This document shows positions 1-64,000 of a DNA stretch of 64,000 bases, in pieces; within the stretch, counting starts at the first letter, position 1, and every line of letters begins with the position of its first letter. The stretch covers positions 1 to 64,000 of the forward strand of contig JAJHRF010000003.1 of assembly GCA_020832925.1 (NCBI GenBank). The letters are read 5' to 3'. This DNA is from Desulfurococcaceae archaeon (GTDB lineage Archaea > Thermoproteota > Thermoprotei_A > Sulfolobales > Ignisphaeraceae). The notes below the pieces were generated by a model. That model was not told the DNA's origin. It was given only the letters and a program-made list of their open reading frames with translations, and did not search any database. Position numbers and translations under genes: made by a program.

Positions 1-2
1 CT

Positions 3-314
3 CTCTACGATAAGATCAAGTTCAAGTCTCTCTACCTAGCACCATTATCAGCACTAACATCAACACTCCTATTCATCTACACACCAACACTTAAAACCTC
101 TATCCTGCAACTAAACTCTGTATTCTTATCAAAATCTGGAGTCTCCCTCGATACATTAGCCATAGAAGCTTTCAGCAGAATCAGGATAGCATCAGATATA
201 ATCCCAGTAGCTAGAAGCACGAGGATAGCTACAGAACCAAGCCTATTAGATGTCAAGACCTCAGTGCTTCAACAATCACATAATCACAGTCTTCATATAA
301 AAACCTTCACCTAA
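3..314 (+). CDS. possible 3' end of an unidentified CDS (partial)
   Basis: An open frame enters from the left edge and runs about 103 codons to a TAA at 312-314. That is longer than expected by chance, and no competing frame on the other strand is open. The translation has one hydrophobic stretch near its start (LAPLSALTSTLLFIY) followed by a polar, basic tail, so it could be the end of a membrane protein. Its last bases overlap the 3' end of the convergent gene downstream. I do not recognise the family. The call rests only on openness and could be wrong. Confidence 0.3.
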   Translation, partial: LYDKIKFKSLYLAPLSALTSTLLFIYTPTLKTSILQLNSVFLSKSGVSLDTLAIEAFSRIRIASDIIPVARSTRIATEPSLLDVKTSVLQQSHNHSLHIKTFT

Positions 315-1062
315 ATAACCATAGCATACTCTTAACTATTTTTGCGTAGAGAGTGTACACAAGAGGATCTACGAGGAGACTGTATATTCTTGGCATTAGG
401 CTTTCAACTGTTTTTACCCAGTGATACTTCCATGCCTGTAGTGGTGAGGCTTGTGGTAGTGGTATGATTGGCAGTTTCAGTAGTGATACGAGTGCAGAGA
501 CTATGTTTGCAAGCGTTGTTGTTGCTAACCACACAACAAATGATATCCATATAGCATGCAAAGCAAACAACTTTTCTTTACGTATAAACTTGTAGAGATT
601 ATCACTAGTATCGAGGGTGTTTGCCACTGCATATCCTGCAAGTGGTGCGTAGATTGGGTGTATAAAGGCTGTATAAACACTTGCAATCGCGTTCCATACA
701 AACACAGTGAATGCTGTTGCACCATAGAAAATGTCTTCAGCTATAACACCACCTAAACCAGCTACTAGATCTGGAAGTAGAAAGATTGCAAATGGTGTAG
801 AGGCTAAAGCAGTTAACCTAAGGAGCTTTGGCGCATCAGAAAAACTCACATCCTTTCCCACAACATAGAGCCTCGTAGCATAGGCGAATAGCAGAACATC
901 GCTGAAGAGCACAAGGTATGTAGATACAGCTGTGAAGAGAGGTAAGAAACCAACTCTAAACACCTTGATATCAGCTACCAGCTCACCAAAACCAAGTAAC
1001 ACAAAGGCGATAACGTAGTTCACAACAATGCTTAGGAGCCAGAGCCTAATAAACAGCTTCAT
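307..1062 (-). CDS. polytopic membrane protein, unknown function
   Basis: 251 residues with about five hydrophobic segments, near residues 5-29, 38-65, 85-106, 114-140 and 165-195. The loops between them are short, and a basic patch (FIRKEK) precedes the last helix. There is no signal peptide cleavage site, no transporter signature and no catalytic motif that I can name. It begins 13 bases after the end of the broken surface-protein gene on the same strand, so the two were probably co-transcribed and may have worked together at the membrane. This gene is intact, unlike its upstream neighbour. Confidence 0.6.
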   Translation of the reverse strand: MKLFIRLWLLSIVVNYVIAFVLLGFGELVADIKVFRVGFLPLFTAVSTYLVLFSDVLLFAYATRLYVVGKDVSFSDAPKLLRLTALASTPFAIFLLPDLVAGLGGVIAEDIFYGATAFTVFVWNAIASVYTAFIHPIYAPLAGYAVANTLDTSDNLYKFIRKEKLFALHAIWISFVVWLATTTLANIVSALVSLLKLPIIPLPQASPLQAWKYHWVKTVESLMPRIYSLLVDPLVYTLYAKIVKSMLWLFR

Positions 1063-1075
1063 AGCATCACCTAAA

Positions 1076-3482
1076 CTAAATCACATAGAGCAGGAGATTT
1101 CTGCTGAGAAGATCCCAAAGCATTGCGGTCATATAGTCTTGAGCCTGCCTCCATCTGAGCTCAGCAACACCACGCCAAACTTCAATCAGAGGCACAGATA
1201 CATCATCACCAGCAATAATCTTATCGTTTATAGAGACTAGTATGCTCAGCTTTTCCGGAGCCTTAATAGCCAGTGCCACTGTCACGACACGCCAATACCA
1301 ATTCGCTCCCGATACCCAAACACAGATACTGTCACCACTACTACCGTGAATTGTATAGAAGCTGTTCATTGATGCAGAAGCCAGCGTGCTTAGGGCATTT
1401 GCGGCCATAATACCTTTAGAGAAATGCACTGGTGTAAAGTACTTCCCTATTGTGGCAACATCGATGAATGTATTGAGCATGCTCCACAGATGTGCTATAG
1501 ACGTATACATATATTCAAAATCTGTACCTTCACGCTCTATAGGTACATTCCTCACCAGCGAACCCTTTAACATTGTGTAGTATAGGCAATGGAGAGAAAC
1601 GTTAGCGGCTATTGTAATGCTCCTAATGTTGCTAGGCTTAGTAGCTATAGCTGTAACCATAACAACGCTATCTCTACCATGTCCAGGATCAGCTGGTGTG
1701 ATGTAGGTTACTCCAACTCTAGCAATAGCGATGGAATCCCTTGACAGAGTAACTAGTAGCCTATACCACGGTGCATATTCAAGCCACCACTCTCGGCTTT
1801 GAGGACTCCAAACATCAGGTGCGTAGAGGTACTCAATAACACTATCAATGTACATCTCCACAGAGTTGCTGAACCTCGTTTCAATGGTTACTACTGGTCC
1901 TAGACCCTTCACCATATTTCCTGTTGCATGGCTAAGGTTCATTACTAGCCCTATATAGCTAAACTCCTTGGGCTCTACAACAACTTTCCTACTAGCTAGT
2001 GTGACCCCATTTACCTTTATCTCTACAACCCCTTCAGAGCTCTTGTCGCTGGCTATGCACATGTCTATGTATAGAACTGGGCTCTTATTACCTAGCTTAT
2101 CGTATAGAACTCCAATCATTGCTGGTGAATCTAGAGCAATGCTTGCTGATGAGCCTTTTCAATACAAGGCCTGTTTCCTTACCATAGCTAGTGCTCGGTA
2201 TGTAGCTAGATGCTTTACCTACTCTACAACCCTTTGGAGCTAAGCCAGTCTCTGGGTTTAGGACTCTTGCTATACCTGTTGACAGTATTGATACCCCCTT
2301 TTCAGTCTCGTTAATTACTCCTCCCCAGTACTTAGAAAATGTGATGGTGGCGATAACTATGAGAGGTTTTGCTCCACCTACTCACTCAAACTCAACACTA
2401 ATGTTAAACCTTCTGCTAGGGTCGAACGGTATCTCTGGAGCTATAGTTATTGGTGTTGATGTTCTCCACAGCCTAAACACATTCTCATAGCTCCACACAT
2501 CAACACCTGTAAGGTTAGCTATGTACTCACCTACAAGCTCTGTAACCTTGATCCTGATCAAGAGATCTGAAGGCTCATCACTTGCTGAGCTTGCGTAGAC
2601 ATGCACAAGGCTACTGTAAACAGCGAACCCGAGGTACCTGCTAAAGGCGAGACTCTCTGTAACCATAGTCTTGTTTACAAGAACGTAGATGAATTGGTAT
2701 AGCTGTTTAGGTGTTTCAAAGCCTTGAACAGTTTCATATCTCACATCAGTAAACCTCTCAATGCCTAAGCCTTGAATAGCTTTCCTTACCTCCTGAACCC
2801 AGGAGCTCCACTCACCAGCAACACTAGCGTTATAGCTACTGACTTGCCTAGTCCTCGGAGCAGGAATACCAAGCAAGTTGCCTAGCTCCATAACAAGCCC
2901 AATATCATATGGTGAGTCAGATGCTAGAAGCTCTTCACCTCTTCTAAAGTATAGTGCTATTGCTAAGGGCTTGTCAAGAACTTCAACACCCCTACCACTA
3001 AACACCTTTGCTCCAGGCTTCAAAACAACTACGTACCTCTCAAACAAGCCAGACGCATTGGCAAGGACACTCCAGCTACAGGAACCACTAATACCCTGCT
3101 TTGGAACAACAAGCAAGAGGATATCGCCAGGCTCAAGAACACCACTACCACTAGGAGTAGCAACATATGTGTTGAGTGTGGGTACCCAAGACGATGAGAA
3201 CTCCTTCGGCAAGAGCTTTGGAAAGATAACTACATGCTCATCAGAACAAGGAGAAGCAACTACAGAGCTTACAGCAAGCCCAAAAAGCCTATCAAGACCC
3301 AAAGCACTTAGGGGTAGAGCAACAACAACCACAAACTCAGTACTACCACTATAGAGATCCTTACGATCCTGCACTACGCCAGTCCCTATGTAGAAGGGTG
3401 TTAAGAGAACTGGAAACAGAGCTGCAAGGAGCATAAGAAGAATAAGAGCTACGAAAACTCTTCCAATAAAGCACCACACCAA
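1076..3482 (-). pseudogene. large membrane-anchored surface protein, broken by two in-frame TGA and a frameshift
   Basis: The first piece (3482 to 2382) encodes 366 residues. It has one N-terminal membrane segment (about residues 5-30) and then a long polar beta-rich ectodomain with NxS/T sequons. It ends at TGA 2382-2384, but the same frame stays open and protein-like for about 50 more codons (for example AKPLIVIATITFSKYWGG). The coding signal then moves one frame near 2225, crosses a second TGA at 2159-2161 in the context ALY-stop-KGSSAS, and continues as a 347-residue piece ending at 1076. Joined, the product would be about 800 residues. Both TGA codons sit where Trp would fit. I do not recognise the family. 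Each piece could be annotated as a separate ORF, but neither looks complete. Confidence 0.6.
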
Positions 3483-3589
3483 GACAACATGATAACAGCA
3501 GAATAAAAAAAGCCTTTTGTAGCGAGAGAATATCCAGTTGTTTAGGAGCTTCTAAAAGATTTGAAATCGTAGCTATCCTCACACCTTCC

Positions 3590-3790
3590 ACTTGTAGGAA
3601 CCAAAACAGGCTTGTCATTCCCAAAGATATTGTGGATGCCTTGGTGTTGAAGCCCTTATTCAAAGTGAAGGCAGGGCTTGCTGGTGGCGATGTTAAGGAG
3701 GTTGATGTTGCACCTATAGCTGTAGAGATTACAGGGAGGAGAGAGGTTTATGCTGGTACAGAAACTTTTAGAGATTCTGCAATGTTTTAG
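3590..3790 (+). pseudogene. fragment resembling a clan AA aspartic protease C-terminal half
   Basis: A forward frame ending with TAG at 3788-3790 reads RLVIPKDIVDALVLKP, then a G-rich strand (AGLAGGDVKEVDVAP) and VEITGRREVYAG. This pattern of strand, helix, variable strand and GR-turn resembles small retroviral-type aspartic proteases found in archaea. The catalytic D-T/S-G segment that should precede it is not recognisable, and the usual lLG..lL..lgl end is missing. I therefore read it as a truncated remnant. Upstream the frame is open but not convincing. The identification is by eye and weak. Confidence 0.3.
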
Positions 3791-4020
3791 GTGACTACAG
3801 GTATGTTTGCTTTTCTCAGCAACTCCCTAAAGTCCTCAAGATCCATACCAGCTAGCTTTGCAGATGTTCTTATATCCCCCGACTCAATGTAGTATATAAG
3901 CGCGGCTCTTACCCTTGGTGGTTGGCTCTCTATAAATTTCCAGTCAGCTTCTCTCCTCCTAATCTCTCTAGCTTCTTCCTCAAGCCTACGCCATTTCTCC
4001 AACTTCTTCTCTAAGCTCAC
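3787..4020 (-). CDS. antitoxin-like protein B (UPF0175-like)
   Basis: 77 residues from a GTG at 4020, which overlaps the 3' end of the PIN gene by 35 bases. I prefer this start because it gives nearly the same length as the paralogue at 4536-4766. An upstream ATG at 4101 would add 27 residues lying inside the PIN gene. The N-terminal half is a charged helix (EKWRRLEEEAREIRRREADW). The C-terminal half (SGDIRTSAKLAGMDLEDFRELLRK) looks like the helix-turn-helix end of UPF0175-type antitoxins. No toxin gene follows it: the next thing downstream is a protease-like remnant. It is either a second antitoxin for the PIN protein or an orphan. Confidence 0.65.
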   Translation of the reverse strand: MSLEKKLEKWRRLEEEAREIRRREADWKFIESQPPRVRAALIYYIESGDIRTSAKLAGMDLEDFRELLRKANIPVVT

Positions 4021-4546
4021 GAATAACAGCCTCAAGTTCTGATCTTGGAAATCTATGTCTTGTTTCCTCCTCATAAAGCTTAAAAACCTGTTCCGGATCA
4101 CAAATAATTATTCTTCTCCTTATAGCTTCCCTGATAACCTCTAGAGATCTCCACACAACAACTCCAGAAAGTTCCTCAAGTACGTCAGCAGCCATGAGAG
4201 CACCCCTATTCTCTGTAAGGACTATGTAACCCCTTAGCTTCCCTAAAGCCAAGCATATAGCTTCAGGTATGTCAACACCTCGTAGACTTGAAATAGTTCT
4301 GGATCTTTCAACAATTCTAATAGCAAGTTCTATAACATCTGGTGTTTCAGTGAATAGAGCTAACCTACCACTAGCCAGGTTTATTGCTACCCACTCTAAT
4401 GTCTTCTCACTCTTAATCTCCCTTAAAACAGCTTCAGGAACAAATACAGTTTGGAAGAGGTCAAAGAGTATGTCTCTGTACCTCCAGTAGGCCCAATCAA
4501 TTAAGAAGCATGTATCTGCAGCTGCAAATGGTTTACTATGCAACAT
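3986..4546 (-). CDS. PIN-domain ribonuclease, probable toxin
   Basis: 186 residues. Asp11 in AADTCFLID fits the first catalytic acid of PIN nucleases. VPEAVLREI and DIPEAICLALGK supply further conserved acidic positions, and the strand YIVLTENRGAL carries the late motif. These proteins cleave RNA using a metal held by the acidic residues, and usually pair with a small antitoxin. The start overlaps the end of antitoxin A by 11 bases, and the end overlaps antitoxin B. The last 45 residues are a charged helical extension beyond the usual PIN core. The toxin role is inferred from context. Confidence 0.7.
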   Translation of the reverse strand: MLHSKPFAAADTCFLIDWAYWRYRDILFDLFQTVFVPEAVLREIKSEKTLEWVAINLASGRLALFTETPDVIELAIRIVERSRTISSLRGVDIPEAICLALGKLRGYIVLTENRGALMAADVLEELSGVVVWRSLEVIREAIRRRIIICDPEQVFKLYEEETRHRFPRSELEAVIRELREEVGEMA

Positions 4547-4766
4547 TTGGTACTCTAGCCCTCTTCCTCAACTCATTGAACTCCTCAATACTTAACCCAG
4601 CTATTCTAGAAGCTATGTAGAGATCCCCCGTCTCTATATAGAACTCAAGAGCTATTCTAAGTCTAGGAGGTAAGCTCTTAATGAAATCCCAATCAGCTTC
4701 TCTTCTACGTATCTCCCTAGCTTCCTCCTCTAACCTACGCCACTTCTCAACCTTATCACAACACAT
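4536..4766 (-). CDS. antitoxin-like protein A (UPF0175-like)
   Basis: 76 residues, first gene of the cluster. It is paralogous to antitoxin B: both carry EKWRRLEEEAREIRRREADW unchanged, then differ moderately. The end (IETGDLYIASRIAGLSIEEFNELRK) has the same helix-turn-helix look. The 11-base overlap with the PIN gene implies translational coupling, the usual arrangement for an antitoxin and its toxin. The predicted role is neutralising the PIN ribonuclease and repressing the operon. The family assignment is by resemblance only. Confidence 0.65.
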   Translation of the reverse strand: MCCDKVEKWRRLEEEAREIRRREADWDFIKSLPPRLRIALEFYIETGDLYIASRIAGLSIEEFNELRKRARVPNVA

Positions 4767-4945
4767 AGTTAGGAAACCTAAGCACCTAACCTATCTAGAC
4801 ACTGTAGCTACACAACCTAATTTATGTACATGATCTGTGAATACCTTGACCCCCTCTTTTATTCGCACCTCGTTCTTTCTAAGGGGCTTTCGCTAGCACT
4901 GCTTAAATACTGCTTAGCATCTACCCCTTCACTTGGTGGATACTC

Positions 4946-5461
4946 TTGATCCAGATATGCTTTGCTGGTTACAGCGGTTCTCCACCACCTGATGTAGTTG
5001 TTAATGCTGTTAGGGTTTTGGAGGAGCTGAAGAGGTTGTGTAAGAGGTTTGCTGTTCTTGTTGGTGGCTACTGGGGTTTAATGAGAATTGTTACTGATAA
5101 AGCTATCGAGCTCGGGCTACCCCTAGCAATCTTTGTCCCTATAGAGGCTGAGGATGTTGCTTTCCCAGAGGAAGCAATTATTATCAGGACAAGTGCGAGC
5201 TTTAGAGTTAGAAGCGTAGTTATGGTGAGGTCCTGCAATGCAGTGGTTGTTCTAGGTGGTGAGAGCGGAACTATTCAGGAGGCTGTAACAGCTTACACAG
5301 AATCAAAACCTGTATACCTACTGCTATCCGGTATGCCGAGCAATAGGCTATCCCTTCTAGTACCACACCTAGACACAAGAAGATTGGCAGAGATAAAGGT
5401 GTTTAGCGAGCCAGAGAAACTAGCCAAGGAACTAGCGAAAGACATCTGCATCCACAGGTAA
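4946..5461 (+). CDS. SLOG-superfamily (LOG / TIGR00725-like) protein
   Basis: 171 residues from a TTG, chosen because GGTGG lies about 8 bases upstream and the protein starts directly in the first beta strand (IQICFAGYSG). Rossmann-like features are visible: VGGYWGLM early on, and VVLGGESGTIQEAVTAY, which corresponds to the PGGxGTxxE nucleotide-binding motif of LOG proteins with Gly-Glu-Ser in place of Pro-Gly-Gly. LOG enzymes release cytokinin-like bases from nucleotides, and other SLOG members bind nucleotide signals. The substrate here is unknown. It stands alone, divergent from the toxin cluster. Confidence 0.6.
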   Translation: MIQICFAGYSGSPPPDVVVNAVRVLEELKRLCKRFAVLVGGYWGLMRIVTDKAIELGLPLAIFVPIEAEDVAFPEEAIIIRTSASFRVRSVVMVRSCNAVVVLGGESGTIQEAVTAYTESKPVYLLLSGMPSNRLSLLVPHLDTRRLAEIKVFSEPEKLAKELAKDICIHR

Positions 5462-5580
5462 GGTACTAAAGCACCGCTTTTCTCTCCACTCAATGTATGG
5501 CCAAGAACCATCCATTGCTTTAGTCAGGGTGCTCCTCACACCTTAAATACTTTAGCAATTTCTAGGAGAAGCTTGCTGTA

Positions 5581-5658
5581 GGGGGCCCAGGGATAATGAG
5601 ACTCATGCAACTGAGTGTGATGAACGGGCATTGAGCTGACTTGGATCCCTAGGCCCCC
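5581..5658 (+). ncRNA. C/D box sRNA (dual guide) with a long terminal stem
   Basis: All four boxes are present with canonical spacing: C box ATAATGA 5593-5599, D' CTGA 5611-5614, C' GTGATGA 5617-5623 and D CTGA 5636-5639. The two guide stretches are 11 and 12 nt, and only 2 nt separate D' from C'. The flanks 5581-5594 and 5645-5658 pair over 14 positions with one C/A mismatch, giving an unusually long closing stem. Such RNAs direct 2'-O-methylation by fibrillarin, Nop5 and L7Ae. I could not match either guide to a specific rRNA or tRNA site. Confidence 0.75.
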
Positions 5659-5720
5659 AAGCTGGTAATTTAGTTCTTAAAGGGTTCATAAACCTTTCTA
5701 CAGAGCTACGCCTTCTTTAA

Positions 5721-5945
5721 CTACTTAATTGTGAAGCTGTAGCTTAGTGTGTAGTCCAAGCCTTTGTACTCTATCACTGCATCTAGGATTATTGTGTATG
5801 ACTCGAAGTTGAAGCCTGGTTTTGTTGGTGTGAATTCTAGGCATATTGTTCAGTAGCCGTAGGGTAGATCTAGCTTTGGATACCTAAACACAGTCACATT
5901 GTTATCGACGTAGAGCTTACCAGGGCTTGATGAGGATGTTTGGAG
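5721..5945 (-). pseudogene. C-terminal remnant of a secreted-type protein with an in-frame TGA
   Basis: On the reverse strand the frame reads LYVDNNVTVFRYPKLDLPYGY, then TGA at 5850-5852, then TICLEFTPTKPGFNFESYTI and a normal end at TAG 5721-5723. The residue lost to TGA would comfortably be Trp. The composition, short beta strands with an NxT sequon, suggests an exported protein. Upstream of 5945 every frame is closed, so only the C-terminal portion survives. The family is not recognised. It lies beside the sRNA and downstream of another TGA-broken gene on the same strand. Confidence 0.5.
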
Positions 5946-6003
5946 CTACCTAAGGACTGTAGGTAGCTTGGTTTACCACATCATACCAACTAACATGGGG
6001 CTA

Positions 6004-6288
6004 CTACTTGTTAGAAGAGCTCTGTGACTCTTGCCTAGCCTGTGCAGTGCCTTGCTCTTGCTTCTTCTCATAGTACTTCTTATACGTTAATGCCCTGACA
6101 ATTGTTGCGTATAGGTGCAGCTTTCAAGCCTCTATATACTCACCATACTCTATAACAACCTTCCTAGCTAGCTCGAGAAACTCGTCAGCTTCCTCAAGCG
6201 TTAGCTCATCCCTTTCACTCTTCTCGAAAAGCTCTTTAAGCCTCTCCCACTCCTCCTTAGTAAGAGGATTAGCCACAGCAAGTCTCAT
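6004..6288 (-). pseudogene. small helical protein, partner of the coiled-coil gene, broken by TGA
   Basis: The ATG at 6288 overlaps the TGA of the upstream coiled-coil gene (ATGA), so it belongs to that operon. The frame reads a charged helical protein (LTKEEWERLKELFEK, then EADEFLELARKVV) and stops at TGA 6124-6126 after GEYIEA. It then continues in frame KLHLYATIVRALTYKKYYEK to TAG at 6004. The full length would be 94 residues. Crenarchaeal proteins of this type, as I recall them, carry AWKLHIYAA here, so TGA replaces a conserved Trp. Function unknown. Confidence 0.6.
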
Positions 6289-6728
6289 AACCCTCTAGAC
6301 TCCTTCACAAGCATCTCCTTATCCCTATCCTTAATAATACCCTCCATAGACAAGAACTCTATAAAGAACTCCTGATAATTCGTAAAAGCCATTGCAAGCC
6401 TCCTAATCCTCGAACCAACCCTCTTATCAAACTCATTAAGCCTATTGTCAACGTAATCCTTCAACTCATTGAACCTTCTATCTACATCACCAATCCCCTT
6501 ATCAATCTCGTTAAACCTTGTACCTATGTATAGCTTTAGAGACTCGACCCTCTCGTCAATGCGATTAAACCTCTCATCAATAGCCTTAAACCTCTCCTCC
6601 AAAACCCTAAACCTATACTCTAAAGCAGTTATCTTCCTACCCAACCAGTAACCTAAGCCAAGTACAGAACCAATTACTGTTGCAACTGTTACAATAATGT
6701 TTATCACTGCATTGATATCTATAACCAC
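6285..6728 (-). CDS. membrane-anchored coiled-coil protein
   Basis: 147 residues with one N-terminal transmembrane helix (about 8-29, AVINIIVTVATVIGSVLGLG). A long heptad-rich coiled coil follows (about 35-110) with repeated FxxIDxRFNxID units, and then a short globular tail. The repeats resemble the DUF1640-like or tail-fibre-like coiled coils common in crenarchaeal genomes beside a small charged helical gene, which is exactly the neighbour here (now broken). No catalytic motif is seen. The role is unknown; it may be a membrane scaffold or part of a two-gene module. Confidence 0.55.
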   Translation of the reverse strand: MVIDINAVINIIVTVATVIGSVLGLGYWLGRKITALEYRFRVLEERFKAIDERFNRIDERVESLKLYIGTRFNEIDKGIGDVDRRFNELKDYVDNRLNEFDKRVGSRIRRLAMAFTNYQEFFIEFLSMEGIIKDRDKEMLVKESRGL

Positions 6729-6844
6729 TGTCGCATCCCATAGATTTACTGCTCTAAAAAGAGTTAAATTACCTTTCTGCTCTGCTCTTCCTCTACAGAA
6801 AGATATAAGAGTATTCAGCTACTGCAAATATGTGAGTAGTAGAT

Positions 6845-7184
6845 GTGAATACAAGCTTTTGCATGACCTACACCTCTTGTAGCCTTAACTATCGTTTCCT
6901 TGCCTATTCTATACCTAGTCCTCAGCTCTATTCTCTACCCACAGCCTCTCTAAATATCAATGTTTTGGAGGAATATGTTAAGGCTGTTGTGCACCTCAAC
7001 AATTCCTCTATGGCTGTTGTTAGAAGCTTTGCTGGCTTTACTTATAATCTTGGTGTAGGTGTTGAGAAGATCTTGAAGAGTGCTAGGGATGGGGATAAGG
7101 CTCCCTCAATGCTTCAAAAACCTTATAGGTTGAAGCCAAGTTCCTGTGGGCGAGGTGGAAGCCCTAGATGAGATCCTGAAATGA
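6845..7184 (+). pseudogene. unidentified small protein with a C-terminal frameshift
   Basis: From about 6950 the frame is protein-like (VLEEYVKAVVHLNNSSMAVV, later NLGVGVEKILKSARDGDKAP and LQKPYRLKP). After KPYRLKP the listed frame turns into low-quality Ser/Gly/Arg sequence. The neighbouring frame instead reads VPVGEVEALDEILK and stops at TGA 7182-7184. One missing base near 7140 would restore a sensible end. The N-terminal 30 residues are doubtful and the start is not fixed. I do not recognise the family. The gene lies just upstream of the M20 deacylase on the same strand. Confidence 0.35.
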
Positions 7185-7282
7185 ATGGAATGGCCTTCTA
7201 GGGACAGAAGGCCTAGTATTTAATCTACCAGGTAATACTTATTGTATCTAAGTCCACGTATAGGGTGAGAGGTGAAACCTCC

Positions 7283-8512
7283 ATGAGCGAGGTTGTTAGT
7301 AGAGCTATTGATTGGGGTGTTAAGGTACTGAAGGATATGATATCTATACCAACTGTTAACCCGCCTGGCGAAAGGTATGAGGATTTCGCTAGGTACTCTA
7401 AGGAGGTTCTAGAACCTCTTGGGTTTAGGGTTGATGTTGTTAGGGTTCCTGATGACTATGTAAAGAGGTTTTACCCTGATTACGCATCTTACCCGAGGTA
7501 CATAGTTCTTGCTAGGCTTGGTGAGGGTAAACCTGTTCTACAATTCAATGACCACTACGATGTTGTTCCACCTGGTAGTAGCTGGATTAAGAAGCCTTTC
7601 GACCCTGTTATTGAGGATGGTAAGGTGTTTGGTAGGGGTGCTGATGATATGAAGGGCGGTATAGCAGCATTCCTAGCAGCAATCAAGGCGTTTACAGACT
7701 CTGGTAAGAGGTTTAAGGGCTCTGTAGAGGTTGCCCTTGTCCCTGATGAGGAGATTGGTGGTGAGACTGGCACAGGCTACCTGGTTAGGGAGCTTAGGTC
7801 TAGACCAGACTACGTAGTAATCGCTGAGCCTAGTAGCTCAGAAACTATTTGGATTGGCCACAAAGGAGCTGTAGGGACAATCGTAGAGGTTTTTGGGAGG
7901 CAAGCACACGGCTCAGCACCTTGGCTTGGTGTAAACGCTTTCGAGTACATGGTAATACTAGCCCATAGATTGATGAATGAGTATAAGCCTCTGCTTGACT
8001 CTAGGATAAGCTCTTACGAGTACGATGATCCTAGAGGTGCTAAGCCAACTATTACTATCGGTGGTGAGGTTAGGGGGAGCATAAAGGTAAACGTGGTTCC
8101 AGGGTACTACGCATTCTCAATAGACAGCAGAGTCACTCCAGAGGAGAGAGTTGAGGATGTTGAGAAAGAGATAATAGACTTCGTTAAGAAGACATCAGCA
8201 GACTTCCCACCAGATGTAAAGGTGAATGTGAAGATAGTGAATAGGTTGCCACCAGCATTAACAGACCCATCATCGCACCTGGTCAAGGTCGCTAAAGAGG
8301 CTGCCAAGGAGGTTATCGGTAAGGAGCCTAGAGCAACCGTTTGCTTAGGAGGACTCGATATGAGGTACTACACAGAGGTTGGGATAAGCACAATAACATA
8401 TGAACCTGGAATCCTTGGAGTTGCTCACATGGCTGACGAGTACCTGACGCTATCAGAGTTTGAGAGGATGGTTAGGATCTACTACAGGATTATGGAGAAG
8501 TTCCTCACATAA
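7283..8512 (+). CDS. M20-family metallo-deacylase (ArgE/DapE/ACY1-like)
   Basis: 409 residues from ATG 7283, chosen over the in-frame GTG at 7265 because GAGGTGA lies 8 bases upstream of the ATG. Zinc-site motifs are intact: FNDHYDVVPPG (first His and Asp), GRGADDMKGG (bridging Asp), VPDEEIGGETG (catalytic Glu and ligand Glu) and IAEPSS. The dimerisation-domain His is in GRQAHGSAP. The family removes acyl groups from amino acids or peptides. The substrate cannot be told from sequence. An AstE/aspartoacylase-type gene, which also acts on N-acyl amino acids, follows convergently but is broken. Confidence 0.8.
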   Translation: MSEVVSRAIDWGVKVLKDMISIPTVNPPGERYEDFARYSKEVLEPLGFRVDVVRVPDDYVKRFYPDYASYPRYIVLARLGEGKPVLQFNDHYDVVPPGSSWIKKPFDPVIEDGKVFGRGADDMKGGIAAFLAAIKAFTDSGKRFKGSVEVALVPDEEIGGETGTGYLVRELRSRPDYVVIAEPSSSETIWIGHKGAVGTIVEVFGRQAHGSAPWLGVNAFEYMVILAHRLMNEYKPLLDSRISSYEYDDPRGAKPTITIGGEVRGSIKVNVVPGYYAFSIDSRVTPEERVEDVEKEIIDFVKKTSADFPPDVKVNVKIVNRLPPALTDPSSHLVKVAKEAAKEVIGKEPRATVCLGGLDMRYYTEVGISTITYEPGILGVAHMADEYLTLSEFERMVRIYYRIMEKFLT

Positions 8513-8539
8513 AGCAAAACCTTTTTATCTCTACCCCCT

Positions 8540-9409
8540 CTAAACCTCTCCCACAGGCGCTATAGAAGCGAAGGTCTCCTTCTCAAATATGTAGACATCC
8601 TTAGCAACCCTAATCAGCTTACCTGTAGCAGGGGAGGTAACGATCTTGCCTCCTACGTAGCCAAGTGCATCTCCTTTCACAACATCTTTACCTGACTCTA
8701 CAACCGGGTTTGGAAAGCCCTCTGCTGGTGACTCTACGTGGACTAGCTTTCCATAGTACCTCTTCTCAGTAGCCCTAGGCTTCTCACCATCTTCTAGAAC
8801 CCTTAGAGCCCTTAAAGTCCCCAGAACAACGTTTAGCAGCGTTTCTCCCCACTCACTGCTACAGTATCCATCGCCACTAGCAGTCTCTATAATAGCTGAT
8901 GGTATGCCCCTATGTGTTGTCTCAACAAATAGCTGACCCCTTAAACCAGTTGACTCAACAACAGTATCCTACGGGATCAGGTCTGTGAACTGCTTCACCT
9001 TGGGGAACTCCTTGTAGAGTGCAAGTATGTACTGGTAGCTGTTTAGACCTGCACAGTGAAGGTCTAGAACATAGCTTGTCTGCTCAGCCAACTCCCAAAC
9101 AGCTCTAACAATCCTCTTAGTTATTATTGACCCTGCTCCATCAGGGAAAACCCTGTTTAAATCTACATAATCAACAGGATTAAACCTTGTTCTAGTAGCA
9201 AAGCCAAGGATATTCACAACCGGTACCACTACAACTGACCCATTAAGCCTCTTCCCTATTGAGAGATATTCGATAAGTCTGTAAGCTGTGTACACACCTG
9301 TAGCCTCATCTCAGTGGACACCAGCTGTTACAAGATCCCTTGGCTCTCCAGACCCAAAAACGTAGTACCTTAACCTAACCTCACCAAGGTCAAGAACCTT
9401 AAGGCTCAT
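8540..9409 (-). pseudogene. succinylglutamate desuccinylase / aspartoacylase family, two in-frame stops
   Basis: One frame of 290 codons runs from ATG 9409 to TAG 8540. Codon 33 is TGA (9311-9313) in the context TAGVH-stop-DEATG. The family motif here is GVHGDE with the zinc-binding His and Glu, so TGA stands for Gly (GGA to TGA). Codon 147 is TAG (8969-8971) in FTDLIP-stop-DTVVES. Between and after the stops all family features remain: NPVDYVDLNRVFPD, DLHCAG, then the C-terminal beta domain (GDALGYVGGKIV). With only two substitutions, it either died recently or contains sequence errors. Confidence 0.8.
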
Positions 9410-9517
9410 TGTGTAACACCTTACAGTACCAAGATACTGTATTTACTATATAAGGTGAGGTTATTTGCTATGTCTGCTCTACACATAGCTTGTAGAGTGT
9501 AACCTTTCTTCTCCCCC

Positions 9518-10590
9518 TCATAACAGGCTCTTCCAAACAACACCCTCTTTAACTAGGGACTTCAAAGCCTTGTAAACGCCTTTCAAAGAGTAGTTGCTTA
9601 TATATCCCCAGACCTCGTAAGTTGTTGCCTTACCAAGATCTTTCAAAACCTTGATTACCTGCTCCTTAAGCTCACTCCTCCTAGCCACCGTCCTGGGTCT
9701 GAAGCCGACTGTTAGAACTGTTAAGGATTTGCTAAGAGTTTTAGCTACGTGGGAAGCTATTGCTGATAGCGGTGATGTGTAGACGCCTCTCTTTGCAAGT
9801 GTGTTTAGTGCTTCTAGAGCTTCGTTGCCAGAAACCTCAACAACCTTGACAAGCTCTTCACCTGCTAGGTGCTTAGGAGCTTTAGCGTCTTTGGGAACAA
9901 CGGCAACGATATCAATGCTAAGATCTACTCCAGACTCTCTAAGCTCCTTAACGCCTTTAGCGAGAGCAAAAGCTAGTACATCTGATCTCGCAGGAACTAC
10001 AACACTCTCAACATCTACCCTAGCTTCATAAACCTCGAAAACAATTGTCTTTAAGCCCTCAACAGTTAGAGCGTTTACATACTCTATAACAGGGGTGTCC
10101 TGGGGCATAGAACTACAGGTAACCACCTCACCAAACTCCAAGAGCTTTAGAAGCTCAGAAGAGTCTATGGTGAACAGCTCATCAATACACTGAACAACTT
10201 TTGCATATCTGTACAAGTAGCGTGAGAGTGAGGAGCTGAAGTCCTGCTCATAACTAATAGAGGCATTGGAGAAGCTCTTTGAAGTAATGTAGCTTGCGAT
10301 AACGGTTGAAGCTCTATCAGCATAGCTACCAGTTGGATTAACCTTCTCATTCTTCACTAACACACCATCAACTTTATGATCGGTGTAAGCCCTTCACCAA
10401 GACTAATAATCCTTTGAAAGCGTGGTAACAGTGATGAGTACCTCCATACACCGGGCCTACTAGAATCTATAGAGAATCTATAACTATCGTACTCTACGAT
10501 AGGCAAACCTCCGCAGAATGGGTATCTAGATAAAAAGCCTTGTTCCCCTAGCTCCCTACCACACCTTGAGCATCTAACCCTTATCGACAT
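9518..10590 (-). pseudogene. threonine-synthase-like PLP-fold pseudoenzyme with C-terminal winged helix, frameshifted
   Basis: The N-terminal piece (10590 to 10357) has the zinc-ribbon-like start CSRCGRE, then GVWRYSSLLP and SLGEGLTP, all typical of threonine synthase. A missing A in an A-run near 10370 shifts the frame. The next piece (10363 to 9518) begins VKNEKVNPTGSYADRAST. In true enzymes this is NPTGSFKDRG, with Lys holding pyridoxal phosphate; here Lys is Ala. The STGNTSAS and GNGG phosphate-binding loops are also replaced. The last 55 residues (QVIKVLKDLGKATTYEVWGY) form a winged helix-turn-helix. The ancestor was probably a non-catalytic sensor or regulator. Repaired length is about 357 residues. 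Confidence 0.65.
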
Positions 10591-10608
10591 GCCTAGCTCT
10601 AGTCATTC

Positions 10609-10911
10609 TTATCTCCTTGCAAGCGTTATTAAGTACTCATAGATCTTTTTATCACCTGTTATTTCAGGATGGAACGTTATTGCCATAAGATTGCTCTGTA
10701 CGGCTGCTGCACCAACTTTTCCAAGAACTGGATGGTCGACATAGCTAATTATCTTTGCCTGTGGCCAAGCCTCTGATATTACTGGAGCCCTTATGAATGC
10801 TGCTCGAACTTCTCCTATGCCTTCAATACTGACTACAGCTTCGAATGATTGGTTCTACCTCCCAAAAGCATTCCTAACAACAGCTATGTTCATAAGCCCT
10901 AAGGTGAACTG
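10609..10911 (-). pseudogene. pdxT: pdxT (glutaminase subunit of PLP synthase) C-terminal remnant with in-frame TAG
   Basis: The frame reads TLGLMNIAVVRNAFGR, then TAG at 10855-10857, then NQSFEAVVSIEGIGEVRAAF, IRAPVI, FHPEITGD and YEYLITLARR before TAA at 10609-10611. PdxT proteins read RNAFGRQ..SFEA at this point, so CAG (Gln) has become TAG. The His-x-Glu of the glutaminase triad (FHPEITGD) is kept. The first two thirds of the protein, with the catalytic Cys, are absent: upstream of about 10911 the frame belongs to unrelated AT-rich sequence. No pdxS gene is visible. Confidence 0.75.
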
Positions 10912-11466
10912 ACCCGTTTCACCAACAACCCTATCAATAACCTTTTTAGCTAAGATAATGCTTGGAACTGTAAATGGTGAGTTATCAATATCAATAGATA
11001 TTGTTAAAGGTCCTAATTTTATGTTGCTATCTTTGGATAACTCATTTATAAAATCTTGAATCTCTGAATGTCTATTACCTGGTGAAAGCTTTAGTAGCTC
11101 AACAAAGTCGGAGTAGTATTTGGTGGTATTTGGATTATTTGAGAAGAAAAGCTTCTTTATTGTATCTAGTGTTGGTACTGGTGTTAGCATTTCTTTTGGT
11201 AGGAAGAGAACTTCAATATTCCTATTAGGGTCTCGTAACATAAGCCCTTTACTAATTAGATCTTGTCTAAGTGCAACACTTTTTGGTGTAAGAGCATATT
11301 CGAATAGGTCATCAACTTTGTACTGTTTTTGTATCCATTTCTCGCTTATCTTACCTATGTTGTCAAGATACTCAATAGCCTTGTTCACAACCTCCTCTAC
11401 TTTACCTCTTGAGATAGTGCTGAGTATGTCATTTATAGAGATATACATACCTCTATGATGTTTCAT
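10912..11466 (-). pseudogene. unidentified ORF fused in frame to the pdxT tail
   Basis: About 183 codons from ATG 11466 (GISIND-like start, then IEYLDNIGKISEKWIQKQYK and LFLPKEMLTPVPTLDTIKKL) run without a stop into the pdxT fragment. Composition is clearly more AT-rich than the pdxT side, so the fusion marks a junction of two kinds of DNA at about 10905-10920. The order of segments faintly recalls solute-binding or surface proteins, but I cannot name the family. Its 5' end abuts the divergent cellulase remnant. The reading frame itself is intact, so it may be a truncated real gene and not a chance ORF. Confidence 0.4.
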
Positions 11467-11936
11467 AATGTAAGCTATTTAGTTGTGGAACCTCTATGGT
11501 ATACATCTGTATTCAGTGAAGAGATGTTTATAGAGACTTGGATTTCTGTTGTAAAAAGTAATCTTCATGATAGGCTTCCTCCTGATCACTACTATACATG
11601 TATGAATGCGTTACATGAGGTGTTAGTAATTCAAAAACATATTGGAGTTTAGTAGCTGAAAGAATAGGTAAGGCTATACTGGAGGTTGCTCCTCACTAAC
11701 TTATAGTTGTTAAAGGTACTCAGCTAACTAATCCGCAATTTGGTAACATTACGCTGTCTCCGTACAATGTATTCTGAGATGAAAACCTTAGAGCTGTGAA
11801 GGACTACCCTGCGGATTTACCGAGAGATAAACTAGTATACGGAGTGAATACCTATGAACCTGATATATATATACAGCTTTACATCGATAACCCGAAGCTA
11901 TGGTTTTCTATACGAGATCAGAACTGGGGTATCTAA
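11455..11936 (+). pseudogene. GH5-family cellulase remnant
   Basis: The first frame reads SYLVVEPLWYTSVFSEEMFI ETWISVVK, matching archaeal GH5 endoglucanases (EPLWYTxxFSEEDFINTWI). The next 120 bases do not match. In a second frame VAERIGKAILEVAPH, stop, LIVVKGTQLTNPQFGN, then NVF, stop, DENLRAVKDYPADLPRDKLV is again GH5-like. TAA 11697-11699 and TGA 11775-11777 fall on positions that are Trp in the family (VAPHWLI, NAWWGxNL). The segment with the acid/base Glu (NEPH) is missing, and the nucleophile region (IGEFGG) is not recognisable after TAA 11934. It cannot be functional. Confidence 0.65.
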
Positions 11937-12376
11937 CCTCTTCCCTGCTCTGAAGGGTGGGGTTCCTGTTGATGGGGGAGATCCGGGATTACATCTCCTT
12001 GGTTCTGGGATTTTTAATATTTAAAATACCATTGGTGTACTTAACCTCTAGCTTAATATATTAGTATACTAATGGATGTACTAGATACTGCATTAAGCTA
12101 TTAATCGTTTAAGAGACTATACCATGTTTATACCTAGTTAAGGATTCTAACTACATCTTTTTCTTTGCAAATGTGCAAGATCTCGCACATCGAGTTGTAC
12201 TAGGTTTACAATAATGTTTAGAATTGAACGTCTAAGTAACTATGTATAGAATAGCATGTCGATACGCAGTTTAAGTTTATTTAGAGTACTTCAGGTCTAT
12301 GTAGGACCTTGAGCTGATGTAGCTAATCAATGTAGTGTAAAAAAGCTCTATAGTCTATGTCGTACCTCACGGTGTA

Positions 12377-12414
12377 GTTAAGTGCCGCTTAACTTTCCGC
12401 TGGTAAAGTTAAGC
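12377..12414. repeat. nested palindromes built on GTTAAG/CTTAAC
   Basis: A perfect 10-base inverted repeat (GCTTAACTTT 12387-12396 and its complement 12405-12414) has an 8-base loop. It overlaps a second, 6-base inverted repeat (GTTAAG 12377-12382, CTTAAC 12388-12393). Three related half-sites thus lie in 38 bases, able to form alternative hairpins. It lies in gene-free DNA between two broken genes. It could be a protein-binding site, a terminator-like hairpin or the end of a lost mobile element. Confidence 0.5.
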
Positions 12415-12599
12415 AACTTCGATAGAAGTTCTTGAGCTTATGGATACTATGGGGGTTCATGAATCTGAAGTCTGTAGAATAAACTTATTGTAGAGTACCT
12501 TATAAAACTTGAAAGTATAATAGATAGAATTCCATTAAATAGCGTAGGCTAGAAATGTAGCTTTTATCATTTGTATGCATTAAATTCTTGTAAGCTGAT

Positions 12600-13095
12600 G
12601 TTATAGTTATCCTCTACCATTCCACGACTTCTATAATTATTCCTTCATCACTTACTATATCCCTCTCCGGCGTGTATTCTAAGCGTTGAAACACTCTTAT
12701 CATAGTCCACGATTATTCTTCCTTTGCTATCTGTTTTTAATTTCGGAAATAGTTATTAGGTATTATTGGGTCAGGGTAGAACCTTACAACGTTGACATCA
12801 AAAACTCTAGCTATCGAGCATATTGCAAGTACTCCTATACTATTATTGATAACCATTATACTACACTTTATCTATGTAGTAGGATTCCCTAATGGACCTG
12901 CGACATAGTAGAGCTGTTCTTCAGGTTCTTTCAATCCTAGTTTATATATGGATACACCAATCTCTAGAAATACAAGCTTAATCAATCCTTCTGTAGGGGT
13001 TTCAATTTACAAATTAAAGATATCTTCTCTCTTCTCGTTAAGCATGACTGTTACGAATTGACTAAGTTTACCTGTTTTGCAATCCTAAGAGCATA
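12600..13095 (-). pseudogene. multiply broken ORF of unknown function
   Basis: Reverse-strand frames read, in order, LSQFVTVMLNEKREDIFNL, stop, IETPTEGLIKLVFLEIGVSI, KLGLKEPEEQLYYVAGPLGNP, stop, SIARVFDVNVVRFYPDP. After another shift comes SKGRIIVDYDKSVSTLRIHAG. The phrases are protein-like and joined in one frame over most of the length, but at least three stops and one frameshift interrupt them. I cannot identify the family; an exported beta-rich protein is possible. Together with the cellulase remnant it shows this AT-rich stretch once held genes. Confidence 0.4.
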
Positions 13096-13099
13096 AATA

Positions 13100-13968
13100 T
13101 CTATTTTTTCAATATTAGGAACTTACATCTTTTACTAAGTATCTTGTAATTATCAATTAATTATCAATCATAATCTAAGGCTCTAGCATGGTATACTTAA
13201 TTCAAGAAAGTCGTTTAGGTAAAACAATATTTTAATCAAGAACTCAGCTTACATAAATTACATGATGTATAGTTAGCATAACGCTATAAAAACTCTTTTG
13301 TTTACTAATGAGTACACCAATGAGTGTACTTATCAAGGTATAGACTGTTTTCAATAATGATATTCCTTACAAGTTCAAGTATCTAATATTTAACTCTCTA
13401 GCGCTAGAGGAGGTCATAGGGGTATAATCACAATACTCTACGAGGTATCATTGAATTGATTCGATAGTGAAGAATAACGGAGTCTGTAAAACGGTGGTGC
13501 TTGATCCAGTGTATGTAGAACTAAAAGATTTGGATACCGAAAGAAGTCAGTAAAGAATTCACGAAGTCACTTCTTGTATATACACATTACTTATCTACAG
13601 CATATAGTTGCCGAATGTACCGATTTACTAGTGGATACACTTGTTTACCTCTATATATGCTTTGCATTAGTTTAAGTAGAGGATAATATTAGGTATTCTA
13701 ATCTTTTAAAGTGTTTAATATAAGCTCCAGATCTATTTTGATAGGGACGACATCAAGTTGTTTTATACTATGAATAGATTTTCCACAATATTTTAGCGAT
13801 GTATTGTGTATTCATTGTTTTCTTAATAAAGTTTTCGATTGAAGGGGAATACTATCTGTTTAGCCTATAGCAGATTTGTAGTGTAACTAACTAGTTGACT
13901 AACTAGTGTATGTAGACTTTATCGCAATAGTGGATTGTAGTAAAAGACTGCTTTAGAATTTCTCTACT
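13100..13968. other. AT-rich stretch without a supportable gene
   Basis: All six frames are closed at short intervals. One forward segment near 13468-13554 reads IVKNNGVCKTVVLDPVYVE before a stop, and may be debris of a gene. No tRNA, C/D box pair or transposase signature is seen. Near the right end, 13886-13907 holds a 10-base direct repeat (see separate entry). The region fits long-decayed accessory DNA preceding the intact pyrH gene. Confidence 0.5.
13886..13907. repeat. direct repeat ACTAACTAGT x2, also a 7-base palindrome
   Basis: ACTAACTAGT occurs at 13886-13895 and again at 13898-13907, two bases apart. ACTAGTT (13890-13896) and AACTAGT (13901-13907) are inverted around GACT. It sits about 60 bases from the end of pyrH, at the right border of the decayed region. 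That position would suit an attachment-site or insertion scar, but nothing else supports this. Confidence 0.35.
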
Positions 13969-14646
13969 TTAGCATGGTTTAATTCTAGTCCCTATCGAGC
14001 TGTTTATAGCTTTGTAAACATTTTGAGGCTCTATACCGTTGAAAACTATAACGTCTATACAGCTACGCTTCACTATTTGTAGTGCTACTGAATCTAGTAG
14101 TTCGTATCCTCCTGCTTCAAACCTCTGGCTTACGATTTCTTTTAGCTGTTCTATAGTGACTATGTCTAGTTTCTTAGCGTCGCTGTATTTCCTAGGATCT
14201 TTATCGTACACACCGTCAACATCTGTTGCGTACAAGATAGTCTTTATACCTAGGCTTTCAGCAACAACAGCCGCAACTGCTGCTGTTGATTGTCCTGGTT
14301 GTAGACCTCCAACAACAACAATCTTACCTGTACTCCAAGCTGTTAAAATACTGTCTATACTTCTTGGTATAGGTGTGTAAGAATCATCACCTATTGCTAG
14401 CGCTAAGAGGAGAGCATTAACTCTCGCAATCTCGATTCCTATCATATCGGCTTGTGCATCGTTTAAACCTAGAGCTTTAGCACTACTTATGTAGTTTCTA
14501 GCATACTTCCCACCACCGACAACAACGGCTACTCTATATCCTTGGCTATGCAGATTCTTGATGATATCTGCATAAGATTTGATTAAGGATGGGTTATCAG
14601 GATTTATTATTTTACCCGATATCTTGATAAGGATCTTCTTACTCAA
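13969..14646 (-). CDS. pyrH: UMP kinase (archaeal PyrH)
   Basis: 225 residues, the normal length for the archaeal amino acid kinase-type enzyme that phosphorylates UMP to UDP in pyrimidine nucleotide synthesis. Visible features are the N-terminal KISGKI phosphate-binding strand, VVVGGGKYARNYI, the acidic site region (NDAQADMIGIEIARVNALLL), VVGGLQPGQSTAAVAA and ATDVDGVYDKDPRKY. It is cytosolic. It starts with ATG and stands alone, convergent with nothing and bordered downstream by decayed DNA. It is the first clearly intact core gene reading from the left. Confidence 0.95.
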   Translation of the reverse strand: MSKKILIKISGKIINPDNPSLIKSYADIIKNLHSQGYRVAVVVGGGKYARNYISSAKALGLNDAQADMIGIEIARVNALLLALAIGDDSYTPIPRSIDSILTAWSTGKIVVVGGLQPGQSTAAVAAVVAESLGIKTILYATDVDGVYDKDPRKYSDAKKLDIVTIEQLKEIVSQRFEAGGYELLDSVALQIVKRSCIDVIVFNGIEPQNVYKAINSSIGTRIKPC

Positions 14647-14799
14647 TTTCTGCCCTAAAGCACTGTGAAGGAAACTGGTTATAAGTTGTAGTTATCTACT
14701 AGATGTTGATAAGGGGACTTTAGATGTAGAGCTTAGATTCTTTATGAAGTTATGAAAGTTATCAATAAAGTTATTAATTCTGTTAAAGCTATAAACTAG

Positions 14800-14857
14800 T
14801 AGATGATGTTAATCCCGACCGCTCCCGATGGATGAGGATGTGGCGGCTGACTGACAT
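14800..14857 (+). ncRNA. candidate C/D box sRNA upstream of the THUMP methyltransferase
   Basis: C-like box ATGATGT 14803-14809, D'-like CCGA 14825-14828, C'-like ATGAGGA 14832-14838 and D box CTGA 14851-14854. The C' to D guide is exactly 12 nt. The stretch is G+C-rich (CCCGACCGCTCCCGA) in an AT-rich intergenic region, as expected of a structured RNA in a hyperthermophile. The C and D' boxes deviate from consensus. No rRNA target was identified. Confidence 0.4.
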
Positions 14858-14948
14858 ATCTTACTATAGATACGGTCTTACAATCTTCGCAAAGCATATC
14901 TACCAGGTCCTCATAGTTGTTCAAAACTCTACGAAGAGGTGGTAAGCT

Positions 14949-16115
14949 ATGGGTATCAAGATGCTGGTTACCTGTGATACAGGATTTGAAAAAGTGCTGG
15001 TCAACGAGCTGGAGGATATTATGAAATTGAATGTTCTTAAGGTTTCTAGTGGAAGAGTATTTATTGAAGTTCTGGATAAAGAGGATATTGTTAATGTTCT
15101 TAGGTCTAGGATAGCCAATAACGTTTATATACTTCTCCATGTTGAGGAGAATGTTAATGATTTAGAAGCTATATATAGGGTTGTTAAAGGGATAGATTTC
15201 GCTAGTTTTATCGAACCTTGGCAAAACTTCGCTATAAGACCTGAGAGAATAGGTAAACACAATTTTACGAGCATAGATATTGGTAGAGTTGCAGGTCAAG
15301 CTGTTATCGATGGATATCTAGAATCTCGTGGTGTAAGGCTCAAGGTAGACCTAGACAATCCTGATGTAGAGGTGTACGTCGAACTTAATGTAGATAAACT
15401 AATTGTAGGGCTTTCTTTAACACGTAGTTCGCTCCACAATCGAAAGTATAAACTTTTTGCTCATCCAGCAGGTTTAAAGCCTACGATAGCTTTTGCACTC
15501 CTTAAAATTGCTGATTGGGTTCCAGGGCAACCTATCCTAGATCCTATGTGTGGAGGTGGAACCATAGTTATAGAAGCTGCTTTAGCATCTAAAGGTGTTG
15601 AAGTACCTTGTATAGCAATAGACTATCTAGATATAAACATCTTGAACAAGTTGTGCCCCGAATGTGGTACGTATCTACATAGTTTATGCTTTAAAAACTA
15701 TAGAGATGCTGATAGAGTTTTCGTAGGAGTAGATATAAATCCAAGGTTTGTTGAAGGAGCTATAGTTAATGCTAAGAATGCGGGAGTAGATGATGTAACG
15801 CTGTTCTTAGTAGGAGATTTAAGGGAGGTTGTACCTAAGCTTAAAAGTATTGAGAAAGAATTTGGTGTAGAATTCCATACAGCTGTTTTCAATCCTCCTT
15901 ACGGGCACAGGATGAAACCAGGATCCTTAGGTAAACTCTATGAAGATGCTATAAGAACTCTGATAAACCATGGATTTAGAACTATTATCTTCATAACTTC
16001 TGCTACAAAAGTTAGTGAGAAAGTTCTAGCTAATTTTAATGAGATTGAGGTTGAAAAATTTAAAGTTATACACAGTACACTACCTTCATATGTATACCGC
16101 ATAAGAACACGTTAA
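14949..16115 (+). CDS. THUMP-domain tRNA (guanine-N2-)-methyltransferase, Trm14/TrmN-like
   Basis: 388 residues. The N-terminal part (about 1-150) has a ferredoxin-like and THUMP layout that binds the tRNA acceptor arm. A class I methyltransferase follows, with the SAM-binding loop DPMCGGGT at about 198-205 and catalytic NPPY at about 315. A Cys cluster (CPECGTYLHSLC, about 238-250) is inserted in the catalytic domain. Family members methylate N2 of guanine 6 (Trm14) or G10 (TrmG10); the insertion and length fit Trm14 better, but sequence alone does not decide. GAGGTGG lies just upstream of the ATG. Confidence 0.8.
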   Translation: MGIKMLVTCDTGFEKVLVNELEDIMKLNVLKVSSGRVFIEVLDKEDIVNVLRSRIANNVYILLHVEENVNDLEAIYRVVKGIDFASFIEPWQNFAIRPERIGKHNFTSIDIGRVAGQAVIDGYLESRGVRLKVDLDNPDVEVYVELNVDKLIVGLSLTRSSLHNRKYKLFAHPAGLKPTIAFALLKIADWVPGQPILDPMCGGGTIVIEAALASKGVEVPCIAIDYLDINILNKLCPECGTYLHSLCFKNYRDADRVFVGVDINPRFVEGAIVNAKNAGVDDVTLFLVGDLREVVPKLKSIEKEFGVEFHTAVFNPPYGHRMKPGSLGKLYEDAIRTLINHGFRTIIFITSATKVSEKVLANFNEIEVEKFKVIHSTLPSYVYRIRTR

Positions 16116-16121
16116 TAAGTT

Positions 16122-16181
16122 GTGTCAGCTCGTCATGAGCTCCTCATCGTTATACTTGGGCTGGAGCGGCGTCATCATCTA
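16122..16181 (-). ncRNA. candidate C/D box sRNA downstream of the THUMP methyltransferase
   Basis: On the reverse strand: C box ATGATGA (16178-16172), C'-like ATGAGGA (16147-16141), then exactly 12 nt (GCTCATGACGAG) and D box CTGA (16128-16125). A D' box is not recognisable where expected. The C' variant and 12-nt spacing are the same as in the candidate on the other side of the methyltransferase gene. The guide contains an internal palindrome, so a plain hairpin (AGCTC/GAGCT) is the alternative explanation. Confidence 0.4.
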
Positions 16182-16288
16182 GTAGATTACCAGAGTTAGT
16201 TCAGGATATAAGCAGTGGTGAGCTTTAGTTGCTAATTACTATGGATGTTTATGGGTACCCATATCGCTATACTTATTTAGGAGAAGCT

Positions 16289-17422
16289 CTAGTTTTTCAT
16301 CGTGTTCTTTAGGTACTTCCACATATACAATCTCTTAGGCTCTATCTCTATACCTAATCTCTCTAAATTCAGGTATAGGTTTAGTAGAGCCTCTTCGTCA
16401 CTTTTAGCTTGAACTGGGGGGTATTTGAAGTAGAACATGGAGGCCCAGGGGGGCGAACCCTGCACCCCTCTATCCATTAAAGCTTTAGCAAGTCTTACTG
16501 TATCTATCAGCACTGGTGTTGCCATAGCTTTATCATCTACAACTAGTTTTAGATCTATGGTTATGGGGAACCCCATGAATGTTCTGGCTTTTATGTATAT
16601 GTAGGAGACTTTGGTGTTCCCTAAGAACGGTATATATCCACTAGGACCAGCGAATAGGTTGTGCAGTATATCTTCAGGTTTAGGTTGTGTAGATGCTACA
16701 GCCATGGTTTTCGAGATCTTCTTGCTCGTCAATCTCTCTTGTGCCAGCATGTTCTTGAAATCTGTGTTCCCTCCAACGTTAAGCTGGTAAGATTCTAGTA
16801 TTTCTGCCCCTCTCATAGCTATTAAGCTTGCGAGAGTTCTATGGATTATCGTAGAGCCTAGCTGTCCTTTAATATCATCTCCAAGGATAACAGCACCCTT
16901 TTCTTCGAACATTTTCTGGTACCTAGGATCGCTAGCTATGAACTCGGGGATACAGTTCACAAAGGCTACACCTGCTTTAGCAGCTGCTTCAGCATAGAAT
17001 CTCGAAGCTTTAGCACTTCCAACAGGTAATAGGTTTACGAGAACATCAACCCTATAAGATTTCAGCTCGTTTACAAGTTCTTCAAGTGTTGGCTCTGGGT
17101 AATCAGCAGGCTTAAAGTCTTCGATCATGTGTTCTGCTACCCCATCTAACACTCTGCCCATCCTCACTATAACATCTGTTTTAGGCATATCGATAAGCTT
17201 TGGGACGACGTTCGGGTACGCGAATATAGCTTCAGCTAGATCTTTACCTACCTTCTCTTTCGATACATCTACAGCGTAAACAATATCTATATCGCTCACC
17301 CTATACCCCCCTATATTCTCGTGTATAACACCGAAGACATTACTATTATTTTTCGCATATACAACAGCTTGAACAAACATCGCCGCTATATTACCTACGC
17401 CAACAATTCCAACTCTAACCAT
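16289..17422 (-). CDS. myo-inositol-1-phosphate synthase
   Basis: 377 residues, usual for the short archaeal/actinobacterial type. It turns glucose-6-phosphate into inositol-1-phosphate with bound NAD. The product feeds archaetidylinositol lipids and the compatible solute di-myo-inositol phosphate. Seen here: N-terminal NAD-binding GVGNIA, LLPVGSAKASRFYAEAA, the core GDDIKGQLGSTIIHR, NVGGNTDF and TSKKISKT, where the catalytic lysines lie. The ATG at 17422 is within a perfect dyad shared with the divergent PadR-type regulator, which suggests repression at its promoter. Transcription is probably leaderless or nearly so. Confidence 0.92.
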   Translation of the reverse strand: MVRVGIVGVGNIAAMFVQAVVYAKNNSNVFGVIHENIGGYRVSDIDIVYAVDVSKEKVGKDLAEAIFAYPNVVPKLIDMPKTDVIVRMGRVLDGVAEHMIEDFKPADYPEPTLEELVNELKSYRVDVLVNLLPVGSAKASRFYAEAAAKAGVAFVNCIPEFIASDPRYQKMFEEKGAVILGDDIKGQLGSTIIHRTLASLIAMRGAEILESYQLNVGGNTDFKNMLAQERLTSKKISKTMAVASTQPKPEDILHNLFAGPSGYIPFLGNTKVSYIYIKARTFMGFPITIDLKLVVDDKAMATPVLIDTVRLAKALMDRGVQGSPPWASMFYFKYPPVQAKSDEEALLNLYLNLERLGIEIEPKRLYMWKYLKNTMKN

Positions 17423-17456
17423 ATTTACACCCGCAAATATTTATATGTGTAAATAT
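17421..17456. promoter_or_regulatory. perfect 10-base dyad over the inositol-phosphate-synthase promoter (candidate operator)
   Basis: ATATTTACAC (17421-17430) and its exact complement GTGTAAATAT (17447-17456) flank a 16-base spacer. The left arm covers the start codon region of the synthase. The right arm overlaps the AT-rich sequence about 30 bases upstream of it, where TBP would bind. A divergent PadR-type gene starts at 17523. The binding protein is inferred from position only. Confidence 0.6.
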
Positions 17457-17522
17457 AGAAACAGTAGCGAGATATATAAGGCTATCGTGTATATAAATAT
17501 CCAGACTACGATAAAAATACGT

Positions 17523-17849
17523 GTGAAGGTTTTGGAGAACTCTAAAGCATTGAAGAGATTGATAAGGAAGCTCACTGTTGAAACTCTCTGGATATACGTA
17601 GTCAAGGTACTCATGGTTTACGGACCTATGAAAGCCTATGATATAAAGAAGAAGTTATACGAATTCTTCGGATTGAAAGTCCCTACAATAACTGTGTATA
17701 GCGTAGTATACAAGCTCTGCAGTGAAGGAATTCTTGAACAGGTTAAAACGGGGAGCGATGTTGTTTACAAAGTTACGGATAAAGGTGTTGCAGAGTACAG
17801 AAAAGCTTTAGGGTTCATAGAGGATATAGTTTCAAAGTTAAGGTTGTAG
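17523..17849 (+). CDS. PadR-like winged-helix regulator
   Basis: 108 residues from GTG 17523. I chose this start over the ATG at 17445 because a TATA-like element (TATATAAATAT, 17490-17500) is centred about 26 bases upstream, as for a leaderless archaeal transcript, and because the first 26 codons of the longer frame are not protein-like. The fold is visible: helices, then KAYDIKKKLYEFFGLKVPTI (recognition helix region), VYSVVYKLCSEGILEQV and the wing GSDVVYKVTDKG, then a C-terminal helix for dimerisation. It probably controls the divergent inositol-phosphate synthase and itself through the dyad between them. Confidence 0.7.
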   Translation: MKVLENSKALKRLIRKLTVETLWIYVVKVLMVYGPMKAYDIKKKLYEFFGLKVPTITVYSVVYKLCSEGILEQVKTGSDVVYKVTDKGVAEYRKALGFIEDIVSKLRL

Positions 17850-17859
17850 TTGTTTATGT

Positions 17860-18336
17860 TTATCTTAAATATCTTCGTCTAAGTCTTGATAGAAGCCCGC
17901 TTGTCCTGATAGGTATAGCTATACAAGACCCTAACAAATGATTAATGTGCTGGATAGACAATGCTAACAAGGTGTAGGGTACACAGATAGCTTCTCCTCG
18001 AACTCTAATAATAGCTCTTCCTGTATCAGCTCTATACGATATCAATTCGATATTGCATCTATGTTTAAGCACAGGTCCTAGTAAAGAATATATGGATTTC
18101 TTTAGGTAGTTTGAAAGATCTCTATAATCGTTGCTATCGAGGCACAGGAATTTGACTAGGATGTAGCGTTTAACTCTTCTATACTTTCTACGCGTTAGAA
18201 CAGCTGTGCCTAGTTCGCTGATTATCTGCTCAATTTCTCTATATACCCGAGGAATAGCTAGGATGGTTATAGCTATGGATAGCGTAGACATAGCGAAAGC
18301 TATCCAAGTCAATAAGCTATAGAGCTCCACAGCCAT
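17860..18336 (-). CDS. rnp2: RNase P protein component 2 (Pop5) with an N-terminal membrane segment
   Basis: 158 residues. The part from about 52 on (RRVKRYILVKFLCLDSNDYR, later ADTGRAIIRVRGEAICVPYT and a C-terminal IRTSG) matches archaeal Pop5, which supports the catalytic RNA of RNase P in maturing tRNA 5' ends. Residues 5-30 (LLTWIAFAMSTLSIAITILA) are a clear hydrophobic helix, absent from most Pop5 proteins as I know them. The gene follows Rpp30 by 3 bases in the conserved DUF54-Rpp30-Pop5 order. A downstream start could remove the helix, but no better ribosome site is evident. Confidence 0.8.
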   Translation of the reverse strand: MAVELYSLLTWIAFAMSTLSIAITILAIPRVYREIEQIISELGTAVLTRRKYRRVKRYILVKFLCLDSNDYRDLSNYLKKSIYSLLGPVLKHRCNIELISYRADTGRAIIRVRGEAICVPYTLLALSIQHINHLLGSCIAIPIRTSGLLSRLRRRYLR

Positions 18337-18339
18337 CGC

Positions 18340-18999
18340 CTACTGATTCAACCAGTTGAGTATGAATTCTTTTGGGTATAGCTCGAGCATAAGCCTACGC
18401 TCTCTCTTCGAGAACCCTATCGTAAACAAGATCAAGTCTATATGTGTTGTTAAAAGGGTTTCTCTAAGAGATGGACTTGCAGAACCTATTATAACACCCA
18501 CATCTTTTTTCAATGCTCTTTCAATTGTTTCACCTAAAAAATAGAACTCTCTCTCTACATCAACACTTGAGACCTCGTTCAGAATATCGACGATGAAAGG
18601 GTGTAGATGAATCTCTATGTACTTCCTAACCTGTGCTTGAGCCATAAAGTTCACCTGAGCTTCATCAACATAGCGAAGGCTCTTCGGGGTCATCACTACC
18701 GATGCAAATCTACGAGTTTTAGCAAGACTTCGAGCAGAATCTGTATCTAGAGGTAGACAACCTACAGCTAAATACTTCGATATGCTGAAGCAGTTATCGA
18801 TATTTCTACTGTTCACAGAGATTATCTTCCTCGGTAACACAATCAGACCCCTCTTCCTAAGGTCTGGCAACTCTAGTAAGTTGCGAATACAGTTGTCCAG
18901 AATTTCTTGGTCTAGCCCTATGATTGAGCATAGATCTATCTTCAGATACTCAACAAGATCTTCGCATTTCATGTAAGCTAGGTATAGATTAGCCTGCAT
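18340..18999 (-). CDS. rnp3: RNase P protein component 3 (Rpp30)
   Basis: 219 residues, a PHP-like TIM-barrel protein that forms a pair with Pop5 in RNase P. Recognisable pieces are SISKYLAVGCLPLDTDSARS, FASVVMTPKSLRYVDEAQVN and YIEIHLHPFIVDI, followed by SASPSLRETLLTTHID, in the order found in archaeal Rpp30. It overlaps the end of the DUF54 gene by 11 bases and is 3 bases from Pop5, so the three are translated together. Divergence from better-known homologues is considerable, but the gene context supports the call. Confidence 0.82.
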   Translation of the reverse strand: MQANLYLAYMKCEDLVEYLKIDLCSIIGLDQEILDNCIRNLLELPDLRKRGLIVLPRKIISVNSRNIDNCFSISKYLAVGCLPLDTDSARSLAKTRRFASVVMTPKSLRYVDEAQVNFMAQAQVRKYIEIHLHPFIVDILNEVSSVDVEREFYFLGETIERALKKDVGVIIGSASPSLRETLLTTHIDLILFTIGFSKRERRLMLELYPKEFILNWLNQ

Positions 19000-19462
19000 T
19001 ACCTGTAAACCCTTTAACTAGATCCTCTATAAGTTTCTGAACATCTTTAAGAGACCTTTTGTAAGCAAACGTTATAACGATCTTGATCACGTCGTCGCCG
19101 TCGTAAAGAATTATCGAGCCTAGGTATGCATCTTGTTTACTCAACCTGAGGTAGAATTCGTTAGTTTTTCTATTGTATCTAGCATCAAGTGTGCTAAGGA
19201 GGATCCTCTTATCGCTTTCACTCATCTTGCTTAGAATATTTTTCACGAACTCTAGAGCATCGCTTCCTTCTAGAACAATTTTTAGCCTAACTATAGGGTT
19301 GCCGTAGTAACCTACAATGGTCTCCTCCTCTATAGACACCTTACTCCTTAGGTTCTGGGGCAGTATGTTCAGTATAGCCTGCTTAACCTTGTCAATATCT
19401 TCAGTAGCATGTCCATGGGTGGATATCAAAACCCTCGCTATAGCAATATCGTTACCTGCCAT
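18989..19462 (-). CDS. DUF54 / COG1325 RNA-binding protein
   Basis: 157 residues. The protein opens with a strand ending ARVLISTHGHATEDIDKVKQ, followed by IEEETIVGYYGNPIVRLKIV. This is the split ferredoxin-like pattern of the archaeal DUF54 family, which resembles ribosomal protein L5 and is linked to RNA processing by gene context. It lies between the YchF-type GTPase and the RNase P subunits, as in many crenarchaea. The exact function is not established. The start is ATG, 11 bases after the GTPase stop. Confidence 0.82.
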   Translation of the reverse strand: MAGNDIAIARVLISTHGHATEDIDKVKQAILNILPQNLRSKVSIEEETIVGYYGNPIVRLKIVLEGSDALEFVKNILSKMSESDKRILLSTLDARYNRKTNEFYLRLSKQDAYLGSIILYDGDDVIKIVITFAYKRSLKDVQKLIEDLVKGFTGNAG

Positions 19463-19473
19463 ATCTCAACCCC

Positions 19474-20703
19474 CTACGTAGCCGCGACAATCTTTATAAC
19501 AGAGTTATCTGGTAATATGTAGTCTTTTCCAACTCTTTGCTTAGTTTTAGCATCTATAGCGTACAAGAAGTGTTTACCTAGGTCTGTATGAACCATGTAG
19601 GCAAGGTCGAGAGCTGTTGTACCTTTCGGTACTAGATATGCATCTGGAAGTATATTACCTTTGCTATCGGTGAACGTGTTAGGGTCTTCAACTGGGTACA
19701 CAATAACCATGTTCAACGCGTTGAACACAGTCTCGTTTATAACTTTCTGTACACCTGTACCCCCATACAGCTTCATAACCTCTCTCACAATCTCTAGAGC
19801 TCTTAACTGTTGCTGAGTTAAACCCGACGTATCAACGATCTTGAAGTCCGGATCCCCTGGTAGGTAATCTATATAACCTTTAGCAGTTGCTTTCCTGAGA
19901 ATAAGCTCTCCTAAAGCTGAGACAGGTACTATAATTCTCCCAGGTAAACGTTTAACAACATCCTTCATTATATCCTTAGCCTCAGGTATATCGATCTTAT
20001 TAGCGGCTATAACTATAGGCTTAGCTACAATCCTCAACGCGTGTATAAACATCTTCAACTCCTCTTCTCTCCAAGAAGAAGGTTTCGAGAACTCCAGCTT
20101 AGTCACAATAAGAGCTTTCACAATGTGTTCTCTTTTAATAGACAACCCTGAAAGTCTCTGAGCAAGAGCATCTATCATCTGCCCTAGGTTCATATGGTCG
20201 AGAGCTCTCGCGAACCTCGGCCAATCACGCGATATTATTCCGTACATCCATTCTTCATATTCATTCTCTATGGCTATAATATCTTCGTAAGGATCTCTAT
20301 AACCAGGCTTAATATATTTTCCATCTTCGTCTGTAGACCCAGCTATATCAACGACATGTATTAATGCATCAGCTTGTCTAATAGCGTCTAGGAACTTATT
20401 TCCCAAACCTCTACCTTTCGAAGCATCTTTAACAAGCCCTGGAATATCGACAAGAACTACAGGTATGAACCGTTCTCCTCTTGTACAGATAGAGTTTACA
20501 GGAGTACATCGAGGAAGACCTAGTTCAACATGTACACATCTCCTCCTTACGTACGCTACACCGCTATGAGGTTCGAGTGTAACGAAAGGTCTATTCTCGA
20601 TGGGTACAGGTATCATGGTCGCGGCAGAGAAGAACGTAGATTTACCTACATTGGTTTTACCTAGCAAACCTATGGTTATCCTTGGAGCCCCTATTTTCGA
20701 CAC
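19474..20703 (-). CDS. archaeal OBG/YchF-type translation-factor GTPase with TGS domain
   Basis: 409 residues. G1 is GLLGKTNVGKST (about 13-24) and G3 is VDIPGLVKDASKGRGLGNKF, typical of the OBG-YchF branch. G4 NKID (AANKIDIPEA) comes after a helical insertion, and a C-terminal TGS domain (YLVPKGTTALDLAYMVHTDL) follows. The final DNSVIKIVAA strand closes the TGS fold. Such proteins bind ribosomes and hydrolyse GTP (or ATP in YchF). It leads the operon with DUF54, Rpp30 and Pop5, divergent from ribosomal protein L15e, so the region is devoted to RNA maturation and translation. Confidence 0.88.
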   Translation of the reverse strand: MSKIGAPRITIGLLGKTNVGKSTFFSAATMIPVPIENRPFVTLEPHSGVAYVRRRCVHVELGLPRCTPVNSICTRGERFIPVVLVDIPGLVKDASKGRGLGNKFLDAIRQADALIHVVDIAGSTDEDGKYIKPGYRDPYEDIIAIENEYEEWMYGIISRDWPRFARALDHMNLGQMIDALAQRLSGLSIKREHIVKALIVTKLEFSKPSSWREEELKMFIHALRIVAKPIVIAANKIDIPEAKDIMKDVVKRLPGRIIVPVSALGELILRKATAKGYIDYLPGDPDFKIVDTSGLTQQQLRALEIVREVMKLYGGTGVQKVINETVFNALNMVIVYPVEDPNTFTDSKGNILPDAYLVPKGTTALDLAYMVHTDLGKHFLYAIDAKTKQRVGKDYILPDNSVIKIVAAT

Positions 20704-20803
20704 CTATACCTATAGCTTCAATACAGCTTAAAACCTGTAAATGTGAGTCCTAGCTAGACTTGAGTAGCAGGTGAAAAAGAAGATTTAAGGTGGGGCGATC
20801 TCT

Positions 20804-21472
20804 GTGGCTAGGTCAGCTTATCACTACATGGCTCTACTATGGAGAAAGCCTACCGAAGAGTATGAGAAATTCATGAAGCATAAACTTGCAGAATGGCGTA
20901 GAGAACCTTCAATTGTTAGAATTGAGAAGCCTACGAGGTTGGATAGAGCTAGGAGGCTGGGGTACAAAGCTAAACCAGGTTTCGTAGTTGTCAGAGTTAG
21001 GGTTAGGAAGGGAGGGTTAAGAAAGCCTAGACCTCGCTCAGGTAGAAGACCTAAGAGAATGGGTATCTATGGTCATACCCCTAAGAAGAGCTTAAGGCTT
21101 ATAGCAGAGGAAAGAGCTGCAAGAAAATACAGAAACTTAGAGGTATTGAACAGTTACTACGTAGGAGAAGATGGGCTTTACAAATATTACGAAGTTATAC
21201 TTGTAGATCCACATCATCCAGCAATCCTAAGAGACCCTGATATAAACTGGATAGCAAGCCCCAGTCAGAGAGGTAGAGTGTTTAGAGGGAAGACTTCGGC
21301 TGGCAGGAAGATGAGAGGCATGATAAGGTTCAGAGGTCTAAAGGGTACTCACAAGTATAAGTGGAAGAAGAAGCAGAAGGAGAGAGAGTTAAAGAAGAGA
21401 CATGAGGCAAGCCGTGGTGCAAGACTTATAGCTCCTAAAGAGGTTTATGAGGAGCTAGGTATAGAGAAATAG
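20804..21472 (+). CDS. rpl15e: 50S ribosomal protein L15e
   Basis: 222 residues from GTG 20804, with GGTGGGGCGAT a few bases upstream as ribosome site. It is very basic and has the family signatures [13 protein letters not shown] at the N-terminus, [20 protein letters not shown], and [20 protein letters not shown]. The C-terminal part carries [12 protein letters not shown] and a Lys/Arg-rich tail. It binds 23S rRNA in the large subunit. It is divergent from the YchF-type operon, a conserved neighbourhood in crenarchaea, and convergent with the HerA-type ATPase, whose stop is 3 bases away. Confidence 0.96.
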
Positions 21473-21475
21473 TGT

Positions 21476-22567
21476 TCATTCTTCAAAATTATCGAGAGGA
21501 TCTACATAGAGAATAGTAGGGATTTTATAAGGAGAAATCCTCGTCACAGCTATTCCCTGCCCAGAAATTGTCATTGCGTAGTCTATAGCTTTTTTAGAGA
21601 GATTGAGATATCGTTGAAGTTTTTGCCAATAACTTATAGAGGGGGCACTCATAGCCATAAAGAGCCCGCAGCTATTAATAATAGTATCGATGTAGGGATG
21701 TAGATCTTCTACCCCCTGTGTAGCCATAAACATTGCTATCCCCAGACTTCTACTATACCTCGCAAGCATATTCACAAATTCATCTCCTAAAAACGGCAAG
21801 ACATGCCAAAGCTCATCTAAAACTACGACATTTATTGGAATCTGTGTTGTAGATACATTGAATGTTGATAGCATATACTTGAGGATATATGTAACGACTA
21901 AAGCGCTTTCTAATCTATCTCTTACGAATATCTGCTTAAGATTTACAATGGATATCCTTCTCTGTTTCGATGTGTATACACCAAGGAATTCTTCATCAAA
22001 ACTATAGCGGTTAGTATAAACATTAAATAACGTTGTTAACGTACTTGTAGCTTTGCTGATTTCTTTATCGTAAACATCTACTTCGTAATTCCAAATACTA
22101 TCGACATCAAGACAACGGTTACATACGTTAACCAAGATTTTAGCTAGATACTTTCTTGCTTGTGTACTTAGCGTGTAAACTTTAGAAAGACTTTCAATAG
22201 CAATGTTAATCATTTCAAGTTTTTTCGTAGGTTGATCTTCACAGAAACATAGGGGTAGAGGGACTTCTACAGGGTTGAAAATAAGTACTCTATCCGTATA
22301 CATTGAGAATAGATATCTATACTCATCCTTTATATCGAAAATAATAGCATTAACATTGTATGATCTTACAAATCTATGAACAAGAGCTGATAAAGTAACA
22401 GATTTACCACTACCACTAGGACCTATGACAAGTAGATGTGGTGTCGATGATAGTTCCGGATCCCAGTATACGCTACTCCCCGATATAACATCTATACCTA
22501 TGTATGTACCTGTACTGCTATACGATAAAGGTACAACTGCTGTAGGTGGTAGAGAATCTAAAAGCAT
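21476..22567 (-). CDS. HerA/VirB4-type P-loop ATPase (last gene of a three-gene unit)
   Basis: 363 residues. A strand pair typical of the VirB4/HerA start (YIGIDVISGSSVYWDPE) leads to Walker A GPSGSGKS at 49-56. Other features are FDIKDEYRYL (about 77-86), Walker B VVVLDELWH with Asp251-Glu252, and the polar sensor MATQGVEDL (about 281-289). Relatives are hexameric DNA or protein pumps, including archaeal HerA and the DNA-import ATPase CedB. The protein lacks the N-terminal domain of VirB4, which may be supplied by the upstream gene. No NurA nuclease is nearby and no membrane helix is present. Confidence 0.75.
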   Translation of the reverse strand: MLLDSLPPTAVVPLSYSSTGTYIGIDVISGSSVYWDPELSSTPHLLVIGPSGSGKSVTLSALVHRFVRSYNVNAIIFDIKDEYRYLFSMYTDRVLIFNPVEVPLPLCFCEDQPTKKLEMINIAIESLSKVYTLSTQARKYLAKILVNVCNRCLDVDSIWNYEVDVYDKEISKATSTLTTLFNVYTNRYSFDEEFLGVYTSKQRRISIVNLKQIFVRDRLESALVVTYILKYMLSTFNVSTTQIPINVVVLDELWHVLPFLGDEFVNMLARYSRSLGIAMFMATQGVEDLHPYIDTIINSCGLFMAMSAPSISYWQKLQRYLNLSKKAIDYAMTISGQGIAVTRISPYKIPTILYVDPLDNFEE

Positions 22568-22574
22568 TTGCTTT

Positions 22575-23165
22575 CTACGTAGATTTGTTTGTACGAAAAT
22601 TGAGTATAACTCTTGCTAGCATGTCTTCTACTATAGGTTCTAAACTTATGTTTAAGATATTCTTCGCATTTAAAGGTACTCTCTCTATATCCTTTATATT
22701 CACAGTGTTAGGACAGAGCAATGCCACTATACTTACGGTTTTAACAGGTTTAATACCCATTAAAACCTTCTTCCTATTCTCGAGAATTTTTTCGATATGG
22801 GTACGAAGTTTAATGTTTGTCTTATCTACAGATAATTCTACTAATCTCAGCTGTAAGCTCTGATCCAACTTCTTAAGATATTTATCTGTATCTACTAACT
22901 CGATGTCTGTCATCAGTATCTGACGACAGTTCTCGACATAGAGTATCTCTAGGAATTTACGTAGATTGTGTAGGTAATCCAGATATGCTAAATCATGTAT
23001 ACTCAAAGACCAGTTCTTAACCTTATACAACGCAATAATTTCGTCGTTACATAAATGAATACCTGGTTTCACATATCTACATAATGATATACTGTATTCT
23101 TTACCACGATGAGTAACCCTAGTTAGTGTTCTTATTAGAGACTGGGTAAAGGTTTTCATATACAT
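22575..23165 (-). CDS. unknown protein, possible N-terminal half of a split VirB4-like ATPase
   Basis: About 197 residues. The start is uncertain: ATGs at 23213, 23165 and 23159 are all in frame and all overlap the large gene upstream. There are no membrane helices and no catalytic motif. The layout (a strand-rich start with KEYSISLCRYVKPG, a helical middle, then PVKTVSIVALLCP and a final helix) is where a VirB4-type N-terminal domain would sit. The HerA/VirB4 ATPase starts 7 bases later in a different frame, beginning exactly at the strands that normally follow that domain. The split-gene idea is inference. Confidence 0.5.
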   Translation of the reverse strand: MYMKTFTQSLIRTLTRVTHRGKEYSISLCRYVKPGIHLCNDEIIALYKVKNWSLSIHDLAYLDYLHNLRKFLEILYVENCRQILMTDIELVDTDKYLKKLDQSLQLRLVELSVDKTNIKLRTHIEKILENRKKVLMGIKPVKTVSIVALLCPNTVNIKDIERVPLNAKNILNISLEPIVEDMLARVILNFRTNKST

Positions 23166-25485
23166 TGCTAGATACTCTAATATCACTGCTTCTAATCCCC
23201 AACATCTTAGCAACTTTTAAAGCGATATGCATAGCTATGGCTATTACGTTCTCAAAGGTAAGAGGTATTGTACACTGATGCATATAACCAGTAGTTTCAA
23301 AGACTACAATTTGAAGCCCGTAATCGCTTAAGATGTGCTGCCAATCAACATTGATACTCACCTCCTTTACTCTTAAAGGCTCAACAGGTAAAACACTATT
23401 TTCAATTACTACAGAACCCCATACTTTTCGGCAACGATTAGAGATCTTGAGGAAGATCTTAGATTCAGAAACGTTAAAATACGTATCCTGTATTTCTACA
23501 CATTTTCTAGGTAACATAACTTCATAAATTCCGCGATTATACATAATATAAGGTTCAGCAATATCGTCTTTAAATACCACCCTTGGTTTACAAAAGTTGT
23601 ATACAGGCATAGATATATATTTTCCATCAATTTCCAGAATAAGCTTAAGAAGTTTACTACATTTACTAAGATCTATGCATATACCTTTAGCTAAAATGTT
23701 ATTACATATAGCAATTAAGGAAATGTTGCTTAAATTAATATTGTTTTTCTCAAGCATATCCTTATTCAAGCATATCTGGTCTTGGTGAAGCCGTAGGAGT
23801 TCATCTATTTTTAGTTTAATAATGTCCATTTTATCTAGGTACACTCCCCATTCCAAGTTACCGATAGTCTTTACTAGATATAAGCTAGGATGTACATAAG
23901 TGTTGATATCTATTCTAGAGTAGTCATCAGGTATATACTTCAGAACTAGGTTGTGATCAACAATTTCAGGTTTGCTTAAAATTATATGCTTATCATTAAC
24001 TTGGAGAACCTTAACAACGTCAAAATTTTTAGGTAATTCTACGAGAACTCTGTAAAGCCTAGGTTTCAACTTGATATTAGGTATCAAAATATCCTCTATA
24101 TCTACTTCCTCCGATTTTAATAAGAATTGACTAGCTCTTATCTTAATCAGCGATTTTTCGTATACAGGGTTTATCATTAACGGCGTGAACTCACCAAATA
24201 TATACAAATTGAATCCAGAGACGCTGTTCAGAACTTTAATTCTTGGTACTAAGTCTAAAAGTTTTTCAATATTAAACATTGTTATACGCCCTAGCCTATC
24301 TATACATAAAACTATATCATCTTCTAAAGAAGTGCAATCAGCAAAATACCTAGGTAAGGTTGCAAACTTCTCTATGTATAGACGTGACGATCCTATATCG
24401 ATATAATACACATCAACGCCATCTTTCTTAAGAATTACAAGTTTATCCTTTGCTAAAGTCACAGAATCAACATCGTTAGCAACAATTCTAACATATGCAT
24501 GTGTACTGTCTACATTATAGATATCAAGATGGTTATTAGTGATTATAGCAATACGACTGTGATTAGGATCTACGAAAAACTTTACAACATCTTGATGTGA
24601 GTATCTATTTAAAACAGTTGAACTATTATTCTCGGTATTTACTAAGATCAACAAGTTGTTAGAGTTTAAGGCAAGAACACGTTCTTCATCTATAAAAGCT
24701 AGAGGATCAGCATCTTCTATTTTGTAGTAGCTATCCATGTCATAACGATATTCTAAGTTAAATACAAAACCTCTTCTTCCAAATTTTATAAAGTAAACAT
24801 TGTTTTTTGTATATCCATAGATTCTAGAAGTATTTATTTGTAATAAATAGGGTTCTAAATTTAGTTTAGCACTAAATCCGTATACACGACTACTAACAGC
24901 GGTAAAAATATCATTGTTTACACATACGGATGTAGTGAACGATTCATATGTACCTGTACAATATTTTCGACAACGATGAAGTTCTTCAACAGATATACCT
25001 GTATCTACCAACACTATTCTCCCAAGAACACCATTGTTGCTTAAGAATAGAACATGGTTATGTTGAGGATGCACCGTCTTAGCATATAATTCGTAGTTCA
25101 CTAAGTCTATAACCTCTAAAGCTTTATGAGGTACAACTTTGTAAAGCTTTAGCAACTTACCCATAACATTGTCGATAGATAGTATAGAGAATGGGTTCAA
25201 TGTGAAGTAATTGCAGGTATAGCATAGTTCATCTATAAGATTCTGATCAAAGTTCTCTAAGGCTATAGAGTAAGTGGTGAGCGTTCCGTTGTCCTCAGCC
25301 TTAATAAAAGGGGTTAAACCTATATCTAATTCCTTACTTTGCTTTGTGTAAACTATACGAGGATATATTAAGAGCTTGGGATTGACTAACTCTATGAAGA
25401 CCTTATCTTTGGTCCTAATAGTTCTGATCTTGGTGTGCAAATCTATAATAGGCTTTCTTAACTCTAAGATTATTGAGTGTTTCAA
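23119..25485 (-). CDS. large beta-propeller-like protein of unknown function
   Basis: 788 residues, first gene of the unit with the HerA-type ATPase. Residues about 140-430 show repeated short beta strands ending in hydrophobic-polar pairs (HNHVLFLSNNGVLGRIVLVD, ERVLALNSNNLLILVNTE, NHSRIAIITNNHLDIYNVD, DKLVILKKDGVDVYYID), as in WD40/PQQ propellers. The second half is also beta-rich with scattered Cys. There is no signal peptide, no transmembrane helix and no enzyme motif. The end overlaps the small gene by about 47 bases. I do not recognise the family. A scaffold or target-recognition role with the ATPase is inferred. Confidence 0.6.
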   Translation of the reverse strand: MKHSIILELRKPIIDLHTKIRTIRTKDKVFIELVNPKLLIYPRIVYTKQSKELDIGLTPFIKAEDNGTLTTYSIALENFDQNLIDELCYTCNYFTLNPFSILSIDNVMGKLLKLYKVVPHKALEVIDLVNYELYAKTVHPQHNHVLFLSNNGVLGRIVLVDTGISVEELHRCRKYCTGTYESFTTSVCVNNDIFTAVSSRVYGFSAKLNLEPYLLQINTSRIYGYTKNNVYFIKFGRRGFVFNLEYRYDMDSYYKIEDADPLAFIDEERVLALNSNNLLILVNTENNSSTVLNRYSHQDVVKFFVDPNHSRIAIITNNHLDIYNVDSTHAYVRIVANDVDSVTLAKDKLVILKKDGVDVYYIDIGSSRLYIEKFATLPRYFADCTSLEDDIVLCIDRLGRITMFNIEKLLDLVPRIKVLNSVSGFNLYIFGEFTPLMINPVYEKSLIKIRASQFLLKSEEVDIEDILIPNIKLKPRLYRVLVELPKNFDVVKVLQVNDKHIILSKPEIVDHNLVLKYIPDDYSRIDINTYVHPSLYLVKTIGNLEWGVYLDKMDIIKLKIDELLRLHQDQICLNKDMLEKNNINLSNISLIAICNNILAKGICIDLSKCSKLLKLILEIDGKYISMPVYNFCKPRVVFKDDIAEPYIMYNRGIYEVMLPRKCVEIQDTYFNVSESKIFLKISNRCRKVWGSVVIENSVLPVEPLRVKEVSINVDWQHILSDYGLQIVVFETTGYMHQCTIPLTFENVIAIAMHIALKVAKMLGIRSSDIRVSSNVYENLYPVSNKNTN

Positions 25486-25575
25486 CCCCCTAAAATACTT
25501 AGCTAAGTATATAAAGCGTCTTAATTCTTTTATGTGGTTCTTAACTAAAATAGTTTCTAGGGAATGATATAGACT

Positions 25576-25929
25576 TTGGTGTTGATCTTGAATTCGCGAG
25601 AAAAACTACTAAAGATTTTATCCTCTCTCAAGAATAGAATAGCATCTCCTAGCGATATAATTGCTGTAACAGGGCTTCCTCGATATGAAGTTTTAGCAGC
25701 TTTTCATATACTAGAAGCTCTTGATTTTATCGAGCCTGTATACGTTCGTGGAAACTACAAGTTGTATAGATTAACAATTGAGGGAGAGAAAGTTGTGGAT
25801 ACATTAAGTAGTGGTAAAAAGATTAGAATTGAAGTGGAATTAGATAGAAATACAGAAAAAGCTGTTCAAATAGAAGCTCTTACCACTAATGTTGCCGATA
25901 ACGGGAAAGCAGTGTCGGAAGCATCCTAG
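25576..25929 (+). CDS. winged-helix DNA-binding protein
   Basis: 117 residues from TTG 25576, or GTG 25579 one codon later. The first 75 residues form a winged helix (LLKILSSLKNRIASPSDIIA, then EVLAAFHILEALDFIEPVYV and the wing GNYKLYRLTIEGEK). The tail is acidic and low in hydrophobics. It stands divergent from the propeller/ATPase unit with only about 90 bases between, so it may regulate that unit. It resembles small archaeal MarR/ArsR-like regulators, but no ligand site can be seen. Confidence 0.6.
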   Translation: MVLILNSREKLLKILSSLKNRIASPSDIIAVTGLPRYEVLAAFHILEALDFIEPVYVRGNYKLYRLTIEGEKVVDTLSSGKKIRIEVELDRNTEKAVQIEALTTNVADNGKAVSEAS

Positions 25930-25961
25930 AATTCCTAGTTTTACAGCAATATTTTGAAAGA

Positions 25962-26732
25962 TCATGTTATATAATAAGGTCTTCTTTCTTGAGGTGTTTC
26001 TCCTTTAAGACTGCGCATGTATTGATCAATAATACCCTTTATCTGGGTCTCAACAGTTAATCCTTGCTGATCAAGTTCTGCTGTATCTATGTTTAAGTTC
26101 CATACCTTATTAAGAAGGTCTATAATAATCTTTGCCGCGGTATAGTCTACGTAGTTCATCTCAACAATGCTTCTCCATGTTTCACCAAGTATACATACAG
26201 CATTTAGATTATAAAACTTGGCCCAACCCACAATAATACCATTGAGACCGCTTACAAAACCTCCGCTCAGCGGTATAGCACCCTTTTCAACATATTTGTT
26301 TATCACACGGCTCTCTGTTCCAACAACGTATACATTTCTAGAATGGGATGTTGTATCAGAGACATAAGCAGCTGCAGCAATAAGTTCTTGTATCCCTATT
26401 TCACGGAGTTTTTTAGCTAAGTACTTGCCTAAACTGTGTTGATTTCTATCGTTTATCGGCTGTACATCGCTTGTAATTATCAATATCGCAAGATCATCCA
26501 TCTCTGCAAGGCTTATTTCTACGTGCAAGATATCAGCACTACCATCATCATATGATACGAGGTGTGCGGGAAAGCCGTAACCGTATATCTTAGCTACAGG
26601 TTTAGCTTTAAAATAGTGCTTCAAATAATCAACAACAGTTTTGCCTACTAAACCCATACCTGGAAAACCGGAGATAGCTACTAGGTTTTTCTTGTAATGC
26701 ATTAGTTTATTTATCTCTTTATAAAACCACAT
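25962..26732 (-). CDS. PAC2-family protein (proteasome assembly chaperone-like, COG1938)
   Basis: 256 residues. The family pattern is plain: SGFPGMGLVGKTVVDYL at the start, KIYGYGFPAHLV, LIITSDVQPINDRNQHSLGK, and the signature PLSGGFVSGLNGIIVGWA, followed by ILGETW. Archaeal PAC2-like proteins are related to eukaryotic proteasome assembly chaperones, and some bind the 20S core through a C-terminal HbYX motif. The C-terminus here ends in YYIT and does not fit HbYX strictly. The proteasome alpha gene lies 29 kb away in this window. Confidence 0.85.
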   Translation of the reverse strand: MWFYKEINKLMHYKKNLVAISGFPGMGLVGKTVVDYLKHYFKAKPVAKIYGYGFPAHLVSYDDGSADILHVEISLAEMDDLAILIITSDVQPINDRNQHSLGKYLAKKLREIGIQELIAAAAYVSDTTSHSRNVYVVGTESRVINKYVEKGAIPLSGGFVSGLNGIIVGWAKFYNLNAVCILGETWRSIVEMNYVDYTAAKIIIDLLNKVWNLNIDTAELDQQGLTVETQIKGIIDQYMRSLKGETPQERRPYYIT

Positions 26733-26936
26733 AATCGAACACTAAGATAGAAATATATCGTTCAGGAAATTAAAAATGTAGTTAAAAGTATAGGCAAGCA
26801 TAATACGCGGTGCCGCATCTTAAATACCTGAAACTATTTCATCGTGAGGTATGGAAGATGACGTATTGTATCTCATTAAACGTTAGGTATAAAACCCCTG
26901 ACATAATAACTTACTATGTTGGTAATTTTTAGACAA

Positions 26937-27010
26937 GGGCCCGTAGCTCAGCCCGGTAGAGCGCCCGGCTCATAACCGGGTGGTCCGGGGTTCGAATCCC
27001 CGCGGGCCCA
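26937..27010 (+). tRNA. tRNA with CAU anticodon (tRNA-Ile2 or elongator tRNA-Met)
   Basis: 74 nt with a complete cloverleaf: acceptor GGGCCCG/CGGGCCC, D arm GCTC/GAGC, anticodon stem CCCGG/CCGGG with loop CTCATAA (anticodon CAT), T arm CCGGG region with TTCGAAT, and discriminator A. No CCA is encoded and no intron is present. The anticodon stem lacks the three G-C pairs placed as in initiator tRNA. The GGGCCCG acceptor stem is, as I recall, common in archaeal tRNA-Ile whose C34 becomes agmatidine. Ile2 versus elongator Met is unresolved. Confidence 0.93.
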
Positions 27011-27105
27011 TCAATTTTCTATATAAATAAATCCTTGTCTACGCATAGTGATGAATTCTTTTAATTTTTTTGCTAAACTACTACATCTACTAGAGGTGAA
27101 ATTGT

Positions 27106-27696
27106 ATGATTGTTACAGAGGATCGAGACTTTATCATGAAGTTGAAGATTTCGAGAATAGTTCTAGTTCTTGTAGCTTCAATAGCGAGTTTTTGTATGTT
27201 TGTGTTGAGTCCATTAATGGAGTTTCCTACGAAATTTATGTTAAATAAATCCTTTTCAGTACTTCTAGGTATGTTCTTATCGATATCGTTGATGCTTCTA
27301 CTAGTTAAAGATTTTGTACATAGAGCTTTAGTAAAAGAATTGATGGTATTAATAGCATATGTACTCATAGCTTTATACACATTCCTTGGATCTATGATTG
27401 ATATTGTGAGTTTTAAATCTTGTAATTACATGTACATACCCCCAATGTTTATTCTTTTAACATATCAACCAAGCATATCCACGTTGATGTTCAAATCCGT
27501 GGCAATAAGCATACCTTTAGGGATTGCGTTTATAATTTTTATCCATGGCCTTTACGATCTCATCAAGACAGTTATTACAGCTAGAATTGAATACCGAAGC
27601 GAAGTCAAGTTGGGGCTTGATACCCAGGAACAGCATGATGTAAGTAGTCAGGGGCAGTATTCCAACGCTGTGCAGCATTATAAAAGAATCCGATGA
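27106..27696 (+). CDS. small polytopic membrane protein, unknown
   Basis: 196 residues with about four transmembrane helices near 17-36, 47-66, 78-97 and 128-152. A polar tail of about 45 residues follows. It starts with ATG after AGAGGTGAA, a good ribosome site. The tail overlaps, on the opposite strand, about 180 bases at the end of the DUF434 gene; that overlap is unusual for this compact genome. No family is recognised. If the gene ended soon after the last helix the overlap would vanish, but no stop is present there. Confidence 0.5.
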   Translation: MIVTEDRDFIMKLKISRIVLVLVASIASFCMFVLSPLMEFPTKFMLNKSFSVLLGMFLSISLMLLLVKDFVHRALVKELMVLIAYVLIALYTFLGSMIDIVSFKSCNYMYIPPMFILLTYQPSISTLMFKSVAISIPLGIAFIIFIHGLYDLIKTVITARIEYRSEVKLGLDTQEQHDVSSQGQYSNAVQHYKRIR

Positions 27697-28272
27697 TGCT
27701 ACAACGTTGTGTTCGAAGTTCTTTGAATACTGTATAATTCTGCTATCAGGAGTTAGGGTTAACTCATAGGTACAGTCTATACCGTGGTTTCTAAGTTCTA
27801 ACTTCAGCATATCGGCGTGCTCTATACTATAACTAACATTCTTATCCACAATAGCCACTACTAACTTAGGTTTCAACAACTCTATCACTTTTGAAATTAT
27901 TTTAAATGATGCTTGTAGATAAGAATAGTCATCTTTTCTCAATTTCGAGCCTCTTAAGTCACGAGGAATACAGTCATCACATAGATAAACATCTCCTCCT
28001 TTAACCATATTCACGGTAGATATCAATACATTATAGAAATCTATCAATAGAATATGGTCTCTAATTTCGTAACAAAGGAATTTATTGTTTATCTCATCAA
28101 CATACTGTGCAGAATGAATACATCGATATAAGAGTAAACGTTCTTTTTCATTAAGTAAATATCTTGATGTAACTAGGTTTAGCGATGCATTCGCTGGATA
28201 GCCTCTAGTTAAGAGATATTTGTAATCGCGAGCGGCATCTATAAGTTTATCACTATCACAGATCTTATGCAT
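27517..28272 (-). CDS. DUF434-family protein (COG2454) with PIN-like half
   Basis: 251 residues. The N-terminal part matches DUF434 (YLLTRGYPANASLNLVTSRY, then LNEKERLLLYRC). It is followed by a Rossmann/PIN-like part starting at HILLIDFYNVLI, with GGDVYLCDDCIPRDLRG and later VVASSDSFIMLHS, where acidic residues line up as in nucleases. The archaeal family is uncharacterised; a nucleic-acid role is inferred from the PIN-like half. It starts with ATG just before a short intergenic region, divergent from the KaiC-like gene. Confidence 0.75.
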   Translation of the reverse strand: MHKICDSDKLIDAARDYKYLLTRGYPANASLNLVTSRYLLNEKERLLLYRCIHSAQYVDEINNKFLCYEIRDHILLIDFYNVLISTVNMVKGGDVYLCDDCIPRDLRGSKLRKDDYSYLQASFKIISKVIELLKPKLVVAIVDKNVSYSIEHADMLKLELRNHGIDCTYELTLTPDSRIIQYSKNFEHNVVASSDSFIMLHSVGILPLTTYIMLFLGIKPQLDFASVFNSSCNNCLDEIVKAMDKNYKRNP

Positions 28273-28422
28273 TAGTATTACCTCTTGTTAACATTTGCAA
28301 AGTGTGTTACACAATGATATCGAATATTTGTTGAATAGTCTCAATAACAAAATTTATACTAATATTAATTAACTTTGTTCAAATATAAGATTTTTATCAG
28401 AGTAGTGCACAGGTGCAACTAT

Positions 28423-29385
28423 ATGGTGTCTGATATTGAGATCTCAGAAGAAGAACTGCAAGAACTTGAGGAAGAGCTGAAGAAGTTTGAGGAGAGTAAA
28501 AGCCATAAAGCAGAGCAACCGAAGCGTGAGAAAGTAGAGAAAGAAGTTAAGGTCTACACCAAAACTCCAGGTCTGACAAGAGTATCGACAGGGATTCTAG
28601 AACTGGATGAAGCTTTAGAAGGTGGTGTACCTAAAGGTTCGTGGGTTGCTATAACAGGGGAACCTGGTACAGGTAAATCGATTCTCTGTATACATTTTGC
28701 ATGGGCAGGTCTAAAAGCGGGGGACCCTATAGTGTACGTAACTACAGAGGCTGAGTTTAGGGATGTTGTTAGACAAGCTAAGATTTTTGGGATGGATTTT
28801 GAGCAGTTCAATATATACGATATATCAAGTAGTAGAGAGCCTTCTGAAACACCGAGCATAGTTGTTATAGATATCTTCGGTCTGCTTAAGATAGCTAGAC
28901 AAATGTCTGAGTCGATATCTCTGGATGTAGAGTCCACGAGGAAGAGGAGGTTTGCTGCATTAGATATACAAACTCTTACAGTAGCTATACATGAAGCTTA
29001 TAAAGTCTTAGGAGTTTTGAAGGAAGGAGGTAAAACCCCTATAAAACATGTAAGGCTTATTATAGATTCTCTGAGTGCTTTTTGGGCTGATAAACCAGCT
29101 ATGGCTAGAAAATATAGTTACGAACTAAAGATAGCTACACATAGAGAGAATGTGACAGCATACTTAGTATCACAGTACGCAATGACGACAAAGTCTACTT
29201 TTGGTTTCGGACTTGAGCACATAGCTGATGGTGTAATTCATCTATGGATGGATGATGTTGAAACTAAGAAGGAGGTTATAAGGTATATGATCATAAAAAA
29301 GATGAGGTTGACGAACCATGCTAAGCACGCATTCAGAGTAGAGATAGTCCCGGGTAAGGGAGTAGTACTAACACCAGTTAAATAG
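28423..29385 (+). CDS. KaiC-like RecA-superfamily ATPase
   Basis: 320 residues from ATG 28423; the open frame extends to a TTG at 28375, but the added 16 residues are not protein-like in this family. The N-terminus is an acidic/basic helical segment (EEELQELEEELKKFEESK). Then comes a RecA fold: GVPKGSWVAITGEPGTGKS (Walker A about 79-86), YVTTEAEF, and RLIIDSLSAFW as Walker B. A single KaiC domain of this kind is widespread in archaea, with roles in signalling or recombination mediation; which one cannot be decided here. It precedes the DUF2070-cdv block. Confidence 0.8.
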   Translation: MVSDIEISEEELQELEEELKKFEESKSHKAEQPKREKVEKEVKVYTKTPGLTRVSTGILELDEALEGGVPKGSWVAITGEPGTGKSILCIHFAWAGLKAGDPIVYVTTEAEFRDVVRQAKIFGMDFEQFNIYDISSSREPSETPSIVVIDIFGLLKIARQMSESISLDVESTRKRRFAALDIQTLTVAIHEAYKVLGVLKEGGKTPIKHVRLIIDSLSAFWADKPAMARKYSYELKIATHRENVTAYLVSQYAMTTKSTFGFGLEHIADGVIHLWMDDVETKKEVIRYMIIKKMRLTNHAKHAFRVEIVPGKGVVLTPVK

Positions 29386-29413
29386 AGAAAGGAATTAAGC
29401 TTATCTTCTCGTT

Positions 29414-29749
29414 CTACACCTTAGGTTTACGTTTAATCAATTTATTGATGGTATCTACAATCTTATTCGCAAGTTCATTTAAATCCCTAGCAAATATGTA
29501 AAGCCCTTCTGGTACATAGATTATGTATTCACATCTCCAATAAGGTTCTAACAACTCATCAGCGAAAACAACCTTCGAATACCACGAGTTTTCGCCTTTT
29601 GCTATAAGTATTAAGAATTGATGATCTAAATACACTCCTAGGAATAGAACCTTGTTAAAGTTTTTATCAGCTATGTATAATCTTGTCATTCCTAACGACG
29701 ATAACTTACATCTAATTGTTTCTATATCTGAATCTTTTACATACACCAT
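29414..29749 (-). CDS. hypothetical protein
   Basis: 111 residues, no signal peptide or membrane segment. Alternating short strands and helices (MTRLYIADKNFNKVLFLGVY, FLILIAKGENSWYSKVVFAD) end in a basic tail (INKLIKRKPKV). The beta-hairpin start and final amphipathic helix would suit a small single-domain protein. I do not recognise it. It lies convergent to the KaiC-like gene and divergent from DUF2070. Codon use and composition match the neighbours, so I take it as real. Confidence 0.5.
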   Translation of the reverse strand: MVYVKDSDIETIRCKLSSLGMTRLYIADKNFNKVLFLGVYLDHQFLILIAKGENSWYSKVVFADELLEPYWRCEYIIYVPEGLYIFARDLNELANKIVDTINKLIKRKPKV

Positions 29750-29883
29750 TCTTATTCACGCTAAGAGAGGTTCTGAAATTGTTATGTATTTGCATAATAG
29801 TTAAAGTTTTTTATTAATCCACGTTAAAATTCGTAATAGTGATCGAAGATAATATGAGGTAATATATAATCAGCTAGGGGTCT

Positions 29884-31575
29884 ATGGTGTTAGATAGAAA
29901 AGCTTTGAAGTACTATAGGATGTTGAGGATACCCGTGGGTCTTTCAAAGATTTCAAAATATTTATATGCATGCTCATATATGATAATAATTTCACCGTAC
30001 TTATACAGGTATTTTTTAAGCGGTATGAGAAACTATAGAGAAGTCTATGTATTGATTATTCATAGTTTCTTCATAGCCTTTTTACCATTATTTATAAAAA
30101 TGCTTGTTGATTACATGAAGATACGTCAATGTATTAACATGTCATTATTCCTCTTAGTGCCGGGGATCCCTATCGAGATTGCAGGAATATTCCTAGGAAT
30201 AGAAGGGTTAGCGTATGTCGTAGTACCTATAATTGGTGTAATTGCTATAAGGAGCTTTACGTATTCAAGATCAAAGTCTATGATGATCATTTTCTATACC
30301 CTCATTGCAGAGCTAATATTTACTTTAGTCTTCGATATTACTTTAATACACTTTATATCGCGATTTATACTGTTATCAATCTCTATAGCGGTTTCGCTAA
30401 TCTTTACCGAATCTTTAGCTTACAGAGAAGGATTTGATATATACAGAGTAACAAGTTCGTGGATCAAAACCTTGCTTCTAAATGACGAAGAAGAATTCTC
30501 AGCCATTATGAATGAAATCGGGTTTGATACAGAGACATTAACACATGTAATGATGTTCGAATTCAATTCTAGATATGTTGCTTTAGTAGTTCCAGAGATT
30601 CATTATGGCCCCTTTAGAAACATTGGTAGTGCTTCCCTTCCACAGATACTCGATAATATACTTGAACCTCATAATATAGCTGTAGTAGCGTTACATGGTG
30701 CGTGTTCACATGAGCGAAACCTGGTGAGTTTTAATGAAAGTTTAAGATATGGGTATAGTGTTGCAGACATGTTAATTACAAAGAAGAGGTTTAGAGAAGA
30801 TATGTTGAATGAGCCTTTTAGAGTCTATACGGATTTCTTCGAAGCTTTCGTAATTCAAACAAATACAGCGTCCTACATCTTCATATCTACACCTACAAGA
30901 GGTAACGACGATATACCGTACGAAATACAGAAAAAAGCTGTTGAACTTGGTAAACTATATGGATTTGAAGATGTTGTAATAATAGATGCTCACAACGTAG
31001 AAGGTATGTCGATAACGGATCCTAAGGTTTATGAGGGAGTTCTTTTAGCATCGTTATCTAAATCAAGTAGACAGTGTGAGGATCTTTACGTAGGGTTTGG
31101 TGAAGCATGTGTCAAAGGAATAGTTAGAGGTTTATGTAACAACAAGGTTAAGGTGATAACTATTAAATGCAATAACAAACTCTATGGTCTTATATATCTC
31201 TACGGAAATAATGCTGAAAGAGGTGTTCGAGAAGAGCTAAGAAAAATTGCGTTAAAATACGGCTATAGCGATGTTGAAGTCATTACAGCTGACGATCATA
31301 GTTGCTCCGGTATCGATTTTGATGCACCTTACCATACAATAGAGTTGAATAGTTCTCTAATAAGAGCTGTTGAAGTAGCGCTAAAGAATAGCTTAAGCAA
31401 TTTTGAAAAGGGAAGAGTTTACATAGCGAGATTGCATATACAAACTAAAATAGTTGGACCTAAAATATTCAGATTGCTTGAAGTAGCTAAGATTCTAAGC
31501 AGGAAGGTTCTTAAATATTTAGTATTCTCATATCTTCTCATCTACATCATGGTCTTGATTTTGGTGTTCATATAG
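29884..31575 (+). CDS. DUF2070-family membrane protein
   Basis: 563 residues. About six transmembrane helices occupy residues 20-180. A large soluble domain (about 190-530) has the family core VPEIHYGPFRNIGSASLPQ, VVALHGACSHERN and VIIDAHN. These His/Asp-containing segments look like a metal-dependent enzyme site. A final helix (about 540-562) returns to the membrane. The family is archaeal and uncharacterised. It ends 75 bases before cdvA on the same strand, but cdvA has its own TATA box, so co-regulation is uncertain. Confidence 0.85.
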   Translation: MVLDRKALKYYRMLRIPVGLSKISKYLYACSYMIIISPYLYRYFLSGMRNYREVYVLIIHSFFIAFLPLFIKMLVDYMKIRQCINMSLFLLVPGIPIEIAGIFLGIEGLAYVVVPIIGVIAIRSFTYSRSKSMMIIFYTLIAELIFTLVFDITLIHFISRFILLSISIAVSLIFTESLAYREGFDIYRVTSSWIKTLLLNDEEEFSAIMNEIGFDTETLTHVMMFEFNSRYVALVVPEIHYGPFRNIGSASLPQILDNILEPHNIAVVALHGACSHERNLVSFNESLRYGYSVADMLITKKRFREDMLNEPFRVYTDFFEAFVIQTNTASYIFISTPTRGNDDIPYEIQKKAVELGKLYGFEDVVIIDAHNVEGMSITDPKVYEGVLLASLSKSSRQCEDLYVGFGEACVKGIVRGLCNNKVKVITIKCNNKLYGLIYLYGNNAERGVREELRKIALKYGYSDVEVITADDHSCSGIDFDAPYHTIELNSSLIRAVEVALKNSLSNFEKGRVYIARLHIQTKIVGPKIFRLLEVAKILSRKVLKYLVFSYLLIYIMVLILVFI

Positions 31576-31603
31576 ATATGATTGTATGTTAATGTATGTC
31601 ACA

Positions 31604-31643
31604 CTTTTTATAAATAGCTATTGTTATAGTCTAAAAATAGGTG
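31604..31643 (+). promoter_or_regulatory. promoter of the cdvABC operon
   Basis: A TATA element, TTTTTATAAATA (31606-31617), lies about 39 bases upstream of the cdvA ATG at 31651. A start site about 26 bases downstream would give a short leader carrying AGGTG (31639-31643) as ribosome site. Purine-rich BRE-like bases are not obvious upstream. The call is by pattern only. Confidence 0.5.
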
Positions 31644-31650
31644 TTAAGAC

Positions 31651-32340
31651 ATGAGTATATCAATAGAGAGGATTGCTCCGTACTTAGGGCAGCCTATATA
31701 TGATGTTTACGGTCGAAAACTTGGCGTAGTTGTTGGAGTATATAGCGAAGTTGATGGAGCTGTAACAGCTATTGAGATAATGGTAAATGATGCAATATAT
31801 GAAACTATCCCTGCTGATAAGCTAGGTGTGAAGGACGATAATGTTAAAGTAATGCCGGAATGGCTTGCAGAAGCACAAAAGATAGAGAAGAAAATGGATG
31901 TACTAAAGAAGAGAATAATTGCTTTAGAAGAATTGTTTAAGAAAGGACAAATCCCGCAACATGCGTATAAAGAGTTGAAAGAGAAATTCGAAAAGGAGCT
32001 GAATAAGATTAGAAATGATGTAAAGAATCTCAAAGAGGTGATGAGGAAGAGGATGTATGAAATCGAAAATTTCGTAATACACATCGAAAAAGCTATGACA
32101 AATCTGTTAGTAAGCTATACCTCAGGAGAGTTGCCAGAGAATGGATTCAAGGTTTCAGCTGATAATCTAAGGTTTGCAAAACAAGCATCTTTAGAAGAGA
32201 AGAAAGATTTAGAGAAACATTCAGCCTTGATAACAAAACTTGAAGAAGAATTAGCATCAGCTCTTAGCCAGCAAGAGAAACAAGAGATTGTACCAGCAAC
32301 TCCCCAGGCCGGACCTATAGCAGTAAAGATTGCTACGTAG
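31651..32340 (+). CDS. cdvA: cell division protein CdvA
   Basis: 229 residues. The N-terminal PRC-barrel (about 5-70: YLGQPIYDVYGRKLGVVVGV, YETIPADKLGV) is followed by a long coiled coil (about 75-200). The C-terminal tail (VPATPQAGPIAVKIAT) is flexible. CdvA binds membrane and DNA at mid-cell and recruits CdvB, starting division in crenarchaea. It is the first gene of the cdvABC set, with cdvB following 32 bases after its stop. Confidence 0.93.
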   Translation: MSISIERIAPYLGQPIYDVYGRKLGVVVGVYSEVDGAVTAIEIMVNDAIYETIPADKLGVKDDNVKVMPEWLAEAQKIEKKMDVLKKRIIALEELFKKGQIPQHAYKELKEKFEKELNKIRNDVKNLKEVMRKRMYEIENFVIHIEKAMTNLLVSYTSGELPENGFKVSADNLRFAKQASLEEKKDLEKHSALITKLEEELASALSQQEKQEIVPATPQAGPIAVKIAT

Positions 32341-32372
32341 ATTAGATGAAAAGTATTCTAAGGAGGAACACT

Positions 32373-33230
32373 ATGTCAATTCCTGCAGGTATTTTTGATT
32401 CATTTGCAAGATTGATAAGGATAACATCTAGGGATTCGCATAAAAATGCCCTGATCTACCTCATCTCATCGATAAACGAACTAAGAACTAGATTAGAGGA
32501 GATTAAGAGGAGATTAAAAGAGAGAGATGAAGAGTTATTGGCAAATGCTGTAAAAGCTCTAAGCTATAGTGATAGAGACAGAGCTTCAATATATGCTGCT
32601 GAAATAGCTGAGGTTAGGAAACTGATGAAGGTTGTAAATGTAGCTCTCCTTGCAACAGAAAGACTTTTAGAAAGGCTTAAGACTATGGACATAGTAAGCG
32701 ATATGAGGAAACCGCTATCTTTAGCTATAGGGATACTTACAGAGTTAAGACAGAGGTTCAGCAACACGATGCCTGAACTAGCCTTAGCTGTGGAGACTAT
32801 CGTTAGCAACGTTAATACTCTAGCATCATCTACGCAAGCTCCTGAGACTAGTGTAAATATTGCAGTGAATAGTAAGGAGATAGAGGAGATAATCAAGGAG
32901 GCAGAGGTAAAAGCTGAAGAGAACATGAAATTGAGTTTGCAGCCCATACCTACACAGTTAAGATCTATTATTGAAACTATAAATCAGAATGTAGCTAGAT
33001 ATATTGATCAAGAGGATAAATTCATAAGCAGTAGAAGTACCGTGAGCTTGTCTACACCAACATCGTATATGAAATTGAGTAATCTAGATATAGCAATATA
33101 TCAGTACATTATTAAGAATAATGGAGTATTAGATATAAACGAATGTATGAAAAAGTTCGGCGTAACTAGAGAAGATATTATGAATTCTCTTAAAAGGTTA
33201 GAACAAGCTGGATTAATTAGAATTACGTAA
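32373..33230 (+). CDS. cdvB: cell division protein CdvB (ESCRT-III homologue)
   Basis: 285 residues from ATG 32373, which follows AAGGAGGA by 5 bases; the in-frame ATG at 32346 lacks a ribosome site. The basic helical ESCRT-III core (about 5-170) contains ISSINELRTRLEEIKRRLKE and ATERLLERLKTMD. A linker with a proline-containing MIM2-like segment (LQPIPTQLRS, about 195-204) should bind the CdvC MIT domain. The end is a winged helix (IYQYIIKNNGVLDINECMKK, then LKRLEQAGLIRI), which binds CdvA in Sulfolobus. It forms the constricting polymer at division. Confidence 0.93.
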   Translation: MSIPAGIFDSFARLIRITSRDSHKNALIYLISSINELRTRLEEIKRRLKERDEELLANAVKALSYSDRDRASIYAAEIAEVRKLMKVVNVALLATERLLERLKTMDIVSDMRKPLSLAIGILTELRQRFSNTMPELALAVETIVSNVNTLASSTQAPETSVNIAVNSKEIEEIIKEAEVKAEENMKLSLQPIPTQLRSIIETINQNVARYIDQEDKFISSRSTVSLSTPTSYMKLSNLDIAIYQYIIKNNGVLDINECMKKFGVTREDIMNSLKRLEQAGLIRIT

Positions 33231-33294
33231 GTTGTTTTTAGCGGCTATTCCTTTTTAATAATATCTCAAGAATTGAATAGATTTGGTGACGGTT

Positions 33295-34419
33295 TTGAGT
33301 AGAGAATATCTTGAAAGTCTTGCGAGAAGATATCTAAATGAAGCCATGATCAACGAAAAAGTTGGTAATAAAATAGATGCAGCAAAAAATTATAGAAAAG
33401 CGTCAGAGATCTTTATGATGTTAAGCAATAATTATAAAGACGCTATATCGGCTAGTATTTATAAAAGCTTAGCTGAATCTTGTGTCAAGAAAGCTGAAGA
33501 ATTGGAAAAGGAGTCTCAGATAGCTATAGCCGTCAATAATGCAGGAGATAATAATCTAGAAGAAGCTGTTAAGGAGTTCATTATAGTCAGAAAAACTTCA
33601 GTAAGATTCGAAGATGTTATAGGGCTTGATAATGTAAAGCAAACACTTATAGAAACTATCGTATATCCATATAAAAGACCTGACTTATTCCCGTTAGGTT
33701 GGCCTAAAGGTATACTTATGTATGGACCTCCTGGATGTGGTAAAACCTTGATAGTTGCAGCCCTTGTTAACGAGATCGACGGAATTTTTATGCATGTTAA
33801 CGCAGCTAACTTAATGTCTAAATGGCTTGGAGAATCAGAGAAAAAAGTTGCAGCAATATTTAACTATGCACGTAAAGTTGGTTTAACGAAACCAGTCATA
33901 ATATTCCTCGATGAAGCTGATGCATTATTAGGTGTGTACGAGCATGAAATTGGAGGAGAAGTAAGGGTTAGAAACCAGTTCTTACAAGAAATGGATGGGT
34001 TATTAGATAAAGGTGAAAAAAACTTTGTATACGTTATTGCAGCTACAAATAAACCTTGGAGACTTGATACAGGTTTCTTAAGAAGATTTCAGAAAAGAAT
34101 ATATGTACCTGCACCAGATCTTCAAGCACGGAGGCAACTATTCGAATATTATACAAAACCATTCAACTTGTCACTGGATGTTGATTTAAATAAACTTGCT
34201 GAACTAACAGAAGGCTATTCAGCAAGCGACATAAGAGATATAGTGTTAGATGCATATCTAAGAACTCTAAGGGAATTATTCCGATCAGGAGATGTAGAAG
34301 GTAAACCGAGACCTATATCAATGCAAGATTTTCTTGAGGTCCTGAAAATACGTAAACCTAGTATATCGAAAGAGCTTTTAAAGAGATATGAAGAGTGGTC
34401 TGCAATGTATGGGAGTTGA
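33295..34419 (+). CDS. cdvC: cell division ATPase CdvC (Vps4 homologue)
   Basis: 374 residues from TTG 33295, placed by GGTGA at 33285-33289; TTG 33283 and GTG 33286 are alternatives. The N-terminal MIT domain (about 1-70, three helices) binds CdvB. The AAA+ module has Walker A GPPGCGKT (about 144-151), Walker B IIFLDEADALL and the arginine finger region TGFLRRFQKRIYVPAPD. A Vps4-type C-terminal helical end follows. It disassembles ESCRT-III polymers with ATP. It ends in TGA, showing that TGA is a normal stop in this genome. Confidence 0.94.
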   Translation: MSREYLESLARRYLNEAMINEKVGNKIDAAKNYRKASEIFMMLSNNYKDAISASIYKSLAESCVKKAEELEKESQIAIAVNNAGDNNLEEAVKEFIIVRKTSVRFEDVIGLDNVKQTLIETIVYPYKRPDLFPLGWPKGILMYGPPGCGKTLIVAALVNEIDGIFMHVNAANLMSKWLGESEKKVAAIFNYARKVGLTKPVIIFLDEADALLGVYEHEIGGEVRVRNQFLQEMDGLLDKGEKNFVYVIAATNKPWRLDTGFLRRFQKRIYVPAPDLQARRQLFEYYTKPFNLSLDVDLNKLAELTEGYSASDIRDIVLDAYLRTLRELFRSGDVEGKPRPISMQDFLEVLKIRKPSISKELLKRYEEWSAMYGS

Positions 34420-34439
34420 ACCTCATAATGAGCTTTAGT

Positions 34440-34847
34440 TCATTTCTTTATTTCAGCTAACTCAAGAAGTTCTGGGATGAATTTCAGTACATCGTCTATA
34501 GTCACAATCCCTATAACCCTTCCAGCTTTATTAACCACAGGTATATGTCCATGACCTGTCCCGATCATAAGCATTATAACATCTTTTAAAGATGTTTCAG
34601 GCTCTACCACAGTTACAGGTCTAGACACTATATCTATGATCTTGGTTAATTTAAGATCGAGATTTTTTGCAACAGCTTTTATGACTATATCTTTTGCTGT
34701 TACCACACCTAAGACTCGATCCAGTTCGTCTACAACTATGAGTGAAGCTATATTATACCTCTCCATAACCTTTATACTTTCGTAAACCGTGGTGTCACCA
34801 CGTACCTTAATAGGGTTAGGCACCATAACATCTGAAGCCTTTAACAC
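34440..34847 (-). CDS. two-CBS-domain protein
   Basis: 135 residues consisting of one CBS pair (Bateman module). CBS1 is about 1-65 (MVPNPIKVRGDTTVYESIKV, GVVTAKDIV). CBS2 is about 70-128 (ISRPVTVVEPETSLKDVI, GHIPVVNKAGRVIGIVTIDD). Such proteins bind adenosine nucleotides or SAM and act as energy or ligand sensors. The partner is unknown because no enzyme domain is attached. It is convergent with cdvC (20 bases apart) and follows rqcH on the same strand by 21 bases. Confidence 0.88.
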   Translation of the reverse strand: MLKASDVMVPNPIKVRGDTTVYESIKVMERYNIASLIVVDELDRVLGVVTAKDIVIKAVAKNLDLKLTKIIDIVSRPVTVVEPETSLKDVIMLMIGTGHGHIPVVNKAGRVIGIVTIDDVLKFIPELLELAEIKK

Positions 34848-34867
34848 TATACTACACCTTTATCTAC

Positions 34868-36829
34868 TTACTCACAGGAGCCTTTTAGCACTTTTTTCAC
34901 AACCTTACTCTTGCCTGGTAATTTTGTAGCGATATCGTTTAAATCTATTAATGAAGCTAGCTCCTCACATTTTTCATCCCTCAAATACTCTATAAAATCT
35001 TTAGCTATACTACGAGGATCTTCGTTGCCTGGAATTATCACAATATACGCTACCACTCTCTTATCTAACACATATTCAGGGCCTATCACTACTCGAGGGA
35101 CTTTATCTCTAACTTCTATTCCTATCGCTAATCTAAGGTTTATATTCCTTAAATAATTTCTTTCACCGTATACCATGTAAGATCCCTTAGGCAGGTACTG
35201 ACCAGATGGTGGAGATAACGAGATTTGAGATCCATAAACCCAGAAAACATCAATACTCATCAACTTTAATTTCCAAGCTTTACTATAACATGCTGCAATA
35301 ACTGCCGCTTCCTTAATAGTGTCAAGGTCAGCTTCTTTTCCTCGTGTTTTTATGACTACCGTACTTGCCCCATGTATATCAGCATGAAGTACGATATCGT
35401 GGGGTTCCAAAAGTTTTCTAATTATTTTAATGTTTTGAGCAGCATCTTTACCCCCTATGACTAGGAATCCCGACGACGAGATATACCATATGAAAGTTTC
35501 GTACCATTCCCTGAATCTACTTAACCTAGTACTTATCTTCTTCTCTCTCAATTTCATCTCTTTCATAAGTGCTTCTAATAATGTTTCAAACTTTTTTCTT
35601 TCTTCCTCTGCTCTAGCTATGGACTTTTCTAAACCTGCTATAGCTTTACGTAGATCGGTATAAAGTTCAACAAAGCTCTTCGTTACATCGAATTCTAGTA
35701 CTACATTATTTATTTTTATAGTGTATATACCCTTGTTAGGATATATCTCTTCAACATAGTTACAATTCTTAACATAGCTCCAACCAAGCGATTTAATAGT
35801 ATTAACAACACATTCATGGGTTTGCTCTAAATCAGCATACATATACTCTACAATGGATAACTTAGTTTTAAGATTTTCTAATTCGTTTCGCATACCAGTT
35901 AAAAGCTTATCTATTCTCTCTAAAGCTCTCTTAGTACTCTCTATTTCGCTTCTCAATTTTTCAGACATCGATATCAGTAGATTCGCTTCGAATTCTTTCT
36001 CAAAAAATTTATTTATTGCTTCATTGAAGGTCTTAAAGAATTCTATTCTATAGGTTCCAGATGTAAACTTAGGTAGTAGACGATGATAGAATCCTATTGG
36101 GATATTGTCGTCAGTATAAACAATACAAGGTTTATATTCGTTTATATCGATAACAAGATCTCTATACACAGAATTGATGCAGAGCATATGTTCATTTGTT
36201 AGATCTGAAATTCTGAAACCTTTTAAATTACATTGTATAACTATACTCTCAGCTATTTCTGGTGGAAGCCCTGTTTCTTTAATCAATACCTTAGTGATTT
36301 CATCATTAAGCTGTAACCGCAACTCATTTAGAACAGAAATTATGTTGTCATGGCATTTAGCTACCATAGGAGGTGGCACATATTTTATCCCTGGCTTTAT
36401 AACTCTATCTTTCATAACTCTATACTCATTACATAGCTCCACCTTATCTTGATTATCTAGCACACAAATACTGCCCCTAGGGAGTAGTTCTATGACAAGT
36501 TTTCTTAGCTTATCTTTGCACTCAACTTCTATGTATAGAACTCTTTCACATGGTATTTGACGAAGCTCGCGTATACGGCAGTTCTTTAACAATGATCGCC
36601 ATATCCTCTGGTTTTTTTCATCAAATTCATCTATCTTTAGATCACTAAATGAAATACTTACACGTTTTGATGGCTCCATTATTAACCAGTAATATAGATT
36701 CTTTGTACTATTGTAAAGCTTGATGATTAGTATTGATATAGGCTTAATGTAGTATAGGTTATCTATATAAGATTTCTCGAGGATCTCTTTCTGTTCTCTT
36801 AACCATATTTTTAAATCCACCCAACTCAT
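34868..36829 (-). CDS. rqcH: archaeal RqcH/NEMF-family protein (NFACT domains)
   Basis: 653 residues from ATG 36829. The longer frame (to 36865) would overlap the divergent gene and adds non-conserved residues. Layout: NFACT-N (start SWVDLKIWLREQKEILEKSY, later DKVELCNEYRVMKDRVIKPG), HhH-like region (ETGLPPEIAESIVIQC), coiled-coil middle (about 300-440), and NFACT-R/DUF814 (WYETFIWYISSSGFLVIGGK, then HADIHGASTVVIKTRG). The protein binds stalled large ribosomal subunits and promotes C-terminal tailing of nascent chains in ribosome quality control. The DxR-type residues of NFACT-N were not checked exactly. Confidence 0.88.
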   Translation of the reverse strand: MSWVDLKIWLREQKEILEKSYIDNLYYIKPISILIIKLYNSTKNLYYWLIMEPSKRVSISFSDLKIDEFDEKNQRIWRSLLKNCRIRELRQIPCERVLYIEVECKDKLRKLVIELLPRGSICVLDNQDKVELCNEYRVMKDRVIKPGIKYVPPPMVAKCHDNIISVLNELRLQLNDEITKVLIKETGLPPEIAESIVIQCNLKGFRISDLTNEHMLCINSVYRDLVIDINEYKPCIVYTDDNIPIGFYHRLLPKFTSGTYRIEFFKTFNEAINKFFEKEFEANLLISMSEKLRSEIESTKRALERIDKLLTGMRNELENLKTKLSIVEYMYADLEQTHECVVNTIKSLGWSYVKNCNYVEEIYPNKGIYTIKINNVVLEFDVTKSFVELYTDLRKAIAGLEKSIARAEEERKKFETLLEALMKEMKLREKKISTRLSRFREWYETFIWYISSSGFLVIGGKDAAQNIKIIRKLLEPHDIVLHADIHGASTVVIKTRGKEADLDTIKEAAVIAACYSKAWKLKLMSIDVFWVYGSQISLSPPSGQYLPKGSYMVYGERNYLRNINLRLAIGIEVRDKVPRVVIGPEYVLDKRVVAYIVIIPGNEDPRSIAKDFIEYLRDEKCEELASLIDLNDIATKLPGKSKVVKKVLKGSCE

Positions 36830-36858
36830 ACTATTTTTTCTACGGGGTTCGCTTCGCA

Positions 36859-37185
36859 ATGACATACTCAGCCACTAATCCATATAAGGGTTTTAGAGAT
36901 CAGCTAATTATACTATTTTTAAGAGGGATATATGGAATTATAGTGGCGTTAATGCTTCACACAATATTCTCAGCAGATTTAAATACAGTCTTAGTGCTGA
37001 AAGTTTTGTTCGGCGATTACTACAACTACTTTACATGGATATACCTTTTAGGGTTGTATCCCGTCTCTATAGTCATAATAAAACTTCTAACGAATGCAAA
37101 GAGAAAATATGATCTGTATCTCCGAGGTCTATCGGTGTACTTTGCCTCAGCCATTATAACATATACTATCATCTCTACTCCTTAG
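36859..37185 (+). CDS. small membrane protein, three helices
   Basis: 108 residues with helices near 15-35, 55-75 and 87-105, connected by short basic loops (NAKRKYDLYLRG). It starts divergently from rqcH, leaving about 30 bases between start codons, and its end overlaps the SFM1-like gene on the other strand by 39 bases. No family is recognised. The hydrophobic pattern and typical codon use argue that it is a real gene. Confidence 0.55.
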   Translation: MTYSATNPYKGFRDQLIILFLRGIYGIIVALMLHTIFSADLNTVLVLKVLFGDYYNYFTWIYLLGLYPVSIVIIKLLTNAKRKYDLYLRGLSVYFASAIITYTIISTP

Positions 37186-37788
37186 AATTCTCTGTTCATA
37201 TATAGGTACATACTCCGCCACTACATCAAGATAATCTTCAGGCAATACTATATGACCTTCATCATTTACAGGAAATGCGTATGGTAAGAATATTTCCAGC
37301 TCTACATCACCAAATACCTTTCTATAACGTAGTCCATACACAAATTTTATTTCCGATAAAGAATTTCCTTCCTCAATCTTCCTTAACACATAGATAACAC
37401 CAGCAATTGTATATTGATAAGGACCAATATTACGCGCCTTAGCATGACGAAGTTTTGATGTTATATAGATCCACGTTCTTCCTCTAGGTGGATGTGATCC
37501 CATAATGCCTCCTATTACAACATATTTAGCTGATTTAAGCTCTGATGCATCTAGAGGTATGGGAGCTTTAGGATCTAGTACTATGATGTTATCAACATTT
37601 GCTAAGATATCTACAGCTGATTCCCTACTGATATTAGGTATGTATTTAGACAAGACCTGTGCATGGCGGGGATCCTTAACATTAGTTAGCAGAAGTCTAG
37701 ACCTGTAGATCTTCATAGCATATTCGTATTCTTTTAAGATCCATCTATTTACGCAAGGCTCTAGATGCTCTATAACGACAGTAAACAT
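37147..37788 (-). CDS. SPOUT methyltransferase of the SFM1/COG2428 family
   Basis: 213 residues from ATG 37788 (the in-frame ATG at 37815 adds nine residues before the conserved start MFTVVIEHLEP). The family motif is clear: VVIGGIMGSHPPRGRT, like yeast Sfm1 FGGILGDHPPRDRT, preceded by VLDPKAPIPLD and followed by IYVLRKIEEGNSLSEIKFV. Yeast Sfm1 methylates an arginine of ribosomal protein uS3; the archaeal members are uncharacterised and might modify protein or RNA. It lies between rqcH and the Sm-like gene, so a translation-related role is reasonable. Confidence 0.82.
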   Translation of the reverse strand: MFTVVIEHLEPCVNRWILKEYEYAMKIYRSRLLLTNVKDPRHAQVLSKYIPNISRESAVDILANVDNIIVLDPKAPIPLDASELKSAKYVVIGGIMGSHPPRGRTWIYITSKLRHAKARNIGPYQYTIAGVIYVLRKIEEGNSLSEIKFVYGLRYRKVFGDVELEIFLPYAFPVNDEGHIVLPEDYLDVVAEYVPIYEQRILRSRDDSICYNG

Positions 37789-37896
37789 AGGCTTAATCCT
37801 GAATAAATACTTCAAAACCTAAATTTAAGTATATCTTTTTTTCCCACTAAGCTTTTATTCTGCTAAATTATAGAGTGAAATTGTTAGGGAGAGACA

Positions 37897-38181
37897 TTGG
37901 CATTACAACAATCAAAACCATCTATAACGCCTTTACGTATATTACGTAATTCAACAAATAAAACCGTAATGGTTAAAGTGAAGGAAGGCTCAGAATTCGT
38001 AGGCAAACTCATTATGACGGATCCTACGATGAATGTGGTATTAGAAGATGCTACAGAGTATGCTGATGGAGGTAAAGATGTTGTAGCAAAATATGGTAAA
38101 ATATTTATAAGAGGTAGTCAGATACTCTACATAAGCATAGACTATACCGAGGCTAGGATAAGGCAGGCTTCATCATCTTAA
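37897..38181 (+). CDS. Sm-like archaeal protein (SmAP)
   Basis: 94 residues from TTG 37897, preceded by GGGAGAGAC. Sm1 motif: NKTVMVKVKEGSEFVGKLIM, then TDPTMNVVLEDATEY with the Sm signature Asn. Sm2 motif: KIFIRGSQILYIS, with the IRG signature. It forms a ring that binds U-rich RNA. The Sm genes of many archaea are followed by L37e; here a 48-codon Cys-containing gene follows instead. Confidence 0.93.
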   Translation: MALQQSKPSITPLRILRNSTNKTVMVKVKEGSEFVGKLIMTDPTMNVVLEDATEYADGGKDVVAKYGKIFIRGSQILYISIDYTEARIRQASSS

Positions 38182-38204
38182 AAGTAATAGAGGTGTAAAA
38201 CTAA

Positions 38205-38351
38205 TTGAAACAGAGGCTCAGGCTTCCCTCAAAATGTTTCATAAATTTCGATTTCTCATTGGATAGGATTGAATGTAAACTATGTCGATACTTTGAAACA
38301 TGCTTAAAGATATACAACAAAGCTCAGAGGCTTGCTAGTACAGTTAAATAG
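38205..38351 (+). CDS. 48-residue cysteine-containing small protein
   Basis: A TTG at 38205 follows GAGGTG (38190-38195) at a good distance. The frame gives 48 residues to TAG 38349-38351: a basic start (KQRLRLPSKCFINFDFS) and IECKLCRYFETCLKIYNKAQ. Four Cys, including CxxC and a further Cys five residues on, suggest a small metal-binding or redox knuckle. It lies 23 bases after the Sm-like gene on the same strand, so it is probably co-transcribed. No family was recognised, but the ribosome site, Cys pattern and spacing support a real gene. Confidence 0.55.
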   Translation: MKQRLRLPSKCFINFDFSLDRIECKLCRYFETCLKIYNKAQRLASTVK

Positions 38352-38653
38352 TTTAACGCAGTGACTCGTTGCATAGAGAGGAGCTATACATAATTAAAGC
38401 GTAGTAGAAGACTTCAGTTTAATTATCATCGATAGAGCTAAGTAGAGAGCTGATGAGAAACCACGTTAGCATCTTATAACTACTTAACTTCATGGTGAAT
38501 AGGTTTGCAATGATTATCCCCAGTAAATAAAGCTGTTCTGATAGCGTTTTAGAACGAAAATATAAACGAAAATATATGCTAATTTAGGGCTAAAACTATA
38601 TAAAGAGCTACGAGAGGCTAAAATGTGTAGAAAAGCATGAGAGGTAAAATGGG
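38352..38653. other. intergenic region upstream of SAM synthetase
   Basis: About 300 bases without a supportable ORF. A CTGATGA at about 38450 and a CTGA some 80 bases later could suggest a C/D RNA, but the spacing is far too long. TATA-like tracts (AAAATATAAACG, about 38560; ACTATATAAAGAG, about 38596) lie within 95 bases of the downstream ATG and probably include its promoter. GAGAGGT just before the ATG is the ribosome site. No riboswitch fold is recognised. Confidence 0.4.
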
Positions 38654-39871
38654 ATGAAGAATATTTACGTAAGTGAGTATATATGGCAAGGAGTTGAGAA
38701 TTTGAATGTTGAGATAGTTGAACGTAAAGGATTAGGACATCCAGACTATATAGCAGATGGTGTAGCTGAAGCTGTAAGCAGGGGTTTGTGCAACTACTAT
38801 CTAAGTCGCTACAACACAATACTTCATCATAATGTTGATAAAGTGCTGGTAGTAGGAGGGCAAGCCAATCCACGATTTGGTGGAGGAGAGGTTCTACACC
38901 CAATACGTATAATAGTCTCTGGCAGAGCCACATCTTATGTTAAAACAGAGGCAGGACTAGAATTCATACCTATAGGCACAATAGTATTAAAATCTGTGAA
39001 TGAATGGATAAAATCAAACTTCAGGTATCTAGATCCACAAGAACATTTGATTGTAGATTATAAGATAGGTCAAGGAAGTGTTGACCTTGTTAAAATATTT
39101 GAACTAGGTCTTAAAAAAATTCCTTTAGCCAACGATACAAGTTTCGGAATAAGTTACGCCCCTTTATCAACTCTAGAGAATGTTGTTTTATCGACAGAAC
39201 ATTTACTTAACAGTCCTGAGATCAAAAAGAGGATCCCAGCATTAGGTGAAGATGTGAAAGTTATGGGGCTTAGAATAGGTAAGAAGATTATATTAACAGT
39301 TGCTGTTGCAATGATATCGAGATGGGTTAGAGATAGAGACGAGTACCTTAACATCAAGGAGGAGACGAAGAATTTAATTCTAGACCATGTCCTAAAGTTA
39401 GCACCAGATTATGATATAGAGATTCATATTAATGTTGGTGATAAACCAGATCAAGGAGTTTTCTACCTAACTGTTACAGGAACTTCTGCAGAGCATGGAG
39501 ATGATGGAGCAACAGGAAGGGGTAATAGAGTTAACGGGCTAATAACACCTATGAGACCTATGAGTTTAGAAGCTACAGCAGGGAAAAACCCTGTGAGCCA
39601 TGTAGGTAAGTTATTCAATGTAGCTGCAAACATAATCGCAGATAGGATCTATAAAGAGGTTCAAGGTATTAAAGAAGTTTATGTAGGTTTACTAAGTCAA
39701 ATTGGTAAACCTATAAATGAACCCTTGGTTGTAGACATAAAGATTGTTCCAGAGAAACCACCTCTAACATCAAACATTATTAACGAATGCAAAGCTATAG
39801 CAAGTGAAGTACTCGATAACATTCCAAGATTAACGTTAGATATAATAGAGAACAAAGTTAATCTATTCTAA
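38654..39871 (+). CDS. mat: archaeal S-adenosylmethionine synthetase
   Basis: 405 residues, full length for the archaeal MAT family (COG1812), which is very divergent from the bacterial MetK. Motifs: [20 protein letters not shown] near the start with the ATP/Met-binding His-Pro-Asp, [38 protein letters not shown], and [20 protein letters not shown] with the Lys/Arg phosphate-binding residues, then [13 protein letters not shown]. It makes SAM from methionine and ATP for the many methyltransferases encoded here. Confidence 0.95.
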
Positions 39872-39932
39872 ATACTTAAGGATTAAACTAAAACCTTCCA
39901 CACCTAGCTCTTTATTTAGAATATACTAGTCT

Positions 39933-41990
39933 TTAACCATCACTTTGAATTAAGCTATTTCTGTAATCAGATATTATCTTTATTAAATCCTTTAATGATA
40001 TATTTGAGCTGGTTCTTTTTACTGATTTAAATCTGCTTATAGCTATTATTAAGGATTGTTCGAGATCGTCTAAATTAACTATAGCTAAGTTCTCACCTAT
40101 CTTATCGATATTCGTATCACAGATTATGGGTATTTCCTCCTTTATAAATATTTGTTCAAGTTCTGAATCACACTTCTCGAACAGAGGTATGATCTTTAAT
40201 GACTTTAGATATTTTAGCGCATCGTAGGCGATATAATTACTTTCAATTACTATGAATCTATTTATTGATATGAGATCTTTTAATGAATTCAGATGGTTTA
40301 AAGTTAAGTTCTTGATTCTCGGTAGGACAATAGCTCTTCGCATCATTATTGATACTAAAAGATCTAGATATCTATTCCGTTCATTTGTTAATTCTTCTAA
40401 TTTGCTTCTCAAGGTCTCTAAAAGGTATTGAAGTTGTTTTACTTGATCACTTAACCTAGTTATCTCTCTATCTTTTACAAAATCGTGTTGAGATTGCCTT
40501 ACCTGTACAAACTTTCGTTCAAACAATAACTCTTCTAGCTTATTCTCGATTTCTCGAAATCTTTGCTTCAGAACTTCATTTTCTTTTAATAGTTCTTGTA
40601 TCTTCATTTCCAGGTTCTTTACATTATTTTCACAATTTATTGTTGCTTTTGTATATTCGCTTATACTTTTTGTAGGAATTGTTTCTTGTGAAGTTATATT
40701 GGATAGGTGTTTACCTATAGCAAATTCTAGTACTTGGCTAACACTATAACTTTTCAGCAACATATACTTCATCTCATCTATATCTACGTCCAGATCCATC
40801 TCTAAAAGCTTTCTCTCAAGCTCTGCAAATTTCCTTTCATAAGCTTTGTAAGCTCTTATTGCGGCGGCTAAAGCATCACGTTCGTGCGTAGTATTAATTA
40901 TTAAATCGATGTGTTTTCGTTTCTTAAGCCACTCAATCAACTTCTCTTTCGTTTCTGTATCCAGCGTCTCGTTAGGTACAAAGAGTTGTACTCCAAGCAT
41001 AGATGCGAGCTTCTTAACACTTTCTGGTGGAGGGTTTGTGTCAACAGATATTATTGCTGGTATGCCGTAACGATAGATCTTGTCTATTATATCGAGTCTA
41101 TCCAAACCTTTTGTTGATTCTAAGTGTAGTACGTTTAGTGAAAGATCTATTATAGCTAGACCTGTCTCAATCCCGGGGTCTATCCCTATTATCAAAGGTT
41201 TTTTCTTAACCTCATTCTCATTATCTAGAACAACTATATCAGTATAAACAGGTTTTATTAAAATCCTTATGTCGCTGCCTCTATAAGGCTTTATTATTTT
41301 CTGCACAGTCTTGCTATCTGCGTAAACAGTAAATATAGCGCTATCTAAACCTCCACTACTCTTCCTTATAACGATATCATAGTCAAGCTTTTCTCTTTCA
41401 AGCAAGGTTTTTATCTCTTTGACAGCCCTTAAGATAGCTGTGCGCATTCCACGTGTATATCTATTAGAACTACTTCCACCGGATCCTATAGATCGAGCTC
41501 TAGAAACTATTATTCTTGTTTTACGCTCTAACCCTTTTACTGCTGTACCTACACCTTTCAACGCTAATAAAGCGCATATATAAGCAGTTTGTAAAGGTTT
41601 TGGTTTCGAAGTCAAAGTTATACCTATTTTGGAAGCTTGTTCAGCCAAACTTACAAATACATTATTATCAATTGTTACCTGGTATATCTCAGTATAGCTT
41701 GGAAATAAGGACAAAATCTTTGCAATATCTTTAGATGTTGGAGCTAGTTCATATATGTTATCAATACCTATACGATTGACAGAGTATTCCCAAGATAACC
41801 TTATGACGGTATTAAGCGAAGCTTCAAGCATCTCTACTACAGGTCCACGATTTTCATCTATGATAACAACTGAGTACATAGGTGGAACAGTGTTCGACGA
41901 AGGATGTCCCTTGAATATGTCTATACCTAATACTAACATAGAGGATTCCTTAAGCTTACACCTACATCTCAGCCAGCTAACAGTGCTCAC
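39933..41990 (-). CDS. DUF460 protein (COG2433), predicted RNase H-like nuclease
   Basis: 685 residues. The N-terminal part opens with LVLGIDIFKGHPSS. A second RNase H/RuvC-like domain (about 270-400) has PLIIGIDPGIETGLAIIDL with a catalytic-type Asp, and THERDALAAAIRAYKAY near its end supplying further acidic residues. A long coiled coil (about 470-590) and a C-terminal helical-beta region follow. The family is archaeal, conserved and uncharacterised; RNA or DNA cleavage is predicted from the fold. It overlaps nothing and is followed upstream by RIO2, 12 bases away on the same strand. Confidence 0.85.
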   Translation of the reverse strand: MSTVSWLRCRCKLKESSMLVLGIDIFKGHPSSNTVPPMYSVVIIDENRGPVVEMLEASLNTVIRLSWEYSVNRIGIDNIYELAPTSKDIAKILSLFPSYTEIYQVTIDNNVFVSLAEQASKIGITLTSKPKPLQTAYICALLALKGVGTAVKGLERKTRIIVSRARSIGSGGSSSNRYTRGMRTAILRAVKEIKTLLEREKLDYDIVIRKSSGGLDSAIFTVYADSKTVQKIIKPYRGSDIRILIKPVYTDIVVLDNENEVKKKPLIIGIDPGIETGLAIIDLSLNVLHLESTKGLDRLDIIDKIYRYGIPAIISVDTNPPPESVKKLASMLGVQLFVPNETLDTETKEKLIEWLKKRKHIDLIINTTHERDALAAAIRAYKAYERKFAELERKLLEMDLDVDIDEMKYMLLKSYSVSQVLEFAIGKHLSNITSQETIPTKSISEYTKATINCENNVKNLEMKIQELLKENEVLKQRFREIENKLEELLFERKFVQVRQSQHDFVKDREITRLSDQVKQLQYLLETLRSKLEELTNERNRYLDLLVSIMMRRAIVLPRIKNLTLNHLNSLKDLISINRFIVIESNYIAYDALKYLKSLKIIPLFEKCDSELEQIFIKEEIPIICDTNIDKIGENLAIVNLDDLEQSLIIAISRFKSVKRTSSNISLKDLIKIISDYRNSLIQSDG

Positions 41991-42002
41991 AGCTAATTAT
42001 AA

Positions 42003-42836
42003 CTATGCGCCTATTATATGCTTATACACTTCTTCAGCATCGATATTTAGTCTAAAACGTTTTCTAAAGAATTTAACAATGTTCAATATATCGCGTTTAA
42101 GTAATTGTTGAGCTAAAGGTGATGCAGAGGATACGTATTGCGGCCAATCAATTATATATGCAAGTTCTTCATCATCTCTCCGTGTTATCATGATATTATA
42201 CTCGCTTAAATCACCGTGAATAATACCAACGTCTTTGTATGCACATTTAACTATTTCAATTATTTGATTGAATATATTAGAAGGGTCTTGGAGTTCCGAT
42301 ACTTCGTTAAGTCTAATACCTTCAATAAATTCCATAACTACACAGTGCAAAGCTCCTCCATATATTTTAGGTACACCAGATATGTTATTGTTATTCAATA
42401 ATGTCAAAACTTCTTTCTCTCTTCTTCCTGCTAATATACTTCTACGTAACCAACTACTTTCTGCTAGATTATCCGAGTAGTATCCTCTATATTTTGCAAC
42501 GTTCTTGAAACTTCGTTTACCTATCTTATAGAATTTTATAGCCACGACATCGTTATTCTCGGAAAGCCCTTGATATACCTCGCTTTCCTTACCAATACCA
42601 ATAATGTCCCCTATAGCTTTAATAATGTTTTGTGTTACAAGAATTTTCAACGCTAAGCAATCTAATCCCAAGAATGTTATTCTGTAAGCCTCCATAGACG
42701 GGTGTTTAGCTATGATTTTCAGCTGAGCCAATTTTTTTAGTCGAGCAATAATTTCTTTCTGGGTGTAAAGGTGTTCAAACTTCTTAACTACGTATTCTAC
42801 AGGTATGTATTCAAAATTCTTAATGTTCCGAACCAT
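42003..42836 (-). CDS. rio2: RIO2-family atypical protein kinase/ATPase
   Basis: 277 residues. The N-terminal winged helix (about 1-78: VVKKFEHLYTQKEIIARLKK, ITFLGLDCLAL) is diagnostic of RIO2. Kinase features follow: nucleotide loop GIGKESEVYQG, Lys in VVAIKFYK, hinge VVMEFIEG, catalytic loop IIHGDLSEYNIM and metal-binding IIDWPQYV. RIO2 helps mature the small ribosomal subunit. The start is ATG. A G+C-rich non-coding stretch separates it from HMG-CoA reductase upstream. Confidence 0.93.
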   Translation of the reverse strand: MVRNIKNFEYIPVEYVVKKFEHLYTQKEIIARLKKLAQLKIIAKHPSMEAYRITFLGLDCLALKILVTQNIIKAIGDIIGIGKESEVYQGLSENNDVVAIKFYKIGKRSFKNVAKYRGYYSDNLAESSWLRRSILAGRREKEVLTLLNNNNISGVPKIYGGALHCVVMEFIEGIRLNEVSELQDPSNIFNQIIEIVKCAYKDVGIIHGDLSEYNIMITRRDDEELAYIIDWPQYVSSASPLAQQLLKRDILNIVKFFRKRFRLNIDAEEVYKHIIGA

Positions 42837-42959
42837 GAAGCTTAGGAGTTTAAAATCGTCATCTGTTAACTTTCTATATACCCCTCCTAATTTCAGATAT
42901 AGGTCACCACTTCAAATATGTTGAACATATCATGCAAATTTCTACACAGATTTAATGTT

Positions 42960-43050
42960 AAGTATCCGCGGCGGCCGCGATTTTCTTCATCCACTATCTG
43001 TGTCAAGAGCGCGGGATTCTTCATCTATGTCGCTAGAATTAACTTAATAT
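42960..43050. ncRNA. G+C-rich island, candidate structured RNA
   Basis: In an AT-rich intergenic gap, 42968-42981 holds CCGCGGCGGCCGCG, able to form a CGCGG/CCGCG hairpin, and 43009-43016 is again G+C-rich (GAGCGCGG). TTCTTCATC occurs twice (about 42985 and 43020). Hyperthermophile RNAs with low-GC genomes often stand out like this. No C/D boxes fit well on either strand (ATGAAGA occurs twice on the reverse strand but without CTGA), and no tRNA fits. Strand and class are undecided. Confidence 0.35.
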
Positions 43051-43093
43051 TGATAACTTAAAATAACTATATCAAGTTTCATCTAGAACCTAA

Positions 43094-44374
43094 CTATTTA
43101 TCACCTGTTTTTACAAGTTTTTGTAAAAGCTCTCTAGCGTAATCAAACGATATTTTACCTTCTCTAATCATGGTTTCGGCTATCATATCGATCAATTCCC
43201 CAGTTGCTCCAGCCATTATAGCAAGGTTTCTTGCATGTAATTTCATATGCCCTGCCTGAATCCCTGTCGTAACAAGTGCTTTGAGTGCAGCAAAATTCTG
43301 TGCCAATCCTACGGCCGCCATTATCTCTGCTAATTCTTTTGCTGTTTTTACGCCTAAGATTTTAAGAGCTATTCGTGCAATAGGATGAACTTTTACTGTT
43401 CCACCAACAACCCCTACTTGTAGAGGCATTTCTAGAGCTCCTACTAAATAGCCATTCTCGATATTCCAGGTACTAAGAGGTTTATACGAACCGCTCCTTG
43501 CTGCATAGGCATGAGCACCAGCTTCTATAGCTCTATGATCTTGTGCTGTTGCAAGAGCTACAGCTATTACACCATTCAGTATGCCTTTGTTATGAGTTAC
43601 AGCACGGAAAACATCGGCTTCAGCAATAGCTGATGCATCGACGATCTTCTCAGCTACATCCAGTCCAATATCGTCTACAGGTATTTTTACCCAGGATCTC
43701 GTTAATCTATATATCGCGTAGTTAGAGACTATTTTCAATCTTGCTTCACCTCCTGTAATTTTTTCAATCAAATGAGCTACAGCTTCTGCCATAGTATTCA
43801 CGGTATTAGCACCCATAGCGTCGAGAACATCAACAATTAAGTGAACAGCTATAACAGGTCCACGCCTTGTTTCTAAAATTCTTACCTCGATATCTTTAGC
43901 TCCACCACCTAATGATACAAGTGTTTTATTAGTTGAATTAGCTATTTCCAGTATCTCATCTTTATGAATTAGTATTTCTAGAGCTGAGTACCTAGGCATA
44001 AGGGATTTCATTATGTGTATTTGCGCTACCATGTACTGTTTATCAGCTAAAGCTTTAATACCACCATCTCTCCTCATAAATCTTGCAGCATTGCTAGCAG
44101 CAGCTACTACGCTTGGCTCTTCTGTAACCATGGGTATAAGATAATCCTTTCCATTTATTTTAAAATTCGGAGCTATAGAGAATGGATAGCACATAACACC
44201 TATAACGTTTTCTGAAATACAGCTGGCTATGCTTGGGTCCAGGTTTCCAAAGTTTCTCAATATAGCTACCTCATCATCGGTAAGATTTGCCCATTCTTTA
44301 ACTATCTTCAGCCTCTCTTCTACCGACATATTGTAGAATCCTGGAATTCTTGAACTCTTCTCGTTAAGCTCCAT
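43094..44374 (-). CDS. hmgA: HMG-CoA reductase, class II (bacterial type)
   Basis: 426 residues from ATG 44374; a GGTGG ribosome site lies directly before it, and the upstream in-frame GTG is part of that site. Class II features: MVTEEPSVVAAASNAARFMR (catalytic Glu region), SLGGGAKDIEVRIL, AMGANTVNTMAEAVA, ALATAQDHRAIEAGAHAYAA with the DAMG and catalytic Asp, and QAGHMKLHARNLA with the C-terminal catalytic His. Class I enzymes, usual in archaea, differ in these places. It makes mevalonate for isoprenoid lipids. Replacement by a class II enzyme implies an ancient transfer. Confidence 0.92.
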   Translation of the reverse strand: MELNEKSSRIPGFYNMSVEERLKIVKEWANLTDDEVAILRNFGNLDPSIASCISENVIGVMCYPFSIAPNFKINGKDYLIPMVTEEPSVVAAASNAARFMRRDGGIKALADKQYMVAQIHIMKSLMPRYSALEILIHKDEILEIANSTNKTLVSLGGGAKDIEVRILETRRGPVIAVHLIVDVLDAMGANTVNTMAEAVAHLIEKITGGEARLKIVSNYAIYRLTRSWVKIPVDDIGLDVAEKIVDASAIAEADVFRAVTHNKGILNGVIAVALATAQDHRAIEAGAHAYAARSGSYKPLSTWNIENGYLVGALEMPLQVGVVGGTVKVHPIARIALKILGVKTAKELAEIMAAVGLAQNFAALKALVTTGIQAGHMKLHARNLAIMAGATGELIDMIAETMIREGKISFDYARELLQKLVKTGDK

Positions 44375-44428
44375 CGAAACCACCGCTATAGAGGGATTTT
44401 ATTATTTAAACTTATAAACGATCATATT

Positions 44429-45076
44429 TCAAAGTATGTTAAGCTCTAAAAGCGTTAAAAAGAAAGCTTCTTCAGCTATTCTTTCATTCTCAGCAAACAC
44501 GGTAATAATTGCATCAAAATTTTTACCTCCAAGTATATCCCTTAATTTCCTTAACGATGGGAACACGTTTTCGTTTAAATCTTCACAGGGAGGTATATAT
44601 ACTTTGTCACCTAGTATATAAGCAATTATAGCAGCTTTTGCTTTGTACCTGATTAAAGTATCACGAAGATACGAAACATCAAACCTCTTTAGTAACGCAA
44701 ATCCATTCCTTAGCAAGAAGCAGTATGCTTTATTATAGAGTAGAAGAGATTTTTCCAGAATAGATGTTACGTCTCCTCCAAAGTTAACAAGTTTAAGCAA
44801 CTTTTCAACAAAGGCTTGACCATAAGGTGTTAATATGCATCCAGCAACCGAGTCTATCTCAATAAGATTCATTCTCCTTAATCGATTAACTAATGTTCTA
44901 ACAGAGGTAACACTTATACCTAAATGTTTTGACAATAATTGACGTCCCAAAGGTCCCTTCTCATAAAGTATAAGCAGAGTTTTTAAAACATGATATTCAT
45001 TAAACGTAGGTTTAACTCCCCTAATAGGTAGCACTATCTTAGTTACAACTTCTTTGATTATCGGGTTGACGTACAT
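44429..45076 (-). CDS. winged-helix regulator with DUF4443-like domain
   Basis: 215 residues. The N-terminal winged helix (about 25-85) reads YHVLKTLLILYEKGPLGRQL, LSKHLGISVTSVRTLVNRLR and IDSVAGCILTPYGQ. The C-terminal half (about 100-215: LLRNGFALLKRFDVSYLRDT, AAIIAYILGDKVYIPP, FDAIITVFAENERIAEEAFF) resembles the archaeal DUF4443 ligand-binding domain found with such winged helices. It lies 45 bases upstream of the HMG-CoA reductase on the same strand, so it may act on that gene or be co-expressed with it. Confidence 0.7.
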   Translation of the reverse strand: MYVNPIIKEVVTKIVLPIRGVKPTFNEYHVLKTLLILYEKGPLGRQLLSKHLGISVTSVRTLVNRLRRMNLIEIDSVAGCILTPYGQAFVEKLLKLVNFGGDVTSILEKSLLLYNKAYCFLLRNGFALLKRFDVSYLRDTLIRYKAKAAIIAYILGDKVYIPPCEDLNENVFPSLRKLRDILGGKNFDAIITVFAENERIAEEAFFLTLLELNIL

Positions 45077-45136
45077 TATCTTAGCCTTAACATCTCAGTG
45101 ATTTCGTATTTTATATAGAGGCGCATAATTAAGCTC

Positions 45137-45646
45137 TTACTCCATATCTAAATCATTTATATTAGTGAGACTTTTATTCGTGCTTATATCAACAAATTTT
45201 AGATGCATTGACGAAAGGATTCTCAAAACCTTTTCGATGTATATATTAACGCTTTTCTCGTCTATATTCAACGATTTAAGTTTCTGAAAAATAATCCTTT
45301 CCACGATGTGATAATGTTTGTAAGTTTCATTAAGTTTCTTCCACGGTATACCTGTCAATGCTTTAACCAACCTATCATCAATTGGTATAACTCCTTTCAA
45401 CATTAAAAATGCTATTATCGGATACCCGATATAACCTCGCAACTTCGTGCCATTATCATCGCTATACACAGACCTTGTACTGAGATCAACATAAACATGA
45501 TATTTACGTGTACCATCGGATGATATCACATAAGCATCTTTATCGCTAAAAACCTTTATCCTCTGATCCCCTATACATCCTAAAGCTTCAAGTATTTTTA
45601 TCCGTGGTGGTAATTTTAACTCTTTATCAAGGTTGCGAAAGTTCAT
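45137..45646 (-). CDS. conserved crenarchaeal hypothetical protein
   Basis: 169 residues, soluble. Conserved-looking core: RIKILEALGCIGDQRIKVFS, AYVISSDGTRKYHVYVD, and RGYIGYPIIAFLMLKGVIPI, followed by a helical end. I recall related crenarchaeal proteins with the SSDGxRxYxVxV and RGYxGYPIIxFLM patterns, but no assigned function. It starts with ATG after a short intergenic stretch and leads the DUF4443 and HMG-CoA reductase genes, all on the same strand with small gaps. Confidence 0.6.
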   Translation of the reverse strand: MNFRNLDKELKLPPRIKILEALGCIGDQRIKVFSDKDAYVISSDGTRKYHVYVDLSTRSVYSDDNGTKLRGYIGYPIIAFLMLKGVIPIDDRLVKALTGIPWKKLNETYKHYHIVERIIFQKLKSLNIDEKSVNIYIEKVLRILSSMHLKFVDISTNKSLTNINDLDME

Positions 45647-45792
45647 GATGAGCCCTCTAAAATTCCCTAAGTTTATACTATATATTAGCTCTTAACATAA
45701 TGAAAGTAAAGATTTTGAATACAATAAAGCGAAATAAGCTTATTAAGAAGCTGACACTAGATATTCTTAGCTAATATTTGGCATCCAGATCT

Positions 45793-45885
45793 GGGCCCGT
45801 AGCTCAGCCCGGTAGAGCGGCGGGCTCTTAACCCGTAGACCGCAAAGGGCGGAAGTCCCGGGTTCAAATCCCGGCGGGCCCGCCA
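45793..45885 (+). tRNA. tRNA-Lys (CUU) with a 16-nt insertion in the variable loop; CCA encoded
   Basis: Acceptor GGGCCCG/CGGGCCC, D arm GCTC/GAGC, anticodon stem GCGGG/CCCGT with loop CTCTTAA (anticodon CTT), T arm CCGGG/CCCGG with TTCAAAT, discriminator G at 45882, then CCA 45883-45885. After the anticodon stem the sequence is AG, then ACCGCAAAGGGCGGAA (45839-45854), then GTC. Removing those 16 nt leaves the normal variable loop AGGTC. A non-canonical archaeal tRNA intron at about position 45/46 explains this best. Confidence 0.9.
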
Positions 45886-46029
45886 CAACATCTACACATC
45901 TTTGTATCGCATTCTCTATTAAATTTTCAATTCATGTAAAATAGAATTCATAATTAGATCTGAGCATGAAGATTAGAAAAGATGTAGAAGTGATGTAATC
46001 TAAAATAAATTCGATTAAAATATTGTTTA

Positions 46030-48246
46030 TTATGGAGATAGGAAATCTTCAGCTCTTGGTGGTTCAGGCTTTAAACCTTTTCTTTGACGTATTTTTCTTA
46101 CAAGATCCGGTAATAGTGATTCTGGAACAGGCATCCATCCAGCAAATTCCGTACCCCAGAAGGCTCTCCCTGCACTAGCACCTCTTAATTCGTTAGCTAA
46201 ATCTATAGATTCGCTTACAGGGATTTCGCATAAAACTTTCACTATGTTTCCAGCCATATGAAGTACATTAAGTATTTTCCCTCTTCTTCTGGTTATTACA
46301 GATGATATAGGTCCTAAGTAATCTATAGGTACTTTTATTTCAAGTTTCTGGATAGGCTCTAATAATGTTGGTCTAGACATTAGCATGCCGGCGAATATAG
46401 GATTCCTAACAGCAGGATATATTTGAGCTGGACCTCTATGAGCTGGATCCTCATGAATAACAGCATCGTGCAGTACAACTTTCAATCCTCGTACAGGTTC
46501 AGCAGCTAGCGGACCCTCTCTCATTGCAATTCTGAAGCCTTGGATAATAGTATCCTTAACCTCTCTGAGATACTGTATACCTGATGTTAAATCGATGAAC
46601 ACATTTATGTTTTCATCTATAGCCCATATCCTCCTAGCTTCATCATAATCCCAACCAGCTTCATCTCTTAAGATTTTGGCTCGTTTATACGGATCCATAT
46701 CTTCCGTAATTATACCTTGTTGTATTAACTTTACGGTTTCCTCATTTAGAGGTTCAACACTTATATATAGTTTGTTATGCTTATTTGGAGACTTTCCTTC
46801 GATAACAGGGCTTTTAGCTCTGATCGTTTCTCTGTATACTACAGTAGGAGGTGAAGTTTCAACCTCTAACCCAAACCTCTCCTTGAGTAACGTTAGTACT
46901 ATCTCAAGGTGTAAATGACCCATACCAGATATTAAGTACTCACCTGTTTCCTCATTAATCTTAACAATTAGATTGGGATCTTCAATACTCATTTTCTTTA
47001 AAGCATCGATAAGTTTTGTTAAATCTGTTGTTTTCTTAGGTATGACAGCCATGGTTACAACAGGTTCTGATACATATCTAAGTCTCTCGAAAGGTGTTAT
47101 AGAGTCCTTGAGTTTAGGATCAATAACAGTTTCACCAGCTCTTGCTAGGTCAGGACCTAATACTGCTGCTACATTTCCTGCAAGTATACGATCTACAACT
47201 TCTCTGTATGGACCCATGTATAGACCTACTTGTAATACTTTCTGTGTTGTACGTGCATTAACCAGATATACCTCCTGCCCGCTGAAGACTGTACCTGAAA
47301 ATACTCTACCAGTTGCTACAAACCCTGCATGGGGATCCCATCTCATATCGCATACAAAGAATACTAAAGGACCATCAGGATCCGCCTCCATTAACGCCTT
47401 ACCTATATCGGTGTTGATGTCTCCTCTCCATATTTTCGGAATTCTATATCTTTGAGCTTCCCTGGGATTCGGTATAAATTTTACAACCATATCAAGTAAA
47501 GCTTCATGTAACGGTATTTTCTTCTTTAACTCCTCTAAAGCTTGTTTATCACCAGAGCGGTATACCTCAATTATATCATCGATTTTGACACCCTTCTTTC
47601 TACTCATAGGGACCGTTAACCCTATGGCATCTTTAGCGCAACCGAATGCAACCATCCCTTGTGCAGGGTCAAGTAGCCATTTCTTCCTAAATTCTGGTTC
47701 AGCATATGTTTCGATAAGTGAATTAACTTCTCTTATTATCTCTATAAATCTCTGTTTTATTTCGTCAGAACCCATACGCAGTTCTTTGATAAGCCTATCG
47801 ATTTTGTTTATGAATAGGAGAGGTCTAACTCTTTCTTCTAAAGCTTGTCTTAGTACTGTTTCTGTCTGGGTCATAACGCCTTCAACAGCGTCTACTACAA
47901 CAATAGCGCCATCTATCATTCTTAAACTTCTAGTTACTTTTCCGGTAAAATCTACATGTCCTGGTGTATCAACTAGATTTATTACATAAGGTTTTCCTTC
48001 GTATTCGTGGTACAGACTAATATTGGCTGCTTTAACGGTCATTTGGCGTTTTTGTTCTATGTCTAAGAAATCCATAGCTAATACTTGGCCTGCTAATCTT
48101 GGTGAAATTATTCCTGCAGCCGCTAGTAAGCTATCGGTTGTAGTAGTTTTTCCGTGGTCTACATGAGCTATTATACCTACGTTTCTTATTTGCTCTATGT
48201 TACTCATGATTTTAAGTACTTGTTCAACTGTTTTAACGTACCTCAT
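46030..48246 (-). CDS. fusA: translation elongation factor 2
   Basis: 738 residues, full length. Motifs: G1 AHVDHGKTT (about 27-35), G3 DTPGHVDF, G4 NKIDR, and domains II-V. The diphthamide loop region [20 protein letters not shown] carries the modified His, and the C-terminal [20 protein letters not shown] end is typical. The ATG at 48246 gives the usual crenarchaeal start ([13 protein letters not shown]). It moves tRNA and mRNA through the ribosome with GTP. It is downstream of the XPF-type gene, 43 bases away on the same strand, with its own possible promoter. Confidence 0.97.
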
Positions 48247-48289
48247 TGTAGTACCTACCTTATCTACAACCTTTATTCTTTAGAGTTTA

Positions 48290-49048
48290 TTAATCTTGAT
48301 GATTATTAGATGGGGGCAAATCCGCTTTTTGCTTTTTATCCGCCGATACGTAATCTAGAATGTTTTTCTGTACATCTGTTGTATAGGCTGAACTTGTTTT
48401 CGAAGAATATCTATACACAGCATGAATTATTTGATAGATTTCGGCTGCTTTTTGTTCTGTTAAACCCTCTATACGTGTAAGTTCATATAGAGATGCATTA
48501 CAGAAGGCATGTATAGATCCAAAATGTTCCAGTATTCTCTGTGTTATCTTGGGACCTATGTGAGGAAAACACTGAAGTATAAATTTCTGCCACTCCACTA
48601 TGTTATTCGCCTTGGGTTTCCTAGGTGTGGAGGTCGTAGGAATAGTGTGCGGTTTATAGTAGCTTAACCTTTTTATCAATTCAGCAGTTTCTTCCTCATT
48701 TCTGGTGTAAAGGATAGCGACACCCAGATCCAATGTTATAGTTATATACGATCCCCAGACAGCGTTTTTATGAATTTTCCTCTCTTTCAATGCTTTATAG
48801 ATATTTCCTTCAATAATTAGAACAACTTTATCGTACCTCTCCTTCAACTTACTTAACTGGGTGAAAAGTCTTCCATCAATTATAGAGTTAAGGTAATCAT
48901 TAGCTGTTTTCCGCTCAATACCAAGCACATTATCTATAACGTAATCCCCTACATCAAGCATTTTGAAGAGAATTGTAACACCTTTTGCTGCAAGGTATTG
49001 AGGAACCTTCGAATTCTTTTCACGTTCGTCAACATAAACAACGGTTAT
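48290..49048 (-). CDS. xpf: XPF/Mus81-type structure-specific endonuclease without canonical start codon
   Basis: The ATG at 48961 would give 223 residues but cut off the conserved N-terminus. Upstream, the same frame reads VVYVDEREKNSKVPQYLAAK and GVTILFKMLDVGDYV, which is the normal XPF nuclease start with its Asp-Glu-Arg-Glu motif; the second motif IERKTANDYLNSI follows. The frame begins right after TAA 49049-49051 and offers only ATA (49048) or GTT codons as starts. The C-terminal half has tandem helix-hairpin-helix motifs (FPHIGPKITQRILEHFGSIH). The protein acts on branched DNA, normally with PCNA. Confidence 0.75.
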   Translation of the reverse strand: MTVVYVDEREKNSKVPQYLAAKGVTILFKMLDVGDYVIDNVLGIERKTANDYLNSIIDGRLFTQLSKLKERYDKVVLIIEGNIYKALKERKIHKNAVWGSYITITLDLGVAILYTRNEEETAELIKRLSYYKPHTIPTTSTPRKPKANNIVEWQKFILQCFPHIGPKITQRILEHFGSIHAFCNASLYELTRIEGLTEQKAAEIYQIIHAVYRYSSKTSSAYTTDVQKNILDYVSADKKQKADLPPSNNHQD

Positions 49049-49053
49049 TTATA

Positions 49054-50187
49054 TCACCCTTCAAGTACTTTTTCCTCTTCCAACTCAACAATCTTACCTT
49101 TTACTAAGTTACTTAAGATCTTTAAGAGTTCTGCCAATACAATATTCACGTCAGACACATTTATAATAGCTCCACCAGCACTTTTATGTCCACCGCCGCC
49201 GCCACCGTATTTCTGTATCAATTGTTTCAAAATATCGTTATATATGTCGATACCTCGAAATATTTCGGGATCTTCACGTGTTCTATATATAACTCGGGTT
49301 GCGTGTAGAGATTCTTCCTCGGAAACAACGAAAGCTATATCGTAACCAACACTAATCATCGCAGATGCACACTCAGATTCATAAGCACCTACTTCTGAAA
49401 ACCCTATGTAAATATCATGGTCATTTAAAGTAACTTTAAAACCTCTATGCCTAAGAATACATTTTATCTTAGCTATCTTAGCATGTGGAGGTCTTGACAC
49501 TGTTATAAGGCGTTTCGCGTTTTGGTAATCAGCTCCAAGCTCTAAAATTTCTGATACACATCTAAAAGCTGAAGACGTACCTCGTGCAAAATGACCTGTA
49601 TCCCATAGTATTCCTGTAATCAAAATTTCTAAAAACTCTTTAGGAATAGAAATAGAGAACCTCTTTACTATATCGAAGATTATTTCAGAAGTAGAAGAAA
49701 CGTCGAAGCGGATCAGTAATAACATACTTTCAGCTGATACAGATGTATATTCATGGAAAGCGTGATGATCTATTACGACGATTTTGTTACATTGATTGAT
49801 ATAATTCTTGAGACTCTTTATCTGTTCAATGGAAGCTACATCAATCAAAATACATAACGAATTCTCTTTGAATATATTGGAAACAACTCTTTTTATTACG
49901 GTAATGTTGACGTTGTTTTTTGAACAAATTTCTAAAATTTTTCTACACTCTAAACCAATACCTTCAGGTACTATTACATTAACTTCAAGACCTTCTTTTA
50001 ATTTTTGAATTAGGTAAGCTATAATACAAGAAGAAGCTAAAGCATCGGGATCAGCATTTGCATGAGGAATTATGATAATATTGTTAGAACTTAGTATTAG
50101 TTTCCTCAGTTTTTCTAAATTTTGAAGCCAAGTACTGTCTAGCTCTTTCAAACACATGTCGTAACACCTGATCAAGTATTTTTTCAA
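49054..50187 (-). CDS. DHH-DHHA1 family phosphoesterase (RecJ/Cdc45-like)
   Basis: 377 residues at most; the start is uncertain because the first about 35 codons overlap the DUF3194 gene. ATG 50157 (Met11) is a likely alternative. DHH motifs: PHANADPDALAS (about 41-52), LIDVAS (about 115) and VIDHHAFH (about 139). GILWDTGHFARG provides a further Asp, and the DHHA1 end is KYGGGGGGHKSAGGAI. Archaeal relatives include the GINS-associated nuclease and oligonucleotide phosphatases; this one is not assigned. It follows DUF3194 and prefoldin beta, a conserved order. Confidence 0.82.
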   Translation of the reverse strand: MKKYLIRCYDMCLKELDSTWLQNLEKLRKLILSSNNIIIIPHANADPDALASSCIIAYLIQKLKEGLEVNVIVPEGIGLECRKILEICSKNNVNITVIKRVVSNIFKENSLCILIDVASIEQIKSLKNYINQCNKIVVIDHHAFHEYTSVSAESMLLLIRFDVSSTSEIIFDIVKRFSISIPKEFLEILITGILWDTGHFARGTSSAFRCVSEILELGADYQNAKRLITVSRPPHAKIAKIKCILRHRGFKVTLNDHDIYIGFSEVGAYESECASAMISVGYDIAFVVSEEESLHATRVIYRTREDPEIFRGIDIYNDILKQLIQKYGGGGGGHKSAGGAIINVSDVNIVLAELLKILSNLVKGKIVELEEEKVLEG

Positions 50188-50437
50188 GGCTGATCTGCGG
50201 CGTTATGTATGAGTCTACCTCTAGGTTTATAGCTATCTTAATAATGTCATTGTTTATCTCTATACTTATAGTAGATACATAGCCTATCACCTTTTCACTT
50301 AATAGCTTACCAATTTCATCTTTAATACATTGTTCTAAAAACTGGGCTATCTCTTCTAAATCTTTATCACTAATATTCTTTAAATCAAGACCTATTTCCT
50401 CAACATCAACAGTTTTCGATTTTATATTTCGAGCCAT
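50084..50437 (-). CDS. DUF3194 family protein
   Basis: 117 residues. Helix, then strands (SEKVIGYVSTISIEINNDII), then a long helix (ISLEKILDQVLRHVFERARQ): a small alpha-beta fold known from the uncharacterised archaeal DUF3194 proteins that lie beside prefoldin beta. The family identification depends mainly on this position between prefoldin beta and the DHH gene. The end overlaps the start of the DHH frame by about 100 bases unless the DHH start is later. The start is ATG. Confidence 0.7.
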   Translation of the reverse strand: MARNIKSKTVDVEEIGLDLKNISDKDLEEIAQFLEQCIKDEIGKLLSEKVIGYVSTISIEINNDIIKIAINLEVDSYITPQISLEKILDQVLRHVFERARQYLASKFRKTEETNTKF

Positions 50438-50567
50438 ATCTATTCAGTGTTCTCTGTCTATGTTTTCACATATATAAAATATAATAGAAGTGAAACATAT
50501 TTTGTAATTTACATATCTTTATTTTCAAAATACAATGGTAATTGTATTGCATCCCTTAAGCACTATG

Positions 50568-50927
50568 TTAAGATTTCTTATAGGTTAATGATATATATTC
50601 GCTTAGCTTACTTTGTATTTCTGATAATTGTTGTCGTAGTAGGGATTCTTGCCTAGATAAAGTCTTCAACCTTAGTTCGAGAAGCTCTTTTCTTTCATTA
50701 AGCTCCTTCTCTGCTGTTTCTTTATTGATCTTGATTAGAAGATGTCCTGAAGCTCTGTATATTTCTGCATCATTCGGAACGTTCTTTAATACCTCTAAAG
50801 CTCTATTGATCTCCCTTAACTCTTGTTCTAATACGCTTTTCTCAGCTATTAACTGATTTAATTGAGCTTGTATTTGTTGATATCTTATAGCTTGTTGTTG
50901 GATTTCAGGTGGAACTCTTTCTGCCAT
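50568..50927 (-). CDS. pfdB: prefoldin beta subunit
   Basis: 119 residues from ATG 50927, preceded by GGGTG; the in-frame TTG at 50939 is less likely. Two long amphipathic helices (about 5-45 and 75-115) flank a beta-hairpin region (ALEVLKNVPNDAEIYRASGH, LLIKINKETAEKEL), which is the prefoldin beta pattern. The subunit joins alpha in a hexameric jellyfish-shaped holdase that passes unfolded proteins to the thermosome. Confidence 0.92.
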   Translation of the reverse strand: MAERVPPEIQQQAIRYQQIQAQLNQLIAEKSVLEQELREINRALEVLKNVPNDAEIYRASGHLLIKINKETAEKELNERKELLELRLKTLSRQESLLRQQLSEIQSKLSEYISLTYKKS

Positions 50928-50988
50928 ACAAACACCCAAAACATATTGTTATAAGTTTAAGATTATTAAGTATCTATGAATTTTATTC

Positions 50989-51306
50989 TCATGTTATAGG
51001 TATTAGGTTTTCACCATTTTTAAGCTCTATAAACTTACGTAGGACGTTGATAGTGGTTACCGAGGTATTTACTAAGTACAAGATCGAGTTAATGATAGCT
51101 CTTAGCTGAGATAGCGAAGAAGTAGATATTGATATAACGATGCAACTTCTTGCGACGTCTATGTCTAAGATAATGTTTGTCCTCTTACTATCTATAGGCA
51201 TCACTATTTCAGGGCGTATACTTTCAAGAACTATATCGAAATTTTCGGCTTCAAGATGTGTAAAGCATATTTTCACACAGCTTTTGTATATATTTTCGCT
51301 TTGCAT
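50989..51306 (-). CDS. pcc1: KEOPS complex subunit Pcc1
   Basis: 105 residues. The core ESIRPEIVMPIDSKRTNIIL, followed by CIVISISTSSLSQLRAIINS and ILYLVNTS, matches Pcc1, whose ESLxPE...R and SLRAxxNS motifs are characteristic. Pcc1 dimerises in the KEOPS complex that makes the t6A modification of ANN-decoding tRNAs. The start overlaps the end of the Brix gene by 34 bases, as expected for this conserved L37Ae-Brix-Pcc1-prefoldin run. Confidence 0.85.
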   Translation of the reverse strand: MQSENIYKSCVKICFTHLEAENFDIVLESIRPEIVMPIDSKRTNIILDIDVARSCIVISISTSSLSQLRAIINSILYLVNTSVTTINVLRKFIELKNGENLIPIT

Positions 51307-51872
51307 ATTCTTATCACAGGTCCCACAATTTCGTTCTTGAAATTCTTAAATATTATTTCGTATAAGGGTATCGTTATAGGATGTTTTTCCTTAAAGTATT
51401 TCCTTACATCAATCAAAATCGGCATTTGGAGAGACTTCAGGTTTATTTCGGGTACTTCGTCGCATACCTTTATATTAAAGCTCCTTAACAAACATTCGGC
51501 CACTTCTTCATTATCGATTAAAGCTAATGCAGAGCTTAATATTAATAGCTGGTTTGGTTTCGATTTAGGATTTATCTTGGGTTGGGTTTTACGAATAGAA
51601 AAGCTACATATATATAGTGTGCAAAGCTTAATTAAAGTCTTATTTATGGGATCTACTAGATATGTGTCTAGGTAGCCAGGATTTCCTTTCCTATTCCTAA
51701 CAACTATTACTTTATCTACATTGAAATCTATTGCCTGTAGAATTAATAAAGATAATGTGAGTTTACCTCGTCTTTGATACCGAGCGTTAGGGATGATAGG
51801 TACTAGATGCTTTATAAATCTACGAACAACAGGTGTAGGTCTTCGGCTAGTAGTTATAATAATCTTGCTCAT
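51273..51872 (-). CDS. Brix-domain ribosome-biogenesis protein
   Basis: 199 residues from ATG 51872 (an ATG one codon earlier is equally possible). The start (KIIITTSRRPTPVVRRFIKH, then IPNARYQRRGKLTLSLLILQ) is typical of archaeal Brix/IMP4-like proteins. The next part, VIVVRNRKGNPGYLDTYLVD, also fits, and the rest alternates strands and helices. Such proteins chaperone rRNA in ribosome assembly. It lies 15 bases after L37Ae and overlaps pcc1. The small RNA polymerase subunit RpoP, which often sits between L37Ae and Brix in archaea, is not present here. Confidence 0.85.
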   Translation of the reverse strand: MSKIIITTSRRPTPVVRRFIKHLVPIIPNARYQRRGKLTLSLLILQAIDFNVDKVIVVRNRKGNPGYLDTYLVDPINKTLIKLCTLYICSFSIRKTQPKINPKSKPNQLLILSSALALIDNEEVAECLLRSFNIKVCDEVPEINLKSLQMPILIDVRKYFKEKHPITIPLYEIIFKNFKNEIVGPVIRICKAKIYTKAV

Positions 51873-51887
51873 CACAAAGGGTTTACC

Positions 51888-52118
51888 TTATTTTTTCAGA
51901 GTCCATGGTGTGTATGCGGCACCCGCCCATTTAGCACCACACTTAGGACATTGCCAAATACCGAAAGCTATTCTCTTGAAAACCACGATATTTGAGCAGT
52001 ATGGGCATTGATATACAGCATAACGTCGTTCCATAACTTCTTTCCACTTCTTTCTAAGGCTAGAACCATATCTAGCTCCGAACCTTCCAGCTATTCCTAC
52101 AACTCTGGTTCTTCCCAT
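51888..52118 (-). CDS. rpl37ae: 50S ribosomal protein L37Ae
   Basis: 76 residues from ATG 52118 (GRTRVVGIAGRFGARYGSSL); the upstream in-frame ATG at 52127 adds three residues. The zinc ribbon QCPYCSNIVVFKRIAFGIWQ ending in CPKCGAKWAGAAYTPW has both CxxC pairs intact. It binds 23S rRNA. It is part of the exosome superoperon, about 80 bases after rrp42 and just before the Brix gene. Confidence 0.93.
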   Translation of the reverse strand: MGRTRVVGIAGRFGARYGSSLRKKWKEVMERRYAVYQCPYCSNIVVFKRIAFGIWQCPKCGAKWAGAAYTPWTLKK

Positions 52119-52199
52119 GAGCCTCACCTTATTTTATTAATACTTTTAACGAGATTACTAACTATGCTGTATATGTATTGACTAGGACAGTTTTAAAAA

Positions 52200-53045
52200 T
52201 TAACTTGAACTCCTAGATTTTTTTAGAATCGTTATCAGCTCTTCAGCCTTTGACATACTTAAACTTATGATTTCGTCCAACTCTTTTTCCGTTAAAGCAC
52301 CTAAACCCATTTTTTGCAATCCCACGATTCTTTTCTCTTCGTCTATTGATACAGCGATTCTGTGTTGAGCTAAGGATTCTTCTTCTGCTGTAGGATCTAT
52401 TACAAGAACATCGCCGATCTTATACGTTGTTACTGTAACTACATATTTATTGATAGGTAGAGGGCTTACTTTTTGATCCTTGTTCACTTTAACTATCCCT
52501 GTATGTTGATCAACGATTTCGAAGTAAGGTATATACGTATTGGATAGAGCAGCCATAGAGGCTAGCATAGATGCATCTACAATGTTACCGTCATAGTCCA
52601 GAATGTATATATCGAGCCATACAATCCACACCTTCTTACCCGGGATTATACATAGCTTATCTAATGGTATAGCCTTGGACTCTCTTATAGATCTGTCAAT
52701 AATTCGGGCAAGCTCTATGGCATTTTCATCTGGAGGTCCTGGCTCAAATGTTGGAGAGGCTGCAGGTATGTATTCAGCATTCACTACGATAGCTCCCTCA
52801 TCTGGTGTATCGGGGTAAGGCTGTCCTACTTCTAATTTAACACCTGCTAAAATCTGTGTATTACCTAAACGTACTAGTGCTGAACCTTCTGCTTTAGGTG
52901 CTACACCGTACACTATTTCTATTGGTCTATAGCTTGTTACAGGTCTTTTATCTATGTGATAGCCTCTTGATATGATATTCAGTATGGCATTATATTTTAT
53001 ACGTGGTATTAGTGGTTGTTCCATCGTTTTAGACAATCTGTTCAC
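52200..53045 (-). CDS. rrp42: exosome complex subunit Rrp42
   Basis: 281 residues, RNase PH fold. Motifs: [40 protein letters not shown], and [18 protein letters not shown]. The GRxDGR-type catalytic residues of Rrp41 are replaced, as expected for the non-catalytic partner. Rrp41 and Rrp42 form the hexameric ring that degrades RNA from the 3' end with phosphate. The start overlaps the end of rrp41 by 17 bases, implying coupled translation. Confidence 0.95.
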
Positions 53046-53763
53046 CTACCTCTACATACTTTTTACGAAGAGCCTCCTTTTGAAGTTCATATATCTGCTT
53101 TATACCTTTCATAGCTAAGGCTAGTGCTTGTTTGAATTCTTGAGGAGTTAAAACACCGTTGAGCTGTATCATTGTGATTTTATTTAAGCTTGGCATGGCT
53201 GCAACAGGCATATCTGCTTCTCCATACATATCCTCTATCTCGTTGATATCTAAAACCAAAACACCGTCAACCTTACCTACAGCCACACTAGCAACTAAGT
53301 CCAACATAGGTATACCTGCATCGGCTAACGCTAAAGCTGCCGCTGTTATGCCTGCTGTTCTAGTGCCACCATCAGCATTTATTACTTCAACAAAGATATC
53401 TATTGCTGTTCGAGGGTATTGATGAGATAATATGGCGGGTTCCAGAGCTTCTCTAATTACTTTTGATAACTCTATTTCCCTTCTACTTGGAGCAGGGCTT
53501 TTCCTCTCTGAGGTTGAAAATGATAACATTCTGTATCTACATCTTATGACAGCTCGATCTGGAAGCTCTTCGTATCTTGGCACTACCTCTCTAGGTCCGT
53601 AAACAGCTGCTATAACCTTGGTATTCCCGTATTCTACGTAAGCTGAACCATCAGCATTCTTAAGTATTCCAACATCAATTTTTATCGATCTTAATTCGTC
53701 TGGTAATCTATTGTCAATTCTTCTACCATTTTCATTTATAAGCTTAGGTTTACCCTGTTTCAT
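53029..53763 (-). CDS. rrp41: exosome complex exonuclease subunit Rrp41
   Basis: 244 residues, the catalytic RNase PH-type subunit. Motifs: [59 protein letters not shown], and [20 protein letters not shown] with the phosphate-binding and acidic residues. [19 protein letters not shown] completes the active site. The start overlaps rrp4 by 14 bases and the end overlaps rrp42. The start is ATG at 53763. Confidence 0.96.
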
Positions 53764-54508
53764 GTTTGATCAACCCCCTCTTAACTTTCTCTTCTATAAT
53801 AAAAGACCTGATCCTCTCAGTTAGACCTAGAGTATGTGATTCACGTTCAATTTTCTTTATCGCAAGTACAGCTATGTATTCGTATTCTGGGTTCGGACAT
53901 CGAAGAATTATTCTACCATTAATTCCGACTATAATTTTACACTGAGTTAGCTCTTCCAGCATAGTTATCATTGAACGTTTTCTACCTATAACTCTAGGTA
54001 CCTTGGATGGGTCTAGTTCTATCAAAGATCCATCTACAACTTTACCTAAATCTTTATCTTGAGTTGTTAATACAGGATTTCTAGTTCGATCGAATTGTAC
54101 AACTTTTGCTAAAATAACGTCACCTACGTCTAGGTATTTCCTTATATTCTCTGTAGCGGGGTTGAAAGGTCTACCTAAATAATCAGATGCATTCAGAATA
54201 GCGTAGTAAGGAGAATTAATGTCTATAATCCATGAGGTTACAGAGACATCTCTAACTATACCTACAACGATATCTCCTTCCTTAGGTATGTACTTAAACT
54301 TTAGTGGTATTAATCTATACCTTATCTTATCCCCGATTTCCTCGATATCTAGTAACGATATCACAGTCACAATGTTTACATCTTTGTCTTTGTAAAGATA
54401 ACCGTATGGATCCGCTATTTCACCTGAAGATGGTGGTGTCACTATATCTCCTGGTAATGTTATTATTCTCTTCAATATGTTCGGTGTAGTAGAATTAGAT
54501 TTGCTCAT
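53750..54508 (-). CDS. rrp4: exosome complex RNA-binding subunit Rrp4
   Basis: 252 residues in the usual three-part layout. The N-terminal domain (about 10-70) has [20 protein letters not shown]. The S1 domain (about 78-155) includes [20 protein letters not shown] and [20 protein letters not shown]. The KH domain (about 160-235) includes [15 protein letters not shown] and [13 protein letters not shown]. Rrp4 caps the Rrp41/Rrp42 ring and guides substrate RNA. The start overlaps the SBDS gene by 14 bases. Confidence 0.95.
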
Positions 54509-55199
54509 AGGTTAATACCTTAATGTTTGCATTACCTTTCGTCATCTTATTTATTTGCTCTATAACTTCATTTTGTATCCCCGCAGGAATTTCTAGCTCA
54601 ATTACGAGAGCCCCATCATTAGTCCAAACATTTTTCCTAACTTCGCCTAGCTTCATTATTTGCGATGCTACTTTATGTGCATAACCAGGGGGTATAGTGA
54701 TTCCGAGCAGGACTTTTGCTAATCTTATCGGTATGATTTTTGAGATGGCTTTGACAATTGCGGGTACCTGCTCCTCTACAGATTTATGTATATCGATAGC
54801 AACTTTCGCTTCCTCAATGGCTTTCTCAATTAATGTTGGGGGTATAGGTGTTTTTGTTCTAGGATCTATAGCTGACCTAGATATATGGTACACTATTTGT
54901 TTTTTCTTGGTTTCTAAAAGCTGTCTTCGCTGATCAGCTGTGAGTTGTAGTTCCCCTTCTCTTAAAATTATTTCGCAAATTTTGGCGATATCTGTCGTCC
55001 TAAATACCTGTTCTAACTCTTCTGGCGATGCTTTCAATCCTTTTTTTGCATCTTTATACACGAACTCCCCTATTACTACATCTTGTATAGGTATCTTTTT
55101 TCCTTCCTTAAAAGCAAAAGCTTTATCAGGATCAACAAGAATTTCAAATTTCTTACCTTTTACATTAAGACGTGCGATAACATATTCTTTTTTACTCAA
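54495..55199 (-). CDS. sbds: SBDS-family ribosome maturation protein
   Basis: 234 residues. The N-terminal FYSH domain (about 1-90) reads [20 protein letters not shown] and [20 protein letters not shown], then [20 protein letters not shown]. The helical middle reads [31 protein letters not shown], and the C-terminal ferredoxin-like domain follows (about 165-232). It helps release an anti-association factor from the large ribosomal subunit. The start overlaps the psmA stop (ATGA). Neighbours are the normal psmA-SBDS-rrp4 order. Confidence 0.95.
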
Positions 55200-55930
55200 G
55201 AAGTAACCCCCGCTTTTTCTAAGTACATTTTAATTTCTTCTACCGACAATTTTCTGAAGATTCTCGTACTTTTATCCACAAAACCTATCTCAACCCTCTC
55301 TACAGTAAGTGGTTCTCCGAGAGATGCTCTTAGAGCTCTTAAACCTAATATAATTAGCTCTTCTGTACTTAATTTGAAATTGTAATATTTCTCAATATAG
55401 CTTAAAGCTGCTTGCTCTCCTGATCCAGCTACTGTTGCATAGTATTTGAAGTAGAGTCCGCTAGGTTCGGTCTTTATCAGCTCTACTTTACCATCTTTAT
55501 CAATGCCTCCGAAGATTATTGACACTCCAAAAGGTCTTACACCACCTTGTTGTGTATAAAGCTGTTTTATATCACATATTGTTCTAGCAAGTAGTTCCAC
55601 ATCTATTTCTTCATCGAATGTAAGTCTATGTCTTACAGCTATCAACCTTGCATAGTCTATCAAAACCCTGCCATCATGGCCAAGCCCTGAGAATGTTGCT
55701 CCCATGTGCGTGTCTATTGTAAAGACTTTCTCAAGACTAATAACATCATGTAATGGTGCAACTTTTCTTCTTTCAGCTATCAATACAACTCCATTCTCAG
55801 ATTTTAGTCCTAATGAAGTCCAGCCACGTCTAACAGCTTCAGCTGCATACTCTACTTGATAAAGTTTACCATCAGGTGAAAATATTGTTAAAGCTCTATC
55901 GTAACCCATGGCCGCAGGCATGAACGACAT
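55196..55930 (-). CDS. psmA: proteasome alpha subunit
   Basis: 244 residues from ATG 55930, which follows GGTGA by 5 bases. The listed longer frames to 55978 add residues (VRTEKCMRIKPR) not found in the family. Typical start: [32 protein letters not shown], the gate-forming region. YSLLRPFGVS-like [20 protein letters not shown] and [20 protein letters not shown] follow. Seven subunits form the outer rings of the 20S proteasome. It is the first well-supported gene of the superoperon. Confidence 0.95.
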
Positions 55931-55946
55931 TATCATCACCCTAGGC

Positions 55947-56081
55947 TTAATTCTCATGCATTTCTCTGTTCTTACCACAGTTTTCGGTATCCAAATTAAG
56001 CTTAAGAACTTTGTTGAGCTTGTACTTTAACCCAATACTACGTGGTTTTAAGAGTTCAAGCAATTGAATAGCAGACCTCAT
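55947..56081 (-). CDS. possible 44-residue protein upstream of psmA
   Basis: ATG 56081 opens a frame reading MRSAIQLLELLKPRSIGLKY, then KLNKVLKLNLDTENCGKN, ending at TAA 55947-55949, just before the psmA start. The frame is open and plausible for a further 15 codons upstream (GYSPTLHKLVVTIK) to TAG, but without a canonical start there. No ribosome site stands out. It might be a real small gene at the head of the operon, or the end of a decayed gene. Confidence 0.3.
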   Translation of the reverse strand: MRSAIQLLELLKPRSIGLKYKLNKVLKLNLDTENCGKNREMHEN

Positions 56082-56325
56082 CTTTATTGTAACTACAAGC
56101 TTGTGTAAGGTCGGTGAGTAGCCCTATTTAATCACTGATATCATTTTGTGTTGAGGGGTTCGTCATCTATCTTTTTGAATAGTGAAGAGGATGTTACAAC
56201 CTTTAGGTTTTATCATGATATTTTTGGATTACAAGACTTTAATCTATGAAGTTAACCGAAAGTTTTTCTCGGGTTCGTAGTGTTTTTAAACTAGGTAAGA
56301 GAATAGATATTCGAGGAGCTGCATC
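56082..56325. other. AT-rich spacer between psmA and cdc6; candidate replication origin
   Basis: No gene fits. The spacer beside cdc6/orc1 is AT-rich and contains GGGTTCGT twice in the same orientation (56156-56163 and 56271-56278), once within GAGGGGTTCGTCAT. G-runs followed by T are a feature of crenarchaeal origin boxes, but I see no full match to the known Sulfolobus box. The location beside cdc6 and a cluster of replication genes makes an origin possible; this is inference. The cdc6 promoter must also lie here, and TTTTTAAAC (about 56283) is a candidate. Confidence 0.35.
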
Positions 56326-57564
56326 ATGGTAAGCAATGAAGCTATAGTTAGCGTATTTAAGAAGCCTAGTGTTTTCAAGAATATAGAAACGCTTTATCCA
56401 GAGTATGTACCTTTAAAACTTCCACATAGAGAAAATCAATTGAAGCAATTAGCAGAAATATTCAGACCGTTGATTTTGTCTCCGGGGAATGTCTTCATCA
56501 GGGTTATGATGGTTGGAGGTGTAGGTGTGGGCAAGACTGCTACAGCGAAAGTTTTTGGTAAAGAAATAAAGCTAATTGCAGCGGAGCATGGATTAGATCT
56601 ACGTTATGTTCACATTAACTGTCATCGTGATAGAACTTTGTATGAAGTTGTCTCAGAGGTAGTTAGACAGGTAGGAGCTCCTATACCAATAAGAGGGTTA
56701 TCTGCTAGAGAGATGCTGCTAGCTCTCTTGAACTATTTAGAGAAACATAACATATTCACCATAGTAACTTTAGATGAATTCAATTACTTTATTGCTACAG
56801 AAGGAAATGATGCCGTTTACTTCTTAATAAGGATATACGACGAATATTCCGATGTAAAGAAGAGAATTAGCTACATCTTCATATCGCGCAATATATCAGC
56901 TCTTAATATGTTGGACCCTACTACAGAAAGCTACATCTTAAGGCATACGATACGTTTTGATCCCTATACCTCAGATGAATTATTCGACATACTTAGGTAT
57001 AGAAGAGATCTAGCTTTTTACGAAGGGACTGTAGATGACGATATTTTAAGGTATATAGCAGAGCATAAAGGTGTTAATAAAGGTGGTGACGGCAATGCTA
57101 GATCAGCTCTTGAAGCATTATTATTAGCAGGTCAAGCAGCTGACTATGAAGGTTCACAGAAAGTAAAGATAGAACATGTTAGAAAAGCTTTAGGATTGGT
57201 TCATCCAGACATAGTTAGAATTTCTGATGACTTAAGTTATTTACAATTGCATGAACTTATACTACTAAAAGCTATTATCAGGAGTTTAAAGAATAGAGAA
57301 GTGCATTTCGTGAAAATAGGGGATGTCGAGGAAGAATACAGATATTTATGTCAGTTTTATAACGTTAAACCTAGAAGTCATACCCAAATATATGAGTATG
57401 TCAATAACTTAAAATATATGGGGATCATCGAAGCTAGGGTATCAGGTAAAGGATTTCGAGGTAGAACAACATTGATATCAATCTCGGTTCCTTTAGAAGA
57501 GTTGGAGAGAAAAGTTGATGAGTTAATATCTCTTAAGCGAGGAATGACGAAGAATATCACGTAA
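56326..57564 (+). CDS. cdc6: Cdc6/Orc1 replication initiator
   Basis: 412 residues. AAA+ motifs: Walker A GGVGVGKT (about 64-71), Walker B VTLDEFNYF, and sensor region YIFISRNIS. The lid helices include DPYTSDELFDILRYRRDLAF. The C-terminal winged helix (about 310-395) has EVHFVKIGDVEEEYRYLCQF and YVNNLKYMGIIEARVSGKGF. It binds origin DNA and helps load MCM. It starts with ATG after a GAGGAGCTG site. It is close to RFC, GINS and MCM genes, a dense replication neighbourhood. Confidence 0.94.
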   Translation: MVSNEAIVSVFKKPSVFKNIETLYPEYVPLKLPHRENQLKQLAEIFRPLILSPGNVFIRVMMVGGVGVGKTATAKVFGKEIKLIAAEHGLDLRYVHINCHRDRTLYEVVSEVVRQVGAPIPIRGLSAREMLLALLNYLEKHNIFTIVTLDEFNYFIATEGNDAVYFLIRIYDEYSDVKKRISYIFISRNISALNMLDPTTESYILRHTIRFDPYTSDELFDILRYRRDLAFYEGTVDDDILRYIAEHKGVNKGGDGNARSALEALLLAGQAADYEGSQKVKIEHVRKALGLVHPDIVRISDDLSYLQLHELILLKAIIRSLKNREVHFVKIGDVEEEYRYLCQFYNVKPRSHTQIYEYVNNLKYMGIIEARVSGKGFRGRTTLISISVPLEELERKVDELISLKRGMTKNIT

Positions 57565-57653
57565 GGTGATACATGTTATAGTGAGTACTTTACTTATTAC
57601 AAATAATGAAATAATGTGGCGTTATATAAACCTCACTATATGATGGGTCAAAC

Positions 57654-57983
57654 ATGAAACTATATCTTGATGAATTCGAACATTATAATAACATTAAGAG
57701 GTTAGCCTCAATTATAAGTAAACCTTGTATATGGTCTATAATATCGATACTTAATGAGTCTACAGATAAAACATTAAATATTACTGCATTAACATCAAAG
57801 TTAAATAGTAACTACCGAGCAGTTTCTAGGTGTATAGAATATATGAAGAAGTTGAATATCGTAGAGGAAATAGTCATAGGAAGGCTTAGGTTGATTAAGC
57901 TTTTGGATACTCGATTAGCTCAAGCTATGGATAAAGTTCTAAACGAATTAAAATACAATTCAGATCTATTTTTTAACAAATGA
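57654..57983 (+). CDS. winged-helix (ArsR-like) DNA-binding protein
   Basis: 109 residues. A single winged helix: ASIISKPCIWSIISILNEST, then ALTSKLNSNYRAVSRCIEYM as recognition helix region, and VEEIVIGRLRLIKLLDTRLA for wing and dimer helix. It resembles archaeal ArsR/HTH_20-type regulators. No metal-binding Cys pair is seen. It sits downstream of cdc6 on the same strand (89 bases apart), and its last 18 bases overlap the end of the convergent RFC large-subunit gene. Confidence 0.65.
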   Translation: MKLYLDEFEHYNNIKRLASIISKPCIWSIISILNESTDKTLNITALTSKLNSNYRAVSRCIEYMKKLNIVEEIVIGRLRLIKLLDTRLAQAMDKVLNELKYNSDLFFNK

Positions 57984-59375
57984 TAGAAGAGATTTCGAAC
58001 TTTTTTCCTCCTTCTTATGTGTTTCACTGGAACTTCTTTGTGTTTCATGGGCGGGGATCTTCTCCTTCTCTTCTACAGCTTGTTGATATAAATATTTCTT
58101 CAGCTGTTTATAGTATTCCAATACTTGATTTTTATTGGGACCTGCAAGTAATTCGACCATTTTCTCTGAAAGTCCAAGCCATAGCGCAATTCTTGCAGCG
58201 ATCTGAGGATTGCTGGTAAAGATAGCTCGTAATATTGGGATGACATCGCTTTTTGCTGCAGATGAAGAGATATGAAGTTTTGTGGAGATGAGTTTCGCTA
58301 TATCATCGAATACTTCACGTACCTCCTTCAATTTAGATGCTAGTAAGAGTCTCTGAGGAAATGAGTACTTTACCCATCGATACTTATCTTTAGGATTCTT
58401 TTTCGCAGAAAAAGCGACACCGACAGTCATCATATCTATTGCGTAAGCTAGAAGATCCCAATCACCTGTCTTAACTATTCTACCTAAATATACATCAGCT
58501 TTGCTTAATGCGTCATAAGCTCGAGAGAGATCCTCTAGATCTCGGTATTGATAAGCAATATTTTCTTCTAGCCATAGTTTAAACTGTTCATAGTCAAGTT
58601 GTGATTGGTTCAGTACAGACTTTGCTTGCCATGCATAGTTGGCTGAAAATAACATTCGTAAGGTTTCGAAAGGATCATGAGATTTATCACGAGGCCTAAG
58701 TAAGATCTTAGCTTCAGCTAATGTTGCTTTAGAACGTCCCTCATATAACACCTCTAAATCATTTATTGCAGCACGTAAATCTCCTTCAGATCTCTCTATT
58801 ATGTAGTTCAAAACATCATCATCACACTTCAGACCTTCGTTTGCACAGATTCTTCGTAGGATAAGCAGTATCTCATCTTTAGTTAATTTCTTGAATTGAA
58901 TCATTTCACATACTTCTCTAAGTGGTCGTAATTTTGGATCCCACGGATCGTTTGCAGCCATTATTATAGGTACAGACGATGTTTTTATCAGTTTTATTAT
59001 AGCTTCTATCCCTCCAGCATCTTCCTTTGTAGCGATACCATCTACTTCATCTAGAAATATAATTTTCTTAGCGGAATGTTGCGAGGTTAAAGACCTCGTT
59101 ACAGAAGCTCTCATCACGCTACGTTCGATATCTTCACGTCTTCTGCTATCACTAGCATTCAACTCGATTAATTCATATCCAAGTTCGTTGGCTACTGCCT
59201 CGACAAGAGATGATTTTCCAACACCTGGCGGACCATATAGTAGAAGCGCTCTCTTCTCCACATTGGGCCATTTTTTTAACCATTCCAATATACGTTGTTT
59301 TGCTTGTTCCTGATCTACGACATCGCTTATTTTCTTAGGTCTATACTTTATTGTCCACGGTATTTTCTTCTCCAT
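57966..59375 (-). CDS. rfcL: replication factor C large subunit
   Basis: 469 residues. Start IPWTIKYRPKKISDVVDQEQ, Walker A GPPGVGKS (about 48-55), Walker B IIFLDEVDG, sensor IIMAANDPWDP, arginine-containing RSEGDLRAAINDLE. A helical collar and a Lys/Glu-rich tail follow, ending in SLLSFVKK, which resembles a PCNA-interacting motif. With four small subunits it loads PCNA on primed DNA. It follows the small-subunit gene by 31 bases on the same strand. Confidence 0.95.
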   Translation of the reverse strand: MEKKIPWTIKYRPKKISDVVDQEQAKQRILEWLKKWPNVEKRALLLYGPPGVGKSSLVEAVANELGYELIELNASDSRRREDIERSVMRASVTRSLTSQHSAKKIIFLDEVDGIATKEDAGGIEAIIKLIKTSSVPIIMAANDPWDPKLRPLREVCEMIQFKKLTKDEILLILRRICANEGLKCDDDVLNYIIERSEGDLRAAINDLEVLYEGRSKATLAEAKILLRPRDKSHDPFETLRMLFSANYAWQAKSVLNQSQLDYEQFKLWLEENIAYQYRDLEDLSRAYDALSKADVYLGRIVKTGDWDLLAYAIDMMTVGVAFSAKKNPKDKYRWVKYSFPQRLLLASKLKEVREVFDDIAKLISTKLHISSSAAKSDVIPILRAIFTSNPQIAARIALWLGLSEKMVELLAGPNKNQVLEYYKQLKKYLYQQAVEEKEKIPAHETQRSSSETHKKEEKSSKSLLSFVKK

Positions 59376-59406
59376 TTATAACGCCCAAAGATCTGTATCA
59401 TCACTG

Positions 59407-60387
59407 TTATCTAAGGGTTTTTGAGCCTAGTAATGTAATCTTAGCTAGTAAGGCTGTTAACTGCACTTCATCGTCAGCTCCTTCAATAATCCTAAACTGT
59501 ATCTCTCCTATATAGTCTGCTAATATGACTCTCGCATCCTCCGGGATTTTTAGATCTGCTGAGAAAATTTCTCGATGCATTTGCTTAAGAACATCACTTC
59601 CACTTAATCCGTATGTTATCATGAGTTCTCTAAGTCTATCCCTAGCCTCGATAAACTTTCCTGCTAAAGCCAGTTGTATAATCTCCCGTACCTCTTTTGG
59701 ATGAGCTAATCCTACGACTTTATATACATTAGAAATTGTTACCTCACCTAACGTTGAAGCAGCTTGTAATATATTTATAGCCTTCCTCATATCACCTTGC
59801 GATATCTCATATATAACTTCAAGTGCATCATCATAACATTTAACTTTCTCTTGACTACATATCCATTTCAATCTATATACAATGTCTTCCTTTTTCAATG
59901 GTACAAATCTGAAAGATGCGCATCTTGATTGAATTGGATCTATAATTTTGCTTGGATAATTCGCAATAAGGATAAATCTCGTAGTCTCTACATACATCTC
60001 CATGATTCTTCGTAAAGCTTGTTGAGCATCTGCGGTCATGTTGTCAGCTTCATCAAGTACAACTATTTTGAACGGTATATCTCCTGGAACTTTACTTCGT
60101 GCAAATTCTTTGACCTTAGTCCTTATGACGGTTATGCCTCTCTCATCGCTTGCGTTGAGTTCTAGAACGTATTTTCTCCACTCTTCACCATATAAATCAT
60201 GGGCTAGAGCCAAGGCTGCCGTTGTTTTACCTGTTCCTGGAGGTCCTGCAAAAAGTAGATGGGGCATATTCTTTTCTTCAACAAACTTCATTAATCTTTT
60301 GACAACCTCTTCCTGATTCACTATATCTTTTAAAGATTTGGGTCTGTATTTCTCAACCCATAATAATTCCTCTAACTTTGAGCTCAT
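59407..60387 (-). CDS. rfcS: replication factor C small subunit
   Basis: 326 residues. LLWVEKYRPKSLKDIVNQEE start, Walker A GPPGTGKT (about 48-55), Walker B VVLDEADNMT, sensor FILIANYPSKIIDPIQSRC, which carries the SRC arginine finger, and a C-terminal collar. No intein or intron is present. It forms the clamp loader with RfcL, whose gene follows. The promoter region faces the divergent GINS gene. Confidence 0.96.
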   Translation of the reverse strand: MSSKLEELLWVEKYRPKSLKDIVNQEEVVKRLMKFVEEKNMPHLLFAGPPGTGKTTAALALAHDLYGEEWRKYVLELNASDERGITVIRTKVKEFARSKVPGDIPFKIVVLDEADNMTADAQQALRRIMEMYVETTRFILIANYPSKIIDPIQSRCASFRFVPLKKEDIVYRLKWICSQEKVKCYDDALEVIYEISQGDMRKAINILQAASTLGEVTISNVYKVVGLAHPKEVREIIQLALAGKFIEARDRLRELMITYGLSGSDVLKQMHREIFSADLKIPEDARVILADYIGEIQFRIIEGADDEVQLTALLAKITLLGSKTLR

Positions 60388-60560
60388 TCTAATTCACCCC
60401 AAACTCTAATTGTACACATTACGCCTCTAAAGGTAATAATCTTTTAACATGATTGCATAGAGACGTAAATCTGGGTGTGGTTAATGAGTATTTCGACTTC
60501 AACTTTATATAAACTGGCTAGCCTATATAATATTACTGCAGGTAGGGTAGTGACTAAGAA

Positions 60561-61091
60561 ATGCTACAGTTAAAATTGCTAAACATACTGTACGAACTTC
60601 AACCCGTAAGAACAACAGTACTACGTAGCTGTAAAAACATTCCCGTGATCGACGTAACCCTTCAAAAAGGTTCACAAATATCCTTACCAAGATTTATGGC
60701 GGAGATACTCGAATCGCAAGGAATTGTTGAAGTTGGGGAAGGAATTATAGCGCAACAAGATATAGCTAAGGTTAAATTTGCACATATGCAACAACGGGGA
60801 GGCATACCAAAAATAGATGAGTTTTTCTATACTAAGGTTAAGTACAGTATTAAGAAGCTATTGAGTAAAGCTAAACTCGAGGGAGACATAGTTTTATTAC
60901 GAACAGTTGAAAAGATGCGTGAAGACTTCATCGATATATCGAGTATAAGACTTTCAGCTCTATTTAGAGCTTTCCAGCTAAAGGGAGTAGATGTAATAGA
61001 GAAGAGCTGCACTATGGAAGAGAAAGAGCTCTTAAACATCATTAAAACAGCCTACAACAAATGGATTAAAGAATACGTAGAATTTGATTGA
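60561..61091 (+). CDS. gins23: GINS complex subunit, Gins23 type
   Basis: 176 residues. The beta-rich B domain is N-terminal (about 1-55: NIPVIDVTLQKGSQISLPRF, MAEILESQGIVEV) and the helical A domain follows (about 75-170: IDEFFYTKVKYSIKKLLSKA, VEKMREDFIDISSIRLSALF). That order marks the Psf2/Psf3-like Gins23 and not Gins51. GINS links MCM to Cdc45/RecJ-like proteins and primase at the fork. It ends in TGA 10 bases before mcm, the same gene pair as in Sulfolobus. Confidence 0.85.
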   Translation: MLQLKLLNILYELQPVRTTVLRSCKNIPVIDVTLQKGSQISLPRFMAEILESQGIVEVGEGIIAQQDIAKVKFAHMQQRGGIPKIDEFFYTKVKYSIKKLLSKAKLEGDIVLLRTVEKMREDFIDISSIRLSALFRAFQLKGVDVIEKSCTMEEKELLNIIKTAYNKWIKEYVEFD

Positions 61092-61101
61092 GGGATAATA
61101 T

Positions 61102-63171
61102 ATGGAGGAACAACTCAGTGAATCGATGGTTCATGTTGATTATATGTCGATGTTTGAAGATTTCATTAGGCATTTTAAGGATGCTGAAGGAAGACCTAAG
61201 TATATTGATATGTTGAAAAGAGCTGTAGTTGAAGGTAGATTAAGCATTGAAATTAGTTTTAATGATATACTTACCTTTTCTACAGAGCTAGCTGACTATA
61301 TTGCAAAAAATCCTTTAAATGCCATAGAGACTATGAATAAGATTTTCATATCTATACTAGGGCAGGAAGCACCAGAGTATGTTGAAAAAATTCCCTATGT
61401 AATGCCGAGATTTGTAGATATACCGCCAGCATTGATTATAAAGGTCAGGGATCTAAGGAGTATTCACATAGGTAAGCTTGTCGCTATTGAGGGAATAGTT
61501 GTCAGATCTACACCTCCAATGCAGAGAATTTATAAAGCAGTGTTTAGGCATGATTGTGGTAATGAAATAACAGTTCTCGTAACTGGTGAGAATGTAGAGA
61601 AGCCTTCTATATGCCAATATTGTCAGAAAGCAGGAGGTAGCTGGAGACTCGAAATAGAGAGATCTCTATATAGAGATTTTCAAAGACTTGTTATACAAGA
61701 ACGACCTGAAGAAATTCCTGCAGGTAGAATGCCTAGGTCGATAGAAATTGATGTTTACGATGAATTAGTGGATTCCGTGAGACCCGGGGATAGAGTCGTT
61801 GTCGTAGGGATCCCGCAGTTAAGAGTCCCAAGCATTAAGAAGTCGAAGAGCATCTTCTCAATGTACATCTTAGCAAACAACATTATTGTTTCTCAAAGAT
61901 TGCTTGAGGAGATAGAGATAACAAAAGAGGATGAAGAGAAAATTTTATTACTAGCTAGGGATCCTTTAATAAGGAGGAAGATTATAGCATCTATTGCTCC
62001 ATCGATATACGGTTTATGGGATATAAAGGAAGCTATTGCGTTAATGTTATTTGGAGGTACCCCTAAGTATTTAAAAGACGGTACAAAGATTAGAGGAGAT
62101 ATCCATATACTAATTATTGGAGATCCTGGAACAGCTAAATCACAGTTACTACAATATGTAGCTAGGATTGCGCCAAGAGCAATATATACAACAGGAAGAG
62201 GTGCTACGGCAGCAGGTTTAACAGCAGCTGTTGTAAGGGATAAACAGACAGGAGAATTCTACCTCGAAGCTGGAGCCCTGGTACTAGCTGATGGTGGAGT
62301 TGCATGTATCGATGAAATTGATAAGATGAGGGAAGAAGATAGGGTGGCTATTCATGAAGCTATGGAGCAACAAACAGTTTCTATAGCTAAAGCAGGTATA
62401 GTCGCCAGGCTCAACGCCCGAACTTCGGTACTGGCAGCAGGTAACCCTAGATACGGCAGGTACTTACCTAACAGATCTATAGCAGAAAACGTTAATTTAC
62501 CTCCAACAATTCTATCACGATTTGACTTAATATTCGTTATTAAGGATATACCTAACGTCGAAAAAGATCTGAAGCTAGCTAAGCATATAACTTCTACACA
62601 CAAACATCACGAAGAAATCACGCCTCTCATAGATATCGACTTACTCAGGAAATACATAGCTTATGCGAGAAAGTATGTAAAGCCTATACTCACGGACGAG
62701 GCTAGAAGATTGATTGAGGAATTCTTCGTTGAAATGAGGAAGAAGAGCCTGGAAGCTCCGGAATCTCCTATAGCTATAACAGCTAGACAGCTTGAAGCTT
62801 TAATACGTTTAGCAGAAGCACATGCAAAAATGGCCTTAAAGAGTGAAGTGACAGAAGAGGATGCTGCTGAAGCAATTAGGCTTATGAAGAGTATGCTAGA
62901 AAGTGTTGGAATAGATGTTGAACGAGGTGAGGTAGATATAGATGTTATAATGACGGGGCAGCCTAAATCTCAAAGAGAGAAAATGATTATAGTTGAAGAA
63001 ATAATAAGAGAATTGGCTAGTAAAGAAGGATGTGCGAAATTGAAAGATATAATAGCCAAAGCCAAGGAGAGAAAAATAGAGGAAAAATTTGTTGAAGAAG
63101 CTATAACGAAATTACGAAGAGAAGGCGTAATTTATAGACCTAAAGAAGAATGTTACGCTCCAACAATGTAA
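61102..63171 (+). CDS. mcm: MCM replicative helicase
   Basis: 689 residues. N-terminal domain with a zinc-binding set (FRHDCGNEITVL then ICQYCQKAGG; the first ligand position has His and Cys close together). The AAA+ core has Walker A GDPGTAKS at 340-347, Walker B VACIDEIDKM, sensor LAAGNPRYGRY and arginine finger ILSRFDLIF. A C-terminal winged helix (about 615-685) follows. It forms the hexamer that unwinds DNA. It is co-transcribed with gins23. No intein is seen. Confidence 0.97.
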   Translation: MEEQLSESMVHVDYMSMFEDFIRHFKDAEGRPKYIDMLKRAVVEGRLSIEISFNDILTFSTELADYIAKNPLNAIETMNKIFISILGQEAPEYVEKIPYVMPRFVDIPPALIIKVRDLRSIHIGKLVAIEGIVVRSTPPMQRIYKAVFRHDCGNEITVLVTGENVEKPSICQYCQKAGGSWRLEIERSLYRDFQRLVIQERPEEIPAGRMPRSIEIDVYDELVDSVRPGDRVVVVGIPQLRVPSIKKSKSIFSMYILANNIIVSQRLLEEIEITKEDEEKILLLARDPLIRRKIIASIAPSIYGLWDIKEAIALMLFGGTPKYLKDGTKIRGDIHILIIGDPGTAKSQLLQYVARIAPRAIYTTGRGATAAGLTAAVVRDKQTGEFYLEAGALVLADGGVACIDEIDKMREEDRVAIHEAMEQQTVSIAKAGIVARLNARTSVLAAGNPRYGRYLPNRSIAENVNLPPTILSRFDLIFVIKDIPNVEKDLKLAKHITSTHKHHEEITPLIDIDLLRKYIAYARKYVKPILTDEARRLIEEFFVEMRKKSLEAPESPIAITARQLEALIRLAEAHAKMALKSEVTEEDAAEAIRLMKSMLESVGIDVERGEVDIDVIMTGQPKSQREKMIIVEEIIRELASKEGCAKLKDIIAKAKERKIEEKFVEEAITKLRREGVIYRPKEECYAPTM

Positions 63172-63262
63172 TAGCTCTACAGAAGCATCTAGTAAAACGC
63201 TTATATACTCGTAGAAAACCTATCCCTTCTAATTAAGGAAGCTAAGTTGTATTACAAAGGTT

Positions 63263-63535
63263 TTGAAAATGAATATGTGTTATAAATATGTTGTAAAGAT
63301 TGGCGAGAAAAAAATAGAAATAGATGAGAATATCGTAAAAATCCTTAATACATATGTACGAACAGAAATGAATCTAGAGAAATTAGCAGAACAACTAGGT
63401 CTAGATGACTGGAGTGAAGCCTATGAATTTGTGAAGAAAATTCCAGCATGGATAATGTGGACACCATCAATTCTGTGGAAAAAAGAAATGGAAAAATGTG
63501 AAAAAGCTGATAAAATTAAAATTATAGAGATCTAG
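63263..63535 (+). CDS. small conserved-type hypothetical downstream of mcm
   Basis: 90 residues, with ATG codons at 63263, 63269 and 63275 as possible starts. It is rich in Lys/Glu. One helical unit (NIVKILNTYVRTEMNLEKLA EQLGLD) looks like a short helix-turn-helix, followed by DWSEAYEFVKKIPAWIMWTP. No known domain is recognised. The GINS-MCM operon ends 91 bases upstream, and a TATA-like tract (CGCTTATATACTCG, about 63200) suggests its own promoter. Confidence 0.5.
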   Translation: MKMNMCYKYVVKIGEKKIEIDENIVKILNTYVRTEMNLEKLAEQLGLDDWSEAYEFVKKIPAWIMWTPSILWKKEMEKCEKADKIKIIEI

Positions 63536-63627
63536 CATTGAAACACCATTCTCGTAGTTTACTAAGTGATGCATAAAGCTTAATACCCTAAACTTACAAG
63601 TTATTAATTATAGGTTATCTAATAGGT

Positions 63628-63719
<92 letters not shown>

Positions 63720-64000
63720 TTAATACCTATACACTCACCAATAGTTAAACCATGTCGAAATGCAGCATCAGCATCTTCTATTCTTTCACTTTAACGAGTT
63801 GAAGAGGATCCCTATCAATAAAATCTCATGACTAAATATATGCTAATAGAATCGAGTTGTAAATAAAGTTTCGGTAATACACAGAATTAACAATACAAAA
63901 GCGAACTACTAAAAGCATCATTTTATCTCTTGGTAAAAGTATATGGTATTAACAGAGTATTACTTCGATTAGAGGCTAAAATCGTGTTGCTGTTTAAGAT
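63720..64000. other. intergenic sequence at the right edge
   Basis: About 280 AT-rich bases after tRNA-Pro with no open frame worth calling on either strand, no tRNA and no C/D box set. TATA-like tracts occur (ACTAAATATATGC, about 63832), which could be promoters of a gene beyond the edge. Nothing further is supported. Confidence 0.5.

Follow-up and report, generated by a model that had tools for sequence, protein, structure and literature searches.

The two-piece CedB motor

Three overlapping or nearly touching genes for a large protein, a small protein and a HerA/VirB4-type ATPase raise the question of whether they form a machine of their own or belong to one of the known systems. They lie together on the minus strand of the window, the 64,000-nucleotide stretch analyzed here, which comes from the 1.88-Mb genome (101 contigs) of a hot-spring archaeon. 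Their arrangement, coordinates and motifs are as the first-pass annotation had described them: gene 1 (23119–25485) encodes 788 amino acids from a TTG start, gene 2 (22575–23165) encodes 196 amino acids from an ATG, and gene 3 (21476–22567) encodes 363 amino acids with intact catalytic motifs. The mechanical open reading frame of gene 2 is longer (22575–23213, 212 amino acids, TTG start); because relatives align from the ATG at 23165, this codon is most likely the start. Gene 2 shares 47 nt with gene 1 and is separated from gene 3 by 7 nt. At some distance, positions 46030–63171 of the window carry housekeeping genes, among them those for elongation factor 2, an RNase PH-type exosome subunit, SBDS, replication factor C subunits and MCM.

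The motifs of gene 3 comprise a Walker A (GPSGSGKS, at residue 49), a Walker B (VVVLDE, 247–252) and an ATQ sensor (282–284). Its best NCBIfam match is CedB (NF041017, E 2.5e-36, model positions 250–575 of 590), and hhalign profile-profile comparison with full-length CedB-like proteins gave an E-value of 1.1e-64. In a 42-row tree, gene 3 falls inside a 25-row CedB clade with support of 99/98; the sampled HerA-like, VirB4-like and other CedB-related proteins lie outside it. The CedB score of 125.5 bits lies under the NCBIfam cut-off of 700 bits, and in place of the single protein of about 590 amino acids that the model asks for there is a split gene. A search for membrane helices in the gene 3 protein returned none that was convincing. 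Homology and tree position identify gene 3 as the CedB motor, a VirB4/HerA-type ATPase, of the crenarchaeal DNA-import system.

The missing part of this motor is encoded next door. The small protein had been described as lacking any motif, with the suggestion that it might be a detached VirB4 N-terminal domain; at the level of profiles a signal is present and bears that suggestion out, since the gene 2 profile aligns with CedB positions 45–197 at a profile-profile probability of 99.2%. Gene 2 also matches the N-terminal half of the fused CedB proteins in f2 and f10 (f1 to f11 are the family labels of our genome search; f11, which includes a genome with the ups operon, is taken as Sulfolobaceae). 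Fused CedB in related families is one protein of 556–599 residues; the split form was found in f1 and f4, and the fused form among the CedB sampled from f2, f3, f9, f10 and f11. From these alignments, we identify gene 2 as the CedB N-terminal domain, encoded as a gene of its own.

Elsewhere in the same genome, away from the unit, we found a CedA-like protein (C11:38170–39531, E 4e-64). Immediately upstream, a weak match to the first helices of this protein may represent a CedA1-like protein. The CedA-like profile also matches a Sulfolobaceae protein of 260 aa, and a CedA-like match is present in 18 of the 19 genomes tested, the exception (G012) being an incomplete genome. For S. acidocaldarius, a candidate CedA of 487 aa (L179) was discarded after a poor alignment with the CedA-like proteins. 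Because the ATPase is CedB and the genome has a CedA gene at another place, the unit is not separate from Ced, and the original view of a module apart from that system has to be given up. DNA transfer had rightly been named as one option; specifically, clade membership and the presence of CedA make DNA import the best reading of the role that the window CedB would serve. A defense module built around a HerA-like ATPase had been another option. On the ATPase, PADLOC does report several HerA models as well as mad8 (E 3e-19); however, the CedB model scores far better, genes 1 and 2 have no PADLOC match, and the Pfam-matched neighbors are housekeeping genes in a locus that keeps its L15e-GTPase synteny, so that we regard a defense role as very improbable.

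Gene 1 and the UpsX family

What does the large protein contribute to such a motor? Relatives of gene 1 are found in 10/10 same-genus genomes at 22–28% identity, and synteny supplied positional relatives from f2, f4 and the other f1 genera; the same-genus profile recovers those of the other f1 genera with 99.7% probability. Genome-contig scans, with the single protein and then with the alignment, found no relatives, and 47 family members searched against Pfam gave only scattered sub-threshold matches. A connection emerged with UpsX, which belongs to the pili that Sulfolobus uses for DNA sharing. From 30 UpsX sequences of Sulfolobaceae, whose anchor protein passes the NCBIfam UpsX model at 1.1e-206, we made a UpsX-only profile and ran it against the gene 1 family, 547 further ORFs and reversed decoys. 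With self-matches set aside, the ten highest-ranking matches all belong to the gene 1 family (E 8e-13 to 0.13; best decoy 0.24), seven of them at E 2.2e-4 or better, and the alignments are collinear. Likewise, the NCBIfam UpsX model matches 5 of 23 family members (best 5.8e-4), any other family matching at most one, and profile-profile comparison with UpsX gave probabilities of 97% for f4, 96% for the other f1 genera, 81% for f2 and 92–95% for all together. These comparisons establish the gene 1 family, which is fast-evolving, as homologous to UpsX at the family level.

For the window's own genus, the profile-profile probability is only 28%. The gene 1 protein itself has no direct match to the UpsX model (NF046072) in the NCBIfam search and reaches E 0.61 under the UpsX profile, that is, it is not individually detected, and its assignment to UpsX therefore rests on family and position. 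Under the best reading, gene 1 would be a divergent UpsX, a distant relative linked to it via other members of the family.

Gene 1 had been called propeller-like, a description for which we see weak support. A single-sequence model of the whole 788-aa protein is uninformative (pLDDT 33.6). The low-confidence model of residues 205–445 (pLDDT 49.7) contains a run of antiparallel strands, and the 50 Foldseek matches listed for it, at TM-scores of 0.25–0.44, are nearly all propeller-containing; internal profile matches are spaced by about 38 columns or double that distance, at weak significance. Among PDB sequences, profile searches yielded no significant match. A propeller-like central region, at about residues 230–410, is plausible from these models. 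The protein also has an amphipathic C-terminal helix.

Ninety nucleotides from gene 1, a divergent gene on the plus strand (25576–25929) encodes an SSO5209-family winged-helix protein (NF053658, E 1.1e-23, under the curated cut-off). The intergenic region that the two genes share (25486–25575) contains, as read from the sequence, a TATA-like CTTTATATA upstream of gene 1; the 100 nt that precede this gene lack the ANTTTC motif of Sulfolobus UV promoters. The winged-helix family adjoins X loci (X denoting the gene 1 family) in f1 and f2, which keeps it, as proposed in the first-pass annotation, a candidate regulator of the unit; at the f4 loci, a single-sequence search did not recover it, and it adjoins the ups operon in 8 of the 14 Sulfolobaceae loci examined.

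Conservation of the unit and its pilus connection

The order of large gene, small gene and ATPase gene is kept in 10/10 same-genus genomes and in other genera of the same family, a recurrence that is not due to chance. The conserved unit postulated at the outset hence stands: its genes do travel together in relatives, and the large protein did not turn out to belong to an unrelated housekeeping family. At all 24 loci measured (a count that omits G030, whose N-terminal-domain gene has an ambiguous start), the X gene overlaps or abuts the gene for CedB or for its N-terminal domain.

In f2 and f4, X and CedB are part of a longer operon, pilin-E-F-X-CedB, which comprises a pilin with a class-III-type signal, a UpsE-like secretion ATPase (E), a multi-helix membrane protein (F), X and CedB. 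The same order is seen at X-profile loci outside the profile build, further f2 loci among them (G174, G173, G197, G187 and G193) and at the G190 locus, where the pilin was not called. The F protein of the fuller operons matches UpsF with an E-value of 1.2e-18, better than it matches the other pilus platform proteins compared. In the secretion-ATPase tree, E does not group with UpsE, but such a grouping is not rejected either (AU p 0.33). At the window locus pilin, E and F are absent.

These operons invite the alternative that the UpsX-like protein works with the pilus machinery, the adjacency to cedB in f1, f2 and f4 being no more than what is left of an ancestral operon. At the loci examined in Sulfolobaceae, upsX is indeed next to upsE and in the company of upsE/F, with cedB elsewhere, and X lies near E/F at most further loci. 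However, Ignisphaeraceae loci keep the unit of X, N-terminal domain and ATPase without E, F or pilin alongside, the two Ignisphaera genomes tested besides the window's (G002 and G009) have no close relative of the fuller-operon E, and pili and aggregation are intact in the upsX deletion (PMC3892339), all of which makes a pilus-only partner unlikely in our judgment. Instead, the gene order, the overlap and the fact that the unit persists at Ignisphaeraceae loci where no pilus set adjoins it suggest that the constant partner of X is CedB.

Across the order, 75 of 214 genomes gave an X match, compared with 0 of 15 further genomes of the class. The genomes of f1, f2, f4 and f11 that have a tree-placed CedB are among those with an X match, and those of f3, f9 and f10 (G029, G039, G035, G026 and G036) are not. 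The fork joining the X-bearing side of the CedB tree has only moderate support (87/93), and the co-occurrence of X and CedB is thus suggestive. In the families represented by L090, L091 and L092 (from G026, G036 and G035), CedB adjoins a CedA-like multi-helix protein in place of an X gene. Five X homologues in f8/f9 (L257, L260, L261, L264 and L268) have no E, F or CedB match in the neighbor stretch fetched.

A second type of X locus, with X, a VirB4-like ATPase, E, F and pilins, occurs on contig C85 of the window genome and in G056 and G195. The C85 locus (C85:156454–169019; L136:6454–19019) encodes a second UpsX-family protein of 688 aa, together with a VirB4-like ATPase of 635 aa and a multi-helix protein of 176 aa, and this group is divergent from pilin, UpsE-like and UpsF-like genes. 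Large ATPases of 897 and 812 aa (L263:953–3646 and L266:16566–19001) with a weak CedB match were seen near second-type loci. The company that this second X copy keeps, together with the fact that VirB4 motors usually export, could suggest that the unit drives DNA export or the secretion of other cargo rather than DNA import. Yet gene 3 lies in the CedB clade, CedA is present in the genome, and deletion of CedB in Saccharolobus affects import and not export (PMC11868833); we therefore consider export decidedly improbable.

A probable reduced ups-ced locus and its relation to known systems

Taken together, the homologies, the CedB clade, the conservation of the operon and the presence of CedA lead us to favor, with some confidence, the view that the unit is a reduced ups-ced locus, combining a two-piece CedB with a divergent UpsX as its cytosolic partner or adaptor. 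From this basis we infer the following course. The CedB N-terminal domain and the ATPase, made as two polypeptides, presumably reassemble. Gene 1, which would be cytosolic and translated together with CedB, most likely binds CedB, perhaps via the N-terminal domain encoded by the overlapping gene 2, and would dock the motor at the membrane or regulate it there, next to the CedA channel and, where one is present, a pilus platform. A partnership of UpsX with CedB fits the published upsX deletion phenotype, in which pili and aggregation are normal and DNA transfer is down by about half; after UV, part of UpsX moves to the membrane (PMC3892339).

It is tempting to speculate, although we would give this somewhat less than an even chance, that UpsX-family proteins are general adaptors coupling a VirB4/CedB-type motor to a type IV pilus-like platform, and that an ancestral pilin-E-F-X-CedB operon with its winged-helix regulator was later split apart in Sulfolobaceae and pared down to adaptor and two-piece motor in Ignisphaera. 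UpsX, which has been reported without an identifiable domain or function, gains a specific candidate partner from a conserved unit with an import motor. This suggests that the pilus that gathers cells and the motor for DNA uptake are directly linked at the genetic level, and a VirB4-type motor is shown to be encoded in two pieces. We found no report of upsX-cedB linkage or of a split CedB in the open-licence papers searched; an earlier account may exist elsewhere.

Among the known systems, HerA-NurA shares the ATPase superfamily of gene 3; unlike HerA, gene 3 belongs to the CedB clade, from which the sampled HerA-like proteins are separate, and the Pfam-scanned neighbors of the unit belong to families other than NurA. 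Ted of Thermoproteales resembles the unit in using a VirB4/CedB-like motor for DNA exchange and differs in that the portions of its account consulted here do not describe a UpsX-like gene (PMC9905601). The second locus type likewise places the X family beside a VirB4-superfamily motor, but this motor lies outside the CedB clade and is accompanied by E, F and pilins. To Ups (upsX-upsE-upsF-upsA-upsB), the unit is tied by the homology of the gene 1 family to UpsX, by the SSO5209 winged helix beside both and by the full-length match of F from the fuller f2/f4 operons to UpsF; it differs in that the window locus is without pilin, E and F, in that its gene 1 stays below detection by the UpsX model, and in gene order, which is pilin-E-F-X-cedB in the fuller operons of relatives. 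Finally, whereas the window CedB is encoded in two genes, without a convincing membrane helix and in a unit with a UpsX-like gene, it shares with Ced of Sulfolobus and Saccharolobus (CedB, CedA and CedA1) the CedB-clade ATPase, the CedB N-terminal domain and a CedA-like protein.
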